Below, in pieces: positions 1-64,000 of a stretch of DNA of 64,000 nt (the stretch's first letter is position 1; every line of letters begins with the position of its first letter). The translations under genes and the position numbers were made by a program. Below the pieces are notes generated by a model. It made no database searches. It was not told the DNA's origin and saw only the letters and a list, made by a program, of their open reading frames with translations. This DNA comes from Singulisphaera sp. GP187 (lineage in GTDB: Bacteria; Planctomycetota; Phycisphaerae; Phycisphaerales; SM1A02): NCBI GenBank assembly GCA_945869475.1, contig CAMBOV010000003.1, positions 1 through 64,000 of the forward strand, written 5' to 3'.

Positions 1-2
1 CG

Positions 3-137
3 TCCCAACTCAGTTTCATGCGTCGAGCGACCGCCGAGAAATTCGCCTCCGTCAACCAGTCGATCATGCACGCACTCGAAGAGCGCCGCGAATCTCGACG
101 AGCACTCGGATGGTCAACGCCGCGTCGTCCATGGTGA
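3..137 (+). CDS. C-terminal fragment of an unidentified gene
   Basis: The window opens inside an open frame that encodes 44 residues and ends at TGA (135-137). The visible part is charged and helical-looking, ending in Arg/Trp-rich residues, and its codon use resembles the neighbouring genes. No family is recognisable from so short a tail. The 5' part lies outside the window, so neither start nor function can be given. Confidence 0.4.
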   Translation, partial: SQLSFMRRATAEKFASVNQSIMHALEERRESRRALGWSTPRRPW

Positions 138-195
138 CTTGGGAAATGAACCAGGGCTTGTCTCTGCCCAAGATTTTTTAGAGATCGGAGTCGTC

Positions 196-675
196 GTGCG
201 AGGTCGTCTCCTGAGAGCAGCTCTCATGGTTTGCGCCATCGTCACCCTCGTCACCGTCACCGCCTTCGTACCACCGCGCGATCCTCCGCTGTTCGAGGAA
301 TTTCCTGGCGGTTGGTTCGTTGAAGGAACATTCGGTTTCGTGATCGCCTTCGCTGTTTCGGATTCACGCATTGAGTTTCGCGGCGCCCAAGGAACCACAA
401 TCGTCGACATCGAAGGCATGACCGTTGATGAAGCGATGGCCGCTGGAGCCGATGGATCTGGGAAATCCCAGCCCACTCTGCCTGGCGGTCCAACCAAACA
501 GTTGTGCCAGTGCTCCGCTGCGGCGACCATCACCTGTGCACAGGTCGAATTGACCAGTTACCGTTGCTGCGCTGGCACTACATTTTGCAGTTGCATGCGG
601 AGTCTTTCGAGTTCTGGTTGCGTTCTTGGAATCAAGGCGCCTTGCGTCACCGCGCCAATACCCAACGCTTCCTGA
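196..675 (+). CDS. Small secreted Cys-rich protein, unknown function
   Basis: This frame encodes 159 residues from GTG 196, chosen because GGAG lies 5 nt upstream and the product then starts with a basic stretch followed by a hydrophobic segment, as in a signal peptide. A longer reading from TTG 139 is possible. The mature part is acidic and Gly/Pro-rich, followed by a cluster of about nine cysteines in the last 60 residues, including CQC, RCC and CSC motifs. That suggests disulphides or metal binding. I do not recognise the family. The antisense frame is also open, so the call is tentative. Nothing else was identified between 676 and 954 apart from the leader of the next operon. Confidence 0.4.
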   Translation: MRGRLLRAALMVCAIVTLVTVTAFVPPRDPPLFEEFPGGWFVEGTFGFVIAFAVSDSRIEFRGAQGTTIVDIEGMTVDEAMAAGADGSGKSQPTLPGGPTKQLCQCSAAATITCAQVELTSYRCCAGTTFCSCMRSLSSSGCVLGIKAPCVTAPIPNAS

Positions 676-954
676 CGTTTGCTTTCTCGATCGCAACGGC
701 TTTCGCCGCGGAGCGGGAAAATCGTCTCACGGTGACGGACGACCCGACGAGATGCTCAGGCGTCTTAGCTACGAGACGCCCGCGCAGCACCGACGCAGTT
801 TCCGCGTGGAGTGAGGCGTGATTTATTCAAACACTTGTGTCAACAATGGGATCCTGACACATTCTGACAAGCGTTGACTCGAATTGGCTATGCTATGGGA
901 CTTTCTAAGAACACCTTGGAAGCCAGTCGACTGATAGAGAAGGAACCCCACACA

Positions 955-2103
955 ATGAGCAAGTACACAATCGCTTGGATGCCCGGAGATGGAGTCGGAA
1001 ACGACGTGATGGAGGGTGCTCGCATCGTGCTCGACCATATGAAACTCGACGCCGAGTACGTGCACTGTGACATCGGCTGGGAGTTCTGGTGCAAAGAAGG
1101 CAACGCACTTCCAGATCGCACAGTGGCGGCGCTGAAAGGCACAACCTGCGGACTCTTTGGCGCGATTACGAGCAAGCCACAGGATGAAGCAAAGGATGAA
1201 CTCATCCCGTCACTCAAGAACACTGGGCTCGTCTACTTCTCACCAATCGTCAAGCTTCGCCAGATGTTCAATCTGCACACCAATATGCGTCCGTGCAAGT
1301 GTTACCCTGGAAACCCGTTGAATTACCGTGGAAATTCGATTACGAATCCAACCGGTGCCGACGTTGCCATCGATCAAGTTGTCTTTCGCGAGAACACCGA
1401 AGGCAGCTACGGCGGCGTCGAGTTCTTTCCGCTTCCTGAGGATGTCTACAACGCGCTCTGCGCGAATCCAAAGATGAAGCCGTGGAAGGCAAAGGGCCTC
1501 GAAAATGTCGCACTGTCGACGCGCATCGTCAGCACGCAAGGTTGCACGAGCATCTGCAAGAAAGCGTTCGAGTTTGCGCACAAGAATGGTCGCAAGCGCG
1601 TGACGCTGATCGAGAAGCCAAACGTGCTTCGCGAAACAGGTGGACTCATGACGCGCTGCTTTCGTGAAGTCGCCAAGGGCTATCCCAACATCTGGGCGGA
1701 CGAAGCGAACATCGACGCGATCTGCATGTGGATGTTCAAGAATCCGCAGGACTATTCGGTCATCGTCGCAGAGAACATGTTCGGCGACATCGTCAGCGAC
1801 TTGTGCGCAGGACTCATCGGCGGACTCGGGTTTGCACCGAGCGCGAACATGGGCGACACCTACGCAGTCTTCGAACCAACCCACGGCAGCGCGCCGAAGT
1901 ACTCGGGTCAGTACAAAGTGAATCCAATCGCGATGCTGCTGACAACACGCATGATGCTCGATTGGCTCGGCGAAGCAGACAAGGCAACGCGACTCGAAGC
2001 CGCCATCGCCCGCGTCATCGCCGAAGGCAAAGTTCGCACCTACGACGTTGGCGGAAAAGATTCGACGCTCGATGTCGCGCGCGCCATCGCACTCCTCACC
2101 TGA
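955..2103 (+). CDS. Isocitrate/isopropylmalate-family dehydrogenase (probably NAD(P)-isocitrate dehydrogenase)
   Basis: The 382-residue protein belongs to the beta-decarboxylating dehydrogenase family, which oxidises and decarboxylates isocitrate, 3-isopropylmalate, homoisocitrate or tartrate. Visible marks are the N-terminal MPGDGVG loop, the substrate-loop arginines in RQMFNLHTNMRP, RENTEGSYGGVE, the metal-binding stretch around DAICMWM and NMFGDIVSDL, and the nucleotide-site stretch EPTHGSAP. I start at ATG 955 because AGAAGGA lies just upstream and the protein then begins at the family's usual first strand; an in-frame ATG at 874-900 would add an unlikely extension. It heads a cluster with an MmgE/PrpD gene and succinate dehydrogenase, which favours isocitrate as substrate. 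Sequence motifs alone do not exclude isopropylmalate or homoisocitrate. Confidence 0.85.
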   Translation: MSKYTIAWMPGDGVGNDVMEGARIVLDHMKLDAEYVHCDIGWEFWCKEGNALPDRTVAALKGTTCGLFGAITSKPQDEAKDELIPSLKNTGLVYFSPIVKLRQMFNLHTNMRPCKCYPGNPLNYRGNSITNPTGADVAIDQVVFRENTEGSYGGVEFFPLPEDVYNALCANPKMKPWKAKGLENVALSTRIVSTQGCTSICKKAFEFAHKNGRKRVTLIEKPNVLRETGGLMTRCFREVAKGYPNIWADEANIDAICMWMFKNPQDYSVIVAENMFGDIVSDLCAGLIGGLGFAPSANMGDTYAVFEPTHGSAPKYSGQYKVNPIAMLLTTRMMLDWLGEADKATRLEAAIARVIAEGKVRTYDVGGKDSTLDVARAIALLT

Positions 2104-2123
2104 GATCTCACCCAAAGAAACCC

Positions 2124-3587
2124 ATGGCACACCAAGACTCGCATTCATCAGCACCCGCGAAGCAACTGCTTTCGTTCACCATCGCCAACTGGGCCTGCGC
2201 GCTCAAGTATGAAGACCTCTCCCCCGCTGCGATTCAATCGGCCAAACTCTTTTGGTTTGATTCGATCGGATGCGCACTGGGCGGTAGTCAACAGGATGAC
2301 GCGAAGATCTTGCTGAAGCACTACCGCGAGATGGGCGGCGGCAACGGCAAGGCGACCTCGTTTGTCAGCGGTTTCAAGACCAATCCAGTCGATGCGGCCT
2401 TTCTCAATGGGCACATGATCCGTGCGATGGATTACAACGACATCTACTGGAAGTCAGACCCGTGTCATCCGAGCGACTTGATCGCAGCGCCGCTTGCGTT
2501 GTGCGAGGCGTACGGACTCGGCGGTCGCGAACTCATCCTCGCAACAGTGATCGCGTACGAAATCGAAATGCGCCTCTGCGAGTTTGGACTCCCTGGCGTT
2601 CGAGAATATGGATGGCATCACGCAACGCTCAGTGCCTTCGCAGCGCCGATCGCGGCGGGTCGCGTGCTCAATCTCAATCCTGCGCAGATGGTCGCAGCGA
2701 TGGGAATCAGCGCCTCGCGCACCTTCACTCCCGGCGCAGTGACTGCTGGCAAGCTCACCAATATGAAGAACACCGTCGATCCATGGGCGGGTCGCATGGG
2801 TGCGGAGAGCGCGCTGCTCGCACGTCACGGGTACTCGGGGCCTGAGCACATTATCGACGGAAAAGAAGGTCTCTTCGCCGTCTTCAACCATGTGCAGTAC
2901 AAAGGCAAGCCTGCGACATTCGATGCGGCGATGCTTGTTGAAGCACTTCCCACCTGCCCCAAGTGTCACTTTCGCATTGTCGACTGCGGCATGAAGAGTT
3001 TTCCAATCGAGGCACTGAGCCATGCGCCGCTCACCGCGATGATGAAGACGATCAAGGACAACAATCTGCGCGCCGATCAAGTGACCGAGATCAAAGTCGA
3101 AGTCATCGCGCGCGCAGCAGACATCTTGGGCGATCCGCACAAGTACCGCCCCGATTCGAAGGAAACCGCCGACCACTCGCTTCCATATTGCATGGCGGTT
3201 GGACTCATCGATGGCATGGTCACGCCGCTTCAGTTCAAGGAAGAGCGCGTGATGGACAAGTCGCTCATCCCCGTGATGGACATGGTGAAAGTTGTTGCCA
3301 ACGACGAGTTCGAAGCGCTCTTTCCGAAGTTTCAACCGAGCCGCGTGACGATCACGACGACCGACGGCAAGACGTACGCGACGCGCGTTGATGTTCCAAA
3401 GGGCGACCCGCGCGATCCAATGACTGAAGAAGAGATTGCAGTCAAGTTCAACGCACTCGGCGGCGAGGTGATCGGTCTCGACGCCTGCGAAAAACTTCGC
3501 ACGGCCATCATGGATATGGAGCACGCGAAGAACTTCTCTGAACTCTTCGCACTCACGACCGCCCGCACCCCAGTCGCATCGCACTAG
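2124..3587 (+). CDS. MmgE/PrpD family protein
   Basis: The 487-residue product is a full-length MmgE/PrpD protein, the family of 2-methylcitrate dehydratase, cis-aconitate decarboxylase and related lyases. Typical stretches are the early DSIGCALGG segment, the MDYND and CHPSDLIAAPLAL motifs near residues 100-120, a GWHHATL segment, the KNTVDPWAGRMGAESALLA stretch, and the C-terminal domain with KCHFR and DHSLPY. The start at ATG 2124 lies 20 bp after the dehydrogenase stop, so the two are co-transcribed. The larger open frame upstream overlaps the dehydrogenase and was discarded. Between isocitrate dehydrogenase and succinate dehydrogenase genes, a citrate/aconitate-type dehydratase role is a reasonable inference but is not shown by the sequence. 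Confidence 0.88.
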   Translation: MAHQDSHSSAPAKQLLSFTIANWACALKYEDLSPAAIQSAKLFWFDSIGCALGGSQQDDAKILLKHYREMGGGNGKATSFVSGFKTNPVDAAFLNGHMIRAMDYNDIYWKSDPCHPSDLIAAPLALCEAYGLGGRELILATVIAYEIEMRLCEFGLPGVREYGWHHATLSAFAAPIAAGRVLNLNPAQMVAAMGISASRTFTPGAVTAGKLTNMKNTVDPWAGRMGAESALLARHGYSGPEHIIDGKEGLFAVFNHVQYKGKPATFDAAMLVEALPTCPKCHFRIVDCGMKSFPIEALSHAPLTAMMKTIKDNNLRADQVTEIKVEVIARAADILGDPHKYRPDSKETADHSLPYCMAVGLIDGMVTPLQFKEERVMDKSLIPVMDMVKVVANDEFEALFPKFQPSRVTITTTDGKTYATRVDVPKGDPRDPMTEEEIAVKFNALGGEVIGLDACEKLRTAIMDMEHAKNFSELFALTTARTPVASH

Positions 3588-3617
3588 ACGCACCAATTCG
3601 CTGCATAGGAACCACAT

Positions 3618-4466
3618 ATGACTCGCGCTCCACTTTCGCTTCCACAAGTTCGCGGGTTCCTCAAGACGGAGCGCACCGACCGTTGGTGGATCGCTCCACT
3701 GCTCGTACTCGCCGGCTTTGGCGCATTCATCATCTACTCGACGTGGGCGGCGTTTCAAGGGAATAACTTCTTCATTGGTGGCGTCGAGCAACCCGGCGTG
3801 CAGCAACTGCTCTCGCCGTTTTACTCACCCGTGATTTGGGATCCCCGCGGAGTTCACTCTGGACACGCGTGGCTCGGTGAACTTCCGCTCTGGTGGCCAG
3901 CCTGGTTGATCTTCTCGCCCGCCCTCTTGATCTTGCCCTTTCCAGGCGGTTTTCGCTTCACCTGCTACTACTACCGCGGAGCCTATTACAAGGCTTTTTG
4001 GGGAGATCCAGCAAGCTGCGCCGTTGGTGAACCTGCACTGCGTGGAACGAACTACCGCGGAGAAGAGAAGTTTCCGCTGATCTTTCAGAATGTGCATCGC
4101 TACTTTCTGTACGTCGCGATCATCTTCATCGGACTGCTCGCATGGGACGGCTACCAAAGTCTCTGGCATTACAACGCCGCGGGTCAAACCGAGTTTGGCT
4201 TCAGCGTTGGATCGATCGTGCTGATCGCCAATCCGATTCTGCTCGGCGCGTACACGTTTGGATGCCACTGCTGGCGCCACCTGATCGGAGGCAAACATGA
4301 TTGCCTCTCGTGCAGCAAGAGTCGACAAAGCGCATACAAGCAGGTCTCGTGGCTCAACCAACGACACATGCTCTTCGCGTGGATCAGCCTCTTTGGAGTC
4401 GCCTTCACCGATATCTATGTGCGACTCTGCGCCAACGGCACGTTGACTGACTGGAGGATTCTGTGA
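3618..4466 (+). CDS. Succinate dehydrogenase membrane-anchor subunit
   Basis: The 282-residue protein has about five hydrophobic segments and lies directly before the flavoprotein and iron-sulfur genes, overlapping the former by 4 bp (GTGA). Its size and layout match the single-protein membrane anchors seen beside sdhA/sdhB in acidobacteria, actinobacteria and planctomycetes, not the short SdhC/SdhD pair of E. coli. Histidines in the membrane segments (NVHRYF, GCHCWRH) could ligate haem b, and several cysteines (CYYYRGAYY, HDCLSCSKS) are unusual. It would pass electrons from the iron-sulfur subunit to quinone. The assignment relies mainly on gene context. Confidence 0.75.
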   Translation: MTRAPLSLPQVRGFLKTERTDRWWIAPLLVLAGFGAFIIYSTWAAFQGNNFFIGGVEQPGVQQLLSPFYSPVIWDPRGVHSGHAWLGELPLWWPAWLIFSPALLILPFPGGFRFTCYYYRGAYYKAFWGDPASCAVGEPALRGTNYRGEEKFPLIFQNVHRYFLYVAIIFIGLLAWDGYQSLWHYNAAGQTEFGFSVGSIVLIANPILLGAYTFGCHCWRHLIGGKHDCLSCSKSRQSAYKQVSWLNQRHMLFAWISLFGVAFTDIYVRLCANGTLTDWRIL

Positions 4467-6283
4467 GTCTCTCTGATCGTTACATCGTCCACGAGCATGA
4501 TGTCTTGGTGATCGGTGCGGGTGGTGCCGGATTGCGCGCCGCGATCGAAGCATCGGGCGCGGGTGTCAAAGTCGGCGTCATCTGCAAGTCACTGCTCGGC
4601 AAGGCGCACACCGTCATGGCTGAAGGTGGCATCGCGGCGGCGATGGGCAACGTCGATGACCGCGACAACTGGGAGGTGCACTTCGCCGACACGATGCGCG
4701 GTGGTCAGTACCTCAGCAATCCAATCATGGCTGAACACCATGCGAGAGAAGCACCCGATCGCGTGCGCGAACTCGAAGGCTGGGGAGCCGTGTTTGACCG
4801 CACGAAAGAAGGCAAAATCCTTCAGCGCAACTTTGGCGGCCATCGCTACCCGCGACTCGCGCATGTCGGCGATCGCACCGGACTCGAACTCATCCGCACG
4901 CTGCAAGATCACGGCATCCATCAAGGGATGGAAGTCTTCATGGAGATGACGGTGGTCGGTTTGCTCACGACTAGTGGTCGCATCGCGGGCGCTGTGGGCT
5001 ACGACCGTGAGCGCGGACGCATGCGCATCTGGCGAGCGAAGGCTGTGATTCTCGCCACCGGTGGCGTCGGAAAATCGTTTCGCATCACGAGCAATAGTTG
5101 GGAGGGCACTGGCGACGGACACGCGCTTGGCTATCTCGCGGGTGCCGAATTGATGGACATGGAATTCGTGCAGTTTCATCCCACTGGGATGGTCTGGCCG
5201 CCGAGCGTGCGCGGCATTCTCGTCACTGAAGGTGTGCGCGGCGAGGGCGGCGTGCTTCGCAACAGCGAAGGCAAGCGCTTTATGTTCGATGACATTCCCG
5301 ATGCCTACAAGGCTCAAGTCGCGACCGATGAAGAAGAGGGATGGCGCTACGTCTGCGGAGACAAGAACGCGAACCGTCCCCCTGAGTTGCTCACGCGCGA
5401 CCATATTGCGCGGTGCATTAACCGCGAGATCAAAGCCGGTCGCGGATCACCGCACGGCGGTGTCTACCTTGACATCGGATGGATCAAAGAGAAGATGCCA
5501 AACGCAGCCGATCACATCAAGCGCAAATTGCCCGGCATGTATCACCAGTTCAAGCAACTCGCCGGTGTCGACATCACGACTGAACGTATGGAAGTTGGAC
5601 CGACCACCCACTACATCATGGGTGGCATCGCAGTCGACGGCGATACGCAAATGTCCTGCGTTCCAGGGCTTTTCGCAGCGGGTGAGGTCACCGCAGGGTT
5701 GCACGGCGCCAACCGACTCGGCGGCAATTCGCTCTCGGATCTCGTGGTCTTTGGAAAGCTCGCTGGTGAGCATGCCGCGAAGTTTGCCAAGTCAACCACC
5801 GTTGCTGAAGTCGACGGCGCGCAAGTCGATGCGCATGCACGCGCGATCGAAGAACCATTCGAGCGCACGGGTGGAGAGAATCCGTTTGTAATTCAGTCGG
5901 CTCTGCAAGATTCGATGCAAGACTTGGTTGGCATCGTGCGCACCGAGAAAGAGTTGCAGCTCGCGCTCGTCAAGATCGCAGAGTTGAAAGCGCGCCACGC
6001 GAAGTTGAGCGTCACGGGAACCCGCGAATACAACCCAGGATGGCACACCGCGATCGATCTCTCGTACATGCTGATCGTCTCCGAGTCGATCACCCGCTCG
6101 GCCCTCGAGCGCAAGGAGAGTCGCGGCGCGCAGTTTCGCGAGGACTACCCTGAGAAGTCAGCTGAGGCTGGTACCTTCAACTTGCTCACGAAGCGCGCCG
6201 CAGATGGATCGATGACCGTCATGCGTCGTCCGATCGTGCCGATGCGCGCCGATCTCACAGCGATCATTGAGAAGATGAAATGA
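4463..6283 (+). CDS. sdhA: Succinate dehydrogenase/fumarate reductase flavoprotein subunit
   Basis: This 606-residue protein is the FAD-carrying catalytic subunit of complex II. It begins with the dinucleotide fold VIGAGGAGLRAAIEA (residues 16-30), then AHTVMAEGGIAAA, whose His49 corresponds to the residue that binds FAD covalently. The substrate-site stretches FHPTGM and TEGVRGEGG, and the FAD-binding GANRLGGNSLSDLVVFG, are all intact, and the helical C-terminal domain is present. The start is GTG 4463, overlapping the stop of the membrane-anchor gene, which implies translational coupling. The next gene, for the iron-sulfur subunit, also overlaps by 4 bp. Confidence 0.95.
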   Translation: MSLSDRYIVHEHDVLVIGAGGAGLRAAIEASGAGVKVGVICKSLLGKAHTVMAEGGIAAAMGNVDDRDNWEVHFADTMRGGQYLSNPIMAEHHAREAPDRVRELEGWGAVFDRTKEGKILQRNFGGHRYPRLAHVGDRTGLELIRTLQDHGIHQGMEVFMEMTVVGLLTTSGRIAGAVGYDRERGRMRIWRAKAVILATGGVGKSFRITSNSWEGTGDGHALGYLAGAELMDMEFVQFHPTGMVWPPSVRGILVTEGVRGEGGVLRNSEGKRFMFDDIPDAYKAQVATDEEEGWRYVCGDKNANRPPELLTRDHIARCINREIKAGRGSPHGGVYLDIGWIKEKMPNAADHIKRKLPGMYHQFKQLAGVDITTERMEVGPTTHYIMGGIAVDGDTQMSCVPGLFAAGEVTAGLHGANRLGGNSLSDLVVFGKLAGEHAAKFAKSTTVAEVDGAQVDAHARAIEEPFERTGGENPFVIQSALQDSMQDLVGIVRTEKELQLALVKIAELKARHAKLSVTGTREYNPGWHTAIDLSYMLIVSESITRSALERKESRGAQFREDYPEKSAEAGTFNLLTKRAADGSMTVMRRPIVPMRADLTAIIEKMK

Positions 6284-7059
6284 CCACTCCCACCTCACCA
6301 TCACAGAACGCATCGCGCACCGTGCACTTTCGTGTCTGGCGCGGAAACCGCGAGGGTGGCGCGTTCGCGAACTATCCAGTCACCGTGTCAGAAGGCATGG
6401 TCGTACTTGATTGCGTCCATCAGATTCAGGCGACACAGGCTCCAGATCTCGCCTGTCGGTGGAACTGCAAGGCTGGCAAATGCGGATCGTGCTCTGCAGA
6501 GATCAACGGCACGCCGCGGCTGATGTGCATGACGCGGATGGACACCATGCCACCCGACCAGAGCGTCACCATCGAACCGATGCGGTCTTTCCCGTCGATT
6601 CGGGATCTCGTGACCGACGTCAGCTGGAACTTTCGCGTCAAGACGAAGATCAAACCGTTCAAGCCGCGCAAGCCCGACAACGCCGATGGTTCGTGGACGA
6701 TGATGCAGGTCGACGTCGACCGCGTGCAAGAGTTCAGAAAGTGCATCGAGTGCTTCCTCTGCCAAGACGTCTGTCACGTGCTGCGTGATCATCACAAGCA
6801 TGATGAGTTCATCGGTCCACGGTTTCTGATGTACACCGCGGCGCTCGAGATGCATCCGCTCGACACTGAAGATCGCCTGAAAGATCTGAAAGACAACGAC
6901 GGCATCGGCTACTGCAACATCACCAAGTGCTGCACCAAAGTCTGCCCCGAACACATCGGCATCACCGACAACGCGATCATCCCGATGAAGGAGCGCGTCG
7001 TCGACGAGTTTTATGATCCGATCACGCGACTCTTTCGGATGTTCAAGCCGCGCAACTGA
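6280..7059 (+). CDS. sdhB: Succinate dehydrogenase iron-sulfur subunit
   Basis: The 259-residue subunit carries electrons from FAD to the membrane anchor. A plant-ferredoxin-like domain holds the [2Fe-2S] cysteines (C63, C68, C71 in NCKAGKCGSC, and C83). The C-terminal half holds the cluster motifs CIECFLCQDVC and CCTKVCPEH, which supply ligands for the [4Fe-4S] and [3Fe-4S] centres. It starts at ATG 6280, overlapping the sdhA stop (ATGA), and ends the operon; a hairpin lies just downstream. Confidence 0.95.
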   Translation: MTTPTSPSQNASRTVHFRVWRGNREGGAFANYPVTVSEGMVVLDCVHQIQATQAPDLACRWNCKAGKCGSCSAEINGTPRLMCMTRMDTMPPDQSVTIEPMRSFPSIRDLVTDVSWNFRVKTKIKPFKPRKPDNADGSWTMMQVDVDRVQEFRKCIECFLCQDVCHVLRDHHKHDEFIGPRFLMYTAALEMHPLDTEDRLKDLKDNDGIGYCNITKCCTKVCPEHIGITDNAIIPMKERVVDEFYDPITRLFRMFKPRN

Positions 7060-7088
7060 GAAGCTGGTGCGCGCACGATGCTCGCGTC

Positions 7089-7129
7089 TAGGTGAAATCG
7101 ACGCTCTGTCAGGGCTTCGTTTTCACCTA
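7089..7129. terminator. Hairpin between converging sdhB and aguA genes
   Basis: TAGGTGAAA (7089-7097) and TTTCACCTA (7121-7129) form a perfect 9-bp stem, and GCTCT/AGGGC inside the loop can form a second short stem with a 3-nt loop. It sits in the 93-bp gap between two converging genes, so it could end transcription from both sides. There is no long T-run, so the mechanism is uncertain. Confidence 0.55.
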
Positions 7130-7152
7130 CAGCGGAAGTTTTCGACCCGCCG

Positions 7153-8166
7153 TCACGCCGGCTGCTGACAACTCAGGCAGTGCAGGCTGCCCAGACCGAC
7201 GACGAGGTTGCGCGCCATGACACCTTCGATCTTCCACCCAGGCAGTTCACCCGCCAAGATCGCGAGGGCCTGCGCATCGCTTGCACCACCGAAAATCGGC
7301 ACGAATGCACTGCCATTGCTGAGCAGAAAATTCGCGTGACTTGCCGGCAGCATGTTGCGCCCGCCTGGCCCGAATCGATCCGCTGGATAGTCATACTCAA
7401 TGGGATCGGGCACAGGCAACGCGACGATGCGAAATGCAACGCCGTGCTCGTCGCGTGCCCGTTGAAGCACATCCCAGTTCTCTTCGAGCACCGCATGATC
7501 GGGATGCCCCACCGGCGCACGCAGCGCGACGATCGTGTTGCGTGAAACAAATCGCGCGATGTCGTCGATGTGTCCGTCGGTGTCGTCGCCCTTGATGCCG
7601 CCCGGAAGCCAGATAATGTTTGTCACGCCCAGCGACTCGTGCAGTGTCGACTCGATGCGCTCGCGTGCCGCAAGTGGATTTCGATTCTCGCCTTCGAGGC
7701 ACTGGCTCGTCGTGAGCACGGTGCCGCTGCCGTTGACGTCGATCGATCCACCTTCGAGCACGAAGTCGTGGTTCCACATCGGCATCTTGCAACGAGCGCT
7801 GATCGCACCGGGCACACCGTCGTCGAGCGTTCTAGGTTCGTACTTGTCGCCCCACCCGTTGAATCGAAACGAATGACCTGCGACGCCGCGTGCTGGGTGG
7901 CGTACAAAGATCGGACCGAAATCACGAATCCAACTGTCATTTGTGGGGATTCCGAACTCCCCCACTTCGCGCACTTCGACGACGAGCGCGAGGCGCGCGC
8001 GCCAGGAATCCCATTCAGCCTGCGCTGCTGCGAGGCAGTGTGGCCACGTCTCTTCGTTGTGAGGCCGCACCAACCAGACGCACGACTGCCGCTCCCATTC
8101 GGCGGGCATGCGGTAGCCAGCGCCAGATGCAGAACCTTCGAGGTGCAATGAATCATTCGTCGTCAT
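7153..8166 (-). CDS. aguA: Agmatine deiminase
   Basis: The 337-residue enzyme hydrolyses agmatine to N-carbamoylputrescine and ammonia. It belongs to the peptidyl-arginine-deiminase-like amidinotransferase fold: the family stretches PTNDSWIRDFGP, EGGSIDVNG, DDTDGHIDDIARF and the C-terminal LHCLSCQQP, whose first cysteine is the expected nucleophile, are all visible. I start at ATG 8166; GTG 8181, directly after the amidase stop codon, would add five residues. It is the second gene of a two-gene operon with the amidase that uses its product, so the pair makes putrescine from agmatine. Confidence 0.92.
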   Translation of the reverse strand: MTTNDSLHLEGSASGAGYRMPAEWERQSCVWLVRPHNEETWPHCLAAAQAEWDSWRARLALVVEVREVGEFGIPTNDSWIRDFGPIFVRHPARGVAGHSFRFNGWGDKYEPRTLDDGVPGAISARCKMPMWNHDFVLEGGSIDVNGSGTVLTTSQCLEGENRNPLAARERIESTLHESLGVTNIIWLPGGIKGDDTDGHIDDIARFVSRNTIVALRAPVGHPDHAVLEENWDVLQRARDEHGVAFRIVALPVPDPIEYDYPADRFGPGGRNMLPASHANFLLSNGSAFVPIFGGASDAQALAILAGELPGWKIEGVMARNLVVGLGSLHCLSCQQPA

Positions 8167-8181
8167 CGCGCGCTCGTGCAC

Positions 8182-9063
8182 TCAACCATCGATGAATCGC
8201 TGCGTGATTCCGTGATAGGCATCGATGCGCCGGTCGCGCAGAAAAGGCCATCCGCGTCGCATCTCTTCGATGCGCGCGAGGTCGCAGGGCACGACGAGCA
8301 CTGCGGGTTGATCAACGGGCGCCTCAGCGATGATTTCTCCACCGGGATCGCAGACGAAACTCGTTCCCCAGAATTTCAATTCGCTCTCGACGCCGATGCG
8401 ATTGATCGCCGCGACGAAGACTCCGTTGGCGATCGCGTGCGCACGGTGCATCGTGATCCACGCATCACGCTGCTGTCGCTTGTCGGCCTCGGTCTCGCCG
8501 TGATACCAACCAATTGCTGTTGGATAGAAGAGAATTTCAGCTCCTTGCAACGCGGTGAGTCGCGCAGCTTCTGGATACCACTGGTCCCAGCAGACGAGCA
8601 TTCCCGCGTGCGCGTGTCGACCGTTGACGACTTGCCAATTGAGATCGCCCGGAGTGAAGTAGAACTTCTCACTGAATCGCGGATCATCTGGAATGTGCAT
8701 CTTGCGGTACTTGCCCGCGATCGCTCCATCGACCGTGATGTAGACGCTGGTGTTGTGATAGACGCCGGCCGTGCGCCGCTCGTAGAGGCTCGCGGTGATC
8801 TCCACCGAGAGTTCACGCGCAAGCGACTGCATGAACTGGCAGGTCGGACCCTCTGGGATCGCCTCGGCGAGGTCCATCCTCGCCGGATCTTCCCGCTGGC
8901 AGAAGTAGGAGCCGACGAAGAGTTCTTGTGTTGCAAGCACCTGCGCCCCCTTCGAAACCGCCTCGCGCGCGAGTTCTCTGACCCCTTCCAAAAGCTGCGT
9001 TTTGGACGCGCCTTCTGGGGAGGCATGCTGCAAGAGACCCAAAGTCACGCTTCGTCTGGTCAT
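8182..9063 (-). CDS. aguB: N-carbamoylputrescine amidase
   Basis: The 293-residue protein is a nitrilase-superfamily amidase. The Glu-Lys-Cys catalytic triad can be placed in TQELF (Glu), GKYRKMHIPDD (Lys) and MLVCWDQWYPE (Cys). The PDDPRFSEKFYFTPGD stretch is typical of carbamoylputrescine amidases. It converts N-carbamoylputrescine to putrescine, CO2 and ammonia, and lies upstream of the agmatine deiminase gene in one operon. A TAGACT hexamer lies 10 nt before the ATG. Confidence 0.93.
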   Translation of the reverse strand: MTRRSVTLGLLQHASPEGASKTQLLEGVRELAREAVSKGAQVLATQELFVGSYFCQREDPARMDLAEAIPEGPTCQFMQSLARELSVEITASLYERRTAGVYHNTSVYITVDGAIAGKYRKMHIPDDPRFSEKFYFTPGDLNWQVVNGRHAHAGMLVCWDQWYPEAARLTALQGAEILFYPTAIGWYHGETEADKRQQRDAWITMHRAHAIANGVFVAAINRIGVESELKFWGTSFVCDPGGEIIAEAPVDQPAVLVVPCDLARIEEMRRGWPFLRDRRIDAYHGITQRFIDG

Positions 9064-9165
9064 AGGTGGCGGGAGTCTAACTCGATCGCAGCAATTCGAT
9101 GAAAAAGAGAGCGTTTGGGTGGCAGTGTCGCGGCGCGGGGTTATGTTGCCTCAGCGAGTGAACGA

Positions 9166-11217
9166 ATGCGAGTGAATCAATCCATCCTTGGACGGCTCTC
9201 TGGGGGAATCCTCGCCCTCGCTGTGAGCTGCTCGACCTTCGCGCAAGACACATCCACTGCGCGCCTCTGGAGCGACCTCATTCTCGAGTCGATTCGAAAA
9301 GACTTTCCGCGCCCGAGCGTGCACGCACGAAATCTCTACCACACCAGCGCAGCAATGTGGGATGGATGGGCGACCTACGAACCCAGCGCAACACTTCTCT
9401 TTGGCAGTCAACATCACACGGCGACCGACGTCGCCGCGGCTCGGCGCGAAACGATCAGTTTCGCTGTGATGCGCGTCATCCTGAACCGTTTCGCAATCAG
9501 CCCTGGCTACGCGACGATGCTTCCGCGATATCGCGCACTGATGACATCGCTTGGACTCAACCCCGATGACACGAGCGTTGTTGGCGACTCTCCCGCCGCG
9601 ATCGGCAACCGAATCGCGCAGGCGATCATCGCGGCAGGAATGATCGATGGATCGAATCAGGTTGCCAACCACGCGAACCAGTATTACGCGTCGGTGAATC
9701 TTCCGCTGATCGTCGCGCTCGGAGGCAATCCAAACGTCGTCGATGTGCGTCGCTATCAATCGCTCGCCCTCGCGCACTATGTCGATCAGAATGGCAATCC
9801 CGTTCCAACTGGATTTCCCCCCTTTCTCACCGCTGAATGGGGCAACGTCGCTCCCTTCGCGATGACCTCAGCCGATCGAACAAACTTTGTGCGCGATGGT
9901 CGCATCTGGCCGGTCTATCACGATCCAGGCGCCCCTCCTGAACCTGATGCGGCAGATCAACGGTGGCGCTCGGGTCATGAGATGGTCGTCGTCTGGTCGA
10001 GTCACCTTGATCCAAGCGATGGCGTGCTCTGGGAGTGTTCGCCCGCGAGCATGGGAAACATCACCGCGCCGAGTGACTCAAACTACGCCTCGTACTACCG
10101 ATTTCTGCAGGGCGGCGATGCGGGCACCGGTTACACGGTGAATCCAGTCACTGGACAGCCCTACGCGCCGCAGTCCATTGCGCGCGGCGATTACACGCGA
10201 GTTCTCGCAGAATTCTGGGCGGATGGACCATCGTCGGAGACGCCACCAGGCCATTGGTTTTCGATTCTTAACCATGTGAGAGATGATCCATTGTCGACTC
10301 GCCGCCTTGGAGGCACAGGCCCAGAACTCGACGCACTCGAGTACGACGTGAAGGCCTACCTCGCACTGGGCGCAGCGATGCACGACACGGCGATCAGCGT
10401 CTGGGGAGCGAAGGGTTGGTATGACACCTCGCGTCCGATCGCTGCGATCCGGTCGATGTGCGCGAAGGGGCAGTGTTCAGACCAGGCGCAACCGAGTTAC
10501 AACGCAGAGGGCATCCACCTCATCGCGAATCAGATCGAACTCATCTCGACTGCAACGACTGCTCCTGGCGAGCGTCACGAATTGCTCGAGGGCAACGAAG
10601 GAAAAATTGCAGTGCGAGGGTGGCGTGGAGCGCACACGCTGAGTGATCCGCAAACACAAACTGCTGGAGTCGGATGGATTCTCGGTCGCGAGTGGTGGCC
10701 CTATCAACGACCGACCTTCGTCACGCCTCCCTTCGGTGGCTACACATCTGGACACAGCGCGTACAGCCGCGCCGCCGCGCACGTGCTCGAACTGCTCACG
10801 GGCAGCAAATACTTTCCAGGCGGTCTTGGCGAATTCACGGCAACGCAGAATCAATTCCTCGTCTTCGAGGATGGCCCATCGACCGACGTCACACTGCAAT
10901 TCGCGAGTTACTACGACGCGGCAGATCAGAGTGCTCTCAGCCGCATCTGGGGGGGAATTCATCCACCGTTTGACGACATTCCATCGCGCGTGATCGGCGA
11001 CAAGGCCGGCATCGCGGCGTTCGCACACGCACAACAACTGTGGGGACTCGCCTCGTGCCCCGCTGACATCAATGGTGACCGCATCGTCGATGGAATCGAT
11101 CTCGCCGTCACGCTCAGTCAATGGGGAGCGACAGGATCAGCCGACATCAACGGCGACGGCATCGTCGATGGTGCCGATCTTGGTGCGATTCTCAGTGGAT
11201 GGGGCAATTGCAACTGA
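9166..11217 (+). CDS. Vanadium-dependent haloperoxidase-like secreted protein with dockerin-like C-terminus
   Basis: The 683-residue product starts with a signal peptide (about residues 1-26, ending in STFAQD). The body resembles the vanadium haloperoxidase / acid phosphatase superfamily: GGYTSGHSAYSRAA supplies the Ser-Gly-His vanadate or phosphate contact, and RIWGGIHPPFDD supplies the second Arg/His site. The last 55 residues are two dockerin-like calcium repeats, each with a DINGD core followed by a D-L helix and a WG ending. I prefer ATG 9166 because the signal peptide then starts at residue 1; an open frame from 9115 adds 17 residues. The cofactor and activity are inferred from the family. 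The dockerin pair recurs in two other proteins here. Confidence 0.82.
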   Translation: MRVNQSILGRLSGGILALAVSCSTFAQDTSTARLWSDLILESIRKDFPRPSVHARNLYHTSAAMWDGWATYEPSATLLFGSQHHTATDVAAARRETISFAVMRVILNRFAISPGYATMLPRYRALMTSLGLNPDDTSVVGDSPAAIGNRIAQAIIAAGMIDGSNQVANHANQYYASVNLPLIVALGGNPNVVDVRRYQSLALAHYVDQNGNPVPTGFPPFLTAEWGNVAPFAMTSADRTNFVRDGRIWPVYHDPGAPPEPDAADQRWRSGHEMVVVWSSHLDPSDGVLWECSPASMGNITAPSDSNYASYYRFLQGGDAGTGYTVNPVTGQPYAPQSIARGDYTRVLAEFWADGPSSETPPGHWFSILNHVRDDPLSTRRLGGTGPELDALEYDVKAYLALGAAMHDTAISVWGAKGWYDTSRPIAAIRSMCAKGQCSDQAQPSYNAEGIHLIANQIELISTATTAPGERHELLEGNEGKIAVRGWRGAHTLSDPQTQTAGVGWILGREWWPYQRPTFVTPPFGGYTSGHSAYSRAAAHVLELLTGSKYFPGGLGEFTATQNQFLVFEDGPSTDVTLQFASYYDAADQSALSRIWGGIHPPFDDIPSRVIGDKAGIAAFAHAQQLWGLASCPADINGDRIVDGIDLAVTLSQWGATGSADINGDGIVDGADLGAILSGWGNCN

Positions 11218-11251
11218 TCGACTGCTTCGCGGGTTGAGCGTGGTCTGATTC

Positions 11252-11280
11252 TTGACTATCTCAGACGGATAGGCGACACT
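11252..11280 (+). promoter_or_regulatory. Candidate promoter for the RND efflux operon
   Basis: TTGACT (11252-11257) is followed after 17 nt by GACACT (11275-11280), and the lipoprotein ATG begins 8 nt later. There is no Shine-Dalgarno site in that gap, so a leaderless or nearly leaderless transcript is likely. The -10 match is modest. Confidence 0.4.
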
Positions 11281-11288
11281 CCCCGCCC

Positions 11289-11900
11289 ATGAAATCACAC
11301 GCAATTCTCGTCGGGGTGCTCGTGAGCGCATTCTCAATCACCGGATGCAACAGCCATGAAATGAAGACCGCTCCGGTGGGTTTTCTCTCGCAGCCGGAGC
11401 TCATGAAGAAGGGCAGCGGCGAGACGTGGACCTACACGGCACCGAACATTAACTGGTCGTCGTACACAGGGGTGTACGTTGCCCCAGTTGCAATCTCGGC
11501 GGGTGCAATGGACGGTGAAGTCTCGGAGAACGCCGATGATCTGCCTGGACTTGCGACGACCTTTCAGAATGCGCTGATCACTGCGCTGACCGCCCAGTAT
11601 TCAGCAGCGCCGGCGGCTGCGCCAAACGTGCTCGTGATTCGTGCGCAAATCACCAAGGCCCAGCCCAACAAACCGGCTCGCAACATCCTTCCGCAAACAC
11701 AGATTGGCGGAACGGGCTACGGATTCGGTGAGGTCGCGATCGAGGTCGTTGACGGCGGCACCAAGACGGTGCTCTATGAGTTTGCCGGGGTTCAAAACAC
11801 CTCGCGATTCTCGAGCGAAAAGATGAGCACGTGGGGAAGCCTCGAGAAGAGTTTTACGACATGGTCGACTGAGCTCGCCAAGGTCTGCGGCGTCAAGTGA
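11289..11900 (+). CDS. DUF3313-like lipoprotein of the efflux operon
   Basis: The 203-residue protein has a lipoprotein signal (lipobox SITGC, Cys about residue 20) and a body resembling DUF3313 lipoproteins: a predicted beta-rich domain with VYVAPVAI and a C-terminal stretch with a conserved-looking WS/LAKV end. It is the first gene of a four-gene cluster with an outer-membrane factor, a periplasmic adaptor and an RND pump, overlapping the next gene by 4 bp. A periplasmic accessory role in the efflux complex is inferred from context only. Confidence 0.7.
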   Translation: MKSHAILVGVLVSAFSITGCNSHEMKTAPVGFLSQPELMKKGSGETWTYTAPNINWSSYTGVYVAPVAISAGAMDGEVSENADDLPGLATTFQNALITALTAQYSAAPAAAPNVLVIRAQITKAQPNKPARNILPQTQIGGTGYGFGEVAIEVVDGGTKTVLYEFAGVQNTSRFSSEKMSTWGSLEKSFTTWSTELAKVCGVK

Positions 11901-13375
11901 CCCTCGGAAGTCGGGCCATCCCAATGATCGCAAGCGCAACCCTCGGTGCGCTCTGCTGCCTCATCAGCTGCAAGGTTGGTCCTAATTACGAGAAGCCCGA
12001 AGTCGTTCCAACGCAGACGTGGACAGAAAGTTCGACCACCGCTGTGACGCCAACTGAGCCAGAGCTCAATGAGTGGTGGAAGCGGTTCAACGATCCTGTC
12101 CTCGATCAGCTTGTCGAAGAGGCTCAGAAGTCGAACCTGACGCTCGAACAAGCGCTCGCCAACGTGCGCGTGGCGTTCGCTGCGCTTGGAGTCTCTGAGA
12201 GCGAGTATTGGCCCTCGATCAGCACGGCGCTTCTCTACCAGCGCAACAAGACCAACGAAGCGCAGCTTGCCGCCGCTGGAGTTGTGACCGAGCCCTGGAG
12301 CATGTGGGCTGGTGGAGCGGCGATGGCGAGTTGGGAGATCGATCTGTGGGGTCGTGTTGCTCGCACGGTCGAATCGTCGAAGGCATCGCTGCAGTCAGAG
12401 GTCGAAGACCTTCGCGATGCGCTCATTTCAATTCGTTCGCAGGTCGGCATGACCTATATGCAGGTACGCACCACACAGTTACAGATCACCATCGCGAAAT
12501 CAGGCGCAGACAACCTTCGTCAGACCCTCGACTTGACCATGCAAAAGTTTCGCGCTGGAACCAACACACTGCTCGACGTCGGTCAATCGCAGACCGATCT
12601 CGATATGCAACTCGCGACGATCCCAACACTCGAAGCGAATCTCGCAGCATCGATCTTTTCGCTCGCTCAACTCTGCGGAACCACTCCCGCTCCGATGCTC
12701 GAACTCTTGGGCAAGGTTGCTCCGATTCCCACGGGACCGCTCACGGTCGGCGTTGGAATTCCAGCGGACTTGCTGCGCCGACGAACGGACGTGCGTAGTA
12801 GCGAACGACTCGCTGCCGCAGCCGTTGCGACGATCGGCGCCACCGAAGCGCTCAATCTTCCAGTCTTTGCTCTCTCGGGCAATTTTTATCTCGCGGCGAC
12901 CCAATTTTCTGGACTCGGCACGTGGAGCAACAATGCATACGCCTTCGGACCGACTGTCTCATGGTTGATCTTTCAGGGTGGGTATGTCGAGTCGTTGATC
13001 GCGCAGAGCAAGGGCCAAGCGCAGGCCGCCATCGCCCACTATCGCAACACGGTGCTCTCTGCGATCCAAGATGTTGAGACGTGTATCAGTGCTCTCACGC
13101 AATCACAAGAAACAACTCGTCGCTACCAGACTGCCGTCGACAGCGCACAGGCGACGGCCGACCTCGCCGTATTGCAATTCCAGGCGGGCACGATCGACCT
13201 CGAAAAAATGCTGTCGATCCAGAACTTGTTGCTTGATGCACAGAACGCACTCGCGCAGAGTCAGGGATACATGGCGCAAAACATTGTCAATCTCTACCGA
13301 GCGCTCGGCGGCGGATGGGAAAACGGATCAGTGGATACCGCGGCTGACGATGCAGCGAAAGGCAAAGAATCATGA
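11897..13375 (+). CDS. RND efflux outer-membrane lipoprotein (OprM/NodT family)
   Basis: The 492-residue protein is a TolC-like channel. It has a lipoprotein-type N-terminus (cysteine in LISCKVGPNYEKPE, the usual OprM start), then WWKRFNDPVLDQLV and two outer-membrane-efflux-protein repeats rich in long helices, with the typical LRRRTDVRSSERLAAA stretch in the middle. GTG 11897 overlaps the preceding stop; ATG 11924 would shorten it by nine residues. It would form the outer-membrane duct for the adaptor and pump encoded next. Confidence 0.9.
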   Translation: MTLGSRAIPMIASATLGALCCLISCKVGPNYEKPEVVPTQTWTESSTTAVTPTEPELNEWWKRFNDPVLDQLVEEAQKSNLTLEQALANVRVAFAALGVSESEYWPSISTALLYQRNKTNEAQLAAAGVVTEPWSMWAGGAAMASWEIDLWGRVARTVESSKASLQSEVEDLRDALISIRSQVGMTYMQVRTTQLQITIAKSGADNLRQTLDLTMQKFRAGTNTLLDVGQSQTDLDMQLATIPTLEANLAASIFSLAQLCGTTPAPMLELLGKVAPIPTGPLTVGVGIPADLLRRRTDVRSSERLAAAAVATIGATEALNLPVFALSGNFYLAATQFSGLGTWSNNAYAFGPTVSWLIFQGGYVESLIAQSKGQAQAAIAHYRNTVLSAIQDVETCISALTQSQETTRRYQTAVDSAQATADLAVLQFQAGTIDLEKMLSIQNLLLDAQNALAQSQGYMAQNIVNLYRALGGGWENGSVDTAADDAAKGKES

Positions 13376-14499
13376 TGAGACGCACTCGAATTGTTACCAC
13401 CATCGCACTCGCGTCGTTGGCGCTCAGCGCCTGTGCGAAGCCACCAACGCTCCCAACTCGGCCCAGCGAGATCACAGTCACGACTGCAGTCGTCGTGTCG
13501 CAAACGATTCCCAAGAGCGTCCGTTATCCAGGACTCACAGCCTCGGTGCGATCGATCCCGATCGATGCGCGTGTCGAAGGATTTCTACTCAAGCAAGAGG
13601 TTGCCGATGGATCGATGACCACCCCGGGACAGGTGATCTACCGGATCGATCCGCGCCAATACGAAGCATCGCTTGCACAAGAGGTGGGAACCCTTGCGCA
13701 GGCCATCGCCGAGCGTAACTACGCGAAGAAAGAAATGGAACGCAACGCGCCACTCGTGAGTGCGAATGCGATCAGTCAGCAGTCGTTCGATCAGCTTGTT
13801 GCGAACTACGAGTCGGATGAAGCGCAGGTACTCGCGCAGCAGGCCGATGTGCTCCTTGCACAATTGAATCTCTCCTATTGCACGATGGCGAGTCCATTTC
13901 CTGCGCTTATGGGAGCGAGTCAAGCTTTCGAAGGAGCGGTCGTCGGACCAGGTATGGATCGCACGCTCAACACGCTCGTGCAACTCGACCCGATGTGGGC
14001 GCAGTTCAGTCCATCGGCGACAGATTGGCCAGCGTTCGCGGCTCTGATGGAAAAGGGTCCGCTCGCTGCGCAAATCACCTACGGCGGCGATCTCGCGATC
14101 AAAGCAGCGGGTCACGTGATCTTCACTAACAACACCGTCTCAACCTCGACATCGACATTGATGATGCGCGTCGAGTTCGAGAATCCAAAGTCGATTTTTC
14201 GCCCTGGCACCTACGTCGATGTCGAAATCATCCTCGGCGACGATCCAAATGTCTTGGTGATTCCGCAAGAGTCTGTCTTCGCTCGTGAAGCAGACTTGTT
14301 TGTCTGGAAGGTCATGCCCGATCAAACCGTTCAAAGTGTGAAGATCGACCCGATGCGCAAGGTGGGCACCCTGATCGCACTCAGAAGTGGACCCGCCTTG
14401 GGCGACCGCATCGTCGTTGACGGTATCCAGAAATTGCATGCTGGGTCGAAGATCATTGATTCAACGACCGCTGTCACGCCACCCACGCCCACAAAGTAA
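13372..14499 (+). CDS. RND efflux periplasmic adaptor lipoprotein (AcrA/MexA family)
   Basis: The 375-residue membrane-fusion protein has a lipobox (LSACAK, Cys about residue 21), the barrel-sandwich-hybrid halves around VEGFLLKQEVADGS and the second lipoyl segment, and a long alpha-hairpin between them. Beta-barrel and membrane-proximal parts follow (FRPGTYVDVEI, VLVIPQESVF). Its ATG overlaps the stop of the channel gene by 4 bp, and the pump gene starts 9 bp downstream. One oddity is PFPALMGASQ where many relatives have a PFxG segment. Confidence 0.9.
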   Translation: MMRRTRIVTTIALASLALSACAKPPTLPTRPSEITVTTAVVVSQTIPKSVRYPGLTASVRSIPIDARVEGFLLKQEVADGSMTTPGQVIYRIDPRQYEASLAQEVGTLAQAIAERNYAKKEMERNAPLVSANAISQQSFDQLVANYESDEAQVLAQQADVLLAQLNLSYCTMASPFPALMGASQAFEGAVVGPGMDRTLNTLVQLDPMWAQFSPSATDWPAFAALMEKGPLAAQITYGGDLAIKAAGHVIFTNNTVSTSTSTLMMRVEFENPKSIFRPGTYVDVEIILGDDPNVLVIPQESVFAREADLFVWKVMPDQTVQSVKIDPMRKVGTLIALRSGPALGDRIVVDGIQKLHAGSKIIDSTTAVTPPTPTK

Positions 14500-14508
14500 G
14501 ACCAACAC

Positions 14509-17500
14509 ATGGTTCGATTTTTTATCCATCGTCCAATCTTCGCAAGTGTGATCGCGATCATCACCGCGCTCGCAGGAGCGATCGCGATGGTGGTGCTGCC
14601 CATCGCGCAGTTTCCAAACATCGTGCCGCCAACCGTGCAAGTCTCGTCGACCTACAACGGCGCTGACGCTGTCACAGTCGCGAACTCCGTGACGATGCCT
14701 CTCGAGGCGCAGATCAACGGTGCCGAGGGGATGATCTACATGTCCTCGAACAGCACCAGCACCGGTGCGAGTGTGATCACCGTGACCTTTGAAGTCGGCT
14801 ACGACCTCGACATCGGTGCGGTCGATGTGCTCAATAGAACGCAAACGGCGATGGCGCAGTTGCCACAACAGGTGCAGCAACTCGGTGTGTCGATCACAAA
14901 ACAATCGACCAACCTGACTGTGGTGGTCTCATTGCTCTCTCCAGACGGAACCTACGACAGCAAGTTTCTCTCGAACTACGCCAACATCGTTGTGGAGCCG
15001 ATTCTCTCGCGCGTCGAGGGCGTCGGCAGCATCAACATCTTTGGACTCCTCGAGTACTCGATGCGAGTCTGGCTCGACCCCGACCGGATGAGCGCGATGG
15101 GGATCTCCCCAGATGAGGTGACGCAGGCGATCCAAACTCAGAATCAACAGGCAGCCATCGGATCGATCGGCGCGGCTCCGACCGTCGGTCCGACCGCATT
15201 CAACATCACGCTGACGACACAAGGAAGACTCTCGAGTGCAGAAGAGTTCGGCGACATCGTCGTCCGGACGGGTGACAACGGCGCGGTCGTGCGAATCAAG
15301 GACATTGGCCGAACCGAACTCGGAGCATTTCAATACGGCTCAACGTCGACGATGAACGGCCTCAGCACCGGAACCATTGGCGTCTACCAGTTGCCCAGCG
15401 CAAACGCCTTCGGTGTTGTCGAAGCCGTCAAGGCGCAGATGGAGCGACTGCAGCCGATGTTCCCGCCAGGCGTGACCTGGCAGGTCACTTACGACAGCAC
15501 TGCCTTCGTCTCTGCATCGATCGATGACCTTGTAACGACGCTCGTCGAAGCTGGGCTTCTCGTACTCGCAGTGATCTTCATCTTCTTGCAAAGTTGGCGC
15601 GCGACACTCATCCCGATGATCGCCATCCCCGTCTCGATCGTCGGCACGTTCGCGATCATGCTGGCTTTCGGATTCACGATCAATACGCTCACGCTGCTTG
15701 GACTCGTGCTCGCGATCGGACTTGTCGTCGACGACTCGATCATCGTCGTCGAGAACGTCTATCGGCAACTCGAAATGGGCGCTCCCGATGGCAAGACCGC
15801 CGCCGAGCGAGCGATGAAAGAAGTGGCGGGACCGATCGTCGCGACGAGCTCGGTGCTGCTCGCTGTCTTCATTCCTGCGGCGCTCATGCCGGGCATCACT
15901 GGGCAGCTCTACAACCAGTTCGCGCTCACGATCGCATTCAGCATCGTCTTGAGCATGGTGAATTCGCTGACACTCTCGCCCGCACTCTGCGGCGTCTTTC
16001 TTCAGAAGCCGCACAAGACGACCTTCCGTCCGTATGTGATCTTCAATGACGTCTTCGAGACCTGCACCGGTCACTACTCGCGATTCGTCCGCTGGCTCTC
16101 GCACCGCTGGTACATCGTTCTGGCGACGTTTGTGGCGGGTGCTATTGGCGTCGTGGTGATGTTCGACCACACTCCCACGGCCTTCATCCCCAATGAGGAT
16201 CAGGGGTACTACTTTGTGGGATTCCAACTTCCACCTGGATCGAGCCTCGATCGAACCGAAGCGGTCAGCGCGAAGGTGCTCGAAATCGTCAAGTCTGACC
16301 CAGCTGTTGTCGATGTCATCCAGATCAACGGATTCAATTTCTTGACGTCCGTGGGCGAAGTGAACGCTGGATTCATCATCGTCACCCTGAAGCCCTGGGA
16401 CGAACGCGACGCTCGCACTGAGAACGCCCGCGCGATCATCTTTCGAGCCTTTCCAAAGCTCATCGCGATTCCCGAAGCCTCTGTCTTTCCGTTTGCACCA
16501 CCACCGATCCCAGGACTCGGTGCTGTTGGCGGATGGCAGTTGCAACTCGAAGATCTCAACGGTCTGGGATTCACGGCGCTCGCAGAAGCCGCGAATGATT
16601 TCATGGCTGCACTTGCCAAGCGCCCAGAAGTCGTGAATCTCTCAACGCCATTCCAGAGTCAGGTGCCGATCCTTCGCCTCAAGATCGATCGGGCAAAGGC
16701 GATGAGTTACGGCCTTTCGATGACCGATGTCTTCAACACGCTTGGCCAGACGATCGGCCAGACGTTCGTCAACAACTTCAACGAGTTCAATCAGGTCTAC
16801 AACGTCATGATCCAAGCTGGCGCCGAGGATCGAATGGACATCGCCTCTATCTTTCGCCTGTACGTTCGCAATGCAACGGGTGAGATGGTTCCACTCACTG
16901 CGTTCACGACCTATGCGTTCGAGGTCGGCACGGACAATGCGACCCGTTTCAACATGTACAACACCGTTCAGATCAATGGATCGACCGGCCCTGGGTATGG
17001 GTCGGGCGAATCGATCGCAGCGGTCGCAGAAGTGGCGGCGGCGGTTCTCCCAAATGGAATCACGTACGAATGGACCGGCGTCACCTACCAGCAGATTGAA
17101 GCTGGAACCTACGCACCGATCATCTTCGCACTCGCATTGATCGCGGTCTTCTTGCTGCTCGCGGCGCTCTATGAGAGTTGGCTCTTGCCGCTCAATGTGT
17201 TGCTTGCGGTGACCTTCGCCGTGCTAGGCGCGTTGCTCTTTCTGAAGATGCGAGCGAAGCCCCTCGATGTCTATGGGCAAATCGGGCTCGTCATGCTCGT
17301 TGGACTCGCGGCCAAAAACGCCATTCTCATCGTCGAGTTTGCGAAGATGCGCCACGACAGCGGCGAAGGCATCATCGACGCTGCGGTGAACGCTTCGCAT
17401 CAACGATTGCGACCGATCATGATGACCGCCATCGCGTTCATGCTCGGTGTCGTTCCGCTCACCATTGCGATCGGTGCCGGCGCGCAGAGTCGTCAGTCGA

Positions 17501-17637
17501 TCGGCACAACCGTGCTCGGCGGGATGATCGGCTCAAGCACGATGGATCAGCTCGTCGTGCCAGTCTTCTTTGTGATGATCATGAGCATGCGCGCAGGGGT
17601 CACGCAGTGGTGGAGCAAGGGCAAGAAGCCCGCCTAA
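14509..17637 (+). CDS. RND multidrug efflux pump (AcrB/HAE1 family)
   Basis: The 1042-residue inner-membrane transporter matches the usual AcrB length. It has the N-terminal FIHRPIFASVIAI segment, twelve expected membrane spans in two halves, and large periplasmic loops. The proton-relay acidic pair is visible in GLVVDDSIIVVENV of the fourth span, and the second half has GLAAKNAILIVEFAK. It would take up substrates from periplasm or membrane and drive them through the channel by proton antiport. The gene ends in a 4-nt stop-stop overlap (CTAA) with the converging kdsC gene. Confidence 0.95.
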   Translation: MVRFFIHRPIFASVIAIITALAGAIAMVVLPIAQFPNIVPPTVQVSSTYNGADAVTVANSVTMPLEAQINGAEGMIYMSSNSTSTGASVITVTFEVGYDLDIGAVDVLNRTQTAMAQLPQQVQQLGVSITKQSTNLTVVVSLLSPDGTYDSKFLSNYANIVVEPILSRVEGVGSINIFGLLEYSMRVWLDPDRMSAMGISPDEVTQAIQTQNQQAAIGSIGAAPTVGPTAFNITLTTQGRLSSAEEFGDIVVRTGDNGAVVRIKDIGRTELGAFQYGSTSTMNGLSTGTIGVYQLPSANAFGVVEAVKAQMERLQPMFPPGVTWQVTYDSTAFVSASIDDLVTTLVEAGLLVLAVIFIFLQSWRATLIPMIAIPVSIVGTFAIMLAFGFTINTLTLLGLVLAIGLVVDDSIIVVENVYRQLEMGAPDGKTAAERAMKEVAGPIVATSSVLLAVFIPAALMPGITGQLYNQFALTIAFSIVLSMVNSLTLSPALCGVFLQKPHKTTFRPYVIFNDVFETCTGHYSRFVRWLSHRWYIVLATFVAGAIGVVVMFDHTPTAFIPNEDQGYYFVGFQLPPGSSLDRTEAVSAKVLEIVKSDPAVVDVIQINGFNFLTSVGEVNAGFIIVTLKPWDERDARTENARAIIFRAFPKLIAIPEASVFPFAPPPIPGLGAVGGWQLQLEDLNGLGFTALAEAANDFMAALAKRPEVVNLSTPFQSQVPILRLKIDRAKAMSYGLSMTDVFNTLGQTIGQTFVNNFNEFNQVYNVMIQAGAEDRMDIASIFRLYVRNATGEMVPLTAFTTYAFEVGTDNATRFNMYNTVQINGSTGPGYGSGESIAAVAEVAAAVLPNGITYEWTGVTYQQIEAGTYAPIIFALALIAVFLLLAALYESWLLPLNVLLAVTFAVLGALLFLKMRAKPLDVYGQIGLVMLVGLAAKNAILIVEFAKMRHDSGEGIIDAAVNASHQRLRPIMMTAIAFMLGVVPLTIAIGAGAQSRQSIGTTVLGGMIGSSTMDQLVVPVFFVMIMSMRAGVTQWWSKGKKPA

Positions 17638-18146
17638 GCGATCAGTGCATCCCATTTTTTCTGAGCGCGCAAGATCTCTTCGACAACCTCTCGAAGAGCC
17701 CCATGACCTCCAGGTGCAGTGGTGACTCCGTGGGCGGCAGCCCGCACTTCCGGCGCGGCGTCTGCGACTGCCACTGCGATGACGCCACTGCGCATCACGG
17801 CGAGATCTGGAATGTCATCTCCGACGAAGACGCACTGACCGCGCGAAATGTTCCATCCTGCAAGAATGCGATCAAGCGCGGCAACTTTGTCGCTCGCCCC
17901 CTGCTCGACTGCCGTGATCGAAAGTTCGCGCATCCGGTGGGTGAGCGCAAGTCCGCGCCGTCCAGTGACAACGCCAGTCCGTCCGCCAGCCTTGTGCCAG
18001 AGTGCGATTCCAAAGCCATCGCGCACGTCGTAGCGCTTGCTCTCCTCGCCTGAGTCATTGATGAAAATGCCACCATCGGTGAGTGTTCCATCGATGTCCA
18101 TCACGATCGCACGCACCGCAGACCAGTCTGGCTCGCTCGTCATCAT
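17634..18146 (-). CDS. kdsC: 3-deoxy-D-manno-octulosonate-8-phosphate phosphatase (KdsC)
   Basis: The 170-residue HAD-family phosphatase is of KdsC size and has no cap domain. Motif I is MDIDGTLTDGG (nucleophile Asp17, general acid Asp19), motif II is VVTGR, and GDDIPDLAVM is the metal-binding motif IV. RYDVRDGFGI is typical of KdsC. It releases phosphate from KDO-8-phosphate, the last step to free KDO for the lipopolysaccharide core. ATG 18146 and ATG 18143 are both possible; a TACGAT box 6 nt before the second favours 18143. The presence of KDO synthesis agrees with the lipid A modification operon further along. Confidence 0.88.
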   Translation of the reverse strand: MMTSEPDWSAVRAIVMDIDGTLTDGGIFINDSGEESKRYDVRDGFGIALWHKAGGRTGVVTGRRGLALTHRMRELSITAVEQGASDKVAALDRILAGWNISRGQCVFVGDDIPDLAVMRSGVIAVAVADAAPEVRAAAHGVTTAPGGHGALREVVEEILRAQKKWDALIA

Positions 18147-18149
18147 TCG

Positions 18150-18155
18150 ATCGTA
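18150..18155 (-). promoter_or_regulatory. Candidate -10 box of kdsC
   Basis: TACGAT on the minus strand lies 6 nt before ATG 18143, with no Shine-Dalgarno site between them. TTGAAA hexamers from the neighbouring tandem repeat lie upstream, the nearest about 20 nt away. Confidence 0.3.
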
Positions 18156-18176
18156 CTGCGACTGGGCCGCTGCGAT

Positions 18177-18232
18177 TTCAACTCATCCTTTTCAACGCAT
18201 CCCTTTCAACTCGCCCCTTTCAATTCATCCCA
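18177..18232. repeat. Four imperfect 14-bp tandem repeats before kdsC
   Basis: Four units of 14 bp with the pattern TTCAAYKCRYCCYT run from 18177 to 18232, covering the stop codon of the pyroglutamyl peptidase gene. Read on the minus strand, each of the first three junctions contains TTGAAA, so phased -35-like hexamers lie upstream of kdsC. Confidence 0.6.
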
Positions 18233-18854
18233 GCGGCAGGATGAGTTCTCGCAGGCTCGAGCGCACGCCGAGCATGAGGTGTTCGAGTGAGATCGATGTC
18301 CCACCGCGCACGGCCGCTTGCTCGGGCAGTTGAGGCAGGTGAATGAATCCGCCGCGGCGAACGGTTGAGAAGTCGCCGATAGAACTCGCGTGCAGGAGGT
18401 CGTAGAAAATTTCGTTGCAGGTGAACGATCCTGCGCTCATCGAGAGCAGCGCAGGCACTCCCTCTCCCTCACATGCATCGCGCATCGCACGCGTGGGAAG
18501 CGTTGAAAAATACGCCGCAGGTCCACCCGCGACAACCGGCTCATCGCGGCACTGCCGCCCTGCGTTGTCGGCGATCCGCTCATCGCGCAGATTGACTGCG
18601 ACCCGCTCGAAAGCGATGTGCGTTGCCTTCGAAGCTTCTCCCAAGCAGACGACCGTATGGGGTTGGTGCGCCTCAATCGCCCGTCGCAACTCAGCCCGCG
18701 CGCTCGTCGGTCCATCGCCGCCGATCACTGGCAGGATCGCAGTCGTCAGCACACACCCGAGAAGTCCCTCGGCTGCGAACGCCGCGACAAGCGCACTGCT
18801 GGGATTGAACGAACTGCCGCCAAATGGCTCGAAGCCCGTAAGTAGGATCTGCAT
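18225..18854 (-). CDS. pcp: Pyroglutamyl peptidase I (pyrrolidone-carboxylate peptidase)
   Basis: The 209-residue cysteine peptidase removes N-terminal pyroglutamate from peptides. The family start LLTGFEPFGG is at residues 4-13. The catalytic triad can be placed as Glu84 (FERVAVN), Cys146 (SAGSFTCNEIFY) and His172 (GFIHLPQLPEQ). I start at ATG 18854 because the family's first strand begins there; the frame is open for another 118 codons upstream, but that part overlaps the divergent sigma-factor gene and is Arg-rich noise. The last codons lie in the tandem repeat before kdsC. Confidence 0.88.
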   Translation of the reverse strand: MQILLTGFEPFGGSSFNPSSALVAAFAAEGLLGCVLTTAILPVIGGDGPTSARAELRRAIEAHQPHTVVCLGEASKATHIAFERVAVNLRDERIADNAGRQCRDEPVVAGGPAAYFSTLPTRAMRDACEGEGVPALLSMSAGSFTCNEIFYDLLHASSIGDFSTVRRGGFIHLPQLPEQAAVRGGTSISLEHLMLGVRSSLRELILPLG

Positions 18855-18861
18855 CACACGA

Positions 18862-18867
18862 ACGGTA
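18862..18867 (-). promoter_or_regulatory. Candidate -10 box of pcp
   Basis: TACCGT on the minus strand lies 7 nt before the ATG at 18854, with no Shine-Dalgarno site. No convincing -35 was found. Confidence 0.3.
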
Positions 18868-18940
18868 GCGCAACACAACCGCACGAGCGAAAGTGCAGCT
18901 GCTCCTGTCCCCCGCTGGCTCGAACATCCAAGACCTGCAG

Positions 18941-19477
18941 ATGACTCATCCCCAAAAACCACCGACTGCGCACGAGGTCTTTGAGTTGTTAGCACGTGAC
19001 CACGCCGACCACTTGATGGTCTTTCTGCGGGCGGTTGTCTATGACCGCAGCCTCGTCGACGACGTCTTTCAAGAGACGATGATGGTCGCCTGGCGGCGAC
19101 TCGCCGATTTCGACAAGAGCCGTTCGTTTGGCGCGTGGCTTCGGGGTATTGGATCGCGCGTCGCGATGGACATGGCTGGAAGGCGGCGTATGGCGATTGT
19201 TGATCCAACGATCTTGGCTGAGATTGAACAGCACTCAGCGTGTTTCGACGGCGATCACGCGCTCTCCTTTCAGAGTCGAATGAGTGCCGTCGACGAGTGC
19301 CTCGAGCGACTTCCAGACATGTACGCCGAGGTCATTCGGATGGTCTACCGCACCGATTCACCCGTTCGAGCGGTGGCGACGACCCTGCACAGCAATGAAG
19401 AGTCGATCAAGAAGCGACTCCAGCGCGCGCGTGCGATGCTTGGAGAGTGCTTGCAACGAAAAGGAGTCCTCGCATGA
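18941..19477 (+). CDS. ECF-type RNA polymerase sigma factor
   Basis: The 178-residue protein has region 2 (residues about 15-80: LVDDVFQETMMVAWRRL and the FGAWLRGI segment) and region 4 (about 120-170: a helix-turn-helix with ERLPDMYAEVIRMVY and SIKKRLQRARAML). It therefore redirects RNA polymerase to specific promoters. The start at ATG 18941 follows the lack of conservation upstream. Its stop overlaps the next gene (ATGA), a membrane protein likely to hold it inactive. A clearly related pair is at 38975-40653. Confidence 0.9.
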   Translation: MTHPQKPPTAHEVFELLARDHADHLMVFLRAVVYDRSLVDDVFQETMMVAWRRLADFDKSRSFGAWLRGIGSRVAMDMAGRRRMAIVDPTILAEIEQHSACFDGDHALSFQSRMSAVDECLERLPDMYAEVIRMVYRTDSPVRAVATTLHSNEESIKKRLQRARAMLGECLQRKGVLA

Positions 19478-20595
19478 GCGATCCAGAACCACGTCGAATT
19501 CAATCCAACGATGAACCCACTGCAACGAGTGGCGATCGATTTGTCGATGCGCTTCTCACCCACAAGATGTGTGACTCACCGCAGGCAATGGATCGCCGAC
19601 TCGCCCGTGCGATGCGCGCAGTGCGCGGCGAGAACCATCGCTTGACGGCGTGGCAGTGGTGGGCGCTTCCGGTTGCCGCACTCATCGCGGTCACGTTCCT
19701 GATCATGCCGACCACGAGTTCAGCATCCGCGATTGTTCGCACCGCAACAAGAGTCGCGCGACTCGCGGCCGACCGACGCTATGAAGTCGTGATGATTCCC
19801 CGTGCGCGCAAGCCTTCCGACTCGCCGCCGCCAATCACTGCGACGCTTGATGTTCGCGATGCTGATCACGTGCGACTCGAGATTCGATTTCCAGATGGTC
19901 GCACGGAGCAGCGAGGTCGCGATGGCGATGTGTCGTGGGAGGTCAGTCGCGATGGAGAGGTGCGAGTCACCGATGGATCGCAACCCTGGCCACGCTGGAT
20001 TGAGACTCCAGATGGATCGCTGCTCATCGACTCGATGGCTTCGATGCTCGATGAACTCGAGCACACTTACACGTTGACCCGCGTCGAAAACACGCAGTGC
20101 GGTGGGCAAAGCGGACTCGTGCAGATTGACGCAGTGCGCAAACTAAAGTCGGCGGCGGCGGCGATGCCACCCTCGAAAGCGAATCCTGCTGATCGAATCG
20201 TGATGTGCATCGACCCAACAACAAACGAAGTCGCTCGGCTTGAGATGCAGTTTTCACAGCAGGGACCTCCACCGCGTGGCGAGCGCGGTCCGCCGCGAGA
20301 TGGCGAGCGCGGTCCGCCGCAAGATGGTGAGCGCGGTCCGCCGCAAGATGGTGAGCGCGGTCCGCCGCGAGATGGTGAGCGCGGTCCGCCGCAAGATGGT
20401 GAGCGCGGTCCGCCGCGAGATGGCGAGCGCGGTCCGCCGCAAGATGGCGAGCGCGGTCCGCCGCAAGATGGTGAGCGCGGTCCGCCGCGAGATGGCGAGC
20501 GAAGACCTGCCGGTCCACCTCAGTCTCTGACCTTCACGCGAGCGGCGTTGAGCGAGTTCCCCGCTGGATGGTTCGCCGCGCCCAGCGCGAATTAG
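19474..20595 (+). CDS. Membrane protein co-encoded with ECF sigma factor, with GPPxDGER repeats
   Basis: The 373-residue protein has a soluble N-terminal part of about 65 residues, one membrane span (WALPVAALIAVTFLIM), and an extracytoplasmic beta-rich domain of the LolA-like/outer-membrane-carrier type seen in planctomycete sigma-factor partners. The C-terminal part carries nine copies of ERGPPRDG/ERGPPQDG. Its start overlaps the sigma gene by 4 bp, which supports an anti-sigma or signal-sensing role. No classical anti-sigma zinc motif is visible, so the role is inferred from gene order and from the paralogue at 39514-40653. Confidence 0.72.
   Translation: MSDPEPRRIQSNDEPTATSGDRFVDALLTHKMCDSPQAMDRRLARAMRAVRGENHRLTAWQWWALPVAALIAVTFLIMPTTSSASAIVRTATRVARLAADRRYEVVMIPRARKPSDSPPPITATLDVRDADHVRLEIRFPDGRTEQRGRDGDVSWEVSRDGEVRVTDGSQPWPRWIETPDGSLLIDSMASMLDELEHTYTLTRVENTQCGGQSGLVQIDAVRKLKSAAAAMPPSKANPADRIVMCIDPTTNEVARLEMQFSQQGPPPRGERGPPRDGERGPPQDGERGPPQDGERGPPRDGERGPPQDGERGPPRDGERGPPQDGERGPPQDGERGPPRDGERRPAGPPQSLTFTRAALSEFPAGWFAAPSAN
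20281..20496 (+). repeat. Nine 24-bp coding tandem repeats
   Basis: Nine head-to-tail 24-bp units lie inside the sigma-partner gene and encode the octapeptide ERGPPRDG or ERGPPQDG. Units differ at only two sites (CGA/CAA and GGC/GGT), so copies are nearly identical at the DNA level and copy number could change without a frameshift. Confidence 0.95.
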
Positions 20596-20627
20596 CACGC
20601 GGTGAGCCTTCAGGTACATATTGCGTC

Positions 20628-21365
20628 GTGCCAACGCTCTTCGTTGTGATGCCCATCTTCAATGAACCGACGACGTTTCGCGGCTCGCTCGCGCGCGTGC
20701 AGTCGGTGGTCTTACCGGTTGGATGGACGCTCGCTCCGATTCTCGTCGATGATGGCTCAGACTCGGCGACTGCGAGTGAAATCGACGCGGTGGTGCGCGC
20801 GGCAGACCCTCCGCTCGCATTCGAGCGCCACGCAGTCAATCGCGGAAAGGGCGCAGCATTGCAAAGCGGCTTCGCTCGGGCGATTGCGCTTGCTCGCGAC
20901 CCCAACGATGCCGTCATCATTCAGGATGCCGATCTCGAATATGACCCGAACGATTTCGTTGCGCTTCTCAATGCGCTCGAACCCGCCCCTGCCAAGAGTG
21001 CCGTCTTTGGAAATCGTTGGCACGGTCGATCGACTCGCACAGGATGGAAGAGCCGCATCCACCGCCGCGGCAACCGCCTGCTGACGCGCGCGAGCAACCT
21101 CGCCACGGGTCTCGTCATCTCAGACATGGAGTGCTGCTACAAACTTTTCTCAGTGCGCGTGCTGCGCGAGATCCTGCCCGCACTCACCGAAAACCGCTTT
21201 GGGATCGAACCTCAAATCGCTGCGGCGCTCGCGCGGGTCGGGGTACGAGTCGTGGAGGCTCCTGTCTCCTATGCGCCGAGATCGCTGCGCGCGGGCAAGA
21301 AAATAGGCCCACGCGACGGAATCCGGGCGCTGTGGGTCATCGCGCGCTCGATGTTTCGATCTTAA
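20628..21365 (+). CDS. Family 2 glycosyltransferase (dolichyl-phosphate-mannose-synthase-like)
   Basis: The 245-residue GT-A protein has the nucleotide-sugar fold start FVVMPIFNEP, VDDGSDS, the NRGKGAALQSGF stretch typical of polyprenyl-phosphate sugar transferases, and the metal-binding DADLEYDP. The C-terminal part has DMECCYKLF and NRFGIEPQI, as in DPM1/GtrB-like enzymes, but no membrane tail. I start at GTG 20628, just before the fold; an upstream ATG at 20568 would overlap the previous gene. It likely charges a lipid carrier with a sugar. The acceptor and sugar cannot be told from sequence. Confidence 0.8.
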   Translation: MPTLFVVMPIFNEPTTFRGSLARVQSVVLPVGWTLAPILVDDGSDSATASEIDAVVRAADPPLAFERHAVNRGKGAALQSGFARAIALARDPNDAVIIQDADLEYDPNDFVALLNALEPAPAKSAVFGNRWHGRSTRTGWKSRIHRRGNRLLTRASNLATGLVISDMECCYKLFSVRVLREILPALTENRFGIEPQIAAALARVGVRVVEAPVSYAPRSLRAGKKIGPRDGIRALWVIARSMFRS

Positions 21366-21377
21366 TCCAAGGTCAAT

Positions 21378-21405
21378 TTGCATTCGACCCTGCGCGAAGT
21401 ATCTT
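21378..21405 (+). promoter_or_regulatory. Candidate leaderless promoter
   Basis: TTGCAT (21378-21383), a 16-nt spacer and TATCTT (21400-21405) lie directly before the secreted-protein gene, whose ATG begins 6 nt after the -10. No Shine-Dalgarno site fits in that gap. Confidence 0.45.
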
Positions 21406-21411
21406 TCGTTG

Positions 21412-22434
21412 ATGCAAGTCATCCACATCGCTGCGCTGTTGCTCTCGACCTCCGCCGCAGTCGCTGGCTCGTTTGATTTTCAGTTGCTGCCCACGAGCAC
21501 TGCACAACAATCGCTGACGATCACCTATCCACTCGTGGGAACATTCAGGGGCAGCTATGACGCTGTGACGAATCCCACTGGAACGCTCACGATCCCGGGC
21601 TTCTTCGGTGGATCGGGCAACAACCTCATCGCCTACACCGCATCAACACAGATGGGCGACACGATCAACTCACATCCTGCTGGATCGTTCGTGCTCACAC
21701 TCAACGCTCCTGGCGTCGTCGCGATTTCTGGATTCAGCGCCGACCTCATCAATGGCACACCAGGTGATGTCGGCATCGACATGACGATTGCCTATCCATC
21801 GTTTCATACGGTCGCGCCGAACTCAATCTATCCATCGGTTGGAGCGATCACGATTCCAATCGCGACTGGCGCCGTCAAGGTTGCGACGGCCGTGCAGAGC
21901 GGCGCCGCCATCGGCACGCGCGTCGAGACCGCGCCGAACACCTACACAGTCACGATCCCAGTTCCCGTCACCGTGCTCGTCTCTGGAAGCGCCGCGGGGC
22001 AACCCTTCGGCGGCGATCCCATGCCTGGCGTGATCGCGCTCACGGGAACGCTTGTTGTGAATGGCTCGACTGCGACGTTCACAGCGAGTGCTGCGTCGAC
22101 CGAACCGCTCGGTCCTCTGCCACCACCACCGCCAATTGTCGACCAAGCGTTTCCGCTTCCGACCGTGCTTCCTGCTGGAAGCACAGCGAATCTGCTGCTT
22201 TCAGGCACTTTTTCTGAAGGCAATGGATCGTCCACTCTCAATCTCGCGATCAACGCGTCGGGCACTGCGACGCCCGTCAGCGGCGACATCAACGGCGACC
22301 AGTTCGTGAACGCGATCGACCTCGCGATACTGCTCTCGGCCTGGGGAAGCGACAATTCTATTGCAGACATCAATAACGATGGCATCGTCAACGGCGCCGA
22401 CTTGCCCTTCATTCTGGGCAACTGGACGTACTGA
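21412..22434 (+). CDS. Secreted protein with dockerin-like C-terminal repeats
   Basis: The 340-residue product starts with a signal peptide (cleavage expected after SAAVAG). The body is Thr/Gly/Pro-rich and beta-stranded, with many short TITIPV-like segments. Residues about 285-340 are two dockerin-like calcium loops (SGDINGDQFVNAIDLAILL and ADINNDGIVNGADLPFIL), matching the tails of the haloperoxidase-like and YHYH proteins. Such tails are common on exported planctomycete proteins. The function of the body is not recognisable. ATG 21412 is preferred to TTG 21409. Confidence 0.75.
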   Translation: MQVIHIAALLLSTSAAVAGSFDFQLLPTSTAQQSLTITYPLVGTFRGSYDAVTNPTGTLTIPGFFGGSGNNLIAYTASTQMGDTINSHPAGSFVLTLNAPGVVAISGFSADLINGTPGDVGIDMTIAYPSFHTVAPNSIYPSVGAITIPIATGAVKVATAVQSGAAIGTRVETAPNTYTVTIPVPVTVLVSGSAAGQPFGGDPMPGVIALTGTLVVNGSTATFTASAASTEPLGPLPPPPPIVDQAFPLPTVLPAGSTANLLLSGTFSEGNGSSTLNLAINASGTATPVSGDINGDQFVNAIDLAILLSAWGSDNSIADINNDGIVNGADLPFILGNWTY

Positions 22435-22507
22435 GCTTCCGGTCTGTTTTTTCTATCGGGTGTCCCTGAGGTTGAGCGTGATCCAACTATGCGCAGGAGT
22501 TTGACTG

Positions 22508-23647
22508 ATGACGATGAAGCACACACACCTCGCACTCTGCGCCTCACTGCTTGCCACCGCCGCGACATCGGCACAAACCGTCTTCCCTGCCGTCACTCCG
22601 TGGAAACTCAACACCACAGGCGCCACGGGTTTTCAGGGAATCCTCGCCGATGTGCAAAGCGTTCGATATGGACAGAACTATGTGTACATCGCCGCGACGG
22701 GAATCCCCTCGTACACGATTGGACCATGGCCTAACAATCCTGGATCACCCACGAATCAGAATTGGTCGTTTCGAATTCCTCGCACTCCAGTGCTTGCCAC
22801 AACACAAACCACCGTTGGAATGGGTCATGTCGGAGTGCTCGTCAACGGCGTGACGATCTTCAATCCAGGAGACGCGCGTTCGTACAATAATCTCAACATC
22901 TGGCACCAGAATGCGATGCACTTCGAAGTCAACGGCTTTGACACTGCGCTAGGTCATCCCGCGATGGTCGAATACCACCATCACCAACGCACACCGCAGT
23001 TGCCCAACGGCAGCATCACGAACCACTCTCCGATTCTTGGCTATGCCTTCGACGGATTTCCGATCTACGGCTCGTATGGCTATGCCAACGCCGATGGATC
23101 GGGCGGCATCGCGCGGATGACAACCTCATGGCGCAAACGAAACATCACACAGCGCACGACCCTTCCCAACGGAACCCAGTTGACCGTTGCTCAGTATGGG
23201 CCAGCCGTCTCTGCGACCTACCCGCTCGGCGCGTATATCGAAGACTTTGAATACGTCGCTGCGTTGGGAATCTTGAATGAGAACAATGGACGCACCTGCG
23301 TGACCCCGGAGTACCCCGCTGGAACCTTCGCCTACTTTGCGACGATCGATTCGAGCGGCATCAATGAGTATCCATATCTCATCGGACAGAAGTACCGCGG
23401 CACGCTGGTCACTGGAAACACTGGTCCGGGCTCGGGTCACAACACGCCGACTGAGACGGTCGTGACCTTCTGCTGCACTCCATGCGCGTCAGACACCGAC
23501 TTCAGTCGAGAGGTCGATGGCGCCGATATGGCGATCCTTCTCTCGAACTGGGGAATTGTCGGTGGTGCGGGTGACATCAATCGCGACGGGCGAGTCGATG
23601 CTGCCGATCTATCCTCACTCCTCGCGGCATGGGGAGCTTGCCCGTAA
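22508..23647 (+). CDS. YHYH-domain secreted protein with dockerin-like C-terminus
   Basis: The 379-residue product has a signal peptide ending in TSAQ and a body resembling the YHYH domain: NIWHQNAMHFE, VEYHHHQRTPQLP and the segment LGYAFDGFPIYGSYGY are its hallmarks. The tail is a pair of dockerin-like repeats flanked by cysteines (CASDTDFSREVDGADMAIL, DINRDGRVDAADLSSLL). AGGAG lies 8 nt before ATG 22508; ATG 22514 is also possible. YHYH proteins are exported and of unknown biochemistry; the His clusters suggest metal binding. Confidence 0.82.
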   Translation: MTMKHTHLALCASLLATAATSAQTVFPAVTPWKLNTTGATGFQGILADVQSVRYGQNYVYIAATGIPSYTIGPWPNNPGSPTNQNWSFRIPRTPVLATTQTTVGMGHVGVLVNGVTIFNPGDARSYNNLNIWHQNAMHFEVNGFDTALGHPAMVEYHHHQRTPQLPNGSITNHSPILGYAFDGFPIYGSYGYANADGSGGIARMTTSWRKRNITQRTTLPNGTQLTVAQYGPAVSATYPLGAYIEDFEYVAALGILNENNGRTCVTPEYPAGTFAYFATIDSSGINEYPYLIGQKYRGTLVTGNTGPGSGHNTPTETVVTFCCTPCASDTDFSREVDGADMAILLSNWGIVGGAGDINRDGRVDAADLSSLLAAWGACP

Positions 23648-23657
23648 GTTGCGCGGT

Positions 23658-25643
23658 GTGGCTGCTCGCACGCGCGCTTCGATTGTCTTCGTCACAACTC
23701 TGCTCGCGTGCAGTGCCAGCGCGACGAGTGTTGGCATCGATCCGCTCGATGTTGTGCGGCAAGTCGTCGCTGAAAAATGCGCCTCGTGTCACAGTGGGCA
23801 GGGTCCGGGTCCTTTCGCACTCTTGACCGACGGCGACCTCGCGCGTCATGGTCCAACGATGGTGCGCGCCGTCGAGACAACTCTGATGCCGCCGTGGCTT
23901 CCTGCAGCGAGCGCTTCTGGACTTCGCGACGAGTGCCGGCTCTCGACCGATGAGATTGCCGCATTTCGCGCATGGAAAGCTGCTGGATTTCCACTCACGC
24001 CGCGCGGCGAGAATCCGCCACCCGACGACAGGCTTGCACGCGAGCCGCCTGCACCGACGCTCACCCCCACAGCAGGGTCGCCACTCACGGTCGAGGTTGC
24101 GCGCGGGTGGTTCCCAAACCCGCAAGACCCTGATGCACTTCGATCGTTCGCAGTCGCGCTGAACAACGAGCACGCACTGCGCATTCGTGGATGGCACGCA
24201 ACGCGCGACGCATCGAGTGCCGCCGCGCGTTACAACCTCTTGGTCTCGGCCTCTCCCGCGGCTCTCGAACTTGATGAATCAGATCCTGGTCTCGGGTACG
24301 GTCGGCTCGGAGATCTTGCGGACCGCACAAGTGGATCGGCTGGTGCGATCGGCGTCGATGGATCCTTCGAACTTCCTCCAGGATTTGCTCTTGAGATTCC
24401 GCCTCGAGCGACGCTCGTTGCAGAAGTGATCACGAGCGGCAAGGGACGGCCTCTCGACGCAGGGGCCGTGCTGCGGGCGATCCCGGCGACCGCGAATGAT
24501 CGCGTCGTGCGTGATTTCTGCGTCATTCCAGGACGAAGCGCACCGGCAATCCGCGCCGATGCATCGGTGCGCGTTACGACGGAGCCACTCGATACCACGC
24601 TCGACCTCGTTGCCATCGTGCTGCGACCCGACATGCGCGCGCGTGCGGTGAGTGTGAGGCGCATCGACGAGTCGGGGGTCGAGTCGCCACTCGTGGAGAT
24701 TCCGAACTATCTCGCGATGCTTGACCGCGGATACGTCTTCGCAACTGCGCTGCAACTGCGCCGCGGCGATCGCATCCGATACGAGGTGACCTTCGACACT
24801 CCAAACTCCGCGAACCGCGCGACTCCCGTTGCTGTGCTGTTCACTGCCCTGCCGCTCGACGATCCACGCGCTCTGACGGCGAGTGCGCCTGCGATCGCGA
24901 CGACTCCAGCGCTCGCGACAACCACACCCGTACGAGTGCTCGCCACTGCGACGTGCGCACCGCTTGGCATCGAGCTGATCGCCGTCGACGGCGCCGACAA
25001 TTTTCGAATGAGCGCAACTGAGATAACGCAACAACAGTTTTCAGCGGTGCTCCGGCGCAATCCTTCGCTCTTTCACGAGGGCGACGAGCATCTCGATCGT
25101 CCCGTTGATTCAGCCACGTGGTTCGATGCAGCTGAGTTTTGCAACCAACTCTCCGTGCGCGCTGGACTACCCATTCGCTACGAACTCTCGTCGATCGAAC
25201 GCGATTCGTCGGCGCGCATCACGAGCGCACTCGTGCGCGTCAACCCCACGAACGGATTTCGACTTCCGAGCGAAGCAGAGTGGCTGCGAGGTGCGTGCAC
25301 AGTGAACTCGTCGACGGTGCAATCGCTACGCATTGATCTCGACGTCGAGAAAGAGGCGTGGATGAGTCCGTGGGCGCAGAACATTTCGCATGCCGTCGCG
25401 ACCAAGAAGCCAAATGCGCTAGGGTTTTTCGACCTTGCGGGCAACGTCTGGGAGTGGTGCGAGGATGCGTGGATCGATCCCACGTCGAGCGGTCCAGTGC
25501 AACGAGTGATTCGCGGAGGCGCGTGGTGCGATCTGCCCGCAGCGGCAGCCTGTGACTTTCGCAGCGGGATTCCAGCGGGAACGACGAATTCACCCTTTGG
25601 ATTTCGTATCGCGATCGATGGCTTGCACGCAACGCGAGAGTGA
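23658..25643 (+). CDS. Cytochrome c / SUMF1-domain fusion, secreted
   Basis: The 661-residue protein reads from GTG 23658 into a signal peptide, then a haem-binding motif CASCH (Cys41, Cys44, His45) with a MPPW segment that could supply the sixth ligand. The middle 350 residues are beta-rich and only loosely recall the copper monooxygenase-like proteins that carry such haem domains in planctomycetes; the metal-binding His pairs are not evident. The C-terminal 170 residues are a SUMF1/formylglycine-generating-enzyme domain (FRLPSEAEWLRGA, GNVWEWCEDAW, RVIRGGAWCD, FGFRIA). The cysteine pair used for catalysis in true formylglycine-generating enzymes does not align, so this domain is more likely structural or ligand-binding. 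The frame is open upstream of 23658 but overlaps the YHYH gene. Confidence 0.78.
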   Translation: MAARTRASIVFVTTLLACSASATSVGIDPLDVVRQVVAEKCASCHSGQGPGPFALLTDGDLARHGPTMVRAVETTLMPPWLPAASASGLRDECRLSTDEIAAFRAWKAAGFPLTPRGENPPPDDRLAREPPAPTLTPTAGSPLTVEVARGWFPNPQDPDALRSFAVALNNEHALRIRGWHATRDASSAAARYNLLVSASPAALELDESDPGLGYGRLGDLADRTSGSAGAIGVDGSFELPPGFALEIPPRATLVAEVITSGKGRPLDAGAVLRAIPATANDRVVRDFCVIPGRSAPAIRADASVRVTTEPLDTTLDLVAIVLRPDMRARAVSVRRIDESGVESPLVEIPNYLAMLDRGYVFATALQLRRGDRIRYEVTFDTPNSANRATPVAVLFTALPLDDPRALTASAPAIATTPALATTTPVRVLATATCAPLGIELIAVDGADNFRMSATEITQQQFSAVLRRNPSLFHEGDEHLDRPVDSATWFDAAEFCNQLSVRAGLPIRYELSSIERDSSARITSALVRVNPTNGFRLPSEAEWLRGACTVNSSTVQSLRIDLDVEKEAWMSPWAQNISHAVATKKPNALGFFDLAGNVWEWCEDAWIDPTSSGPVQRVIRGGAWCDLPAAAACDFRSGIPAGTTNSPFGFRIAIDGLHATRE

Positions 25644-25662
25644 TCTAGCGTAAGCAGGCGCA

Positions 25663-26019
25663 ATGACCACGGGTGAGCCGCTTCAACTTTCGCAAGAAAT
25701 GCACGACAGCGTCTGGGCGCTTTCGTTGCGGGGACGGCTCGACGCGCACACGGGCGACTGCGCGCGTGGTGCTCTGACAGAGGGAACTACCGCCCACCAA
25801 CGGTTGTTGCTCGATTGCTCGCAGGTCACATTTCTCAGCAGCGCCGGATTGCATGTGATTGTGAGTGGTCATCGTGCAGCACGAGATCGGGGAGCGAAGT
25901 TGGCGGTGGTGCTCCCGGCAAACGACGCGGCACAGACGATTCAGATTTCCGGCATCGACAAAGTCGTCTCGTTCTACCCGTCGCGACAGGCTGCTCTCGA
26001 CGCGCTGAACGCGCCATGA
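25663..26019 (+). CDS. STAS-domain anti-sigma factor antagonist-like protein
   Basis: The 118-residue protein is a single STAS domain: LRGRLDAHT, LLLDCSQVTFLSSAGLHVI with the usual phosphorylatable serine before AGL, and a C-terminal GIDKVVSFYPSRQAAL. Such proteins release sigma factors or act in phospho-switches with a kinase, none of which is encoded nearby. The stop codon lies in the first copy of a 10-bp repeat. Confidence 0.88.
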   Translation: MTTGEPLQLSQEMHDSVWALSLRGRLDAHTGDCARGALTEGTTAHQRLLLDCSQVTFLSSAGLHVIVSGHRAARDRGAKLAVVLPANDAAQTIQISGIDKVVSFYPSRQAALDALNAP

Positions 26020-26055
26020 TTCGCCATGATTCGCCATGATTCGCCATGATTCGCA
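26011..26055 (+). repeat. 10-bp tandem repeat carrying ATG codons
   Basis: Four successive units of KCGCCATGAT (26011-26050) plus a partial unit cover the STAS stop codon and lead into the next gene. Each unit contributes an ATG, and because the unit is 10 bp each ATG sits in a different frame. Only the ATGs at 26046 and 26055 open the chagasin-like frame. Confidence 0.85.
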
Positions 26056-26513
26056 TGATTCCCCCGAGAAGCCTGATGGGCGCAGTCGCAGTCGCAGTCG
26101 CTGACCTACTCGCACTCCTCGGCGTGAGTTGCACGACGAATCCGGCGCCATCTGCACTTGCGCGTCAACCGCTCGCCCCACCGCAAGTCGCTCCCATTGA
26201 TTTCAACCGCACGTGGCCAAAGACCGCGCTGCTGCACGTCGGACAGACACTTCGCGTTGTGCTTCCGCTGCGCGCGGGCTCGCCGTATTCCTGGCACATT
26301 GAATCCCCACTTCCGCTCTGTCTCGAAGTGCAGAGTGAGACCGTCCTGAGTTCGCTCGGCGCCGCACCGGGGGTGCCCCATGAGCAGATCATGACATTCA
26401 CCGCGACACAGGCTGGAGAGGGCGACCTCGAGTTCTTCTGCGCTCGTCCCCGCGAACCCAAGAGTGCCGCGCTCGAAATCCGAACGACGCGGGTCTTGGT
26501 GAGTGCGCCATGA
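26046..26513 (+). CDS. Chagasin-like (family I42) protease-inhibitor lipoprotein
   Basis: The 155-residue product has a signal peptide with a lipobox-like LLGVSC (Cys about residue 29). The mature part resembles the chagasin/I42 inhibitor fold: SPYSWHIE corresponds to the NPTTGYxW loop, GVPHEQIMTFTATQAGEGDLEFF to the G-x-P-G...F strand, and ARPRE to the RPWE loop. Members block papain-like cysteine proteases. The loop residues are only partly conserved here, so inhibition is not assured. The start lies in the repeat described above, and ATG 26055 is equally possible. Confidence 0.68.
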   Translation: MIRMIPPRSLMGAVAVAVADLLALLGVSCTTNPAPSALARQPLAPPQVAPIDFNRTWPKTALLHVGQTLRVVLPLRAGSPYSWHIESPLPLCLEVQSETVLSSLGAAPGVPHEQIMTFTATQAGEGDLEFFCARPREPKSAALEIRTTRVLVSAP

Positions 26514-26524
26514 GTCGGTAACGT
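26496..26524 (+). promoter_or_regulatory. Candidate leaderless promoter of glycine-zipper gene
   Basis: TTGGTG (26496-26501), a 17-nt spacer and TAACGT (26519-26524) precede ATG 26532 by 7 nt. The -35 match is weak. Confidence 0.35.
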
Positions 26525-26531
26525 GCTCCGT

Positions 26532-26906
26532 ATGCGACACAACACCCCATCGATCACCGCCACGACACTCTCACTTGCTCTGGCGCTCTCACTCGCAGGA
26601 TGCCAGAACGACACGGAGAATGGGGCGCTCATCGGCGCCGGTGGTGGTGCACTTGCGGGCGGGCTCATCGGCGGATGGGAAGGCGCGGCGATCGGAGCAG
26701 GCGCGGGCGCAATCGGCGGTGCGGTCGTCGGCAATTTGATGGACAGCTCGAAAGAGAAGCAGGCGGCGCAAACAAATGCGCAATCGAACCAACAGACTCA
26801 AGATCAGATTGCGCAGGAGCAACTCAAGCAGGAGAAGCTCAAGACCCAGCAGTTACAGCAACAACTCAATCAACAGCAACCTGGAACCCCTGCGCCGACT
26901 CCATGA
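26532..26906 (+). CDS. Glycine-zipper lipoprotein
   Basis: The 124-residue lipoprotein has a lipobox LSLAGC (Cys about residue 22), then a glycine-zipper stretch of alternating Gly/Ala over about 50 residues (GAGGGALAGGLIGG and GAGAGAIGGAVVG), and a Gln/Lys-rich coiled-coil tail (residues 78-115). Such proteins are envelope lipoproteins that pack in or against a membrane. The role is unknown. GTG 26523 could add three residues. Confidence 0.75.
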   Translation: MRHNTPSITATTLSLALALSLAGCQNDTENGALIGAGGGALAGGLIGGWEGAAIGAGAGAIGGAVVGNLMDSSKEKQAAQTNAQSNQQTQDQIAQEQLKQEKLKTQQLQQQLNQQQPGTPAPTP

Positions 26907-26918
26907 CACGGTGTCATG
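26902..26918. terminator. Small perfect palindrome between converging genes
   Basis: CATGACAC-G-GTGTCATG is a perfect 8-bp inverted repeat overlapping the stop codon of the glycine-zipper gene, 25 bp before the end of the converging lpoB-like gene. It could fold as a 7-bp stem with a 3-nt loop, or serve as a protein-binding site. No T-run follows. Confidence 0.35.
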
Positions 26919-26943
26919 CTGGCGCGCGCGCGAACTGACTGAC

Positions 26944-27576
26944 TCAGAATCCGATCGCGTTCTTCTCGCCTTGCTTGGTGATTGTCTTCTCTCCCTCCCA
27001 CACGAGTCTTCCTGAGGCCGTGTCAGCGAGCGACATCTGAAAAATGTATGAGATCTGCTTTGTGCTACCCGCAGAAGTCGCGTTCTCAAGAATCTTCGCG
27101 GTGATCGTGAAGTCTGGAAGATCGACGGGGTTCTGCGAGGTGCCATCGAGAAAACGTTTCGCCTCATACGTCTCTTTCGCCATCGGATCTTCGACCTTGC
27201 CGCCGAGTCCGACGGTCTGAGTGACTTGCACCTTGCCAGTCTGCAGCAGTGCGATGCGAATCTTCTTCATCAATTGGTCGGTGTCAAACTGCCGGCTCGT
27301 GTCATTGATCACCCTCGAAATCGCAAGCGCCGCGGGCTGCCGTGGCGCCTTCGCGAGCACTCCGCTGTCGACCATGCTTGCAACGAGCGCCTCGCTCGCC
27401 TGTTCAAAGTCTTGAATATTGACCTGATTCACGCTGACAACCAAGTCGGTTCCCTTCGAGTCAACATATTGCGTCGGACGGCAGCCACTGTTCACAAGAA
27501 GTGCGCAGCACGAGAGAGAGGTCAGAAGAGTTGTCGTCATGGTCGTCATGGTCGTCATGGTCGTCATCGTGGTCAT
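26944..27576 (-). CDS. LpoB-like lipoprotein (penicillin-binding-protein activator family)
   Basis: The 210-residue product starts with five M-T-T repeats, then a hydrophobic segment and the lipobox VNSGC (Cys about residue 33). The mature part resembles LpoB: VSVNQVNIQDFEQASEAL, MKKIRIALLQTGKVQV, and the final LADTASGRLVWEGEKTITK strand. In E. coli LpoB is an outer-membrane lipoprotein that activates PBP1b. It is the last gene of a reverse-strand set with YcfL-like, COG3014-like and CsgG-like genes, the first of which also neighbours lpoB in E. coli. Any of five in-frame ATGs (27576 down to 27540) could be the start. Confidence 0.78.
   Translation of the reverse strand: MTTMTTMTTMTTMTTTLLTSLSCCALLVNSGCRPTQYVDSKGTDLVVSVNQVNIQDFEQASEALVASMVDSGVLAKAPRQPAALAISRVINDTSRQFDTDQLMKKIRIALLQTGKVQVTQTVGLGGKVEDPMAKETYEAKRFLDGTSQNPVDLPDFTITAKILENATSAGSTKQISYIFQMSLADTASGRLVWEGEKTITKQGEKNAIGF
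27532..27576 (-). repeat. 9-bp tandem repeat supplying five in-frame start codons
   Basis: On the plus strand GGTCGTCAT repeats at 27541, 27550 and 27559 with near-copies on both sides. On the coding (minus) strand each unit reads ATG-ACG-ACS, so the protein begins with repeated Met-Thr-Thr, every Met being a possible start. Confidence 0.85.
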
Positions 27577-27610
27577 GTGAAAACTCCAAAAGAAAGTGTG
27601 AGGCACTCGG

Positions 27611-28081
27611 TCACGGGTCACTTGAATTCCAAGGATAGTTCGTGTCAGAAATCTGCAGCATCCAATCGCTGACCTGCGGACTCGGTGCGGTCGCATCAAC
27701 GACGATCGTCTGCTTGGGAAGGATCATGAGACTCTTCCAGGAATCCATCCCGCCAATGCGCATGCCCGACTTGTCGAACCACTCGAATCGGTAGGAAAAT
27801 CGTTGCTGCTGCATCTGATCGGAATAGATCGAGACTTGCACTTTCTTCGTGTCGCCGTTGACCGTGCTCTCGCGCGCCTCGACGACGTTCGCCTTTGACG
27901 CAAGCCACCAGTTGGGGGCCGTCTGCGTCACGCCCGTGACGGCGCCCTCGCCACCGCGCGTCGGACGCACGGTGTTGGTGAGGTTGCATCCACCAGTGAT
28001 GAGGCAAATGCTCAGCGCAACAAACGTGAGCGCACTCGTGCGAGGTGTGCGTGGTCTTGGGTGAAGCGTGTTCGTGTTCAT
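27611..28081 (-). CDS. YcfL-like (DUF1425) lipoprotein
   Basis: The 156-residue lipoprotein has the lipobox ITGGC (Cys about residue 32) and a small beta-domain with FSYRFEWFDKSGM, the signature stretch of the YcfL/DUF1425 family. In E. coli ycfL precedes lpoB, as here. Its start overlaps the stop of the COG3014-like gene by 4 bp. The molecular role of YcfL is unknown; conserved linkage suggests an envelope or peptidoglycan function. Confidence 0.78.
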   Translation of the reverse strand: MNTNTLHPRPRTPRTSALTFVALSICLITGGCNLTNTVRPTRGGEGAVTGVTQTAPNWWLASKANVVEARESTVNGDTKKVQVSIYSDQMQQQRFSYRFEWFDKSGMRIGGMDSWKSLMILPKQTIVVDATAPSPQVSDWMLQISDTNYPWNSSDP

Positions 28082-29541
28082 TGGCGTGGGATCCCAAAGG
28101 TGTGCACCGCCGGCGGAGTGCCAGGCGCGACGCTCTTAATGTAGATGATCGACACCATCTCCTGCGGCGCACTCACGGGTTCGAGTTTGGTGCCATCATC
28201 GAGCGTGATCTCGACCTCGCCGCCCGTGGGAGGCAAGTACACCCGCGCGTAGAAGAACTTCTTTGGCAGCGACTCCCACGTGCGAAGATCGGCACTGTTC
28301 ACCGCGACTTGGTAGATCACCGATGCGATGTAGAGCACGGCGAGCACCCCTGCCGCCGACCCGCCATTCTGCGAGCCGTTGGCGCTTTGCGATCCTGCGT
28401 ACAAGGCGTACGAAACAGCCGCTTTCGAAGCACTCGAGACGAGCGTCGCCAAGATGATCCCGGGAAGTCGATTCTGAAAGTCTGCCGTCACAACACGGTC
28501 GATGTCTGTCAAGAGTGTGCTCGAGGGTGACTGCGCGCCAATGCGCGCAGTGAATCCATTCACAGCATTGGGGTGATACTCGAGCTGCGGAAATGCCGCG
28601 CCGACGTATGGAACTCCCGGCAGAAAAAGTGGAATGTCGATGCGAAGTTCTTTGCGACTCGGCGCGAGTCCCGATTCCATCACGATGTAACACAGACGCT
28701 GCATCGCCCTGCCCTCTGAGAGATCGCTCGCGAGCAGTGCATCAACTGCGACAGGCGCGCCAGACTCTTTGCCCAACATTCCAGCCGTGCGCGAAAAACA
28801 TTGTCGGGCCTGCTCGAAATCGGACGGCGCGCCGCGCCCGAGATAGAAGACTCCTCGCAACCACGTAGCCACCGGCACCTCATACTCGGCGTAGCCCTGA
28901 AACTGCGCCATCGGCGCATAGGCGACATCGAGCTGTCCGTGAAAGTCGCGGCTCTTGAGCGTCGAGTTTGGGTTGTACTTCGACGCATCACTCTTGTTCG
29001 CCCTTCGCCATTCTTCGTTCTCTTCATCGATGCGCTTGCGTTCGCGATCGACGGCGTCTTCTTGCCAGTTTCGCGCCCGCACGAATTCGACTGAAGCCTT
29101 TTCTGGATGGCCCGTCTGCAGGTAGTTCATCGCCTGATAGGTGCACGCCAAGATCCGGTCGTAGGTGGTTCCGCGATAGGTTCGCACCGACTGATTCGTC
29201 ATCGCCGCGGCGACTTCTTCGGTGACCTTGGTGTCCGCCGCGAAATCGAGGTAAGGCTCCATCCGATTCCACGACTCTTCGAACGCGAGGATGCTCGCAT
29301 CCCACTGCCCAGCCGCGCGTGTAATCGCCCCTTGCTCGAGATCGAAGATCACTGCGTCGACCGCGTCGTCACGATACTTCTCAAAGACTGGTTGCATCTC
29401 GGATGCAGCCTTCGAAAAATCGCCGCCGTCGTAGGCGTCGACGACGTCCTTCATCCGATTGTGATGGCTGCAGCCACACGCACTGCACGCGGCGGCGATC
29501 GTCAGGGCGAATCTGGTGAGGTTGCCAATCGTCCGTGACAC
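28078..29541 (-). CDS. COG3014-like lipoprotein
   Basis: The 487-residue lipoprotein has a signal peptide with lipobox SACGC (Cys about residue 24). The N-terminal half is helical with TPR-like features (DFSKAASEM, LACTYQAMNYLQTGHPEKA), which fits the COG3014 family; a hydrophobic segment lies near residues 360-385 and a beta-rich end follows. It is 3 bp downstream of the CsgG-like gene and overlaps the YcfL-like gene. Families of this type accompany LpoB-like genes in some gammaproteobacteria. The function is unknown. Confidence 0.7.
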   Translation of the reverse strand: MSRTIGNLTRFALTIAAACSACGCSHHNRMKDVVDAYDGGDFSKAASEMQPVFEKYRDDAVDAVIFDLEQGAITRAAGQWDASILAFEESWNRMEPYLDFAADTKVTEEVAAAMTNQSVRTYRGTTYDRILACTYQAMNYLQTGHPEKASVEFVRARNWQEDAVDRERKRIDEENEEWRRANKSDASKYNPNSTLKSRDFHGQLDVAYAPMAQFQGYAEYEVPVATWLRGVFYLGRGAPSDFEQARQCFSRTAGMLGKESGAPVAVDALLASDLSEGRAMQRLCYIVMESGLAPSRKELRIDIPLFLPGVPYVGAAFPQLEYHPNAVNGFTARIGAQSPSSTLLTDIDRVVTADFQNRLPGIILATLVSSASKAAVSYALYAGSQSANGSQNGGSAAGVLAVLYIASVIYQVAVNSADLRTWESLPKKFFYARVYLPPTGGEVEITLDDGTKLEPVSAPQEMVSIIYIKSVAPGTPPAVHTFGIPRQ

Positions 29542-29544
29542 GGA

Positions 29545-31752
29545 TCAGGGAACGATGGAGCCTGGCGTCGCACCGGGCATCGCGCCCTGCGGCGAGCTCG
29601 GCCACCACCCAGGAACGATGTACGTCGGAGGTTGGTTCGTGTTAATCGTTGTCGAGTTCTGCATGTCGAGAACAACCCGTGAATTGCGGATGAACTCGGC
29701 GGTTGCGCGAATCATTTCAACATCGGCGTCGGTCAGTTGTTGCGCTTGGGTCAATGCCTGCATGAACTGCAACTGCGCCCGCCAGCGCAAGAGTCCTTCG
29801 TCGGTCAGTTGCAGCGGTACGGTGAGTGTCATCCCAGCGTGCACGTTGACCGTGCGCGACCACGGGCGAAAACCCTCGCACGAGACGGTGACCTTGTGAA
29901 GGCCTGGAAAGACGCTCAGTTGCTCGGGAGCACTTCCAACGACGATCCCATCGAGTTCGACGGACGCGTTGGTCGGCAGCAAGTTCCAATTGACTCCACT
30001 CACGACATATCGGCCCGTTGCAGGATCGGTCACAACGCCGGGGATCGACATGTCCTGCATCGTGCACATCACACGAAAGGACACATTGTCAGGCAAGGTC
30101 GCGCCGCCAGTCAAAATCGATTCACCGCAACGCTTCGCAACACTGTCGCCCACCGACTGCGCACACCTTCGAATGACAACGTCGATGAGATCTCGCTTCT
30201 GTTGCAACGTGGGCGATTCGCGGATCTTCTCAGTCGCAGTGACTGAGTCGCTTGTGATCACCTGTCCCTCGGCGCGGCCGAGCAAGCGGTAGGTCACATC
30301 CATCTGAGCTGAGCGAATGCTCGTGGTGGTGCCGTAGGCCTCAGAGTCGATGCGGTCGTTGATGTACGCGGTGATCGATGCGATCAAGATGTAGTCGACG
30401 CCCATCTGCTGCGCGAGGCGCAGCGCGCTTGTCTCGTCCGAAAGAAGGCGATCGAGATCTTTCTGCGGATCGACCCCCCCGCCACCATATGTGCCCGCGT
30501 TCGCTCCCGCAGCGGCAAACTTTGCGACTGCATTGAGCGTGTCTTCTCGACTCACCGTTGTGAAGCAAAGTCGATCGACTTGTGCGGCGATGTAATCCTC
30601 GAGCACCATCACTTTTTCTGGAGCAACATCGGCTGGACGGTTCTTCACGAAGATCGCCGCGGTGTATCGCTTGACAGTTGTTGGCGCGGGGGCGCCAGCG
30701 CCGGCGGCAGGCTGCGAAAGAGTGGCTGGCGCAGCGAGTGGTGCAGCTCCAGGCGTCATCTGTTCACCGTGCGCAGGCAGTGAAGCTGGCGCGCCTGCTC
30801 CCGCCGGGCAGATGGTCTGCGTCGAGAGGCGAACAATGCATCCCGGCGCCACGCCGAAGTCTTCGCCGCAGACTCCGCCGCGTGATGAACGTGCGTCGGC
30901 TGACTGAATCTGAATCCATCCAACTGAAATCTCTTCGCTGCCGATTGATTCGTTCGTGTCAGGATCGACGAGCGGTTTGCCTTGCGCGAAGACCTGCCAG
31001 ACTTGCCCCGTCACAACCCCAGCGCCTGCTCCGCGGCTCATCGTTGCAACGCGATCCGTGATCGCGAGAATTTTTGCCGGCATGAGTCGATCGACGATGT
31101 CATACGCCACCTTCTCAGCGGTCGAGCGCGCAATGGCCAGGATCATTGAATCCGTGAATCGCCCACCTTGCACCGTCGTATTCGTCGGATCGTTGACAAC
31201 CGATTGATCGTCGAAGTGTGAATTCACACTCTCAATGAGCCGACCTGTGGTCGTCTCAAAGACCTTCGTGACCAGCGCAAGTTTGACCAGTCGACGCGCC
31301 ATCTTCTGGCCGAGCGCTTCGAAGTGCGCCGTCTCAATGTAATCCTGAAAGTCTGCGATCTGCGGAATGATCAACCAACGAATTCCGCGCAGGGCGAAGC
31401 TCTTAGCGGCTTGTGCATCCATCGTGTCGACATTTCCGCTCGTTGCGAAATCTTGTTCCCGCACGAGTTGCGGCCACTCATTGCGCGCGATGACATCGAA
31501 CTTCGCAGTCGCTCCCACGGCGGCGGTCAACTGTCCATCGAGGGACTGCTTCACCCGTTCAAGTTCGAGCACCTGCTCGCCGCCGCGCGTTGCGAGTGTG
31601 GCAACGAGTGCGGGTAGCACCTCGACCGTTCCGATGCCGACTGCGACTCGCCCTGGCAGCGCTTGCGCGCTGGCCTGCGCAGAGGTCGGCGCGATGACTT
31701 GAGTGACGAGCTGAGTTGCGAGTGCGAGCGTTGAGAAATGTGAGAGCAGCAT
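29545..31752 (-). CDS. Secreted protein with two CsgG-like domains and a PEGA domain
   Basis: The 735-residue product starts with a signal peptide. Residues about 50-320 resemble a CsgG/LpoB-type domain (AAVGATAKFDVIARNEW, TKVFETTTGRLIES, STAEKVAYDIVDRLMP). An Ala/Pro-rich linker of about 60 residues follows, then a second similar domain (about 400-600: MGVDYILIASITAYI, RLLGRAEGQVI). A PEGA-type domain (SVELDGIVVGSAPEQLSV, GLHKVTVSCEGF) completes the protein. I start at ATG 31752, where the signal peptide begins. It is the first gene of the LpoB-like operon. A periplasmic scaffold or outer-membrane role is inferred only. Confidence 0.72.
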   Translation of the reverse strand: MLLSHFSTLALATQLVTQVIAPTSAQASAQALPGRVAVGIGTVEVLPALVATLATRGGEQVLELERVKQSLDGQLTAAVGATAKFDVIARNEWPQLVREQDFATSGNVDTMDAQAAKSFALRGIRWLIIPQIADFQDYIETAHFEALGQKMARRLVKLALVTKVFETTTGRLIESVNSHFDDQSVVNDPTNTTVQGGRFTDSMILAIARSTAEKVAYDIVDRLMPAKILAITDRVATMSRGAGAGVVTGQVWQVFAQGKPLVDPDTNESIGSEEISVGWIQIQSADARSSRGGVCGEDFGVAPGCIVRLSTQTICPAGAGAPASLPAHGEQMTPGAAPLAAPATLSQPAAGAGAPAPTTVKRYTAAIFVKNRPADVAPEKVMVLEDYIAAQVDRLCFTTVSREDTLNAVAKFAAAGANAGTYGGGGVDPQKDLDRLLSDETSALRLAQQMGVDYILIASITAYINDRIDSEAYGTTTSIRSAQMDVTYRLLGRAEGQVITSDSVTATEKIRESPTLQQKRDLIDVVIRRCAQSVGDSVAKRCGESILTGGATLPDNVSFRVMCTMQDMSIPGVVTDPATGRYVVSGVNWNLLPTNASVELDGIVVGSAPEQLSVFPGLHKVTVSCEGFRPWSRTVNVHAGMTLTVPLQLTDEGLLRWRAQLQFMQALTQAQQLTDADVEMIRATAEFIRNSRVVLDMQNSTTINTNQPPTYIVPGWWPSSPQGAMPGATPGSIVP

Positions 31753-31758
31753 TGGATG

Positions 31759-31787
31759 GGTTCTCCCGAGTGTGGGGAGCGAGAACC
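31759..31787. promoter_or_regulatory. Inverted repeat in the leader of the CsgG-like operon
   Basis: GGTTCTC (31759-31765) and GAGAACC (31781-31787) are perfect 7-bp arms 15 bp apart, starting 7 bp upstream of the operon's first ATG. A TAGACT box with TTCATC 17 nt further back lies about 20 bp upstream on the same strand. The repeat could be an operator or an mRNA hairpin covering the start. Confidence 0.4.
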
Positions 31788-31855
31788 GATGTTCCCGCGC
31801 CCCCACAGTCTAGAGTGCGAACGAGCGTTGATGAACCTCCACGCTCGGCGAGCAC

Positions 31856-32575
31856 TCACTCGCGTTTGCGCGATCCAGCTGCCGCGACTGCAAGTCCTGC
31901 GGCGCCAAGTGCCGCAACGGCCGGAGCTGGCACTGCGACGCCTTCCACGCGAACAAGGTCAAATCGAAGTGTGCCCGCACCCGAGTAGTTGGCTGTCGCA
32001 CCGGTTGCTGCGTAGGCGCTGGTTCCTGGCGCGAAGATGCTCACCATTCGCACCGCAAACTTCGAATTGCCAGCCACGCCAGCGATTGTGCTCAAGTCGA
32101 CCCGCCGCTGCGCCTGCCAGACATCTGCGCCGAGTGTCGCTTCGAAGATTCCATTTTCAGAGAGACCCTCGCTCGTGAATGAGGTGCCATCAATGGTGTA
32201 CTGCAACTGCGTGAATCGACTCGACGACGCCGAGTGACGCTCGTACCACGTCACGACGACTGATTCGTATCCCGCGGTCGACGTTGCGTAGCCACTGCCG
32301 CGTTCCCCGCTGGCCGTTCCCTGCGCCGCAAAGGCGGCGAGGTTCCATCCCTTGTTTTCTGCTGGAACGGTCGCGCCATCATCGGCTGCGCATCCAGTTG
32401 AGAAGGTTGACGAGACCCCTCCGAGTGTCATGGCAACTCCAGCGCCCGTTGCGGCTTGTGAGGTTCCCTTTGGACCGTTGAAGTTCCACGCACAGAAGAC
32501 CATCCCCCCCTGCGCGCTGTTCGCGCAGACAACTGCCGCCACGACAACACCCACCACAGTAAGCACTGCTCTCAT
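31856..32575 (-). CDS. Secreted protein with PEP-CTERM-like sorting tail
   Basis: The 239-residue product has a signal peptide ending in NSAQG, a beta-rich body with WNFNG near its start (common in planctomycete exported proteins), and a C-terminal tail of the PEP-CTERM type: VPAPAV, a hydrophobic stretch rich in Ala/Gly, then GSRKRE. Such tails are recognised by an exosortase. The body's function is unknown. Confidence 0.75.
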   Translation of the reverse strand: MRAVLTVVGVVVAAVVCANSAQGGMVFCAWNFNGPKGTSQAATGAGVAMTLGGVSSTFSTGCAADDGATVPAENKGWNLAAFAAQGTASGERGSGYATSTAGYESVVVTWYERHSASSSRFTQLQYTIDGTSFTSEGLSENGIFEATLGADVWQAQRRVDLSTIAGVAGNSKFAVRMVSIFAPGTSAYAATGATANYSGAGTLRFDLVRVEGVAVPAPAVAALGAAGLAVAAAGSRKRE

Positions 32576-32717
32576 AGTCGATTCTCACTTTCATGACGCA
32601 CGAGATCGCAACACGCGCACTGCGCCCACGCGCGCTGCTCGATGACGCATCGAGTATTGCGCGGGCAAACCTATGGCGCCGCCACGTGGCATCCCAAAAA
32701 GACGCCCGAATTTCTTG

Positions 32718-33347
32718 TCAGCCCGCAGTCGCCGCTGCAGCAGCGCGCGCACTCTTGGACCACTTCATCACCGCGACCATGATCGCGACGATTGAAATCA
32801 CGACGACGACCCCGACGATCGCTGCGATCATCGGAAGCACCAGCGCCAACGCGGCGAGTGCGAAACTCGCGACCGTCTCAACGATCGAGAAGATCGGGTT
32901 GAGGATCCCACCACTCACCGCCGTCGAGCCGACGCGAATCGTTCCCGCCGCCACATGCACGCCGGTCGCGACTCCCCCACCGACCACCGCTGCGAGCGCC
33001 CAGGTTGTCCATGGCGGAACTGCTGTTGTGTCAATGCCAGCAGCGGACGCGAGTTGTGTCGCCATCACGAGTGTTCCCGCGACGGCTGCAACGGGCGTCC
33101 CTGCGACATCAAGAACGTGATCGACCCACGGAATCAACATTCCTAAGACTTCGAGCAAACATGCCACGATGAAGCAGATCATCGCGGGAAATGAGCCGAT
33201 CCATGAAAGCGATTCGCCCGGCGCGATCCATCCAAAGTGCACGGCGATCGAGAGCAACGCGAGTGGCGCGAAGATGCGCATCCCGCACGCCGCGCTCAAC
33301 GCAAAGCCGACCGCTCCTGCCATCGTGTAACTGAGTGTTTCTTCCAT
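32718..33347 (-). CDS. DUF4126 integral membrane protein
   Basis: The 209-residue protein has about six hydrophobic segments and matches the DUF4126 layout: an N-terminal GFALSAACGMRIFAPL stretch, IPWVDHVLD, and a Gly-rich final part. It is a probable inner-membrane protein. The function is unknown. The 142 bp between it and the PEP-CTERM-like gene show nothing recognisable. Confidence 0.75.
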   Translation of the reverse strand: MEETLSYTMAGAVGFALSAACGMRIFAPLALLSIAVHFGWIAPGESLSWIGSFPAMICFIVACLLEVLGMLIPWVDHVLDVAGTPVAAVAGTLVMATQLASAAGIDTTAVPPWTTWALAAVVGGGVATGVHVAAGTIRVGSTAVSGGILNPIFSIVETVASFALAALALVLPMIAAIVGVVVVISIVAIMVAVMKWSKSARAAAAATAG

Positions 33348-33382
33348 GTTTTCGTAGTCCTCGCTGTGTTGCGTTGCCGTGC

Positions 33383-34006
33383 TTACCCGGGTCGTTCGTA
33401 CAAGCCTACGAGCGTCGCTGTCGAAAGCACATGACCCTCAATCGCTTTCTTGAATTGCTTTGCCGTCGCGCCTGCCTTCAAGTCGAGTTGCGCATCGAGC
33501 GCATAGATCGTGAATGTGTAGTGATGTACTCCGCTGCCCTTGCCCGGCGCTGAGCCCCAGTATCCGGGACGCTCCTTCCCCCACGACGTGACTCCTTGCC
33601 GCGCACCCGCGGGCGACTTCACTTCGAGATCCTGCGGCACAGCTTCTGCGAGCGTTGTGGTTGTCGCTGGAATTCCCCAGATGGTCCAGTGCACGAATCC
33701 TCGAGCCTGCGGGTCGTCCATCAGGATCGCGAAACTCACAGTGGTCTTTGGAGCGTCGGTCCATGCGAGCGGTGGAGAGGTTCCCGCGCCATCGGCCGTG
33801 CACACGGCAGGAAACGCGGTGTTCGTCGCGAAGAGTGTGCTTGTCAGCGCGAACGATTTCTCTGCCGGAACCGGCGCGACGACGGCTGGCGGCGCTGCAC
33901 CGGCTGGCGCTGTGGGCGCTGGTACTGGCAATTGTGGAACCACAGGTGACTGCGAGTTCGCCATCGACAGAGTGAGTGCAACGAGTGTCATCAAGTGCGT
34001 GATCAT
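33383..34006 (-). CDS. YbhB/YbcL-type PEBP family protein, secreted
   Basis: The 207-residue protein has a signal peptide when started at ATG 34006, followed by a Pro/Ala-rich linker and a phosphatidylethanolamine-binding-protein domain: SPPLAW, ILMDDPQARGFVHWTIWGIP and GSGVHHYTFTIYAL are its core motifs. ATG 34039 would add eleven residues before the signal peptide; a TACGAT box 7 nt before 34006 supports the shorter form. Bacterial members are periplasmic or cytoplasmic, and their ligands are mostly unknown. Confidence 0.88.
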   Translation of the reverse strand: MITHLMTLVALTLSMANSQSPVVPQLPVPAPTAPAGAAPPAVVAPVPAEKSFALTSTLFATNTAFPAVCTADGAGTSPPLAWTDAPKTTVSFAILMDDPQARGFVHWTIWGIPATTTTLAEAVPQDLEVKSPAGARQGVTSWGKERPGYWGSAPGKGSGVHHYTFTIYALDAQLDLKAGATAKQFKKAIEGHVLSTATLVGLYERPG

Positions 34007-34013
34007 GCGTGAA

Positions 34014-34019
34014 ATCGTA
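34014..34019 (-). promoter_or_regulatory. Candidate -10 box of PEBP-family gene
   Basis: TACGAT on the minus strand lies 7 nt before ATG 34006, with no Shine-Dalgarno site between. The -35 region is unclear. Confidence 0.3.
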
Positions 34020-34065
34020 ACGACTTGCGCGTGCGTCATCAGGCTCGCAGGAACTCGTGATTGCG

Positions 34066-34071
34066 TAGCCT
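34066..34071 (+). promoter_or_regulatory. Candidate -10 box of methyltransferase gene
   Basis: TAGCCT lies 6 nt before ATG 34078, with no Shine-Dalgarno site. It is one of a set of similarly placed hexamers in this window. Confidence 0.28.
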
Positions 34072-34077
34072 GTTCGA

Positions 34078-34950
34078 ATGACCTCGACCCAGCCAGTTCG
34101 CGCAGGACGCACCGCCGCGATGGTGATGCTGCTCGGCGGAGATCAAGTCGCGGTTACTCCAGAGGGACGCGCGCTCATCGCACGACTCGAACTCTCTTGT
34201 GGCATTGAACTCGCACACCGCGCCACGCGCGACACTCCAGCTGCGGCACAGCGCATTCGACTGCGAAAAGCCTGCATTCGTACGTGGATGGATGAGCTCG
34301 CGAGGCGCGATCCCAACATCACTCTGCAACTCGTCGTGCCTGGTGCAGGGCTTGCCCCGCTCGCCCTCGATTGGTGCGCGATGCATCCTCACTGCCACGC
34401 GATCGAACTCGACTATGAACAGGTCGACGCCAAACGTGCATTGATCGATCAATGCGCGCCGGCAGCACTCTCGAAGCGAATCACGTGCGCGACGACCGAC
34501 CTCCGCGCCATCGACGCAACACGCAATGCGCTGGTGGCGAGTGGCTGGAACTTTGCGCGCCCCGCGCTCTGGGTCTTTGAAGGACTCTCCTACTACATCT
34601 CGAGCGATGAACTCGCCGCGCTCATTCGCCTCGCATTCTCTGGCTCGAGCGAGACAAAGGTGATTCTCGAATTCAGTGGACCCCGCCACTCGCTCTCGCC
34701 CGCGGCACGCGCCGACACCGAGGCGTACCACCAGTTCATCGCTGAGCAACTCGGACGCAACGACCTCGAAGTGACTGACATCGACGCGCTCGCGAGAAGC
34801 GCGCACGCACAGATCGAGCGGCTCGTCGATCCATCGATGATCGAAGAAGCGCTCGCCTTTCCTCGGTTCTTTCTCGCGGCAGGCGACAGTGCGATGCGCA
34901 TGGCGTTGCTCGCGCCCGCGCAGATTCCTAGCCAAACTCACACCCAGTGA
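34078..34950 (+). CDS. SAM-dependent methyltransferase, leucine-carboxyl-methyltransferase family
   Basis: The 290-residue protein resembles the LCMT/PPM1-like methyltransferases: an N-terminal helical part with RKACIRTW, the nucleotide-binding strand LQLVVPGAGLAPLALDW in place of the usual G-x-G-D-T-R, HAIELDYEQVDAKRAL after it, and the typical LWVFEGLSYYIS. The substrate is unknown. Its stop overlaps the start of the RsmB-like gene by 4 bp, so both are made from one transcript. Confidence 0.75.
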   Translation: MTSTQPVRAGRTAAMVMLLGGDQVAVTPEGRALIARLELSCGIELAHRATRDTPAAAQRIRLRKACIRTWMDELARRDPNITLQLVVPGAGLAPLALDWCAMHPHCHAIELDYEQVDAKRALIDQCAPAALSKRITCATTDLRAIDATRNALVASGWNFARPALWVFEGLSYYISSDELAALIRLAFSGSSETKVILEFSGPRHSLSPAARADTEAYHQFIAEQLGRNDLEVTDIDALARSAHAQIERLVDPSMIEEALAFPRFFLAAGDSAMRMALLAPAQIPSQTHTQ

Positions 34951-35894
34951 CTTCGCTGCCATTCCATCCACTTCTGCTCGAGCGACTGCGCGAGATTCTC
35001 CCCGCCGAATCGCTTGCGCTGATCGAGCCGCGCGACGCGCCTTCACCGAGCCAGACCTCGACAATTTCGCTGCGGCTCAATCCGCTGCGTGCGCCCACCT
35101 GGGCAACACTCGATCAACTTCGCGCGATGGGTCTTGCTCTCACTCCCGTCGAGTGGTGCGAACTCGCCTTCACAACCGCGTCGACCGTGCGCGAACTGCA
35201 ACAACTTCCTCAACACGCCGCGGGTGCCTTTCACATCCAATCACTCTCGAGCATGTTGCCCGCGCTCGCGCTCGACGCGCAACCCGGCGAGTCCGTGCTC
35301 GATCTCTGCGCGGCTCCTGGCGGCAAGACTTCACAGATCGCAGCAATGATGAAGAATACTGGACGGCTCGTCGCGATCGACTCGAGCCGCCCGCGCTTCT
35401 ACCGACTGCGCGAAGTCTTGCGCGTTCTCGGTGCACAGGCGGAGACTCTCTGCGCGCACGGCGAGCGCTGGGGGCGAGGTCATCCCATGCAATTCGACCG
35501 AGTGCTTGTCGATGTTCCCTGCAGCGGTGAGGGACGCATTCACGTCGGAGATTCCGCGGCGCTTGCCGACTGGTCGCTTGCGAAAGTGCGCCGACTCGCC
35601 TCGCTGCAGAAGTCGCTCCTGCACTCGGCGATTGATGCCCTTCGCCCCGGCGGAAAGCTCGTCTATTCGACCTGCACCTTTGCGCCCGAAGAGAACGAAC
35701 TCGTGCTTCAACGGTCACTCGATCGATACAAGGATCGCCTCGAGATCATTCCAATCACACATCCCCTGCCGACGAGTTGCTGCGCGCTCACGTCGTGGAA
35801 CGGCGACGCGCTCCATCCATCGATTGCAAACGCACGACGCATCCTTCCTCCCCTCGAGGGATTCTTCGTCGCGCTGATTCGCAAGAAGAGTTAG
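34947..35894 (+). CDS. RsmB/NOP2-family RNA cytosine-5 methyltransferase
   Basis: The 315-residue protein has an N-terminal helical part and a SAM-binding core with LDLCAAPGGKTSQIAAMM. The two cysteines of m5C RNA methyltransferases are present in DVPCSGEG and YSTCTFAPEEN; the second attacks cytosine and the first releases the product. The RsmB NusB-like domain is absent, so this is the shorter NOP2/Sun type. The start is GTG 34947, overlapping the previous gene. It ends in a 4-nt stop-stop overlap (TTAG) with the converging adaptor gene. Confidence 0.88.
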   Translation: MTSLPFHPLLLERLREILPAESLALIEPRDAPSPSQTSTISLRLNPLRAPTWATLDQLRAMGLALTPVEWCELAFTTASTVRELQQLPQHAAGAFHIQSLSSMLPALALDAQPGESVLDLCAAPGGKTSQIAAMMKNTGRLVAIDSSRPRFYRLREVLRVLGAQAETLCAHGERWGRGHPMQFDRVLVDVPCSGEGRIHVGDSAALADWSLAKVRRLASLQKSLLHSAIDALRPGGKLVYSTCTFAPEENELVLQRSLDRYKDRLEIIPITHPLPTSCCALTSWNGDALHPSIANARRILPPLEGFFVALIRKKS

Positions 35895-36985
35895 CGGTCG
35901 ACCGCGCGAGGGGCCTCGATAAACACGTCGACGAGTTGTCCTGGCATCAGTGTCATTGTGTGCGGATTTTCGAGTTCGTACTCGACTTCCATCACCCGCA
36001 CGTCGACTCGCTCAGCTGAGTCGCCGCTCAGCACTCGCTTGGGAAGAATCAGCGGAGTCACCCGCAAGAATCGAAGTGCAAACTCGCTGCGCGATCCTCC
36101 GCGCGCAAGCGCGACGGCCTTCGACTCGGCGCGAAAGCGCCACGCATCCATCTCATCGATCTGCACGCGCACATGAAGTGGATCGAGCGCGCCGAGAGCG
36201 ACGAACTGCTGCCCCGATCCAGGCACGATGTGCTCACCCGCATCGATGTCGATCGAGAGCACCGTGCCAGCGATCGGCGAGGCGACCGACTCGCGCTCGA
36301 GTTGCGTCTGCGCGAGCACGACATCCGCGCGCGCAACTGCAACCTCCGCCGCGGCGACCGCGAGATCTTCGGGCCACGCCCCTTGCAACACCTCATCGCG
36401 GTGTGCGTGCGCGGTGTCGAGGGCAGCCTGTGCCGCGACGACTTCGAATTCGAGGCGCGGTCGTTCATTGCGACTCGTTGATGTGTTGGCGCCGAGTTCG
36501 TCAAGTCGCGCGAGGCGGCCGGTGGCGTCCACGAGTTGCGCCGCTGCTGCAGCGACGGCCGCGTCGCTCTCGCGAACACTCGTCGTATGCGGAAGTGCCT
36601 TGAGCGCATCGAATCTCGCCGAAGCGACGCCGAGTCGCGCAGTCGCGCCAGCGAGTTGCGCGCGCGTCTGTCTTCCATCGAGCCGAAAGAGCAACTCTCC
36701 GAGTGCGACGGTTTGGCCTTCACTGACGGCGACCACTTCGACGACGCCGGCAAGTGCAGTTCCGACGCTCACAATGTCGGACGATGGCAAGACGGTGCCG
36801 ACGCCCGCGATGCGTTCTTCAAATGGACTGTGCGGCGGAGCGACTTCAGTCGACGCGATCGGAACGCGCGGCACCTGCGAGTTCACGGTGAAGACAGCCA
36901 TCCCGATGCCGATGAGAGCAACCATCGGGATCAACAGAGATCGCACTCGAATGAGCGCGAACATCTTTGCGGAAGGTCTAAACAT
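35891..36985 (-). CDS. HlyD/DevB-like periplasmic adaptor of an ABC exporter
   Basis: The 364-residue membrane-fusion protein has an N-terminal anchor (LLIPMVALIGIGMAVF), a biotinyl-lipoyl segment (GVVEVVAVSEGQTV), a long Ala-rich helical hairpin and the second half SPIAGTVLSIDIDAGEHI. It ends with a beta-barrel (MPGQLVDVFIE). I start at ATG 36985, where it overlaps the ATPase gene by 8 bp. With the ATPase and permease genes upstream it forms a DevBCA- or MacAB-like exporter. The substrate is unknown. Confidence 0.83.
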   Translation of the reverse strand: MFRPSAKMFALIRVRSLLIPMVALIGIGMAVFTVNSQVPRVPIASTEVAPPHSPFEERIAGVGTVLPSSDIVSVGTALAGVVEVVAVSEGQTVALGELLFRLDGRQTRAQLAGATARLGVASARFDALKALPHTTSVRESDAAVAAAAAQLVDATGRLARLDELGANTSTSRNERPRLEFEVVAAQAALDTAHAHRDEVLQGAWPEDLAVAAAEVAVARADVVLAQTQLERESVASPIAGTVLSIDIDAGEHIVPGSGQQFVALGALDPLHVRVQIDEMDAWRFRAESKAVALARGGSRSEFALRFLRVTPLILPKRVLSGDSAERVDVRVMEVEYELENPHTMTLMPGQLVDVFIEAPRAVDR

Positions 36986-37709
36986 GTGAACTCCTGTGAG
37001 CGGGGGTTTCGATTCGGTCGACCCGTCCATCATCCATGTGAATGATTCGGTCCGCAAGATGGTAGATGCGATCGTCGTGCGAGACGACAATCACCGCGCG
37101 ATCGGGCGCTCGGCCCGCGGCCGCGACAAGTTCCATGACGCGCTGTCCTGTCGCGCCGTCGAGAGCACTTGTCGGTTCGTCGCAGACGAGAATGCGAGGA
37201 GCGTTGATGAGCGCGCGTGCAATTGCGACACGTTGTTGCTGGCCTCCTGAGAGTCGCGTCGGGCTCGACCCCTCACGACCACCGAGCCCGACACGCTCGA
37301 GCATTTCAGCACCTCGAGTGACTGCACTTCGACGCTGCCCCCCCTGCAAAATCAATGGGATCGCAACGTTCTCAGCGATGGAGAGCGTCGGAATCAGGTT
37401 GAACTGTTGGAAGACAAATCCCACGTTTCGCAGCCGCCATGCGGTGCGCGCCTCCGATGAGAGCCGCTGCGGATCCTGCCCAAAGACTTCAAGCGAACCG
37501 CCATTGCGCGCGAGCAATCCCGCGATGATCGAGATAAACGATGTCTTTCCGCATCCCGATGGACCCACCAACATCACGATCTCGCCGCAGTGCACCTCAA
37601 GATCGGCACCACGCAGCGCAACCACCTGCGTATCGCCAGTGACATAGACCTTCTCAACGCCGCGAGCTCGCACAGCACAAGAGGATGGATCGCGCGCCTG
37701 CATGCTCAT
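36978..37709 (-). CDS. ABC exporter ATPase (DevA/LolD/MacB type)
   Basis: The 243-residue ATPase has Walker A GPSGCGKTS, the Q-loop FVFQQFNLIP, signature LSGGQQQRVAIA, Walker B RILVCDEPTSALD and the H-loop VVSHDD. It belongs to the group that serves FtsX-type permeases. ATG 37709 overlaps the permease stop (ATGA); the open frame extends upstream but overlaps the permease gene. Confidence 0.93.
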   Translation of the reverse strand: MSMQARDPSSCAVRARGVEKVYVTGDTQVVALRGADLEVHCGEIVMLVGPSGCGKTSFISIIAGLLARNGGSLEVFGQDPQRLSSEARTAWRLRNVGFVFQQFNLIPTLSIAENVAIPLILQGGQRRSAVTRGAEMLERVGLGGREGSSPTRLSGGQQQRVAIARALINAPRILVCDEPTSALDGATGQRVMELVAAAGRAPDRAVIVVSHDDRIYHLADRIIHMDDGRVDRIETPAHRSSHV

Positions 37710-38866
37710 CCTTGAAAGACATCCGCTGGATCGAGTCGCAACACGCGCCACATCCCGAGCGCTGCGCTCGCCGTGCAAATCAGCGTCACCGCGAACGCCG
37801 CAATCAGCGGAATCTGCCAGGTCATACGAAACGCAAGTCGCTCGCCAGGAATTGTGAGACCGAAGGTGCTCGTGATGCCGATTCCAAGACCGAATCCGAG
37901 CACCGCGATCGTCAACGCTTGTAGCGACACCATCCGAAGTAAGACTCCTCGCGACGCCCCCATCGCCTTCATTGCGCCGAAATACTTCAAGTTGTCGAGC
38001 ACAAAGTTGTAGAACATCTGCCCTGCCACGGCGATGCCCACGAAGAACCCGAGCACGATCGCCGTTCCAAAGTTGATCGGGATGCCTGTCTCGCGCATCC
38101 AGTAACCCAGTGTCTTCGCGACGAACTGCTCTGATGAGTATGCGCTGAGTCCGGTCGACTGCGTGATCGCCTCGGTGACGGTGTGAACATCCGCACCTGG
38201 TTCGAGTTTGGCCAAGATCATCGTGACCATTCGTCTTTCACGTGGGGCAAACTGCGAAGCGCGCGTGTAGGTGGTGTAGATCACCGGCTGACTCTGAAAA
38301 GTTTGCGTTGCCTTGCAGATGCCCACGACCTCTGCCCGTTGATCGTTGAGTTCGAGCGTGTCTCCGACTCGAAGTGGTCGCGGCGGTCCGCCTTCGGGCG
38401 GGTGTTGCATCATGAACTCGCGGCGCGTCGCCCGCTCATCGACGATGATCGCGTCAGGCTTTCGCAAATCAGTCACCGCTCCTTCGAGCATGAATGGAGG
38501 GGCTGCGATCAGACTTGCGTCATCGATCCCGATGATTTGTGACATCTGCCGTTTGCCATCGGGCAGGTTGACCACAAGCAGACCTTTGTAGAGCGGCACG
38601 GCCCACTCGATGCCCTCGATCCCCTGCACCCGCTGCACCGCCGTCGAACGCAAGGGCTTGTTGTCGTCGAGAAACCGCTGCGCAGGATCGACAATCCACA
38701 AATCTGGGCTCGGCGTGTCTGTGATGAACCCAAAGGTGCGCGACATGAGTCCGACGAAAATCGAGGCTTGCTGCGAGATCAAAAGCGTCGAGAAAGCGAG
38801 CCCCAGAAGCATCCCGTAAAAGCGGGCCGAGTCACCGAACAACATCTTGAGGGCAAACGTGTACAC
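37706..38866 (-). CDS. FtsX-like ABC permease (DevC type)
   Basis: The 386-residue permease has the MacB/FtsX layout: one N-terminal span (MLLGLAFSTLLIS), a large extracytoplasmic domain (residues about 45-260), and three C-terminal spans including ALTIAVLGFGLGIGI. The end RLDPADVFQG matches the conserved P-A-x-x-L/F tail. It is the first gene of the exporter operon. GTG 38866 and ATG 38845 are both possible starts. Confidence 0.87.
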   Translation of the reverse strand: MYTFALKMLFGDSARFYGMLLGLAFSTLLISQQASIFVGLMSRTFGFITDTPSPDLWIVDPAQRFLDDNKPLRSTAVQRVQGIEGIEWAVPLYKGLLVVNLPDGKRQMSQIIGIDDASLIAAPPFMLEGAVTDLRKPDAIIVDERATRREFMMQHPPEGGPPRPLRVGDTLELNDQRAEVVGICKATQTFQSQPVIYTTYTRASQFAPRERRMVTMILAKLEPGADVHTVTEAITQSTGLSAYSSEQFVAKTLGYWMRETGIPINFGTAIVLGFFVGIAVAGQMFYNFVLDNLKYFGAMKAMGASRGVLLRMVSLQALTIAVLGFGLGIGITSTFGLTIPGERLAFRMTWQIPLIAAFAVTLICTASAALGMWRVLRLDPADVFQG

Positions 38867-38974
38867 GCGAACGCGTGACTCTAGCCGAAGGTCGCTTCGC
38901 CTCCTACAGTCCCAGGATCACGTCGGTCGGCGAACCACGCACGAGCCAACGACTCGCGAACCCTTCCACTCTTC

Positions 38975-39517
38975 ATGCGCCCAGAAGACCTCTTCAACAT
39001 CCTCATTCGTCAACACGCCGAAATGCTCACGGCGTACATCTATTCGGTCGCGTTTGATCGCGCAACGGTCGACGATGTCTTTCAGGAGACGATTATCACT
39101 GCCTGGAAGCGACTCGATTCGTTCGACCATCAGCGTCCCTTTGGGCCCTGGCTGCGCGGCATCGCGCGAAACCACATCATGAGCACGGCGCGTGGAAATC
39201 GACGGTATCGCGCCCACATGGACGAACTGCAACAGATTCGCATCGACGAGCAATTGGATCGCGTCGACCGCTCCGCAGGAGACACATTTGCCGATCGATC
39301 GGCAGCGTTGCTTGAATGTCTTGAGCGACTCCATCCTGATTCGCACGCCGCGGTCGACCTCGTCTATGTGCGCGGGCTCGATTCGGTCGCCGCCGCTCGC
39401 TCGGTGGGAGCCTCCGACGAGACCTTTCGCAAGCGTCTCTACCGCGCCCGACTCGCGCTCGCAGACTGCCTCAAAGTGAAGTCACTCTTTAAGAACACAG
39501 GTGGAGTTCCCGCATGA
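38975..39517 (+). CDS. ECF-type RNA polymerase sigma factor (second copy)
   Basis: The 180-residue protein has region 2 (TVDDVFQETIITAWKRL and FGPWLRGIARN) and region 4 (SAALLECLERLHPDSHAA through FRKRLYRARLALADCL). It aligns along its length with the sigma factor at 18941-19477, sharing VDDVFQET, the WLRGI segment and the KRL.RAR end, and is followed in the same way by an overlapping membrane-protein gene. The 108 bp between it and the divergent exporter operon probably hold both promoters, but no convincing box was found. Confidence 0.9.
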   Translation: MRPEDLFNILIRQHAEMLTAYIYSVAFDRATVDDVFQETIITAWKRLDSFDHQRPFGPWLRGIARNHIMSTARGNRRYRAHMDELQQIRIDEQLDRVDRSAGDTFADRSAALLECLERLHPDSHAAVDLVYVRGLDSVAAARSVGASDETFRKRLYRARLALADCLKVKSLFKNTGGVPA

Positions 39518-40653
39518 TAAATGACAACGCCCCGCACGATCTCGATCCCTTCGCTCGTGGAGATGAGTGCCGACCCTCGCCCGCGAGTGGAGTGGCCCAG
39601 ACGCCCGACGATCTTGCCGATGGCATGGTCGTGCACGGGATGCTCTCGCTCTTTCAACCTGGAGAAACCGCGCGAGTTCAGCAACGCGTTGACCGAGCGA
39701 TCGCGACGATTCGCAGGATGAACGACTCGCGCCGACTTTTCTGGCGCACACGACTCGCGTGGGTCGGCGGGTCTGTTGGGATCGCCGCCGCGATCGCGCT
39801 GGCGGTTTTCTATGTGCCCGCCGACTCAGACTCGAGCGCGTATGCGGCGCTCGAATCGATCCGCGGTTCAACTCGACAAGGTGGACGCTCGTACGCCGTT
39901 CGTTTCGAGATGGATGGAACGGGTGGGCCCATCGCGCAAGCGAAGCAGCTCGAAAATGACAAGAAACCTCTTATCGACAACGAGAAGAAACCGCACCGGA
40001 TGGCGGAACTCGCGCTCGGCTCAGGAGGTCGCTGGACGATCGTCATCTCGCCCCCAAACATGCCAAGAATTCGCGGCGCATTTGGATTCGACGGAACGAC
40101 CTACTGGACCGTCGACCCCGATGGATCGATCCGCACCGCGCAGACGGTCAAGGAACTTCGTGTGCCTATCTTCATCTCGGTACTCGAGAGTGGCACCAGC
40201 GATGGCGACGAAGATCTTGAGTTGTTCACGCTCGATTCGATGCTGTCGAAACTCGACCGCGAATACACAATCTCGTTCGACCGAACGGGCGATCGCACGA
40301 ATCGCGATGGTCGACTCATCACCGTCGTGACCGCCGAGCGCACGGGAAAGCGCGAGTCGCGAGCGCCCAACACCGTTCGAATTATTGCTGATTCGAATAC
40401 TTTCGAGGTGCTCCGAGCGAGCTGGCAGTGGACCGAGTTGCCACCCGCGAACCGCGAGCAGACCGCGCCTCAAGCCTCACCTGAGGGCAAGCCTCGAATC
40501 AAGCGAATCTTTCTCGAGCTCATCGAAACGCCTCCTCACGGCGACGAGTGGTTCACCGCGCAGACGCACGCCAAGTCAATGGCCGACATGCCGCGTCCGA
40601 TGGGACCGCCACGACCTGGGGCACACCAGAACTCCAAGCCGATTCGAGAGTGA
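39514..40653 (+). CDS. Membrane protein co-encoded with second ECF sigma factor
   Basis: The 379-residue protein has a cytoplasmic N-terminal part of about 80 residues, one span (GGSVGIAAAIALAVFYV) and an extracytoplasmic domain of about 270 residues with GRWTIVISPPNMP and GTTYWTVDPDGS. It starts in a 4-bp overlap with the sigma gene. Its layout matches the partner at 19474-20595, including a Pro-rich C-terminal tail, though here without the tandem repeat. An anti-sigma role is inferred from gene order. Confidence 0.72.
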   Translation: MINDNAPHDLDPFARGDECRPSPASGVAQTPDDLADGMVVHGMLSLFQPGETARVQQRVDRAIATIRRMNDSRRLFWRTRLAWVGGSVGIAAAIALAVFYVPADSDSSAYAALESIRGSTRQGGRSYAVRFEMDGTGGPIAQAKQLENDKKPLIDNEKKPHRMAELALGSGGRWTIVISPPNMPRIRGAFGFDGTTYWTVDPDGSIRTAQTVKELRVPIFISVLESGTSDGDEDLELFTLDSMLSKLDREYTISFDRTGDRTNRDGRLITVVTAERTGKRESRAPNTVRIIADSNTFEVLRASWQWTELPPANREQTAPQASPEGKPRIKRIFLELIETPPHGDEWFTAQTHAKSMADMPRPMGPPRPGAHQNSKPIRE

Positions 40654-40789
40654 TTCGATTCGCACCATTCACAGCCTGTTCGATGAGTCCACGGTGCTCG
40701 CACCCATTGCGGTGATTCCAGCCCCCCCAGCGATTGCGCTCGTGGGTCGTGTTGGTCTCGTCGGTCAACGGCGTCGCAGGTGATGGGCT

Positions 40790-40815
40790 TCGTCACCCGC
40801 CTGCGCGGGTGACGA
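40790..40815. terminator. Strong bidirectional hairpin
   Basis: An 11-bp perfect stem (TCGTCACCCGC with GCGGGTGACGA) closes a 4-nt loop CTGC. It lies directly against the stop of the reverse-strand sulfotransferase gene and downstream of the sigma-partner gene, so it can end both operons. The 136 bp before it show nothing else. Confidence 0.65.
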
Positions 40816-41394
40816 TTAGTTCGATCGATTGCGGTGAAGCGATGGATCAACGGCCTTCGCCATCGCTGCTTCATCGAGCGTGCCACCGAGAAACATGTTG
40901 ATCGCGTGAGCCTGCGCCGCAGAGTTTGTGATGAACTGGGCGTGGTCGAGGTAGAGCACCTTGAAATTGGGTCGCGCAGCGAGCCACACTTCAACGCTCT
41001 TGAGCTGTCCTAAAAAGAGCGCGATGAGCCGCTCTGGCGTGAGGGCCGCACCGCGGCGTCCACTGCGCTGCAGCATCGTCGCCTGCGACTGCACGACTTC
41101 GTGCAGATCGCGTCGCATGAAAATCACCCGGTATTCTCGGTCGGCTGGCAGCTCCATCAGCAAGAGATGGATGATCTTCACGACCTTTCCGTGCGCCTCA
41201 TCGAGCCACGAAGTGTCGCTCTTGAGCTGCTTCACTCGCTCAAACTCAAAGTAGCCCCGAGGATTGTCCGCATCGGGGGTGCGAATCTCATCGGTCATCG
41301 CCGCAACGCCGCCAGCGCGCAGCATCTGCATCGCCATACTCGTGCCCGAGCGAGGCAACCCAGAGACGACGATGATTGGCGCGTCGGACGACAT
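40816..41394 (-). CDS. Sulfotransferase-like protein at end of arn operon
   Basis: The 192-residue protein starts with SGLPRSGTSMAMQML, the phosphosulfate-binding loop of the sulfotransferase family, and has FMRRDLHEVVQSQ, the 3'-phosphate-binding region. It is shorter than most sulfotransferases (250-300 residues). It follows arnT by 10 bp and ends at a hairpin. A TAGACT box 7 nt upstream could give it an extra start point. In enterobacteria this position holds arnE and arnF, so a role in modifying the sugar, lipid A or a surface glycan is possible but unproven. Confidence 0.75.
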   Translation of the reverse strand: MSSDAPIIVVSGLPRSGTSMAMQMLRAGGVAAMTDEIRTPDADNPRGYFEFERVKQLKSDTSWLDEAHGKVVKIIHLLLMELPADREYRVIFMRRDLHEVVQSQATMLQRSGRRGAALTPERLIALFLGQLKSVEVWLAARPNFKVLYLDHAQFITNSAAQAHAINMFLGGTLDEAAMAKAVDPSLHRNRSN

Positions 41395-41404
41395 GCGCGC
41401 GAGT

Positions 41405-43081
41405 CTAGTCAGCCGCTCGCGAGCGCTTCCAACTGACGATCACGAGATCGCCTCGTGTGTCAGAGGCATCTGGCGGCGGGAGCGTCGGCGACGTGAGCAG
41501 ACGATCGAAATCAGTGAGAGTCACGACAAGTGCGATCCCATCCCCTCGAATGATTCGCGCTGAAACTTCTTGCCACGAGAGCAGTCGCGCGCGATCCACC
41601 GCCATGTCGAGTTCGTTGTCGAACTCACCAGGACTGCCGGCGATCACGAGGTCGCGCCGTCCAGTGACCCAACTCACGCAGTGCCCAAGTTGCGCGGTGG
41701 TGATGAGCGTTGGTGCATCGACAAGTGACTGTTGATTCGCTTCGAGTGCCGCCCACGGCAACTGACTCTCTCGGACAAATGCGCTGGGAAAGAGAAACGG
41801 AATCAGCATCAGCATCGCGATGGGAGCCGTCGCTGTTCGCATCAGCCAGAGTTGCGCAGTTCGTGCGCGCCAACTCAACGCATCAAGTTCAGACCAGATG
41901 ATGAGCGCCGCCGCGATGGAGACCCAGCGAAGTGATTCGTGGGATGGCCACAGCGTTGGCACACCGAGCGATTCACCGCCGACCAGTGCGAACGCCACTG
42001 CAACGACTGCGAGAATGCGTAAGAGCCAACGGCCGCACTGCTCTCCGACGCCCGCAACGATGTGCCCCGACTCGTGTGCTGTGAACAGCGCGATCGTGAC
42101 GACCGCCGCGAGCGCTGGATAGAGCGGCAGCACATAGGTCGGCACTTTTCCCTTGCTCAAGGAGAGCGCCATCAGCGGTGCGGCGATCCAGCAGAGGGTG
42201 AATCTCATGCCGTCGTTGAGTGCCCCTGCCGCGCGCAGAGACCGCCAGACGCGCGGCCAGAGCAACGTCCAGCACAGTGCGCCCACTGGAAAGAGCAGCA
42301 GCAAATACCACCACGGTTGCGTGTGTTGGTTGGCATCCGGTGCGGCGAATCGCCGAAAATGCTCGATGAAAAGAAAGGCCTCCCAGAATGTCGGTTCAGA
42401 ATCGTGCAGCATCCACGCGATCGGCGCGGCCACGGCGGCGGCGACGGCGAGGGGGACCCAGGGCAGCACAACAATGTCGCGCCATCGTCGCTGCCACGCG
42501 AGAAATGCCAGTGCGCTCACCGCTGGAATCGCGAACCCGAGCAGACCCTTCGTTAAAAATGCGAGCGCCGAGGCCACGCCTGCAAGCGCAAGCCATCCAA
42601 TCCGCGCGCGACCGCTTGACGTGCACGCGCCATAAAAAGCCGCGAGCGTGGCGGCGACGAAGGCAGAAAAGATTGGATCGAGCGACGCAACACCACCCAT
42701 GACGAGTGGACCGATCGTCGTCGCCTGCACGAGAAACGCTGCGACTCCAATCTCGCGGCGACGTGTGATTCGCCCGGCAAGCCATCCAGCCGCAAGTGCG
42801 CTGACCGCCGTCGCAAGCATGCTCGGAATGCGGATGGCAGTCGCGGTCTCTCCAAAGAGTGAGATGCTCGCACCCATCAACCACATTCCAAGCGGCGGCT
42901 TCTCGTAGTAATGAAAGCCCGCCATGCGAAGAGCAAACCACTCGCCACTTTCGGCCATCTCTGCCGCCATGATTCCGTAGCGCGCCTCATCGGGAGAGAC
43001 GAGTGGCCGCACTCCAATGAAGAGCACGCTCACCGCGAGAAAGACGAGCGCCGCCCAGGCGACTTGAGCGCGCAGACTCAT
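41405..43081 (-). CDS. arnT: Lipid A 4-amino-4-deoxy-L-arabinose transferase-like (ArnT family)
   Basis: The 558-residue GT-C glycosyltransferase has the family 39/PMT layout: a first span, then PLVSPDEARYGIMAAEMAES, with the catalytic-type Asp-Glu and the arginine that binds the lipid carrier, HYYEKPPLGMWL, about ten further spans, and LSKGKVPTYVLPLYPALA typical of ArnT. The last third is periplasmic. I start at ATG 43081, since the 72 extra residues upstream are Arg-rich and overlap the deformylase gene. ArnT moves L-Ara4N from undecaprenyl phosphate onto lipid A phosphates. Context with arnBCAD supports this over other PMT-family roles. Confidence 0.87.
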   Translation of the reverse strand: MSLRAQVAWAALVFLAVSVLFIGVRPLVSPDEARYGIMAAEMAESGEWFALRMAGFHYYEKPPLGMWLMGASISLFGETATAIRIPSMLATAVSALAAGWLAGRITRRREIGVAAFLVQATTIGPLVMGGVASLDPIFSAFVAATLAAFYGACTSSGRARIGWLALAGVASALAFLTKGLLGFAIPAVSALAFLAWQRRWRDIVVLPWVPLAVAAAVAAPIAWMLHDSEPTFWEAFLFIEHFRRFAAPDANQHTQPWWYLLLLFPVGALCWTLLWPRVWRSLRAAGALNDGMRFTLCWIAAPLMALSLSKGKVPTYVLPLYPALAAVVTIALFTAHESGHIVAGVGEQCGRWLLRILAVVAVAFALVGGESLGVPTLWPSHESLRWVSIAAALIIWSELDALSWRARTAQLWLMRTATAPIAMLMLIPFLFPSAFVRESQLPWAALEANQQSLVDAPTLITTAQLGHCVSWVTGRRDLVIAGSPGEFDNELDMAVDRARLLSWQEVSARIIRGDGIALVVTLTDFDRLLTSPTLPPPDASDTRGDLVIVSWKRSRAAD

Positions 43082-43112
43082 GAGTGCCACTCCGCGCTGC
43101 GCGTCCAGAGAC

Positions 43113-44012
43113 TCATGAGCGAGCCTCCGCACCACGCGTGCAGAGCCATCCCTCGCGACCGGTGATTGTGCCCCTGCTGATCGCGCACGGCAGTGCACCT
43201 GGTTGCTTCGCGAGCCATGAGCCGAGTGGTTCGAACTGATGCCCACGCGCACTCGCACGATCAAGAAACTGCGCGAAGAGTTCGCTCTTCGCGCCACCCT
43301 CGCTCTCCGCGTGAATCGTCAAGACATGTGGCTTGCCATCGCCCATTCGATGAAGCAGTGCGTCGTTCCACGCGCGGTCTGCGCCACTTGCACGACCGAC
43401 GCCCTCGTCGTAGGTCGGCAGATCGACTGGCACTTGTGGCTGATCGATTGAGGCGCCGTGCACCAGCGGTAAGAACGGTTCTGCGACCCCACGACAATCG
43501 CTGCGAAATGCGAATGCGCGCGAACTCTTCAAAGCGAGCACCCGCTCGGTGCAGCGCCATCCTGGAGCGGCTGCAGTTCGTGGCATGTGACCGAGGATCG
43601 TCGCGAGAGTCTCCGTGGCGCGCGTGAGCTCACCTTCGAGTTGCGCATCCGAGAGTGAATCGATCCCAACTTGCCAACGGTGGTGATCCCATGCATGCAC
43701 TCCCATCTCATGGCCATCACGATCAGGTTGTCGAATCGTCTCTGCCAGGCGAGCGCCGATCTGCGGTCCTGGCCACAGCGTGCCACGCAAGAGAATCTCC
43801 CACCCGTACAGACTCGGCGCACCCGATCGCCACATCTTCAGCGCGAACGATGGACGCAGCATGCGCGCGAGATGCCGTCCCATATTGTCAGGACCAAGCG
43901 TGACGTACCACGTCGCGCGAATCTTGCGAGCATTGAGCAGTGCGAGCAGGCGCGGCATCCCATCGCGTGTTCCGCGAAAGGTGTCGACGTCAACTCGAAG
44001 CCCGATTGTCAC
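43113..44012 (-). CDS. arnD: 4-deoxy-4-formamido-L-arabinose-phosphoundecaprenol deformylase
   Basis: The 299-residue protein is very close to enterobacterial ArnD, sharing GLRVDVDTFRGTR, LGPDNMGRH, SLYGWEILL, HAWDHH, SDCRG, TIHAE and the final GREGWL. It belongs to the polysaccharide-deacetylase family; the metal ligands are expected at the first Asp pair and in HAWDHH. It removes the formyl group from the lipid-linked sugar. I start at GTG 44012, which gives the family's usual N-terminus and lies 8 bp after the arnA stop; the frame is open 33 codons further into arnA. Confidence 0.93.
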   Translation of the reverse strand: MTIGLRVDVDTFRGTRDGMPRLLALLNARKIRATWYVTLGPDNMGRHLARMLRPSFALKMWRSGAPSLYGWEILLRGTLWPGPQIGARLAETIRQPDRDGHEMGVHAWDHHRWQVGIDSLSDAQLEGELTRATETLATILGHMPRTAAAPGWRCTERVLALKSSRAFAFRSDCRGVAEPFLPLVHGASIDQPQVPVDLPTYDEGVGRASGADRAWNDALLHRMGDGKPHVLTIHAESEGGAKSELFAQFLDRASARGHQFEPLGSWLAKQPGALPCAISRGTITGREGWLCTRGAEARS

Positions 44013-44020
44013 GGGATTCT

Positions 44021-46054
44021 CTATGCACGCACCGCTGCGCTGGAGACTTTCTTCGTCACGCCAGCGGGCACCACGAGACCATGGTCGCGCGCGTGCTGCT
44101 GCAAGAACCAATCAAGCGTGCGCTCGACGCTCGTGTGCGTCGCGACCGTGGGAGTCCATCCGATCAGCGTCTGCGCATTTCGAATACTTGGACGGCGATG
44201 CTGCACATCCTCGTATCCCTGCCCGTAATACGTCGTGCTTTCGATTTGCTGGTAGCCCGCGAATGGCGGATAGCACGAGCGAAGTGGATGGCGCTCAAAC
44301 GCCTCGACGAGCGACTCAGCGAGTTCTTTGATGCTCGCTTCATTGTCTGGATTGCCGATATTGAAGATCCGGCCATCGCACCGACTCTCCTTGTTCTCGA
44401 TGATGCGAAAGAGGCACTCGATGCCTTCGTCGACTTCGGTGAAACATCGTCGCTGCGTGCCGCCGTCGACAAGCAGAATCGGCGTGCCTTCGACGAGATT
44501 CAATATGAGCTGTGTGATCGCGCGCGAACTTCCGACGCGTGCCGAGTCGAGCGAGTCAAGACGTGGACCGATCCAATTGAAGGGGCGGAAGAGGCTGAAT
44601 CGAAGCCCGCGCTGCATGCCGTACGCCCAGATGACTCGATCGAGCAACTGTTTGCTCGCCGAGTAAATCCACCGTTGCCGGTGAATCGGTCCCGTGACAA
44701 GTGGGCTCGACTCTTCGTCGAAGAGTTCGTCGGTGCACATGCCGTAGACCTCAGAGGTGCTTGGAAAGATGAGTCGCTTTCCGTACTTCACGCAGTCGCG
44801 CACGACTCGCAAGTTCTCTTCGAAGTCGAGCTCGAACACTCGCAGTGGATTGCGCACATATTCAATTGGCGTCGCGATGGCGACGAGCGGAAGGATGACA
44901 TCACACTTGCGAACGTGAAACTCGACCCACTCGCGGTTGATCGCGATGTCTCCTTCGACGAAGTGAAATCGTGGATGCGCTGTCAGCGAGCCGAGGTTTT
45001 CGCTGTTGAGGTCCATGCCAAAAACCTCATACTTCTCATCCTGCAGGAGCCTCTCAGAGAGTTGGCTGCCGATGAATCCGTTGACGCCCAGGATGAGCAC
45101 CGAGGTGCGCTTGCGCAACTTCGCGACGGCCATCGCCCCGAGTCGCATGCGTGGAAGGAGATTGAGATCTTGCGCGAGTTGCGATCCAGATGACCAGACT
45201 CCATCGGCCCCCTGCCCCTCTTGAATCTCGAGCGCGCCTTGACCGCATGCGATCACGAGCGGCGACGACGAGAGAATCTCGCCTGGTTGGCCTGTTGCAG
45301 GATGGCCAGTCGCAACGCGCGCCCGCCACACCATGATCTTGCGGGTTCCAGCGAATGTGTAGGCGCCTGGCCATGGATGCGCGACTGCTCGCACGAGGTT
45401 GCGAAGTTCACTCGCTGACTTCGTCCAGTTGATCAGTCCATCGGCGGGAGTGCGCTTGCCCATCACGGTCGCCTTCGATTCATCTTGCGGCGTACGCGGC
45501 GCGGTGCCGCTCGTGAGCAGCGGAATCACCTCTTCAAGAATCGACGCTGACTCGGTCGCGATGCGTGCCGTGAGCGAACGCGCATCGTCGTCGATGCCGA
45601 TGGCGATCGTGCGCTGCGCAATGATGTCGCCCGCATCAGCCTTGTCAGCCATGAAGTGCACGGTGACGCCCGTCGCTGCTTCTCCGTTGACGAGCACCCA
45701 GTTAATCGGAGCGCGCCCGCGATAGGTCGGCAGCAGCGCCGAGTGCAGGTTCACGCATCCCGCAGGAAAAAGGGCGCGAATCTTCGCGCCAACCATGTTG
45801 CGGTAGTGAAACGACATCAAGAGCTCGGGCTTCATCGCGCGGATGCGCTCAACCCAAATCGGATGATCGAGCTTCTCTGGAGCATGCACCGGGATGCCAT
45901 GTTGTGCTGCGATTTTCGCGACGCTCGCATACCAGCCTCCTTCGGCGGGATCGTCGCGGTGGGTGAACACAGCGACGACGTCGAGTCCACTTCGGATCGC
46001 GGCTTGCAGCGAGGCTGCACCAATTTCGTGATAGGCAAGAACAACAGTTCGCAT
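44021..46054 (-). CDS. arnA: Bifunctional UDP-glucuronate decarboxylase / UDP-Ara4N formyltransferase
   Basis: The 677-residue protein has both ArnA domains at full length. The N-terminal formyltransferase (1-300) has [18 protein letters not shown] with catalytic Asn102, His104 and Asp140, identical in number to E. coli ArnA. The C-terminal dehydrogenase/decarboxylase has the NAD motif [11 protein letters not shown], then PSTSEVYG (Thr433, Glu435) and [10 protein letters not shown] (Tyr464, Lys468), each one position from E. coli. It oxidises and decarboxylates UDP-glucuronate, and formylates UDP-Ara4N. Its order between arnC and arnD matches enterobacteria. Confidence 0.97.
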
Positions 46055-46074
46055 GAGAGAGCTCCGGCTTGGGG

Positions 46075-47094
46075 TTAGGAGTGATGCTCGTGAGAGGCAT
46101 GCGTTCGACCCACAGTCGATTCGGTGCGCTCACCCAAGGTCTCTCCGACAATTCGATCAATGATGTATCGCGGACGCTCGCGCACATCCGCGTGAATGCG
46201 TCCGATGTATTCGCCCATGAGGCCAAGCGCGACAAACTGTGCGCCGATGAAAAAGAACGCGATGGCGAAGAGTGTGAAGACTCCATTCGCTGCCCACTCG
46301 GCGCCGTACGCAAAGCGCAAGACCAAGATGAGCGCGCCGAAGCCGATCGAGAGTGCAGAGATCGCCGCGCCGACAATTGAGAGCATTCGCAGCGGAGCCG
46401 TCGTCATGCAGGTCAACAGGTCAAACTGCAGGTTGATGAGTGTCAGAAACGAATACTTGCTCGTGCCACGCGCGCGCTCGGCGTGACCGACTGGAATCTC
46501 GGTGACCCGCTTGGCGAAGAGATTCGCAAGCACTGGAATAAACGTGTGGCGCTCGCGACAACTGAGCATCGCGTCGACGACGCGCCTGCGATACGCGCGC
46601 AGCATGCAGCCATAGTCGCGCAATTTCACGCCGGTCGACTTGCGCACCATTATGTTGATGAGACCGCTGAAAACTTTTCGAAAGAGCGCATCTTGACGAT
46701 CTTGGCGAACCGATCCGACCACGTCGAACCCTTCATCGATCTTGGCGACGAGCGCGCCAATCTCTTCTGGTGGATTCTGCAAGTCTGCATCGAGCGTGAT
46801 GAGGATGTCACCTTGTGCAGCGCCGAATCCGCAGAGGATCGCGTTGTGCTGTCCATAGTTGCGATTCAACAAGAGCACCTTGATCTCGCCCGGGTACGCA
46901 GCAGCAGCCGCTGCGAGAAGGTCAGATGAGCCATCGCGACTCCCATCATCGACGAGAATGAGTTCCCATGCGCGCCCAAGCGCGCGACATGCGAGTAACG
47001 TTCGCTCGAGCAGTTCGGAGATGTTGTCTCGCTCGTTATAGACGGGAATCACGACGGTGACCGACGCTCGCTCATTCGTGGTGGCTGTACTCAT
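46075..47094 (-). CDS. arnC: Undecaprenyl-phosphate 4-deoxy-4-formamido-L-arabinose transferase
   Basis: The 339-residue family 2 glycosyltransferase has [22 protein letters not shown], the metal-binding [12 protein letters not shown] and the stretch [18 protein letters not shown], all typical of ArnC. Two C-terminal spans (about 235-300) hold it at the membrane. It transfers the formylated sugar from UDP to undecaprenyl phosphate. ATG 47094 overlaps the arnB stop by 4 bp. Confidence 0.94.
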
Positions 47095-48272
47095 CGCACT
47101 CCCCCACTCACGGTCGCACGCGACACTGCGAGCGTCTCTTTGATCGCGTCGATGACGCTCGACGCGTCGGCATCCGACATATCCGGAAAGCACGGAATCG
47201 TGCAGATTCGCGCTGAATTCCACTCCGTGTTGGGAAGCTGACCGATCGACTCCCCGCGATTCTCGCGATACCAGCGCTGCGTGTGCGCGGCAAGAAAGTG
47301 GATACCCGTGCCGACGTTGCGCTTCTTGAGGCCATCCATGAATGTCGCACGATCGAGTCCGCACACGCGCTCATCAACTCGCACGACAAAGAGATGACGC
47401 GCGTGTCGATGAGACCACTGTGGATCAGCTAACGGCACGATGCCGTCGATGGATGCGAGTTCTGCTTTGTAGTACTGCGCGAGTGCGTCGCGACGCGCGA
47501 TGAACGCATCAAGCCGAGGCAACTGCCTCACCGCGAGCACGGCATTCATGTCGGGCATGTTCTGTTTGAATCCAGGCTCTTGCACTTGCGCTTGTGGCGA
47601 TCGCCCCTGCTGCGTGCGGTCATGCGCATCGACGGCGAGTCCATGAAAGCGCAATCGCCGGACGCGATTGGCGAGGTCGCTGTCGTTGGTGGTCAAAACT
47701 CCACCTTCACCTGAGGTGATGTTCTTGATCGGATGCAACGAGAAGATCGCGGGGTCGTCGCCACCAACTTCGCAGCCCTTGTATTTCGTGCCGATCGCAT
47801 GCGCGGCATCTTCGAGAAGCGCCACGCCGCGTGCCCGACAGACCGCGCGGATGGCATCAAGATCGACCGGCGCCCCCGCGTAATGCACGGGAATCACGAC
47901 CTTTGTGCGAGGAGTAATCGCCGCGTCAATCGCAGCAGCACTCACGAGCAGTGTCTCGCGGTCAACGTCGACAAAGACGTTGCGCGCTCCCAGAAGCTCA
48001 ACGACATTTGGCGTCGAGACCCACGTCATTGATGGACCGACAACCTCATCCCCAGCGCCGACGCCCATCGCGAGTAAGGTCAGGTGCATCAACGCCGTTC
48101 CAGAACTCGCAGCGACTGCCTCGCGCGCGCCGGTACGAGTCGCGATCATCTGTTCAAGCTCAGTGACCTTTGGACCGGTTGTGATCCATCCACTGCGAAG
48201 AACCTCTGCGACGGATGCGATGTCTTCTTCTGTGATCGATGGCCTGCAAAAAGGCAGGAACGAGGGGCGCAT
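47091..48272 (-). CDS. arnB: UDP-4-amino-4-deoxy-L-arabinose aminotransferase
   Basis: The 393-residue PLP enzyme of the DegT/DnrJ/EryC1 family begins with [14 protein letters not shown], close to enterobacterial ArnB. It has [22 protein letters not shown] and [15 protein letters not shown] with the PLP lysine at residue 183. It transfers an amino group from glutamate to the UDP-4-keto-pentose made by ArnA. I start at ATG 48272, which gives the family's N-terminus; the frame is open eight codons further. It is the first gene of the arn operon. Confidence 0.95.
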
Positions 48273-48278
48273 CAATGC

Positions 48279-48306
48279 ACTATAGACGCAAAGCACAGCC
48301 GTTCAA
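48279..48306 (-). promoter_or_regulatory. Candidate leaderless promoter of the arn operon
   Basis: On the minus strand TTGAAC (48306-48301), a 16-nt spacer and TATAGT (48284-48279) precede the arnB ATG by 6 nt. The -10 differs from TATAAT at one position. With so short a gap, the transcript should begin at or next to the ATG. No binding site for a PmrA-type regulator was recognised. Confidence 0.5.
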
Positions 48307-48328
48307 TCGCGACGATCGGACAAGCGCG

Positions 48329-48799
48329 GCGGGCGAGTCGAGGTGCGACGGGGCGCATTCTGTAGCGCACGAAGTGAGCGCGGGCGAGTCGAGGCGCGAC
48401 GGGGCGCATTCTGTAGCGCACGAAGTGAGCGCGGGCGAGTCGAGGCGCAACGGGGCGCATTCTGTGGCGAACGAAGTGAGCGCGGGCGAGTCGAGGCGCG
48501 ACGGGGCGCACGAGCGAAGCGAAGTTCGCCACGGCTCGCCGATGACGAGAACGCAGGATTCATCGACACCGCGACGGGGCGCACGAGCGAAGCGCGAGAA
48601 CGCAGGATTCATCGACACCGCAACGGGGCGCATTCTGTGGCGAACGAAGTGAGCGCGGGCGAGCGCGAAGCGCGAGAACGCAGGATTTGACGACTCGGCG
48701 CGAAGCGACGAGGCGCCAGATCACGCGCGGGCGAGTCGAGGCGCGACGGGGCGCACGAGCGAAGCGAAGTTCGCCACGGCTCGCCGATGACGAGAACGC
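48329..48799. repeat. Mosaic GC-rich repeat array upstream of arnB
   Basis: Four head-to-tail 51-bp units start at 48329, 48380, 48431 and 48482, the first three differing by a few bases; the fourth diverges after 28 bp. The rest (to 48799) is built from shuffled shorter blocks: a block starting GAACGCAGGATTCATCGACA (48548 and 48598, a shortened copy at 48676) and a 47-bp block around CGAAGTTCGCCACGGCTCGC (48511 and 48754). Since 51 is divisible by three, all frames stay open, giving spurious proteins. The stretch contains no recognisable gene, tRNA or spacer-bearing CRISPR. Confidence 0.9.
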
Positions 48800-48826
48800 A
48801 ATTCTCCCATGCGGCATGGGAGAATT
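48800..48826. repeat. Perfect 12-bp inverted repeat
   Basis: AATTCTCCCATG and CATGGGAGAATT flank a 3-nt CGG loop. It lies between the repeat array and the tRNA-Pro terminator. It is AT-richer than its surroundings and has no T-run after it on either strand, so a role as cruciform, protein site or processing signal cannot be distinguished. Confidence 0.8.
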
Positions 48827-48844
48827 CAGCCCGACTCACACGAG

Positions 48845-48874
48845 AAAACGGAAGGCGCTTGGGCCTTCCGTTTT
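48845..48874 (-). terminator. Terminator of tRNA-Pro
   Basis: AAAACGGAAGGC and GCCTTCCGTTTT make a 12-bp stem with a 6-nt loop. Read from the tRNA (minus strand) the GC stem is followed by a run of T, as in a rho-independent terminator; the plus strand also has five T after the stem. It starts 12 bp beyond the tRNA 3' end. Confidence 0.85.
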
Positions 48875-48886
48875 TCGAGTGAGGAG

Positions 48887-48960
48887 TCGGGCTGGCGGGA
48901 TTTGAACCCACGACCTTTTGACCCCCAGTCAAACGCGCTACCAAGCTGCGCTACAACCCG
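48887..48960 (-). tRNA. tRNA-Pro (GGG)
   Basis: The 74-nt cloverleaf has acceptor arms CGGGTTG/CAGCCCG, a D-loop with AGCTTGGTAGC, anticodon stem TTTGA/TCAAA around the loop CTGGGGG (anticodon GGG) and a T-arm with GGTTCAAATCC. The discriminator is A. CCA is not encoded. It reads CCC and CCU proline codons. Confidence 0.95.
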
Positions 48961-49019
48961 ATGCGATGCAAGATCGGCGAGTGTAGCGATCCTCACACCC
49001 ACGCGAATACCATCGAGCC

Positions 49020-49211
49020 GTGGGATCCCTCTTCGATCGACTCGTCATCCACACACAAAAACACTGGCATGCGCGTTGTCTCACCTGCGGATTTCGCTTT
49101 CCCTATCCCGGGATTCGTATCGGCGCCGCGGGTCGCCCCTGCAAGGTGCGGCGCTGCCCGCGCTGTGAGCGACTGCGCTGCTGTCGCATCGAACCGAACT
49201 CAGTCGCGTAA
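49020..49211 (+). CDS. Small zinc-ribbon protein
   Basis: The 63-residue protein from GTG 49020 has two CxxC knuckles, Cys20-Cys23 (CLTC) and Cys46-Cys49 (CPRC), spaced as in a zinc ribbon, plus Cys41 and a CC pair, with a basic surface. It lies between two tRNA genes on the opposite strand. The start lacks a clear Shine-Dalgarno site. A nucleic-acid-binding role is plausible from the fold type. The family was not recognised. Confidence 0.55.
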   Translation: MGSLFDRLVIHTQKHWHARCLTCGFRFPYPGIRIGAAGRPCKVRRCPRCERLRCCRIEPNSVA

Positions 49212-49247
49212 AACCGCACCGCGCACGCTCGACTCGAAAAACCTGAA

Positions 49248-49334
49248 CGGACAGGGGGAGATTCGAACTCCCGATACGGTTACCCGTATACAGCATTTCC
49301 AATGCTGCTCCTTCAACCGCTCGGACACCTGTCC
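49248..49334 (-). tRNA. tRNA-Ser (GGA)
   Basis: The 87-nt class II tRNA has acceptor arms GGACAGG/CCTGTCC, a discriminator G as expected for serine, anticodon stem CAGCA/TGCTG around TTGGAAA (anticodon GGA), a long variable arm (ATACGG/CCGTAT) and a T-arm with GTTCGAATC. CCA is not encoded. A T-run follows the 3' end. Confidence 0.95.
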
Positions 49335-49343
49335 AGGGGGGGC

Positions 49344-49349
49344 TAGTCT
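49344..49349 (+). promoter_or_regulatory. Candidate -10 box of truB
   Basis: TAGTCT lies 6 nt before ATG 49356, with no Shine-Dalgarno site between. The region upstream is the tRNA-Ser gene, so any -35 lies inside it. Confidence 0.3.
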
Positions 49350-49355
49350 AGCGAG

Positions 49356-50099
49356 ATGCACTCGAGCGACAACGCCGCGACAACTCTCGATGGAATCTTG
49401 CTTGTCGACAAGCCCGAGGGTCCCACAAGCATGCGCGTCATCGAGCGTGTTCGTCGCGCCGCTGGAGGCGTGCGCTGCGGTCATGCGGGCACACTCGATC
49501 CACTTGCGACTGGATTGCTCGTCGTCGCACTTGGTCGATTCACGAAAGAGATTGATCGACTCATGGGCGGCGATAAGAAGTACGAGACGGTCATCGACCT
49601 CTCTGCGTTCACCGCGACTGACGATCGAGAAGGCGAACGCATCGCGGTCGCCATCGATCAGCCACCCACCGCTGTCGAAATCGAAGCAGCACTGAAGGCA
49701 TTTCGTGGGTCGATCATGCAAACTCCCCCTGCTTTCAGCGCCGTCAAGATCGGTGGACGGCGCTCCTACGACATCGCGCGTCGCGCCATGAAAGCTGCGC
49801 CATCCGCAGGAACCACCGACGCCGCACCCGAGCCGACACGGTCAGCCCCGCGCCCCGCACTCGTGCACGAACTCACCCTTCGCTCCTATGAGTGGCCTCT
49901 GGTCACACTCGACATTCACTGCGCAAAGGGTTTTTATGTTCGAAGCCTCGCGCGCGAACTCGGGCTCGCCCTTCATACTGGTGGATACTGCCACGCAATC
50001 CGTCGCACCTGGAGCGCGCCATTCTCGGTCGACCACGCCTGTGCGCTCGACTCACTTCCCGATGCAATCACCGCCGCCCACTTGCTTCGCATTCCCTGA
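49356..50099 (+). CDS. truB: tRNA pseudouridine-55 synthase
   Basis: The 247-residue enzyme makes pseudouridine 55 in the T-loop of tRNAs. It has GILLVDKPEGPTS, the catalytic motif GHAGTLDPLATGLL (Asp48), TPPAFSAVKIGGRRSY and KGFYVRSLARELG. An insertion of about 25 Ala/Pro/Thr-rich residues sits near 150. The C-terminal PUA-type part is missing or short. Its last 48 bp overlap the converging lspA gene. Confidence 0.95.
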   Translation: MHSSDNAATTLDGILLVDKPEGPTSMRVIERVRRAAGGVRCGHAGTLDPLATGLLVVALGRFTKEIDRLMGGDKKYETVIDLSAFTATDDREGERIAVAIDQPPTAVEIEAALKAFRGSIMQTPPAFSAVKIGGRRSYDIARRAMKAAPSAGTTDAAPEPTRSAPRPALVHELTLRSYEWPLVTLDIHCAKGFYVRSLARELGLALHTGGYCHAIRRTWSAPFSVDHACALDSLPDAITAAHLLRIP

Positions 50100-50717
50100 T
50101 GGATCAACCACGACTGCGCGTCGCTGATCTTCTTTGCGCGCGTAAAAAATCAAGAGCGCCATCCCGCATAAGAGAAACATGTCGGCTCCGTTGAAGACCC
50201 ACGGAAAGATCTCGTTGCTCCCGCCGGGCCAGGTGAGCTCGAATGGCAGATGGCGCCGCGGCAGCATGTAGAGAAAGTCGCGCACCGCTCCAAAGACGAT
50301 TCGGTCGTAGAGGTTGCCAACTCCGCCCGCGAGAATGAGACCGATCGCGATGTGCGCCCATATTGCCCCCGCGCGGGTCCACCATCCAAAGATGAAGACC
50401 CCCGCTGCAACGGCGATCGCCGTGAATCCGATAAAGAGTCCTCGGGCATTCTGACCAATTCCAAAGACAGCCCCGTGGTTCACGACAAGGTGAAAGTCAA
50501 GAATATTGGGCGAGATCGCCTGCACTCCGTCATGCCACGGCAACCGATAGGACGGATCGGCCACGACTTCACGCGGCGAAAGCACAACCGGACCAGGTGC
50601 AACGTGCTCGAATGCTTCAGACTTGGTCCACAAATCAACGGAGAGGGCAAGTGCCCAGACAACCGCCAGTGTGATCCACGCGCGCGGCGAACGCCACGCA
50701 GGACCATCGTGTTTCAC
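50052..50717 (-). CDS. lspA: Prolipoprotein signal peptidase (signal peptidase II)
   Basis: The 221-residue inner-membrane aspartic peptidase has four expected spans and the two catalytic motifs GNLYDR (Asp138) and FNGADM (Asp179), with NHGAVFGIG before them. It removes signal peptides from lipoproteins, many of which are encoded in this window. Two insertions (around residues 35-60 and 150-172) make it longer than the usual 160-170. Its start overlaps the DksA-like gene by 4 bp. Confidence 0.93.
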   Translation of the reverse strand: MKHDGPAWRSPRAWITLAVVWALALSVDLWTKSEAFEHVAPGPVVLSPREVVADPSYRLPWHDGVQAISPNILDFHLVVNHGAVFGIGQNARGLFIGFTAIAVAAGVFIFGWWTRAGAIWAHIAIGLILAGGVGNLYDRIVFGAVRDFLYMLPRRHLPFELTWPGGSNEIFPWVFNGADMFLLCGMALLIFYARKEDQRRAVVVDPSGNAKQVGGGDCIGK

Positions 50718-51652
50718 ACGCGACCTCTGCTTCGCTCCTCAACGCGCTCTGCTTCGATGACATAGCGCGCCCAAGGCTTCGCATCAAGTCGACCCTTTGG
50801 GATGGGCTTGCCTGTCTGCATGCAGACTCCGAAGGTGCGATCTTTCACGCGACCAAGCGCGTCGTCGACTTCACGCACAAGTTCACGGTCTTGCTGAGCG
50901 AACTCGAGAGCGAAACTCTGCTCAAAAGTGTCGGTGCCGATGTCTGCCATGTGCAACGGCATCGTTGAGAGATTGCCGTCGTTGCTCTTGAGCGCTTCTT
51001 TCTCAGTGATTTCGACTCGCCCAACAAGTTCTGTGCGCGCCTTCAACAACATCCCGTGATAGCGGTCAAGTTCGCGCTCGGACAACTTGGTCGAACCATG
51101 CTTGATGATTCGGACATCCGACTCAGCCGCTAAGGCGAGCGCTTTTTCTGCCTTCGAAATCCCCTTCTTCTTTGGAATCTTGATGCCCTTGGTCGACATC
51201 ACACGAACTCGGCGGCCATTGATCATCACGAATCCAGTGGCAGTCTTCTGTACCGCCGCTGCTTGCACAGCTGCCGCAGAGACAGAGATCGCGTTGGCGA
51301 AATCGATTTTCTTCTTCGGTTCCTTCGGCCGATCATTTGGACGAACCGGCTTCGGCTTCATCTTCGGCTTCGCGATGACTGGCGGCGGAGCACCCTTTGA
51401 TCGCTTGGGTGGTGGCGGTGGCTCGCCCACGATGCTCTTGGGCATCACGTAAACGAGTTTCGGCGGCGGCAGTTTCGTCAACTGTGGAGCAGTCGGCGGT
51501 GGTTGTTTTTTCATCGGCACTGTTGGAATCGGCTTGACCGCGACCTTCGCAACGGTCGCTTTCGCGACCGGTCGCTTCACCATGGCGCGCTTGGCGATGG
51601 GCTTCGGCGTCTTGTACTTCTTCCCTCTCATGATTTTCTTATTCGCGGGCAT
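50714..51652 (-). CDS. DksA/TraR-like protein without zinc finger, with basic Pro/Lys-rich N-terminus
   Basis: The 312-residue protein has a Lys/Pro-rich, disordered-looking N-terminal part of about 190 residues, then a DksA-like coiled-coil (LDRYHGMLLKARTELVGR, EFAQQDRELVREVDDALGR) and the C-terminal signature FGVCMQTGKPIPKGRLDAKPWARYVIEAE. DksA-family zinc fingers have four cysteines there; only one remains. Start ATG 51652 is preceded by AGGAG; ATG 51670 is less likely. Relatives bind RNA polymerase in the secondary channel. With the finger lost, that is only an inference. Confidence 0.8.
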   Translation of the reverse strand: MPANKKIMRGKKYKTPKPIAKRAMVKRPVAKATVAKVAVKPIPTVPMKKQPPPTAPQLTKLPPPKLVYVMPKSIVGEPPPPPKRSKGAPPPVIAKPKMKPKPVRPNDRPKEPKKKIDFANAISVSAAAVQAAAVQKTATGFVMINGRRVRVMSTKGIKIPKKKGISKAEKALALAAESDVRIIKHGSTKLSERELDRYHGMLLKARTELVGRVEITEKEALKSNDGNLSTMPLHMADIGTDTFEQSFALEFAQQDRELVREVDDALGRVKDRTFGVCMQTGKPIPKGRLDAKPWARYVIEAERVEERSRGRV

Positions 51653-51744
51653 TGTGGGCTCCTCTGCCAAAGTCTGCGTGCTTCAACCACTTGGAAACCG
51701 CGCATTTTAGCGGGTTTTTGCGCAAAGTCAAACCCCCACACAAA

Positions 51745-52722
51745 TTAGGACTTTTTTGGCGACGCTCCGATGCGCCGAAACTTTTCATATCTGCAGCGAA
51801 CAAGGGTTTCGCTATCGATTCGAGTCAGCTCGCTCAGTTGCGCGACGATCCATGCCTGCACCGCCTGCGCGGTCGCTTTGGGATCCCGATGCGCGCCGCC
51901 GAGCGGCTCAGGAATCACCGCGTCAATCAGTCCATTTCGAAGATTGTCACGCGAAGTCAGTGCGAGCGACTTGGCGGCGAGTGGATTGGTGCGCTCGTTG
52001 GCCTCTTTCCAAAGGATCGCCGCGCATCCTTCGGGCGAAATGACCGAGTACCAGGAGTGTTCGAGCATCGCGACGCGGTCGGCGACGGCGATCCCAAGAG
52101 CACCACCCGAGCCACCCTCTCCGATGACCACCGAGACAATCGGCGTGCGAATCCGGCTCATTTCGCGCAGGTTGACGGCAATTGCTTCAGCCTGCCCACG
52201 CTCTTCGCTGTCGATTCCCGGGTAGGCACCCGGAGTGTCAACAAGCGTCACGATCGGCAGATTAAATTTTTCTGCCAGTTTCATCTTGAGCAGTGCCTTG
52301 CGGTATCCCTCGGGATTGGCACATCCAAATCGGCACGAGATTCGCTCGCCCGTGGTGCGCCCCTTCTGATGCCCCACCAACAGCACCTTCCATGGACCGA
52401 TTCGTGCAAACCCAACCACCATTGCGGGGTCATCGCCGAAGCGGCGATCTCCGTGGAACTGGCTGAAATCACGGCACATCAGGTCGGTGTAATCAAGCGT
52501 CTGTGGTCGTGCCGGGTGGCGGGCGACGCGAACGGTCTGCCAGGCAGAGAGATCGCGGTACGCCTTAGCGAGCAACGTCGAGCGTGTCGCGCGCAGCGTT
52601 TCAAGTTCATCAGGTGCGCCTTGCTGTGGGTTTGTTTCGAGCGCAGAAATCTGACGCTCAATCTCAACGATCGGTTGCTCGAAATCCAACATCGCCACCG
52701 CTCCCGACATCACCTTTGACAT
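51745..52722 (-). CDS. accA: Acetyl-CoA carboxylase carboxyltransferase subunit alpha
   Basis: The 325-residue subunit has an N-terminal coiled part (LDFEQPIVEIERQISAL), then RHPARPQTLDYTDLM, FGDDPAMVVGFARIG, VTLVDTPGAYPGIDSEERGQ and VVIGEGGSGGALGI, the usual AccA motifs. It transfers the carboxyl group from biotin to acetyl-CoA together with AccD. ATG 52722 is preferred because a TACGAT box lies 8 nt upstream; an open frame continues to 52740. Confidence 0.95.
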   Translation of the reverse strand: MSKVMSGAVAMLDFEQPIVEIERQISALETNPQQGAPDELETLRATRSTLLAKAYRDLSAWQTVRVARHPARPQTLDYTDLMCRDFSQFHGDRRFGDDPAMVVGFARIGPWKVLLVGHQKGRTTGERISCRFGCANPEGYRKALLKMKLAEKFNLPIVTLVDTPGAYPGIDSEERGQAEAIAVNLREMSRIRTPIVSVVIGEGGSGGALGIAVADRVAMLEHSWYSVISPEGCAAILWKEANERTNPLAAKSLALTSRDNLRNGLIDAVIPEPLGGAHRDPKATAQAVQAWIVAQLSELTRIDSETLVRCRYEKFRRIGASPKKS

Positions 52723-52730
52723 AGTCCGAA

Positions 52731-52736
52731 ATCGTA
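52731..52736 (-). promoter_or_regulatory. Candidate -10 box of accA
   Basis: TACGAT on the minus strand lies 8 nt before the accA ATG at 52722, inside the 36-bp gap shared with the divergent proC gene. Confidence 0.3.
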
Positions 52737-52746
52737 CCAAGTCTGC

Positions 52747-52752
52747 TATGGT
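52747..52752 (+). promoter_or_regulatory. Candidate -10 box of proC
   Basis: TATGGT lies 6 nt before the proC ATG at 52759, with no Shine-Dalgarno site. A TTGACA-like hexamer lies at 52717, but 25 nt away, too far for a normal -35. Confidence 0.35.
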
Positions 52753-52758
52753 TTCATC

Positions 52759-53607
52759 ATGTCAGATGCCATCGCTGTACTTGGATTTGGCACAATGGGC
52801 TGCGCCCTTGTTGCCGGAATGATCCGATCAAATCTTGTTGCCCCTGAAACTATTTTGGTGATCGATCCCGATTCGCTCGCCCGTGAAAGGGCATCGGGTC
52901 TGGGCTGTCGCGTTTCGACCGATCCATCCGATGCCGCAGCATGCACGCGAATGATCATCGCCGTCAAGCCACAGTCGTTTCCAGAACTTGCGCTCGCACT
53001 GGGAACTCTTCAGTCTCCGACGCTTGTCATCTCAGTCATGGCTGGCGTCTCGATCGCTCGACTGCACGACGCATGTGGTCCCCACGCCCGCTGCACGAGG
53101 TGTATGCCGAACATCGCCGCGCAAATCGGACTCGCCGTCACGACCTACACGTTTGCTCCCGGATGCACGGACGTCGATCGCGATTTCGTCCAGCGACTTC
53201 TTGGATCGGTCGGCACGACGGTCGAGATCTCAGAAAACATGTTCAACGCAGCGACGGCGGCCGGAGGATCCGGACCGGCGTATCTCTTCTTGCTCGCTGA
53301 AACGATGATTGACAGCGCGGTTCGACTCGGATTTGATCACGCGACTGCCGACCGAATCGTTCGGCAATCACTGCTCGGGGCCGCGACGCTGCTCGCGCGG
53401 GGTCCCCGAAATGCAGCGGAATTGCGCGGCATGGTCACGAGCCAAGGAGGCACCACCAGTGCTGCGATGGCGATCTTTGATTCGTACGGATTTCGCGCGA
53501 TGATGCATGATGCGCTGCGCGCAGCTAACAATCGAGGACACGACCTCGCCTCGTCAGCGGCATCCACGCAGGCTCCCCACTCCAACGGCGCAACCGTTCA
53601 ACGGTGA
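52759..53607 (+). CDS. proC: Pyrroline-5-carboxylate reductase
   Basis: The 282-residue enzyme makes L-proline from pyrroline-5-carboxylate. It has the Rossmann motif VLGFGTMGCALVAGM, IAVKPQ, SVMAGVSIARL, RCMPNIAAQIG, and the C-terminal dimer segment GSGPAYLFLLAETMIDSAVRLG and TSQGGTTSAAM. A short Ser/Ala/His-rich tail extends past the family's usual end. Its stop overlaps the ABC ATPase gene start by 4 bp. Confidence 0.95.
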   Translation: MSDAIAVLGFGTMGCALVAGMIRSNLVAPETILVIDPDSLARERASGLGCRVSTDPSDAAACTRMIIAVKPQSFPELALALGTLQSPTLVISVMAGVSIARLHDACGPHARCTRCMPNIAAQIGLAVTTYTFAPGCTDVDRDFVQRLLGSVGTTVEISENMFNAATAAGGSGPAYLFLLAETMIDSAVRLGFDHATADRIVRQSLLGAATLLARGPRNAAELRGMVTSQGGTTSAAMAIFDSYGFRAMMHDALRAANNRGHDLASSAASTQAPHSNGATVQR

Positions 53608-54608
53608 CCTCGCTCGAGCCATTGATCTGCGCCGCCGACGACTTCGCCGTCGACCTCACCGATGTGCGCAAGACCTATGGCCGAAAAATCTGCGCACTTC
53701 AAGGGGTCAACTTGCAAGTGCGCAGCGGCGAGATCTTCGGGTTACTCGGTCCAAACGGCGCTGGCAAGAGCACCCTTGTCAAAATCATGATGACGATTGT
53801 GCGCGCAGATCGCGCGCATGGAAAGGTGCTCAATCGATCAGTCGGCGATCCTGTTGCCCTCGCTCGCATTGGATACCTGCCCGAGCACCATCGCTTTCCG
53901 ACCTATCTGACTGGACGCCAGGTCGTCGAGTTCAGCGGCGCAATGTCGAACGTCAATCGTCCAACTCGAAAGAAACGCGCGAGCGAACTGCTGGACCGCG
54001 TTGGGATGGGCGGATGGAAAGATCGCCCGCTCAGTTCCTATTCCAAAGGCATGCGACAGCGCACCGGACTCGCAGCCGCGCTCGTGAATGATCCGCAGCT
54101 TGTCGTGCTCGATGAACCGACCGATGGCGTTGATCCGGTGGGACGCCGCGAGATTCGAGATCTGCTCGTCGGATTCCGCGATGAGGGGCGAACGGTGCTG
54201 CTCAATTCACACTTGCTCTCCGAAATCGAAACGGTCTGTAGTCGTGTCGCGATCATGGTGCAAGGACGGATGGTCGCGCAGGGAACGATTGACGAACTCA
54301 CGGCATCAAGTCGTCGCTACGAGATCGTCGTGGAAGGACCCGCCCCCGCCTGGTGCCATGAATGCGCCACAATCCAGATGATTCCCGCCGGACAACTTCT
54401 CGCCGCGGGTGTCATGCAAGAGTCGACGCGGTTGATTTTCTTGGGGATCGACGCTCAAAGAGCGCAGCCGATCCTCGATCGACTGCGCAGCGAGTTGCGC
54501 ACGGTGGTCGCTGTACAGACGGTGCGCGAGTCGCTTGAAGATCTCTTCATGCGCGCAGTCACCGACCCCACCACCGGACTCATCTTTCGCCCAGGAGCCG
54601 CGACATGA
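53604..54608 (+). CDS. ABC transporter ATPase (ABC-2 type exporter)
   Basis: The 334-residue ATPase has Walker A LGPNGAGKST, the Q-loop region GYLPEHHRFPTYLTG, signature SSYSKGMRQRTGLAAAL, Walker B LVVLDEPTDGVDPVG and the H-loop LLNSHLL. A C-terminal domain of about 100 residues resembles those of CcmA/NodI-like exporter ATPases. The start is GTG 53604, overlapping proC, and the permease gene follows with a 4-bp overlap. The substrate is unknown. Confidence 0.9.
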   Translation: MTSLEPLICAADDFAVDLTDVRKTYGRKICALQGVNLQVRSGEIFGLLGPNGAGKSTLVKIMMTIVRADRAHGKVLNRSVGDPVALARIGYLPEHHRFPTYLTGRQVVEFSGAMSNVNRPTRKKRASELLDRVGMGGWKDRPLSSYSKGMRQRTGLAAALVNDPQLVVLDEPTDGVDPVGRREIRDLLVGFRDEGRTVLLNSHLLSEIETVCSRVAIMVQGRMVAQGTIDELTASSRRYEIVVEGPAPAWCHECATIQMIPAGQLLAAGVMQESTRLIFLGIDAQRAQPILDRLRSELRTVVAVQTVRESLEDLFMRAVTDPTTGLIFRPGAAT

Positions 54609-55672
54609 TGCAGACGATCGCAATCTTCGTTGCCGCCTACCGCGAACTGAGCGCGCGGCGACTCTTTTGGCTCGCGCTTGCGATCACGCTCGTCGTTGTC
54701 GCACTCTTCGCCTGCTTGGGAATCAATGAAACAGGCGTCAGTTTCTTGGGACGCACCTTCGAGAATCCAGTGTTCAACACGGTGACGACCTCTCCCGAGA
54801 CCTTTTATAAACAACTCTTCGTGACGCTCGGCGTCGAGTGGTGGCTCGGACTCATCTCGACGCTGCTCGCTCTGGTCACAACCTGCGGCATCGTTCCTGA
54901 CCTCGTCGCTCCGGGATCGATCGACCTGCTCCTCGCCAAGCCGATCTCGAGAGCCCGGCTCTTTCTCACGAAGTATGCGACCGGATTGCTCTTCGCTGCC
55001 CTTCAGGTCTTTGTCTTCTCGGCTGCGAGTTTCGTCGTCATCGGCATCCGTGGCGGCGCGTGGGAACTCTCACTCTTCACCGCTGTTCCGATCGTAACGA
55101 TCTTCTACAGCTTTCTCTTCAGCATTTGCGCACTGGTTGGAGTCATCACCCGCTCATCGGTCGCATCACTCATCCTGACCCTGCTTGCGTGGGCGGTCAT
55201 CTTTACCCTGAACTTTTCAGAGTCGATGGTGAGTGGCGGTCGCATCGCAAACGACCTCGAAGGCAAAGCGATTGAAGCCGCTCTGGCGAACACAGAAAAT
55301 CCTCCCGACGAAGAGGCGAGCGAAGAACTCCTCAGCGACCTCGAGCGCGTGAAAGAACACGCCCCGAACTGGAAATCCGTTCACCAGTGGCTCTACGCAA
55401 CCAAGACATGCCTACCAAAGACAACCGACACGCTCGGCCTGCTCGATCGATGGCTCATCGACTCATCCGCCATGCCCGAGCGCGCAGAAGAGTCAACGCG
55501 CGGCCTTCGCCGCTCGTTCGGTTCGCGACGTGTCAAGGGAAGCTCTCTCGACAAAGCAATCCGCGACGAACAAGACTCGCACTCAGTGTGGTGGGTGCTT
55601 GGAACAAGTTTGCTCTTCGAGGCGTGCGTGCTTGCGCTCGCAACGCTGATCTTCAGCCGGCGTGACTATTAG
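54605..55672 (+). CDS. ABC-2 type permease
   Basis: The 355-residue membrane protein has about six spans, the first after REL and the second near residues 80-105, with LLAKPISRARLFLTKY, a loop motif of the NosY/ABC-2 family. A long hydrophilic insertion of about 120 residues (around 215-330) separates the fifth and last spans and is rich in Glu and Arg. It forms an exporter with the preceding ATPase. The gene ends in a 4-nt stop-stop overlap (TTAG) with mltA. Confidence 0.82.
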   Translation: MMQTIAIFVAAYRELSARRLFWLALAITLVVVALFACLGINETGVSFLGRTFENPVFNTVTTSPETFYKQLFVTLGVEWWLGLISTLLALVTTCGIVPDLVAPGSIDLLLAKPISRARLFLTKYATGLLFAALQVFVFSAASFVVIGIRGGAWELSLFTAVPIVTIFYSFLFSICALVGVITRSSVASLILTLLAWAVIFTLNFSESMVSGGRIANDLEGKAIEAALANTENPPDEEASEELLSDLERVKEHAPNWKSVHQWLYATKTCLPKTTDTLGLLDRWLIDSSAMPERAEESTRGLRRSFGSRRVKGSSLDKAIRDEQDSHSVWWVLGTSLLFEACVLALATLIFSRRDY

Positions 55673-56988
55673 CCCGCATTGCCGCTGCTCTTGGGGATGG
55701 CCTTCGCGGCTGGCTTTCGAGCAGGGAGCGGATACTGCGAGACGTACTCGGGCTTCAGAAAGAAGTAGTAGAGCGTTCCTTCGCAGTACTGACCGCCCGC
55801 GAGAATTTCTGCGGATGGTCCGATGCCCATAAAAATGTCTGCACGACCTGGAGCACGAATAGCGCCGCCCGTGTCTTGATCGAGCATGAAGCGTTGAAAA
55901 GGTTGCTTCGATCCACTGTAGGAGCTCGACTGCGTGCTCACGAACATCACGCCACCAGGTGGATAGACGCTCTTGTCAGTCGCGAGTGAAACTTTGTCAG
56001 TGACTTTGACGCCGAGGCTTCCAGCTGGCCAATTCTTGCCGTCGTACTTCTGAAAGAACGTGTAGCGATTGTTGAGATTGATCGCGGCCATCACAGTGGT
56101 CGGGTCCTTCTCATACAAGCGGCGAATCGCGCTCAGGTTCAATTGGCTCTCCGGAATCGCATTCGATGCGACGAGGCTCGTGCCGAGTCCTACGTATTCG
56201 CCGTCGGTTGCGCCCGCGTATCCGATGAAGAGCACCTTGTCATCGGGCAAGAGCAACTTCGCGCTTCCATTCACCTGAACGATGTACGCATCGAGTGCTG
56301 TCGGAAACCACGCGAGTTCGAGTCCGTTGAGCATTCCACTCGAGACGATCTCTGCGCGCGTTGGCCACGGCGCAATCTCGCTCTCAGAAATGCGGCGACC
56401 GAGCGCCTTGCCAGTCACCGGATCTGTTTCGAGTTCCTTGGGACGGCGATAAATCGGAAACTCAAAGCCGGGAGTCTTGACGAGAGTCGCTTTGAATTCG
56501 GGCGCGTAATAGCCAGTGAAAAGAACTCCGCCCTTTCCATTCCATCCCTTGGTCTGCCAACAATCAAACATCTGCATGAGCGCGCTGTTGAATGATGCTT
56601 GGTCTGCGCTCTCGTTGAGAATCTGGCGAAATGCGATGACGCTTGATGATGCTTGATCCCATGTGCAGACTTCAGGAAACGGAAACATCTGCGGAAAGCG
56701 CGATCGGCTCGACGGGCTCTCGTACCACGTCTGATCTTGCCCGAGCGCCTCGATGAGGTACGCATCGCGCGAACTCCACGCGCTCGTCAAATCTGGCCAC
56801 GCCTCACCTGGTTCGAGTTTGCGCAGTGCGCACTCACCTGGCGCGAGCGGTCGCGCGAAGTCAGCGACGGGCACTGGCTGCGGCGTCTCGCAACCCAACA
56901 GCCCGGCGAAGAGTCCACCCGTGACAGCGGCGAGAGACAAAAGAGAAATTCGTGGTGAAAGCCCGATAGTTCGTGTGCATCCTTGCAT
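55669..56988 (-). CDS. mltA: Membrane-bound lytic murein transglycosylase A
   Basis: The 439-residue lipoprotein has a lipobox GLLGC (Cys about residue 33), then the MltA core: FTGYYAPEFKATL, PIYRRP, PDDKVLFIGYAGATDGEYVGLG, and the 3D-type end with DQDTGGAIRAPGRADIFMG, which contains the catalytic aspartate. It cleaves peptidoglycan between MurNAc and GlcNAc from the outer membrane. ATG 56988 is chosen over 56997 because a TACGAT box lies 7 nt before it. Confidence 0.92.
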   Translation of the reverse strand: MQGCTRTIGLSPRISLLSLAAVTGGLFAGLLGCETPQPVPVADFARPLAPGECALRKLEPGEAWPDLTSAWSSRDAYLIEALGQDQTWYESPSSRSRFPQMFPFPEVCTWDQASSSVIAFRQILNESADQASFNSALMQMFDCWQTKGWNGKGGVLFTGYYAPEFKATLVKTPGFEFPIYRRPKELETDPVTGKALGRRISESEIAPWPTRAEIVSSGMLNGLELAWFPTALDAYIVQVNGSAKLLLPDDKVLFIGYAGATDGEYVGLGTSLVASNAIPESQLNLSAIRRLYEKDPTTVMAAINLNNRYTFFQKYDGKNWPAGSLGVKVTDKVSLATDKSVYPPGGVMFVSTQSSSYSGSKQPFQRFMLDQDTGGAIRAPGRADIFMGIGPSAEILAGGQYCEGTLYYFFLKPEYVSQYPLPARKPAAKAIPKSSGNAG

Positions 56989-56995
56989 GTCGGCC

Positions 56996-57001
56996 ATCGT
57001 A
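56996..57001 (-). promoter_or_regulatory. Candidate -10 box of mltA
   Basis: TACGAT on the minus strand lies 7 nt before ATG 56988 and overlaps the alternative ATG 56997, which argues against the latter as start. No Shine-Dalgarno site is present. Confidence 0.35.
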
Positions 57002-57074
57002 GCGAGTGGTCAAAGAAATGACCATCCAGTGGCTCGAATTGTGTATGATTCGCTGACCAATTCTTGGAGCCCAC

Positions 57075-57398
57075 ATGACAACAACACATCTGACCACGCT
57101 CGCCTTCTTCAACTTTTCTGGATGGGAACTCGCAATCATCCTCGTGCTGGGGCTCCTTATTTTCGGTCGCCGCTTGCCCGAACTCGGTCGTTCGGTTGGC
57201 AAGACCATCGTTGAGTTCAAGAAGGGACTCGCCGATGTGCAGACCGAAGTTCGAGATACAACCAATCAGCCAGCGCCGGGCGCACAGCAAACAGGTCACT
57301 CGCTTCCGTCGAATACACAATCGGATGTTGGCGCAGCGCACTCGCAGCAGAAAAACGACCCGTACGCTCAGGGGCAGTACCGCCCGCCGCAGTCCTGA
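57075..57398 (+). CDS. tatA: Sec-independent protein translocase subunit TatA
   Basis: The 107-residue protein has a short N-terminal span (WELAIILVLGLLIFG), the hinge FGRRLPELGRSVGKTI and the amphipathic helix VEFKKGLADVQTEV, followed by a Gln/Pro-rich tail. TatA forms the pore for export of folded proteins. No tatB or tatC is nearby. GGAG lies 7 nt before the ATG. Confidence 0.92.
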   Translation: MTTTHLTTLAFFNFSGWELAIILVLGLLIFGRRLPELGRSVGKTIVEFKKGLADVQTEVRDTTNQPAPGAQQTGHSLPSNTQSDVGAAHSQQKNDPYAQGQYRPPQS

Positions 57399-57423
57399 CA
57401 CCGAACAAACGCCAAACGGTATC

Positions 57424-58188
57424 GTGCTCGATGTGGAAACCCTCGACCACCGTGCACTGAAACAACTCGCCATCACGTGGCTCTTTGAACGGGGTTGCCG
57501 GGCTGTTGCGCACGAGGTGACGTCAGCGATTCCCCGCTGGAGAGTCGACGCTGCAGGATGGCGCCACACAACGCTCGCGCCCGAAGTCATCGTCATCGAA
57601 TGCAAGCAATCGCGCAGTGATTTCTTTCGCGATGACAGTTCACTCGACGAGCTTCTGAAGGAGCGACTGCGACTCACCGCCCGACGAACCCACATCGAGG
57701 AGCAGCGGGTCAAGGTCTACGAACCACACTTGCGCGCGAAAGATCCTGGGCTCTTCGAAGAGCACTTTTCATGGGATTTCACTCGCAGTCGCCTCGCCGA
57801 TTACCGCCGTGTGCTGGTGGGATTGCGCCACGTCGATCACGCCCTTCACAGAGAGACGAAATTCTGCCTCTTCACCCGCTATCGACTCGCCGACCGCCTC
57901 TATCTCATGTCGCCCCAAGGAATGATCCGTCCGCGCGAACTTCCTGAAGGATGGGGACTGCTCGAAATCCCTCGCCGCCTCGCTCGACGCGCAATGCGTG
58001 ACGGTGCACCCGACCCAGTTCACATCCGCGAGACGGTTGTCGCGCCTCCACTGGTGAGTCGCAGCGATCGGCGCGAGCGCTTCCTACGAAACATCGCGAT
58101 CGCAGCGAGTCGCGCAGCATTTGGACATCTTGCGCCAAAGCCAGTGGCGTATCCGGTCGTCGCTCACGTCGGTGGGACGCTTTTCTGA
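57424..58188 (+). CDS. Putative PD-(D/E)XK nuclease-like protein (MmcB-like)
   Basis: The 254-residue protein has RWRVDAAGW followed by VIVIECKQSRSDFFRDD, which together resemble the D...(D/E)xK core of restriction-endonuclease-like folds, as in MmcB-type DNA-repair nucleases. The rest is Arg-rich and unassigned. The start is uncertain: GTG 57424 is the first good candidate after tatA, which the open frame overlaps further upstream; GTG 57433 is also possible. It follows tatA by 25 bp and may share its transcript. Confidence 0.65.
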   Translation: MLDVETLDHRALKQLAITWLFERGCRAVAHEVTSAIPRWRVDAAGWRHTTLAPEVIVIECKQSRSDFFRDDSSLDELLKERLRLTARRTHIEEQRVKVYEPHLRAKDPGLFEEHFSWDFTRSRLADYRRVLVGLRHVDHALHRETKFCLFTRYRLADRLYLMSPQGMIRPRELPEGWGLLEIPRRLARRAMRDGAPDPVHIRETVVAPPLVSRSDRRERFLRNIAIAASRAAFGHLAPKPVAYPVVAHVGGTLF

Positions 58189-58400
58189 TTTCGGCTCGCA
58201 CGCATCGTCACGAAGATTCTGCCTGAACTGATTGCGGTCGTGCTGGGCGCCATGATGACGAAGATCGCGAAGAGAATCGATTCAAGAATCGCCCCCAGTA
58301 AAATCAGCCGCAACAGAAATAGCGACGTCTTTTCAGAGGTCACTCCGGCGCACCCATAGTGTGCATACGCGTTGATGCAGAGGGCGGCGTCGCTCTCCAT
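58164..58400 (-). CDS. Possible small single-span membrane protein
   Basis: The minus strand can encode 78 residues with a convincing hydrophobic segment of about 25 residues (LFLLRLILLGAILESILFAI) flanked by a Cys-containing N-terminus and a basic C-terminus. It overlaps the end of the nuclease-like gene by 25 bp and the leader of the next secreted-protein gene. No Shine-Dalgarno site is evident and no family was recognised, so it may be chance. The remainder of 58189-58422 shows no other gene. Confidence 0.3.
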   Translation of the reverse strand: MESDAALCINAYAHYGCAGVTSEKTSLFLLRLILLGAILESILFAIFVIMAPSTTAISSGRIFVTMRASRNQKSVPPT

Positions 58401-58422
58401 CAACAAAGAACTGGAGGACTTC

Positions 58423-59370
58423 ATGAATCGACTTTTCAATCGCACCGTCGGCCTTCTTGCGTTCTGCGTGCTCGCACTCTCCCTCTGTGTCCCAGAGCTC
58501 TCGCTCTGCGCATCGGCCACTGCCCAGTCGGGTGGATCGACCGGTGAGCCACAGCCCTGCCCCCCACTCGAATGGTTGTGCGAAGTTGTGCCTCCCGATG
58601 GCGGGTGGGGCGAAGATGCCAACTGCATCTGCGGTCCAGGCGAGTGGCTGCGAATCAATCGTCCGCCGCTGCTCGATCCACTCACTCCGCAGAGTTCGAC
58701 GATCACCTCGTCTGAGAACTTTGTGAACTGGCAGACCATCTGTTCGCGCGAAGCAACCAACGGCACTGCAGCAGTCACGGTCGGAATCTCTGGACGGAGC
58801 AATTTCTGGCACGCGGGAACGAAAGCAATTGTGCACACTGCTGCCTACTCAGGCGGCTGGCGTGAAACCTGGCGTGGAACTTTCCCAGCCTGCGTTCGAA
58901 AGGTGATGCTGGCCGCCAACGGATACGGCACGCTGACGATTGCGGCCAGTTGCGCTGCGCGACCAGGGTGCACGGCCGCGGTTGCAAGTTCAGCAGCCGG
59001 CATGGCGGCGAGCCGACAACGCGCGAGCGCCTCGATCGCTGGGCAGAGTCTTCAGGGCACGGTCGCGTACAACGAGCTCGAGCGCAGCACAGAACTCAGC
59101 GGAAACTTCGGCGGATCGGTCGACTTCTGGACGGCCGAAGTCGAAGGATCAATCTCGTCCGAGCGCCGGTGGTCGGTGAAGGGGCAAGGCTCTGCGACTG
59201 GATCACTCTCGTTCACCGTCTCGCCAGACCGCACCTACTGTGCACTCACGAACCTGCCGATTCTCGCGACCTGGAGCGCGACGCTTGCAGCAACAGCAAC
59301 AGTTAGCGTCGATGAGAACGGAACCGCGTCGTCTGCAAGCGGAGCAGCCATTGCGCTGAGCGTCCAGTGA
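58423..59370 (+). CDS. Secreted protein of unknown function
   Basis: The 315-residue product has a signal peptide (basic start, LLAFCVLALSLCV, cleavage near ATAQS). The N-terminal mature part is Cys- and Pro-rich (PCPPLEWLCEVVPP, ANCICGPGEW), and the rest is rich in Ala, Ser and Thr with alternating strands, like a beta-solenoid or adhesin-type domain. CTGGAGGA lies 6 nt before ATG 58423, one of the clearest Shine-Dalgarno sites in the window. It overlaps the next secreted-protein gene by 4 bp, suggesting a joint function. Confidence 0.75.
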   Translation: MNRLFNRTVGLLAFCVLALSLCVPELSLCASATAQSGGSTGEPQPCPPLEWLCEVVPPDGGWGEDANCICGPGEWLRINRPPLLDPLTPQSSTITSSENFVNWQTICSREATNGTAAVTVGISGRSNFWHAGTKAIVHTAAYSGGWRETWRGTFPACVRKVMLAANGYGTLTIAASCAARPGCTAAVASSAAGMAASRQRASASIAGQSLQGTVAYNELERSTELSGNFGGSVDFWTAEVEGSISSERRWSVKGQGSATGSLSFTVSPDRTYCALTNLPILATWSATLAATATVSVDENGTASSASGAAIALSVQ

Positions 59371-61247
59371 ATTGCATTCCATTGTTCGCTCTGGCACTGC
59401 TGAGCAGCGTGTCGATGACTGAGACTTCAAGGGCCCAGTTGCAGGAGGAAACCGCGGGGGCGCGCCTCCTCCTGCACAGCGCCTTTGATGAGTTCGTGCG
59501 GTCGACACAGAAGCGATTTGCGAGTGAGGACCATGCGATGGTCGTGGGCCGAAAGTTTTCAGTTGATTGGTCACTGACCCCCGCGCTCTTCCTCAGCGAG
59601 ATCATTGGGGGCGCGCCGCCATCCCAGTGGTGCAGAGTGCTCGACGATGGCTATGGATCTTCCGCAGCGCTGCATCCTCGAGGTCCGTGCGATCGCGAGC
59701 AGCGTCTCGATGAGATGCCCCCCGAAGTTGCTGCGGGTTGCGCGCTCATCCGCTCGCACGCACGCGGGTTCGAGTGTGAGTTCGTTGCTGAGCGGGCACA
59801 CGCAGCTGGCGCTGAAGTTCCGCCGGCAATTGGATGGCGCTGCGTGCATGATGGCGAGTCGATGCGGATGCGCACGATGTGGTACGAGCCTCAAATCAGC
59901 CTTCGAGGAGTTGACTTTCCCCTTCCCGCGGATCGCACCCTGCTCGAATGGGATGGCCACATGATGCGCGTTCGCGTGCTCGGCGAGTCAATCGATTCTC
60001 AAGAGGGATGGCCACTCGCCGCTCCACTCTTCGATCACGTTGGAGATGCCTACGACCTCTTCGACACCTTGCGCGCGTGGCACTGGGCGAATCGATCGGA
60101 TGGTGGTGTTGCGGCAACCGACGAACCGAACCTCGTTGGGCGCAGTTGCAGTTGGTCGCGCACTGGCGACCACTCGTGGACGCTCTCGATCAGCCTGCGC
60201 CCAGCGATCGCGATCCGTCGTGCGGGATTCATCCTGCGGGCAGAGGGTGCAGCGAATGCCGAGCTCGCGAGTGCACGACCCGATGCACGTGTGACAATCG
60301 TCCCCGCCAACACAATCCTCTCGATTGTCTTCACGAAAGATCGTCGCTCTCGCGAAGAGGTGCGTGGACTCGACACAGATGGAGTCTTTCTTCCGAGTCG
60401 GATCTCGCTCACGCGTGATGGCGCCGAGATTGCGTGGGCGACCTTCGGCGCGATCACGATCGGCGCCCCAATCGATGCGACCCATCCCGATCCACTCATG
60501 CCAACGAGCGCGTGGAGTGATGCGATCTTGCGCATTCGACTCGCGCAAGAGTCCCCTGTCGCTCCGCCATCCTTTCCGTCGACGCTCTTGACAGCGCGTT
60601 GGCCGAAAGCAGTCGTGCGAGCACGCCTCACTGCAAATGCGTGGATCGCTGCCATGAAGGGTGATCTCGTTGGGTTGGTCGAGACGCTCACGGCCGCGCA
60701 GGTCGTGCGCCAGCGCGATGGTCTCGCCCACCATGAACTCGCCGCACTTCAGACGCTTGCCGAGTCACTCACCTGTGCCAAGGCGGGCGACGCGGTGATC
60801 AATGCACTCGTTGTTCGTCACTCGATTGCCGCAACCGAGCTCGCCACGCAAGCACTCGCACCTCACTGTCTCGCTGCCACTGGCACAGGACGCTTCTGGG
60901 CGGCGCTCGACATCGCGCGCGCGGCACTCGCACGAACTGAATCGAACACAGTCGAGGCGAAGCAATGGCAACGTGTTGAGAGTCAGCTCATGCAGTGGCG
61001 CGACGAACCTGCTGCGCACATCGCCTTTGGATGTGATGCTGCCGTCGTCTTGCTCGGCGAACGCCTGCGCCCCGATCGCATCGCAGGCGCTGCGTCACTC
61101 CCGGTCGAAACACATCTTCTGTCGACGGTCGATGGTCATGCGGCTGGCGCGGCGTACCGCGTCATCGCGCACACACTTGATCCGACGTGGATCACTCGCG
61201 GCCATCAATCACTTCAACCTCTGGTCGGGCCGAACGAAATTGAGTGA
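59367..61247 (+). CDS. Large secreted protein of unknown function
   Basis: The 626-residue product starts at GTG 59367 with a short signal peptide (PLFALALLSSVSM). The first two thirds are mixed beta strands with few recognisable motifs; the last 200 residues are Ala-rich helices of possible repeat type (LAESLTCAKAGDAVINALVV). No family was recognised. It is translationally coupled to the preceding secreted protein. Its last 56 bp overlap the converging DUF2231 gene. Confidence 0.65.
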   Translation: MNCIPLFALALLSSVSMTETSRAQLQEETAGARLLLHSAFDEFVRSTQKRFASEDHAMVVGRKFSVDWSLTPALFLSEIIGGAPPSQWCRVLDDGYGSSAALHPRGPCDREQRLDEMPPEVAAGCALIRSHARGFECEFVAERAHAAGAEVPPAIGWRCVHDGESMRMRTMWYEPQISLRGVDFPLPADRTLLEWDGHMMRVRVLGESIDSQEGWPLAAPLFDHVGDAYDLFDTLRAWHWANRSDGGVAATDEPNLVGRSCSWSRTGDHSWTLSISLRPAIAIRRAGFILRAEGAANAELASARPDARVTIVPANTILSIVFTKDRRSREEVRGLDTDGVFLPSRISLTRDGAEIAWATFGAITIGAPIDATHPDPLMPTSAWSDAILRIRLAQESPVAPPSFPSTLLTARWPKAVVRARLTANAWIAAMKGDLVGLVETLTAAQVVRQRDGLAHHELAALQTLAESLTCAKAGDAVINALVVRHSIAATELATQALAPHCLAATGTGRFWAALDIARAALARTESNTVEAKQWQRVESQLMQWRDEPAAHIAFGCDAAVVLLGERLRPDRIAGAASLPVETHLLSTVDGHAAGAAYRVIAHTLDPTWITRGHQSLQPLVGPNEIE

Positions 61248-62643
61248 CTCCACTCGCTGTCGTCTGAGTCGACCAGAGATACAACTTTCGAAGCGACTTG
61301 AGTTCGCGCAGTGATGAGAGACCTCGATCCGTGAGTGGTGTCCCAACGAAATTGATCGAACGAACGTGTGGCATCGTCGCAACGAGCGCCGCGACCTCAT
61401 CGCCCGCGGCGGTGTGATCGAGTCGCAAGTCGCGCAGTTGTTGCAACTGAACGATTGCTGTCCCGGCAAGATCTGTGATCGCTCCATGCGCGAGATTGAG
61501 CCTCACCAAGAACCCCGCGAGTGACACAATCGCGCGCACTTCGCCGTCGCTCACTTGAGGGGAGCAGAGGGACGCATCAACTTCAAGATTCGAACTGCCA
61601 CTGGCCAGCGGTCGCACGACGATCCCGCGCCGCGCAAACGTCATCGTTTCTCGGCGAATTCTCTGCAGTTCGTCTGGCGTGAGTGTGCGCTCTGGGATCG
61701 ACCAGCGATTCTCTGAGAGTGCTCCGGGCGACACCGCATCGCCACCACGAGCACCCTGCGTGATCCACTGACGAATCAGCGCGATTTCAGCCGCTGGCAC
61801 ACGCGCTCCCTCTGGCGGCATCGACGAATCGTCATCCGCTGGCAACTCGATGTTCGTGACCATCAGGCTTGCGCCTGGATCGCCCGCCTTCACAACCCAC
61901 TCCCCTGCGCGCTCTGAGGTCATTCGCGCGAGATCATCGAGGCGCACGCCTCCCTTCTTCTTGCCATTGCCATGACACTCGTAACAGTGCGCCTGCAAGA
62001 TCGGAACGATCTGCTTGTCGAAATCGATCGCTGGCGAAGTCGTTGCAGCAGTCGTCGCCGCACCGACCGGTGCGACCACCGCAGTCGCCGGCTGCGCATT
62101 CACCTCTGCGATTGCGAGTTGTGCTTTCGCCGCGCTCGTCGCCGAATCGCGCTGCGACTGTTCAGTCTTTTTAAGCGCGTCCCAGAGCGCATCGGTGATG
62201 TACGAATCTCCGTACACCATCGTGCCGCCAAAGTGACCGGTCAGCGAGACCGTCGCGGCCGCCGCGATGAGCACCATCCGCCACATTCCAATGCGCGCGC
62301 TCTTGCCGCGCCGTCGAATCACGGTGCCGCTCACTGCGAGAGCGAGAAAAAGCCCTCCCGAGGTGATGCCCAACCAGCGATGCAAGAACAGTGTGATCGA
62401 GAGTGACTGCGATTCAAACTCGGCGTTGAACCATCCGCTTGCTGCGGTCACGATCGAAGCGATTGCGGCGAACCACAGTGCCGTCACCGCGAACGATGAG
62501 AGTTCCTGATCGCGCCGAACGACCCTCCAACACTCGACGATCGCCGCAACGACTCCCAGTGCGATTGGAAAGTGCACGACTCCTGGATGGAGCCTTCCAA
62601 GCAGAGTCAACCAGGCGTCGAATGGAAAGTCCGCCAACAGCAT
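61192..62643 (-). CDS. DUF2231 / cytochrome c / leucine-rich-repeat fusion
   Basis: The 483-residue protein has four membrane spans of the DUF2231 type (residues about 15-145, beginning LHPGVVHFPIALG), an Ala-rich linker, a planctomycete-type cytochrome c domain with haem motif CYECH (Cys220, Cys223, His224), and a C-terminal LRR part (LAHGAITDLAGTAIVQL, LRDLRLDHT, LTDRGLSSL). This arrangement is typical of planctomycetes. The partner and electron route are unknown. ATG 62643 is preferred over 62733, which would add 30 residues of unlike character and overlap the dinB remnant. Confidence 0.83.
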   Translation of the reverse strand: MLLADFPFDAWLTLLGRLHPGVVHFPIALGVVAAIVECWRVVRRDQELSSFAVTALWFAAIASIVTAASGWFNAEFESQSLSITLFLHRWLGITSGGLFLALAVSGTVIRRRGKSARIGMWRMVLIAAAATVSLTGHFGGTMVYGDSYITDALWDALKKTEQSQRDSATSAAKAQLAIAEVNAQPATAVVAPVGAATTAATTSPAIDFDKQIVPILQAHCYECHGNGKKKGGVRLDDLARMTSERAGEWVVKAGDPGASLMVTNIELPADDDSSMPPEGARVPAAEIALIRQWITQGARGGDAVSPGALSENRWSIPERTLTPDELQRIRRETMTFARRGIVVRPLASGSSNLEVDASLCSPQVSDGEVRAIVSLAGFLVRLNLAHGAITDLAGTAIVQLQQLRDLRLDHTAAGDEVAALVATMPHVRSINFVGTPLTDRGLSSLRELKSLRKLYLWSTQTTASGVTQFRSARPEVEVIDGRE

Positions 62644-62650
62644 CCATTGC

Positions 62651-62656
62651 AGAATA
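62651..62656 (-). promoter_or_regulatory. Candidate -10 box of the DUF2231 gene
   Basis: TATTCT on the minus strand lies 7 nt before ATG 62643, with no Shine-Dalgarno site. Confidence 0.3.
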
Positions 62657-62674
62657 GCGAGATCGGTGCAATCC

Positions 62675-62946
62675 TCATCGAGCGTCTGCTCGCGCAGGTG
62701 TGCCCGACGCGCGGCCGATCGCTCCAGATCCATATCGCGCACGCACACGGTCGGCGACTGAATCGAGCCGTCGCTGCCGTTCAACGGATGGGTCCGCGAA
62801 CAGCGTGGCAGAGTCCGCACGCACTTCGAGACCACTGAGCCATCCAACGAGCACTGGCACTCCCGCGATGGTGGGGTCATCGAGTTGCTCAACGCTCGCA
62901 AAAAAGCATTGAGATCAACGTGCGCGATCGAACGAGTGTGCGTCAC
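62675..62946 (-). pseudogene. dinB: Remnant of dinB (DNA polymerase IV)
   Basis: Reading the minus strand from GTG 62946 gives THTRSIAHVDLNAF, the N-terminus of Y-family polymerases with the metal-binding Asp. The frame breaks at a T run of six; one added T would restore FFASVEQLDDPTIAGVPVLVG, the next polymerase motif. About 5 codons later the text jumps to TLFADPSVERQRRLDSVADR and VRARYGSGAIGRA, the C-terminal little-finger end of DinB. About 340 central residues are missing. Two lesions (frameshift and internal deletion) mark a dead gene. Confidence 0.75.
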
Positions 62947-62954
62947 GCCCAAAA

Positions 62955-62993
62955 GACGACGACATGTGACGACGACATGTGACGACGATCTGT
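62955..62993 (+). repeat. Three 13-bp tandem repeats
   Basis: GACGACGACATGT occurs twice in a row (62955 and 62968), followed by a third copy with two changes (62981). It fills the gap between the murG stop and the dinB remnant. Confidence 0.85.
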
Positions 62994-62995
62994 CA

Positions 62996-64000
62996 CTACG
63001 TGGTCGTTGCCGAGGTGCGAAACGCTTGTCCTCGCAAGAGGAATTCTGCAATCTGCTCTGCGCTGTCCTGAGGAGCCATCGACTGCAGCGCCTTGCGCAT
63101 TGCATAGCGCTGCTCTGCCGACTCCATCAGCGCGAGCACGCGGGCGCCCAATCCTCGAGCATTCTTCTGCGGATCGATCTCATCGAGTTCCATCGCGGCC
63201 GCTCCCGCGTGCACGAGCGGAAGCGCATTCTCGCGTTGATGCAGATCCTTGTGATAGGGATACGGCGCGAACACCGTTGGAATCTGATTCGCCTGCGCCT
63301 CAGCGACTGAACTCGCACCAGCACGACTCAGCGCAAGATCTGCGGCACCCCACGCGATCCCAATTCGGTGCATGAAGGGCAGCACAGCTGCGCGCACACC
63401 CGCGTAGCGCCACGCTCGCTCATATCGCGCGACTCCACCCACCGGATTCGCACCGCACAAATGCAACACCTGCCACTCTGCGAAGGCTTTCCCGTGCACA
63501 CTAGCGAGCAGCACCGCGAGTTCATTGAGACTCTGCGCACCTTGCGACGCTCCCGTGACGAGCAGCACCGGAACGTTGGGATCGAGTCCCAACTCTGCGC
63601 GGCAGAGTTCTTTTGATGCGGGCGCGAGTGCGATTCGGCGAATGGGCATCCCAATCACCGCTTCGGCAAAGTTTGCAATATGTGGCACTGCAACCGCCGA
63701 AATCGTTCGCGTCGCTCGACGAGCAACGAGTCGATTCGCACGCCCTGGGGTCGCGTCGAGATTGACGAGCAACACGCGAACCCCCGCCCGGTGAGCTTCG
63801 CTGGCAACAACCGGCGTCACGAAACCGCCAAGCGAGACAATCCAATCCGGCTTGGTTGCAGCGATGAGCGCGCGCGCATCGGCACGACCACGAAGAAGTC
63901 CAAGTGCGAATCGCAGAAATCGCCGGGGGTCGGTCGAGAACGGCTCGGCACGAATGGCAAAAAACTCCGCCCCAGCTTCGGTCAACATCGCTGCATCGAT
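62996..64000 (-). CDS. murG: MurG (UDP-GlcNAc:lipid I transferase), N-terminus cut by window edge
   Basis: At least 334 residues are present; the start lies beyond 64000, so the N-terminal GGTGGH motif is not visible. What remains matches MurG: SLGGFVTPVVASEAHRAGV, ASQGAQSLNEL (the second Gly/Ser-rich loop), and ALSRAGASSVAEAQANQIPTVFAPYPY with the UDP-GlcNAc-binding region, then HQRENALPL. It adds GlcNAc to lipid I on the inner face of the membrane to make lipid II. It shows that this planctomycete-like organism makes peptidoglycan, in line with mltA and the LpoB-like operon. Confidence 0.9.
   Translation of the reverse strand: MDAAMLTEAGAEFFAIRAEPFSTDPRRFLRFALGLLRGRADARALIAATKPDWIVSLGGFVTPVVASEAHRAGVRVLLVNLDATPGRANRLVARRATRTISAVAVPHIANFAEAVIGMPIRRIALAPASKELCRAELGLDPNVPVLLVTGASQGAQSLNELAVLLASVHGKAFAEWQVLHLCGANPVGGVARYERAWRYAGVRAAVLPFMHRIGIAWGAADLALSRAGASSVAEAQANQIPTVFAPYPYHKDLHQRENALPLVHAGAAAMELDEIDPQKNARGLGARVLALMESAEQRYAMRKALQSMAPQDSAEQIAEFLLRGQAFRTSATTT

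Follow-up and report, generated by a model that had tools for sequence, protein, structure and literature searches.

Outer-membrane systems related to the locus

The textbook example of an outer-membrane protein that activates a peptidoglycan synthase is LpoB. In E. coli, the LpoB-PBP1B system combines a long proline-rich tether with a class A penicillin-binding protein (PBP), both of which are missing in the genome considered here. FlgT, a protein of the flagellar H ring of Vibrio, and TsaP, the collar of the type IV pilus secretin, belong to rings around outer-membrane machines, and both pair a TolB-N-like domain with a small C-terminal domain behind it. CsgG is the secretion channel of curli, and GNA1162, a CsgG-fold lipoprotein of Neisseria, is encoded in a multi-lipoprotein operon. 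Typas 2010 (PMC3060616) presents LpoB as enterobacteria-restricted and recently evolved, and PMC9593243 and PMC4632607 describe the N-terminus of the E. coli protein as a 54-residue unstructured proline-rich region.

Organization of the planctomycete operon

The window, i.e., the whole stretch of 64,000 nucleotides analysed, carries at 26944-31752 the minus-strand operon of four tightly packed genes that the initial annotation had delineated (Table 1). Their order, from 5' to 3', is CsgG/PEGA, COG3014, YcfL and LpoB. According to the ORF coordinates, 3 nt separate the stop of the first gene from the start of the second, the COG3014 and YcfL genes overlap by 4 nt, and the LpoB reading frame begins within ycfL, with a probable ATG start 34 nt past the ycfL stop. 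Judged by eye, all four proteins appear to be exported as proposed, three with lipobox-like signals and the fourth with a Sec-like signal.

Table 1. Features of the operon, with positions in the window
Feature	Position	Strand	Remarks
LpoB-family lipoprotein	26944..27576	-	210 aa from the ATG at 27576; the open frame extends to 27699
LpoB Cys and short N-terminal tether	27415..27483	-	about 22 residues ahead of the first likely helix; lipobox and helix start placed by eye
YcfL/DUF1425 lipoprotein	27611..28081	-	PF07233, E 1.7e-18
COG3014-like TPR lipoprotein	28078..29541	-	conserved C-terminal motif A-D-x-R-x-W-x-x-L-P
CsgG/FlgT-like and PEGA protein	29545..31752	-	735 aa; frame open to 31806; Sec-type signal by eye
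CsgG/PEGA protein, domain 1	30817..31635	-	residues 40-312: TolB-N/CsgG fold with a small domain after it; like FlgT middle and C-terminal domains
PEGA domain	29803..29976	-	PF08308, E 3.5e-11; residues 611-668 of the 753-aa frame

Pfam assigns three of the proteins. LpoB matches PF13036 (E 1.6e-23, 83.7 bits vs a cut-off of 22.3), a family found in a single copy in this genome. YcfL carries a DUF1425 domain (66.8 bits vs 28.3) and weakly matches PDB entry 3o0l (E 1.1e-4). In the largest protein, whose annotated length follows from a start at 31752, PEGA is accompanied by two stretches of CsgG (PF03783, E 2.5e-7, 30.7 bits vs 20.8). The adjacency of ycfL and lpoB was confirmed in E. coli K-12, and both genes are likewise neighbours in the window, in the same order, whereas the 6-kb E. 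coli locus includes neither a COG3014 nor a CsgG-like gene.

No Pfam family reaches its cut-off with the product of the second gene, which we take to be COG3014-like; the family was defined here by our own alignments, in which 18 columns are invariant across 52 sequences. Its structure model (pLDDT 86.4, pTM 0.85) shows an N-terminal half that resembles TPR folds, a generic match, and the C-terminal half (residues 283-487) is hardly covered by the VIA match list. LpoP (6w5q) stands in that list (Z 15.3, rmsd 2.3, 105 aligned) amid many generic TPR folds, and no relationship is claimed. A membrane-spanning helical hairpin was discarded as a family trait: in the window's protein it is hydrophobic, with 2.07 as the highest Kyte-Doolittle mean over 19 residues, but the family does not share this, with a median best value of 1.17 and one of the 52 sequences, the window's own, above 1.6.

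Fold of the CsgG/PEGA protein

The structure model of domain 1 agrees with the expected CsgG-like nature of the protein, displaying a CsgG/TolB-N fold with FlgT as its closest match. In Foldseek, FlgT is matched in 3w1e (E 5.2e-14) and in 8z5n_0 (E 2.3e-13), CsgG in 4uv2 (E 5.1e-6), and the fold of both the middle, TolB-N-like domain and the C-terminal domain of FlgT is present in domain 1. VIA gives Z 13.8 for FlgT (rmsd 11.7, 232 aligned) and 13.0 for CsgG, a difference of less than 1 that amounts to a tie. GNA1162 displays the same fold class (4hrv, E 2.5e-4) and belongs to a different family. Pfam FlgT_M does not match the window's protein, and relatives of it are reached only below the cut-off. 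For the complete protein, the model has a mean pLDDT of 65 and a pTM of 0.47, the second half being of low confidence.

A profile search of the sequences in the PDB links the C-terminal domain of the CsgG-like family to a LysM-domain protein in 6ve2, presumably TsaP (E 4.4e-9), and weakly to TsaP in 3jc8 (E 0.002). Unlike FlgT and TsaP, the window's protein has PEGA and a second CsgG-like half fused on, and Pfam finds no LysM in it, in contrast to TsaP. It indeed looks like a fusion, since both halves are separate, adjoining genes in two other loci (L101 and L102).

That this protein is an outer-membrane export channel like CsgG, served by the three lipoproteins as accessories, appears unlikely. 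PF03783 exceeds its cut-off, CsgG is among the best folds in both structure searches and the modelled domain shows a long beta hairpin. However, once aligned with the membrane hairpins of CsgG, at their presumed residue numbers, the corresponding stretches are shorter, one being more charged and the other less (17 residues with 5 charged vs 21 with 3 in one; 18 with 2 vs 25 with 6 in the other). Moreover, FlgT, not known to be a pore, matches better in Foldseek and over the next domain as well, no N-terminal lipobox was recognized by eye, and no substrate-like gene recurs beside CsgG/PEGA in the loci of the class.

The same resemblance could designate the cassette as a flagellar accessory comparable to the FlgO/P/T H ring of Vibrio, FlgT being the top fold match and FlgI being found in 38 of 63 cassette genomes (in one of them, G089, the match covers positions 1-255 of 343). 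This explanation is nevertheless highly improbable, as the occurrence of the cassette in genomes without flagellar rings nearly refutes it: full or near-full FlgI is absent from 25 of the 63 genomes, some of them incomplete assemblies, including three Chlorobiaceae and the window's own genome. In the latter, where the flagellar basal-body context of FlgT is missing, the only trace of FlgI is an incomplete match within a frame of 674 aa; incomplete hits of this kind, with frames of about 550-900 aa, did not enter the count.

Distribution and linkage of the cassette

The location of the operon outside proteobacteria, underlined by the initial annotation, is not special. Indeed, the same cassette is found in Planctomycetota, Chlorobiota, Thermodesulfobacteriota, Myxococcota-labelled MAGs, Lentisphaerota, Verrucomicrobiota and Gammaproteobacteria. 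COG3014 and LpoB share a locus in 39 of the 41 loci of the class (40 of them a hand-picked subset of hits), in 75 of 80 named loci from seven phyla (an uneven sample, the best 80 of 286 LpoB relatives) and in 22 of 24 gammaproteobacterial loci, with a gap of at least 1 kb in L245 and L254. Named genomes were queried with LpoB, the COG3014 alignment being too poorly conserved for this use. Both class loci without COG3014 lie near contig ends, 228 nt past LpoB in L124 and with 1.5 kb left in L127.

The other members vary, and only the COG3014-LpoB pairing is nearly constant. The exact order COG3014-YcfL-LpoB-CsgG occurs in 39 of these best 80 named loci, YcfL in 7/24 gammaproteobacterial loci, and CsgG/PEGA in 12/41 class loci and, as a separate gene, in 4/24 gammaproteobacterial ones; hits of the rebuilt CsgG profile on LpoB frames, with which it cross-reacts, were excluded from these counts. 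Among the 604 ORFs of the 41 class loci, the most recurrent families are those of the cassette, i.e., COG3014 (36), LpoB (26), YcfL (8 and 5, in two clusters) and CsgG (6), the best unrelated family reaching 5 loci, so that the clustering exceeds chance. YcfL and the FlgT/CsgG-like protein are often included with the pair, which is spread over several phyla and also occurs in bacteria devoid of class A PBP.

Peptidoglycan synthases in cassette-bearing genomes

The initial annotation had suggested an LpoB-like role linked to class A PBPs, a proposal that does not pass the co-occurrence check attached to it. No PF00912 hit was obtained in the window's genome (G000, 96.7% complete), and 52 of the 55 LpoB-bearing genomes of the class lack class A PBPs, which are present in 6/101 class genomes vs 55/101 for PF13036, 99/101 for SEDS proteins and 100/101 for transpeptidases. 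Since the type of enzyme activated by LpoB was not found there, the window's LpoB-like protein probably does not act as LpoB does in E. coli, and the cassette therefore likely has an older, different job at the outer membrane.

The situation differs among the named cassette genomes, where class A PBPs are absent from 9/24 and present in 15/24. In the gammaproteobacterial sample, the UB2H docking domain occurs in 17/25 LpoB genomes vs 42/89 others (Fisher p 0.074, odds ratio 2.4), partial hits in long frames, presumably Mfd, being left out of the count; LpoB thus has no significant tie to UB2H in this sample. A PBP-related role is possible where UB2H or class A PBPs co-occur with the cassette.

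Alternatively, the LpoB-like protein might activate a pair formed by a SEDS protein and a class B PBP, with COG3014, YcfL and CsgG/PEGA as outer-membrane partners. This is a doubtful but not negligible option, as membership of the LpoB family is clear and the window's genome gives two hits each for SEDS proteins and transpeptidases. The mltA (55669-56997) and murG-like (62996-64000) genes reported earlier are present in the window, and an ftsW/rodA-family gene lies just past it (C3:64249-65343). However, mltA and murG are about 24 kb and 31 kb away, beyond the stretches compared in the recurrence count, no non-cassette family occurs in more than 5 of the 41 class loci, and many genomes have SEDS without LpoB (99/101 vs 55/101). 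In addition, a short LpoB tether without proline enrichment would make the inner membrane hard to reach.

Tether and phylogeny of LpoB

The window's LpoB lacks a long proline-rich tether. Its lipobox Cys stands 58 residues ahead of the reference motif, compared with 89 in E. coli and at most 73 in the 150 other rows measured, none of which has a tether of E. coli length. Proline makes up 5% of the tether in the window and 19% in E. coli, with means of 6% (class), 3% (named) and 4.5% (gammaproteobacteria), one class row reaching 16%. These values concern 151 of 166 rows, 15 without a lipobox recognizable by pattern being omitted, and the last Cys was taken where several were lipobox-like. If the first one is used instead, 17 rows change: 15 then measure 63-73, one class row measures 120 and the window's own row 117, the last owing to a lipobox-like stretch that precedes the likely ATG in its open frame.

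With the NCBIfam equivalog TIGR02722, the window's LpoB scores 87.5 bits, under the 110.55 cut-off that is passed by proteins from a member of Phycisphaerae (L091, 135.8) and a member of Chlorobiaceae (L179, 148.2). The genome of the former (G063) has no PF00912 hit. In the tree, E. coli LpoB, the only enterobacterial sequence included, has the longest end branch (4.62) and is placed among gammaproteobacterial cassette LpoBs, at a position that is not precisely fixed (87/98, not starred; the branch is long and the bootstrap had not settled). A well-supported branch (100/99) separates it, together with the gammaproteobacterial sample, from the window's LpoB.

Proposed complex and significance

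The envelope complex not yet described that had been put forward thus stands as a conserved envelope module linked across phyla, the complex itself being deduced. No description of the cassette was found in a literature search whose coverage of subscription papers was thin. With a probability of about 0.5, the four genes specify a conserved lipoprotein complex of the outer membrane that does not work via PBP1B activation. The best reading is that of a FlgT/TsaP-like complex predating PBP1B activation, E. coli LpoB looking like a derived remnant.

In such a complex, COG3014, YcfL and LpoB would be attached to the inner leaflet of the outer membrane and remain close to this membrane, the TPR half of COG3014 serving as a putative scaffold. 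The CsgG-like protein, judging from the likeness of domain 1 to FlgT and TsaP, may polymerise or dock as a periplasmic ring or collar, and PEGA could supply a surface-binding module. Rather than switching on PBP1B, the assembly would stabilise an outer-membrane structure or couple it to the cell wall. E. coli would have retained ycfL and lpoB alone, re-tethering LpoB with a long proline-rich arm that would let it reach PBP1B through the peptidoglycan. The chances are balanced that LpoB, rather than having arisen in enterobacteria as an activator of PBP1B, is a core component of an old outer-membrane COG3014-LpoB complex that enterobacteria dismantled, turning its LpoB into a PBP1B activator with a new proline-rich arm.

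The LpoB family turns out to be much more widespread than described, with COG3014 as a near-constant genetic partner and with bearers without detectable class A PBP, so that the origin of Lpo control becomes testable. Where class A PBPs are absent, the label "penicillin-binding protein activator LpoB", given automatically through TIGR02722, is probably wrong. Finally, the putative ring-like lipoprotein complex offers a defined target in the poorly known planctomycete envelope.

The Operon and Its Surroundings

The four-gene operon described in the initial annotation was recovered, by ORFs and Pfam matches, with the same genes on the minus strand. In transcription order, the genes are separated by 3 nt, overlap by 4 nt, and are then separated by 34 nt. 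The genome of the window (2.55 Mb in 32 contigs) contains a single match to PF13036, the LpoB family. The signal peptide of this LpoB opens with five copies of the tripeptide MTT. Elsewhere in the window lies a group of four genes which we take to be ArnT-like (PMT-type transferase), ArnD-like (deacetylase), ArnA-like (formyltransferase-epimerase fusion), and ArnC-like (GT2), and which, judged from sequence, is possibly a planctomycete cluster for lipid A aminoarabinose.

Features of the operon and of other genes in the window
Feature	Position	Strand	Remark
CsgG/PEGA protein	29545-31752	minus	transcribed first
COG3014-like lipoprotein	28078-29541	minus	transcribed second
YcfL/DUF1425	27611-28081	minus	transcribed third
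LpoB	26944-27576	minus	transcribed fourth
MTT repeat	~27529-27576	minus	short coding repeat at likely start codon
Glycine-zipper (YMGG-like) small protein	26523-26906	plus	immediately downstream of operon, convergent
I42 peptidase-inhibitor domain protein	26046-26513		adjoins glycine-zipper gene
PMT-type transferase, polysaccharide deacetylase, formyltransferase-epimerase fusion, GT2	41405-47364	minus	

Distribution of the Cassette

Among 41 loci of the class (the window and 40 picked by hand), LpoB is encoded in all, COG3014 in 39, YcfL in 30, and the CsgG/PEGA protein in 12, with two LpoB-like genes in 22. Unsupervised clustering of the 604 ORFs of these 41 loci found no non-cassette family recurring in more than five. 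The named set, consisting of the best 80 of 286 LpoB relatives, spans Planctomycetota, Lentisphaerota, Opitutales, Chlorobiaceae, Desulfobacteria-like and other deltaproteobacterial MAGs, Marinobacter, Halomonas, Zhongshania, and Methylomonas. Among these best 80, YcfL accompanies LpoB in at least 77, COG3014 in at least 75, and a CsgG-like gene in at least 47, the order being COG3014-YcfL-LpoB-CsgG in at least 39 and that of the first three in 33; these counts are lower bounds because some contigs are short. An extra gene of 461-548 aa separates LpoB from the CsgG-like gene at four examined loci, two of them deltaproteobacterial and one each from Marinobacter and Aidingimonas. Both extra genes scanned (L171:4201-5847 and L194:8619-10022, from a Marinobacter and a Desulfobacteraceae locus) encode DUF6844, one also with GYF_2.

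In the gammaproteobacterial sample, 30 of 114 genomes match PF13036, 25 of them fully (E 5e-22 or better). The 24 loci compared include COG3014 in 22, YcfL in seven, and a separate CsgG-like gene in four; COG3014 was not found at gammaproteobacterial loci L251 and L260. In E. coli K-12, ycfL and lpoB are flanked by hinT and thiK, with no COG3014 or CsgG-like match within 6 kb. According to Typas 2010 (PMC3060616), LpoB and UB2H are limited to enterobacteria, at stringent cut-offs (100 bits for LpoB). By the PF13036 and TIGR02722 sequence matches, the LpoB family reaches well beyond the enterobacterial range given there. No published description of the cassette was found in the portions of the literature searched.

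Class A PBPs and the LpoB Tether

Reading the operon as a PBP1B-activating module is not borne out here: a profile search of the window genome (96.7% complete) found no match to PF00912, the class A PBP glycosyltransferase domain, and the positive-control search matched 10/14 known genomes. In the class sample, PF00912 is matched in 6/101 genomes and LpoB in 55/101, PF00912 being present in three of the 55 LpoB-bearing genomes versus three of the 46 others. One of these others, G039, carries LpoB-like, YcfL, and COG3014 genes at L129 by custom profiles. As SEDS (99/101, two in the window genome) and transpeptidase (100/101, likewise two) matches are nearly universal and PF00912 is rare, wall synthesis presumably proceeds without class A PBPs, in agreement with the classification of Planctomyces as lacking aPBPs in PMC8406291.

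PF00912 is matched in 15 of the 24 named cassette genomes searched and not in the other nine. A nearly full UB2H, the docking domain for LpoB, occurs in six of the 24 (five gammaproteobacterial, one labelled Desulfobacteraceae). In the gammaproteobacterial sample, UB2H is matched at 57 bits or more in 59/114 genomes, 17 of which also carry LpoB (Fisher p 0.074, odds ratio 2.4). Cassette LpoBs L091:9564-10178 and L179:8001-8609 pass the NCBIfam equivalog model named "penicillin-binding protein activator LpoB". One of the two belongs to a genome in which no class A PBP was matched, which makes the name a likely over-annotation.

E. coli LpoB is able to reach PBP1B because its N-terminus of 54 residues is unstructured and the whole protein is ~145 Å long, as described in PMC9593243 and PMC4632607. 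With the stretch between the lipobox Cys and the conserved N-x-T motif taken as the tether, E. coli LpoB has 89 residues (19% proline) and the window LpoB 58 (5%). Median lengths are 58 in the class (50 rows, range 49-73, mean proline 6%), 58 in the named set (79 rows, 57-59, 3%), and 60 in gammaproteobacteria (20 rows, 54-71, 4.5%), and the highest proline share outside E. coli is 16%, in one class row. The count left out 15/166 LpoB rows with no clear lipobox by pattern; by eye, 14 have a Cys at a comparable short distance and L107 is truncated.

In a carefully built tree of 65 LpoBs, whose bootstrap had not settled, the window LpoB pairs with family member L090 (100/98). A well-supported branch (100/99) splits the tree into two sides, with COG3014 linked on both: one holds the window, the named set, eight other class rows, and two gammaproteobacterial rows beyond locus L103; the other holds 22 gammaproteobacterial rows, three class rows, and E. 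coli. The E. coli LpoB groups among six gammaproteobacterial cassette LpoBs (87/98, not starred), its exact placement being unsure, and has the longest end branch (4.62 versus a median of 0.32), which on one reading reflects fast evolution after recruitment.

Predicted Structures and Proposed Complex

The COG3014 model (pLDDT 86.4, pTM 0.85) combines an N-terminal TPR half with a C-terminal half that contains a long helical hairpin as well as beta strands, and its PDB matches are generic TPRs. The CsgG/PEGA model (mean pLDDT 65, pTM 0.47) is mostly good over residues 40-312. Its top folds are FlgT 3w1e (E 5.2e-14) and 8z5n_0 (2.3e-13), a chain of the LPHT ring that is probably FlgT, followed by CsgG 4uv2 (5.1e-6), CT253, HP0492, PelC, GNA1162, and LptE. 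By VIA, FlgT (Z 13.8, rmsd 11.7, 232 residues) is tied with CsgG (13.0), with TolB at ~11. In the CsgG-like family profile, the C-terminal domain matches 6ve2 (E 4.4e-9) and TsaP 3jc8 (0.002), and the middle part matches CsgG (3.9e-5). Since LpoB is described with a TolB N-terminal fold in PMC7267771, LpoB and the CsgG-like protein belong to one fold class. The halves of the CsgG/PEGA protein are two adjoining genes at loci L101 and L102, and the window protein looks like a fusion.

FlgI is found in 38/63 cassette genomes, and no full FlgI was found in the window genome; a flagellar role of the cassette is thus not general. Contig C1 of this genome encodes a lipoprotein-like protein of 674 aa that partially matches the P-ring protein FlgI (L266:5430-7454, E 1e-22), and many class members have similar proteins of ~550-900 aa.

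The cassette genes are linked, the target is missing, and the tether is short. The results suggest that the FlgT/TsaP-like protein and the three lipoproteins, short-tethered or lipobox-bearing, may form a complex, of which we infer both the form and the task, and which would be a ring or collar at the inner face of the outer membrane.
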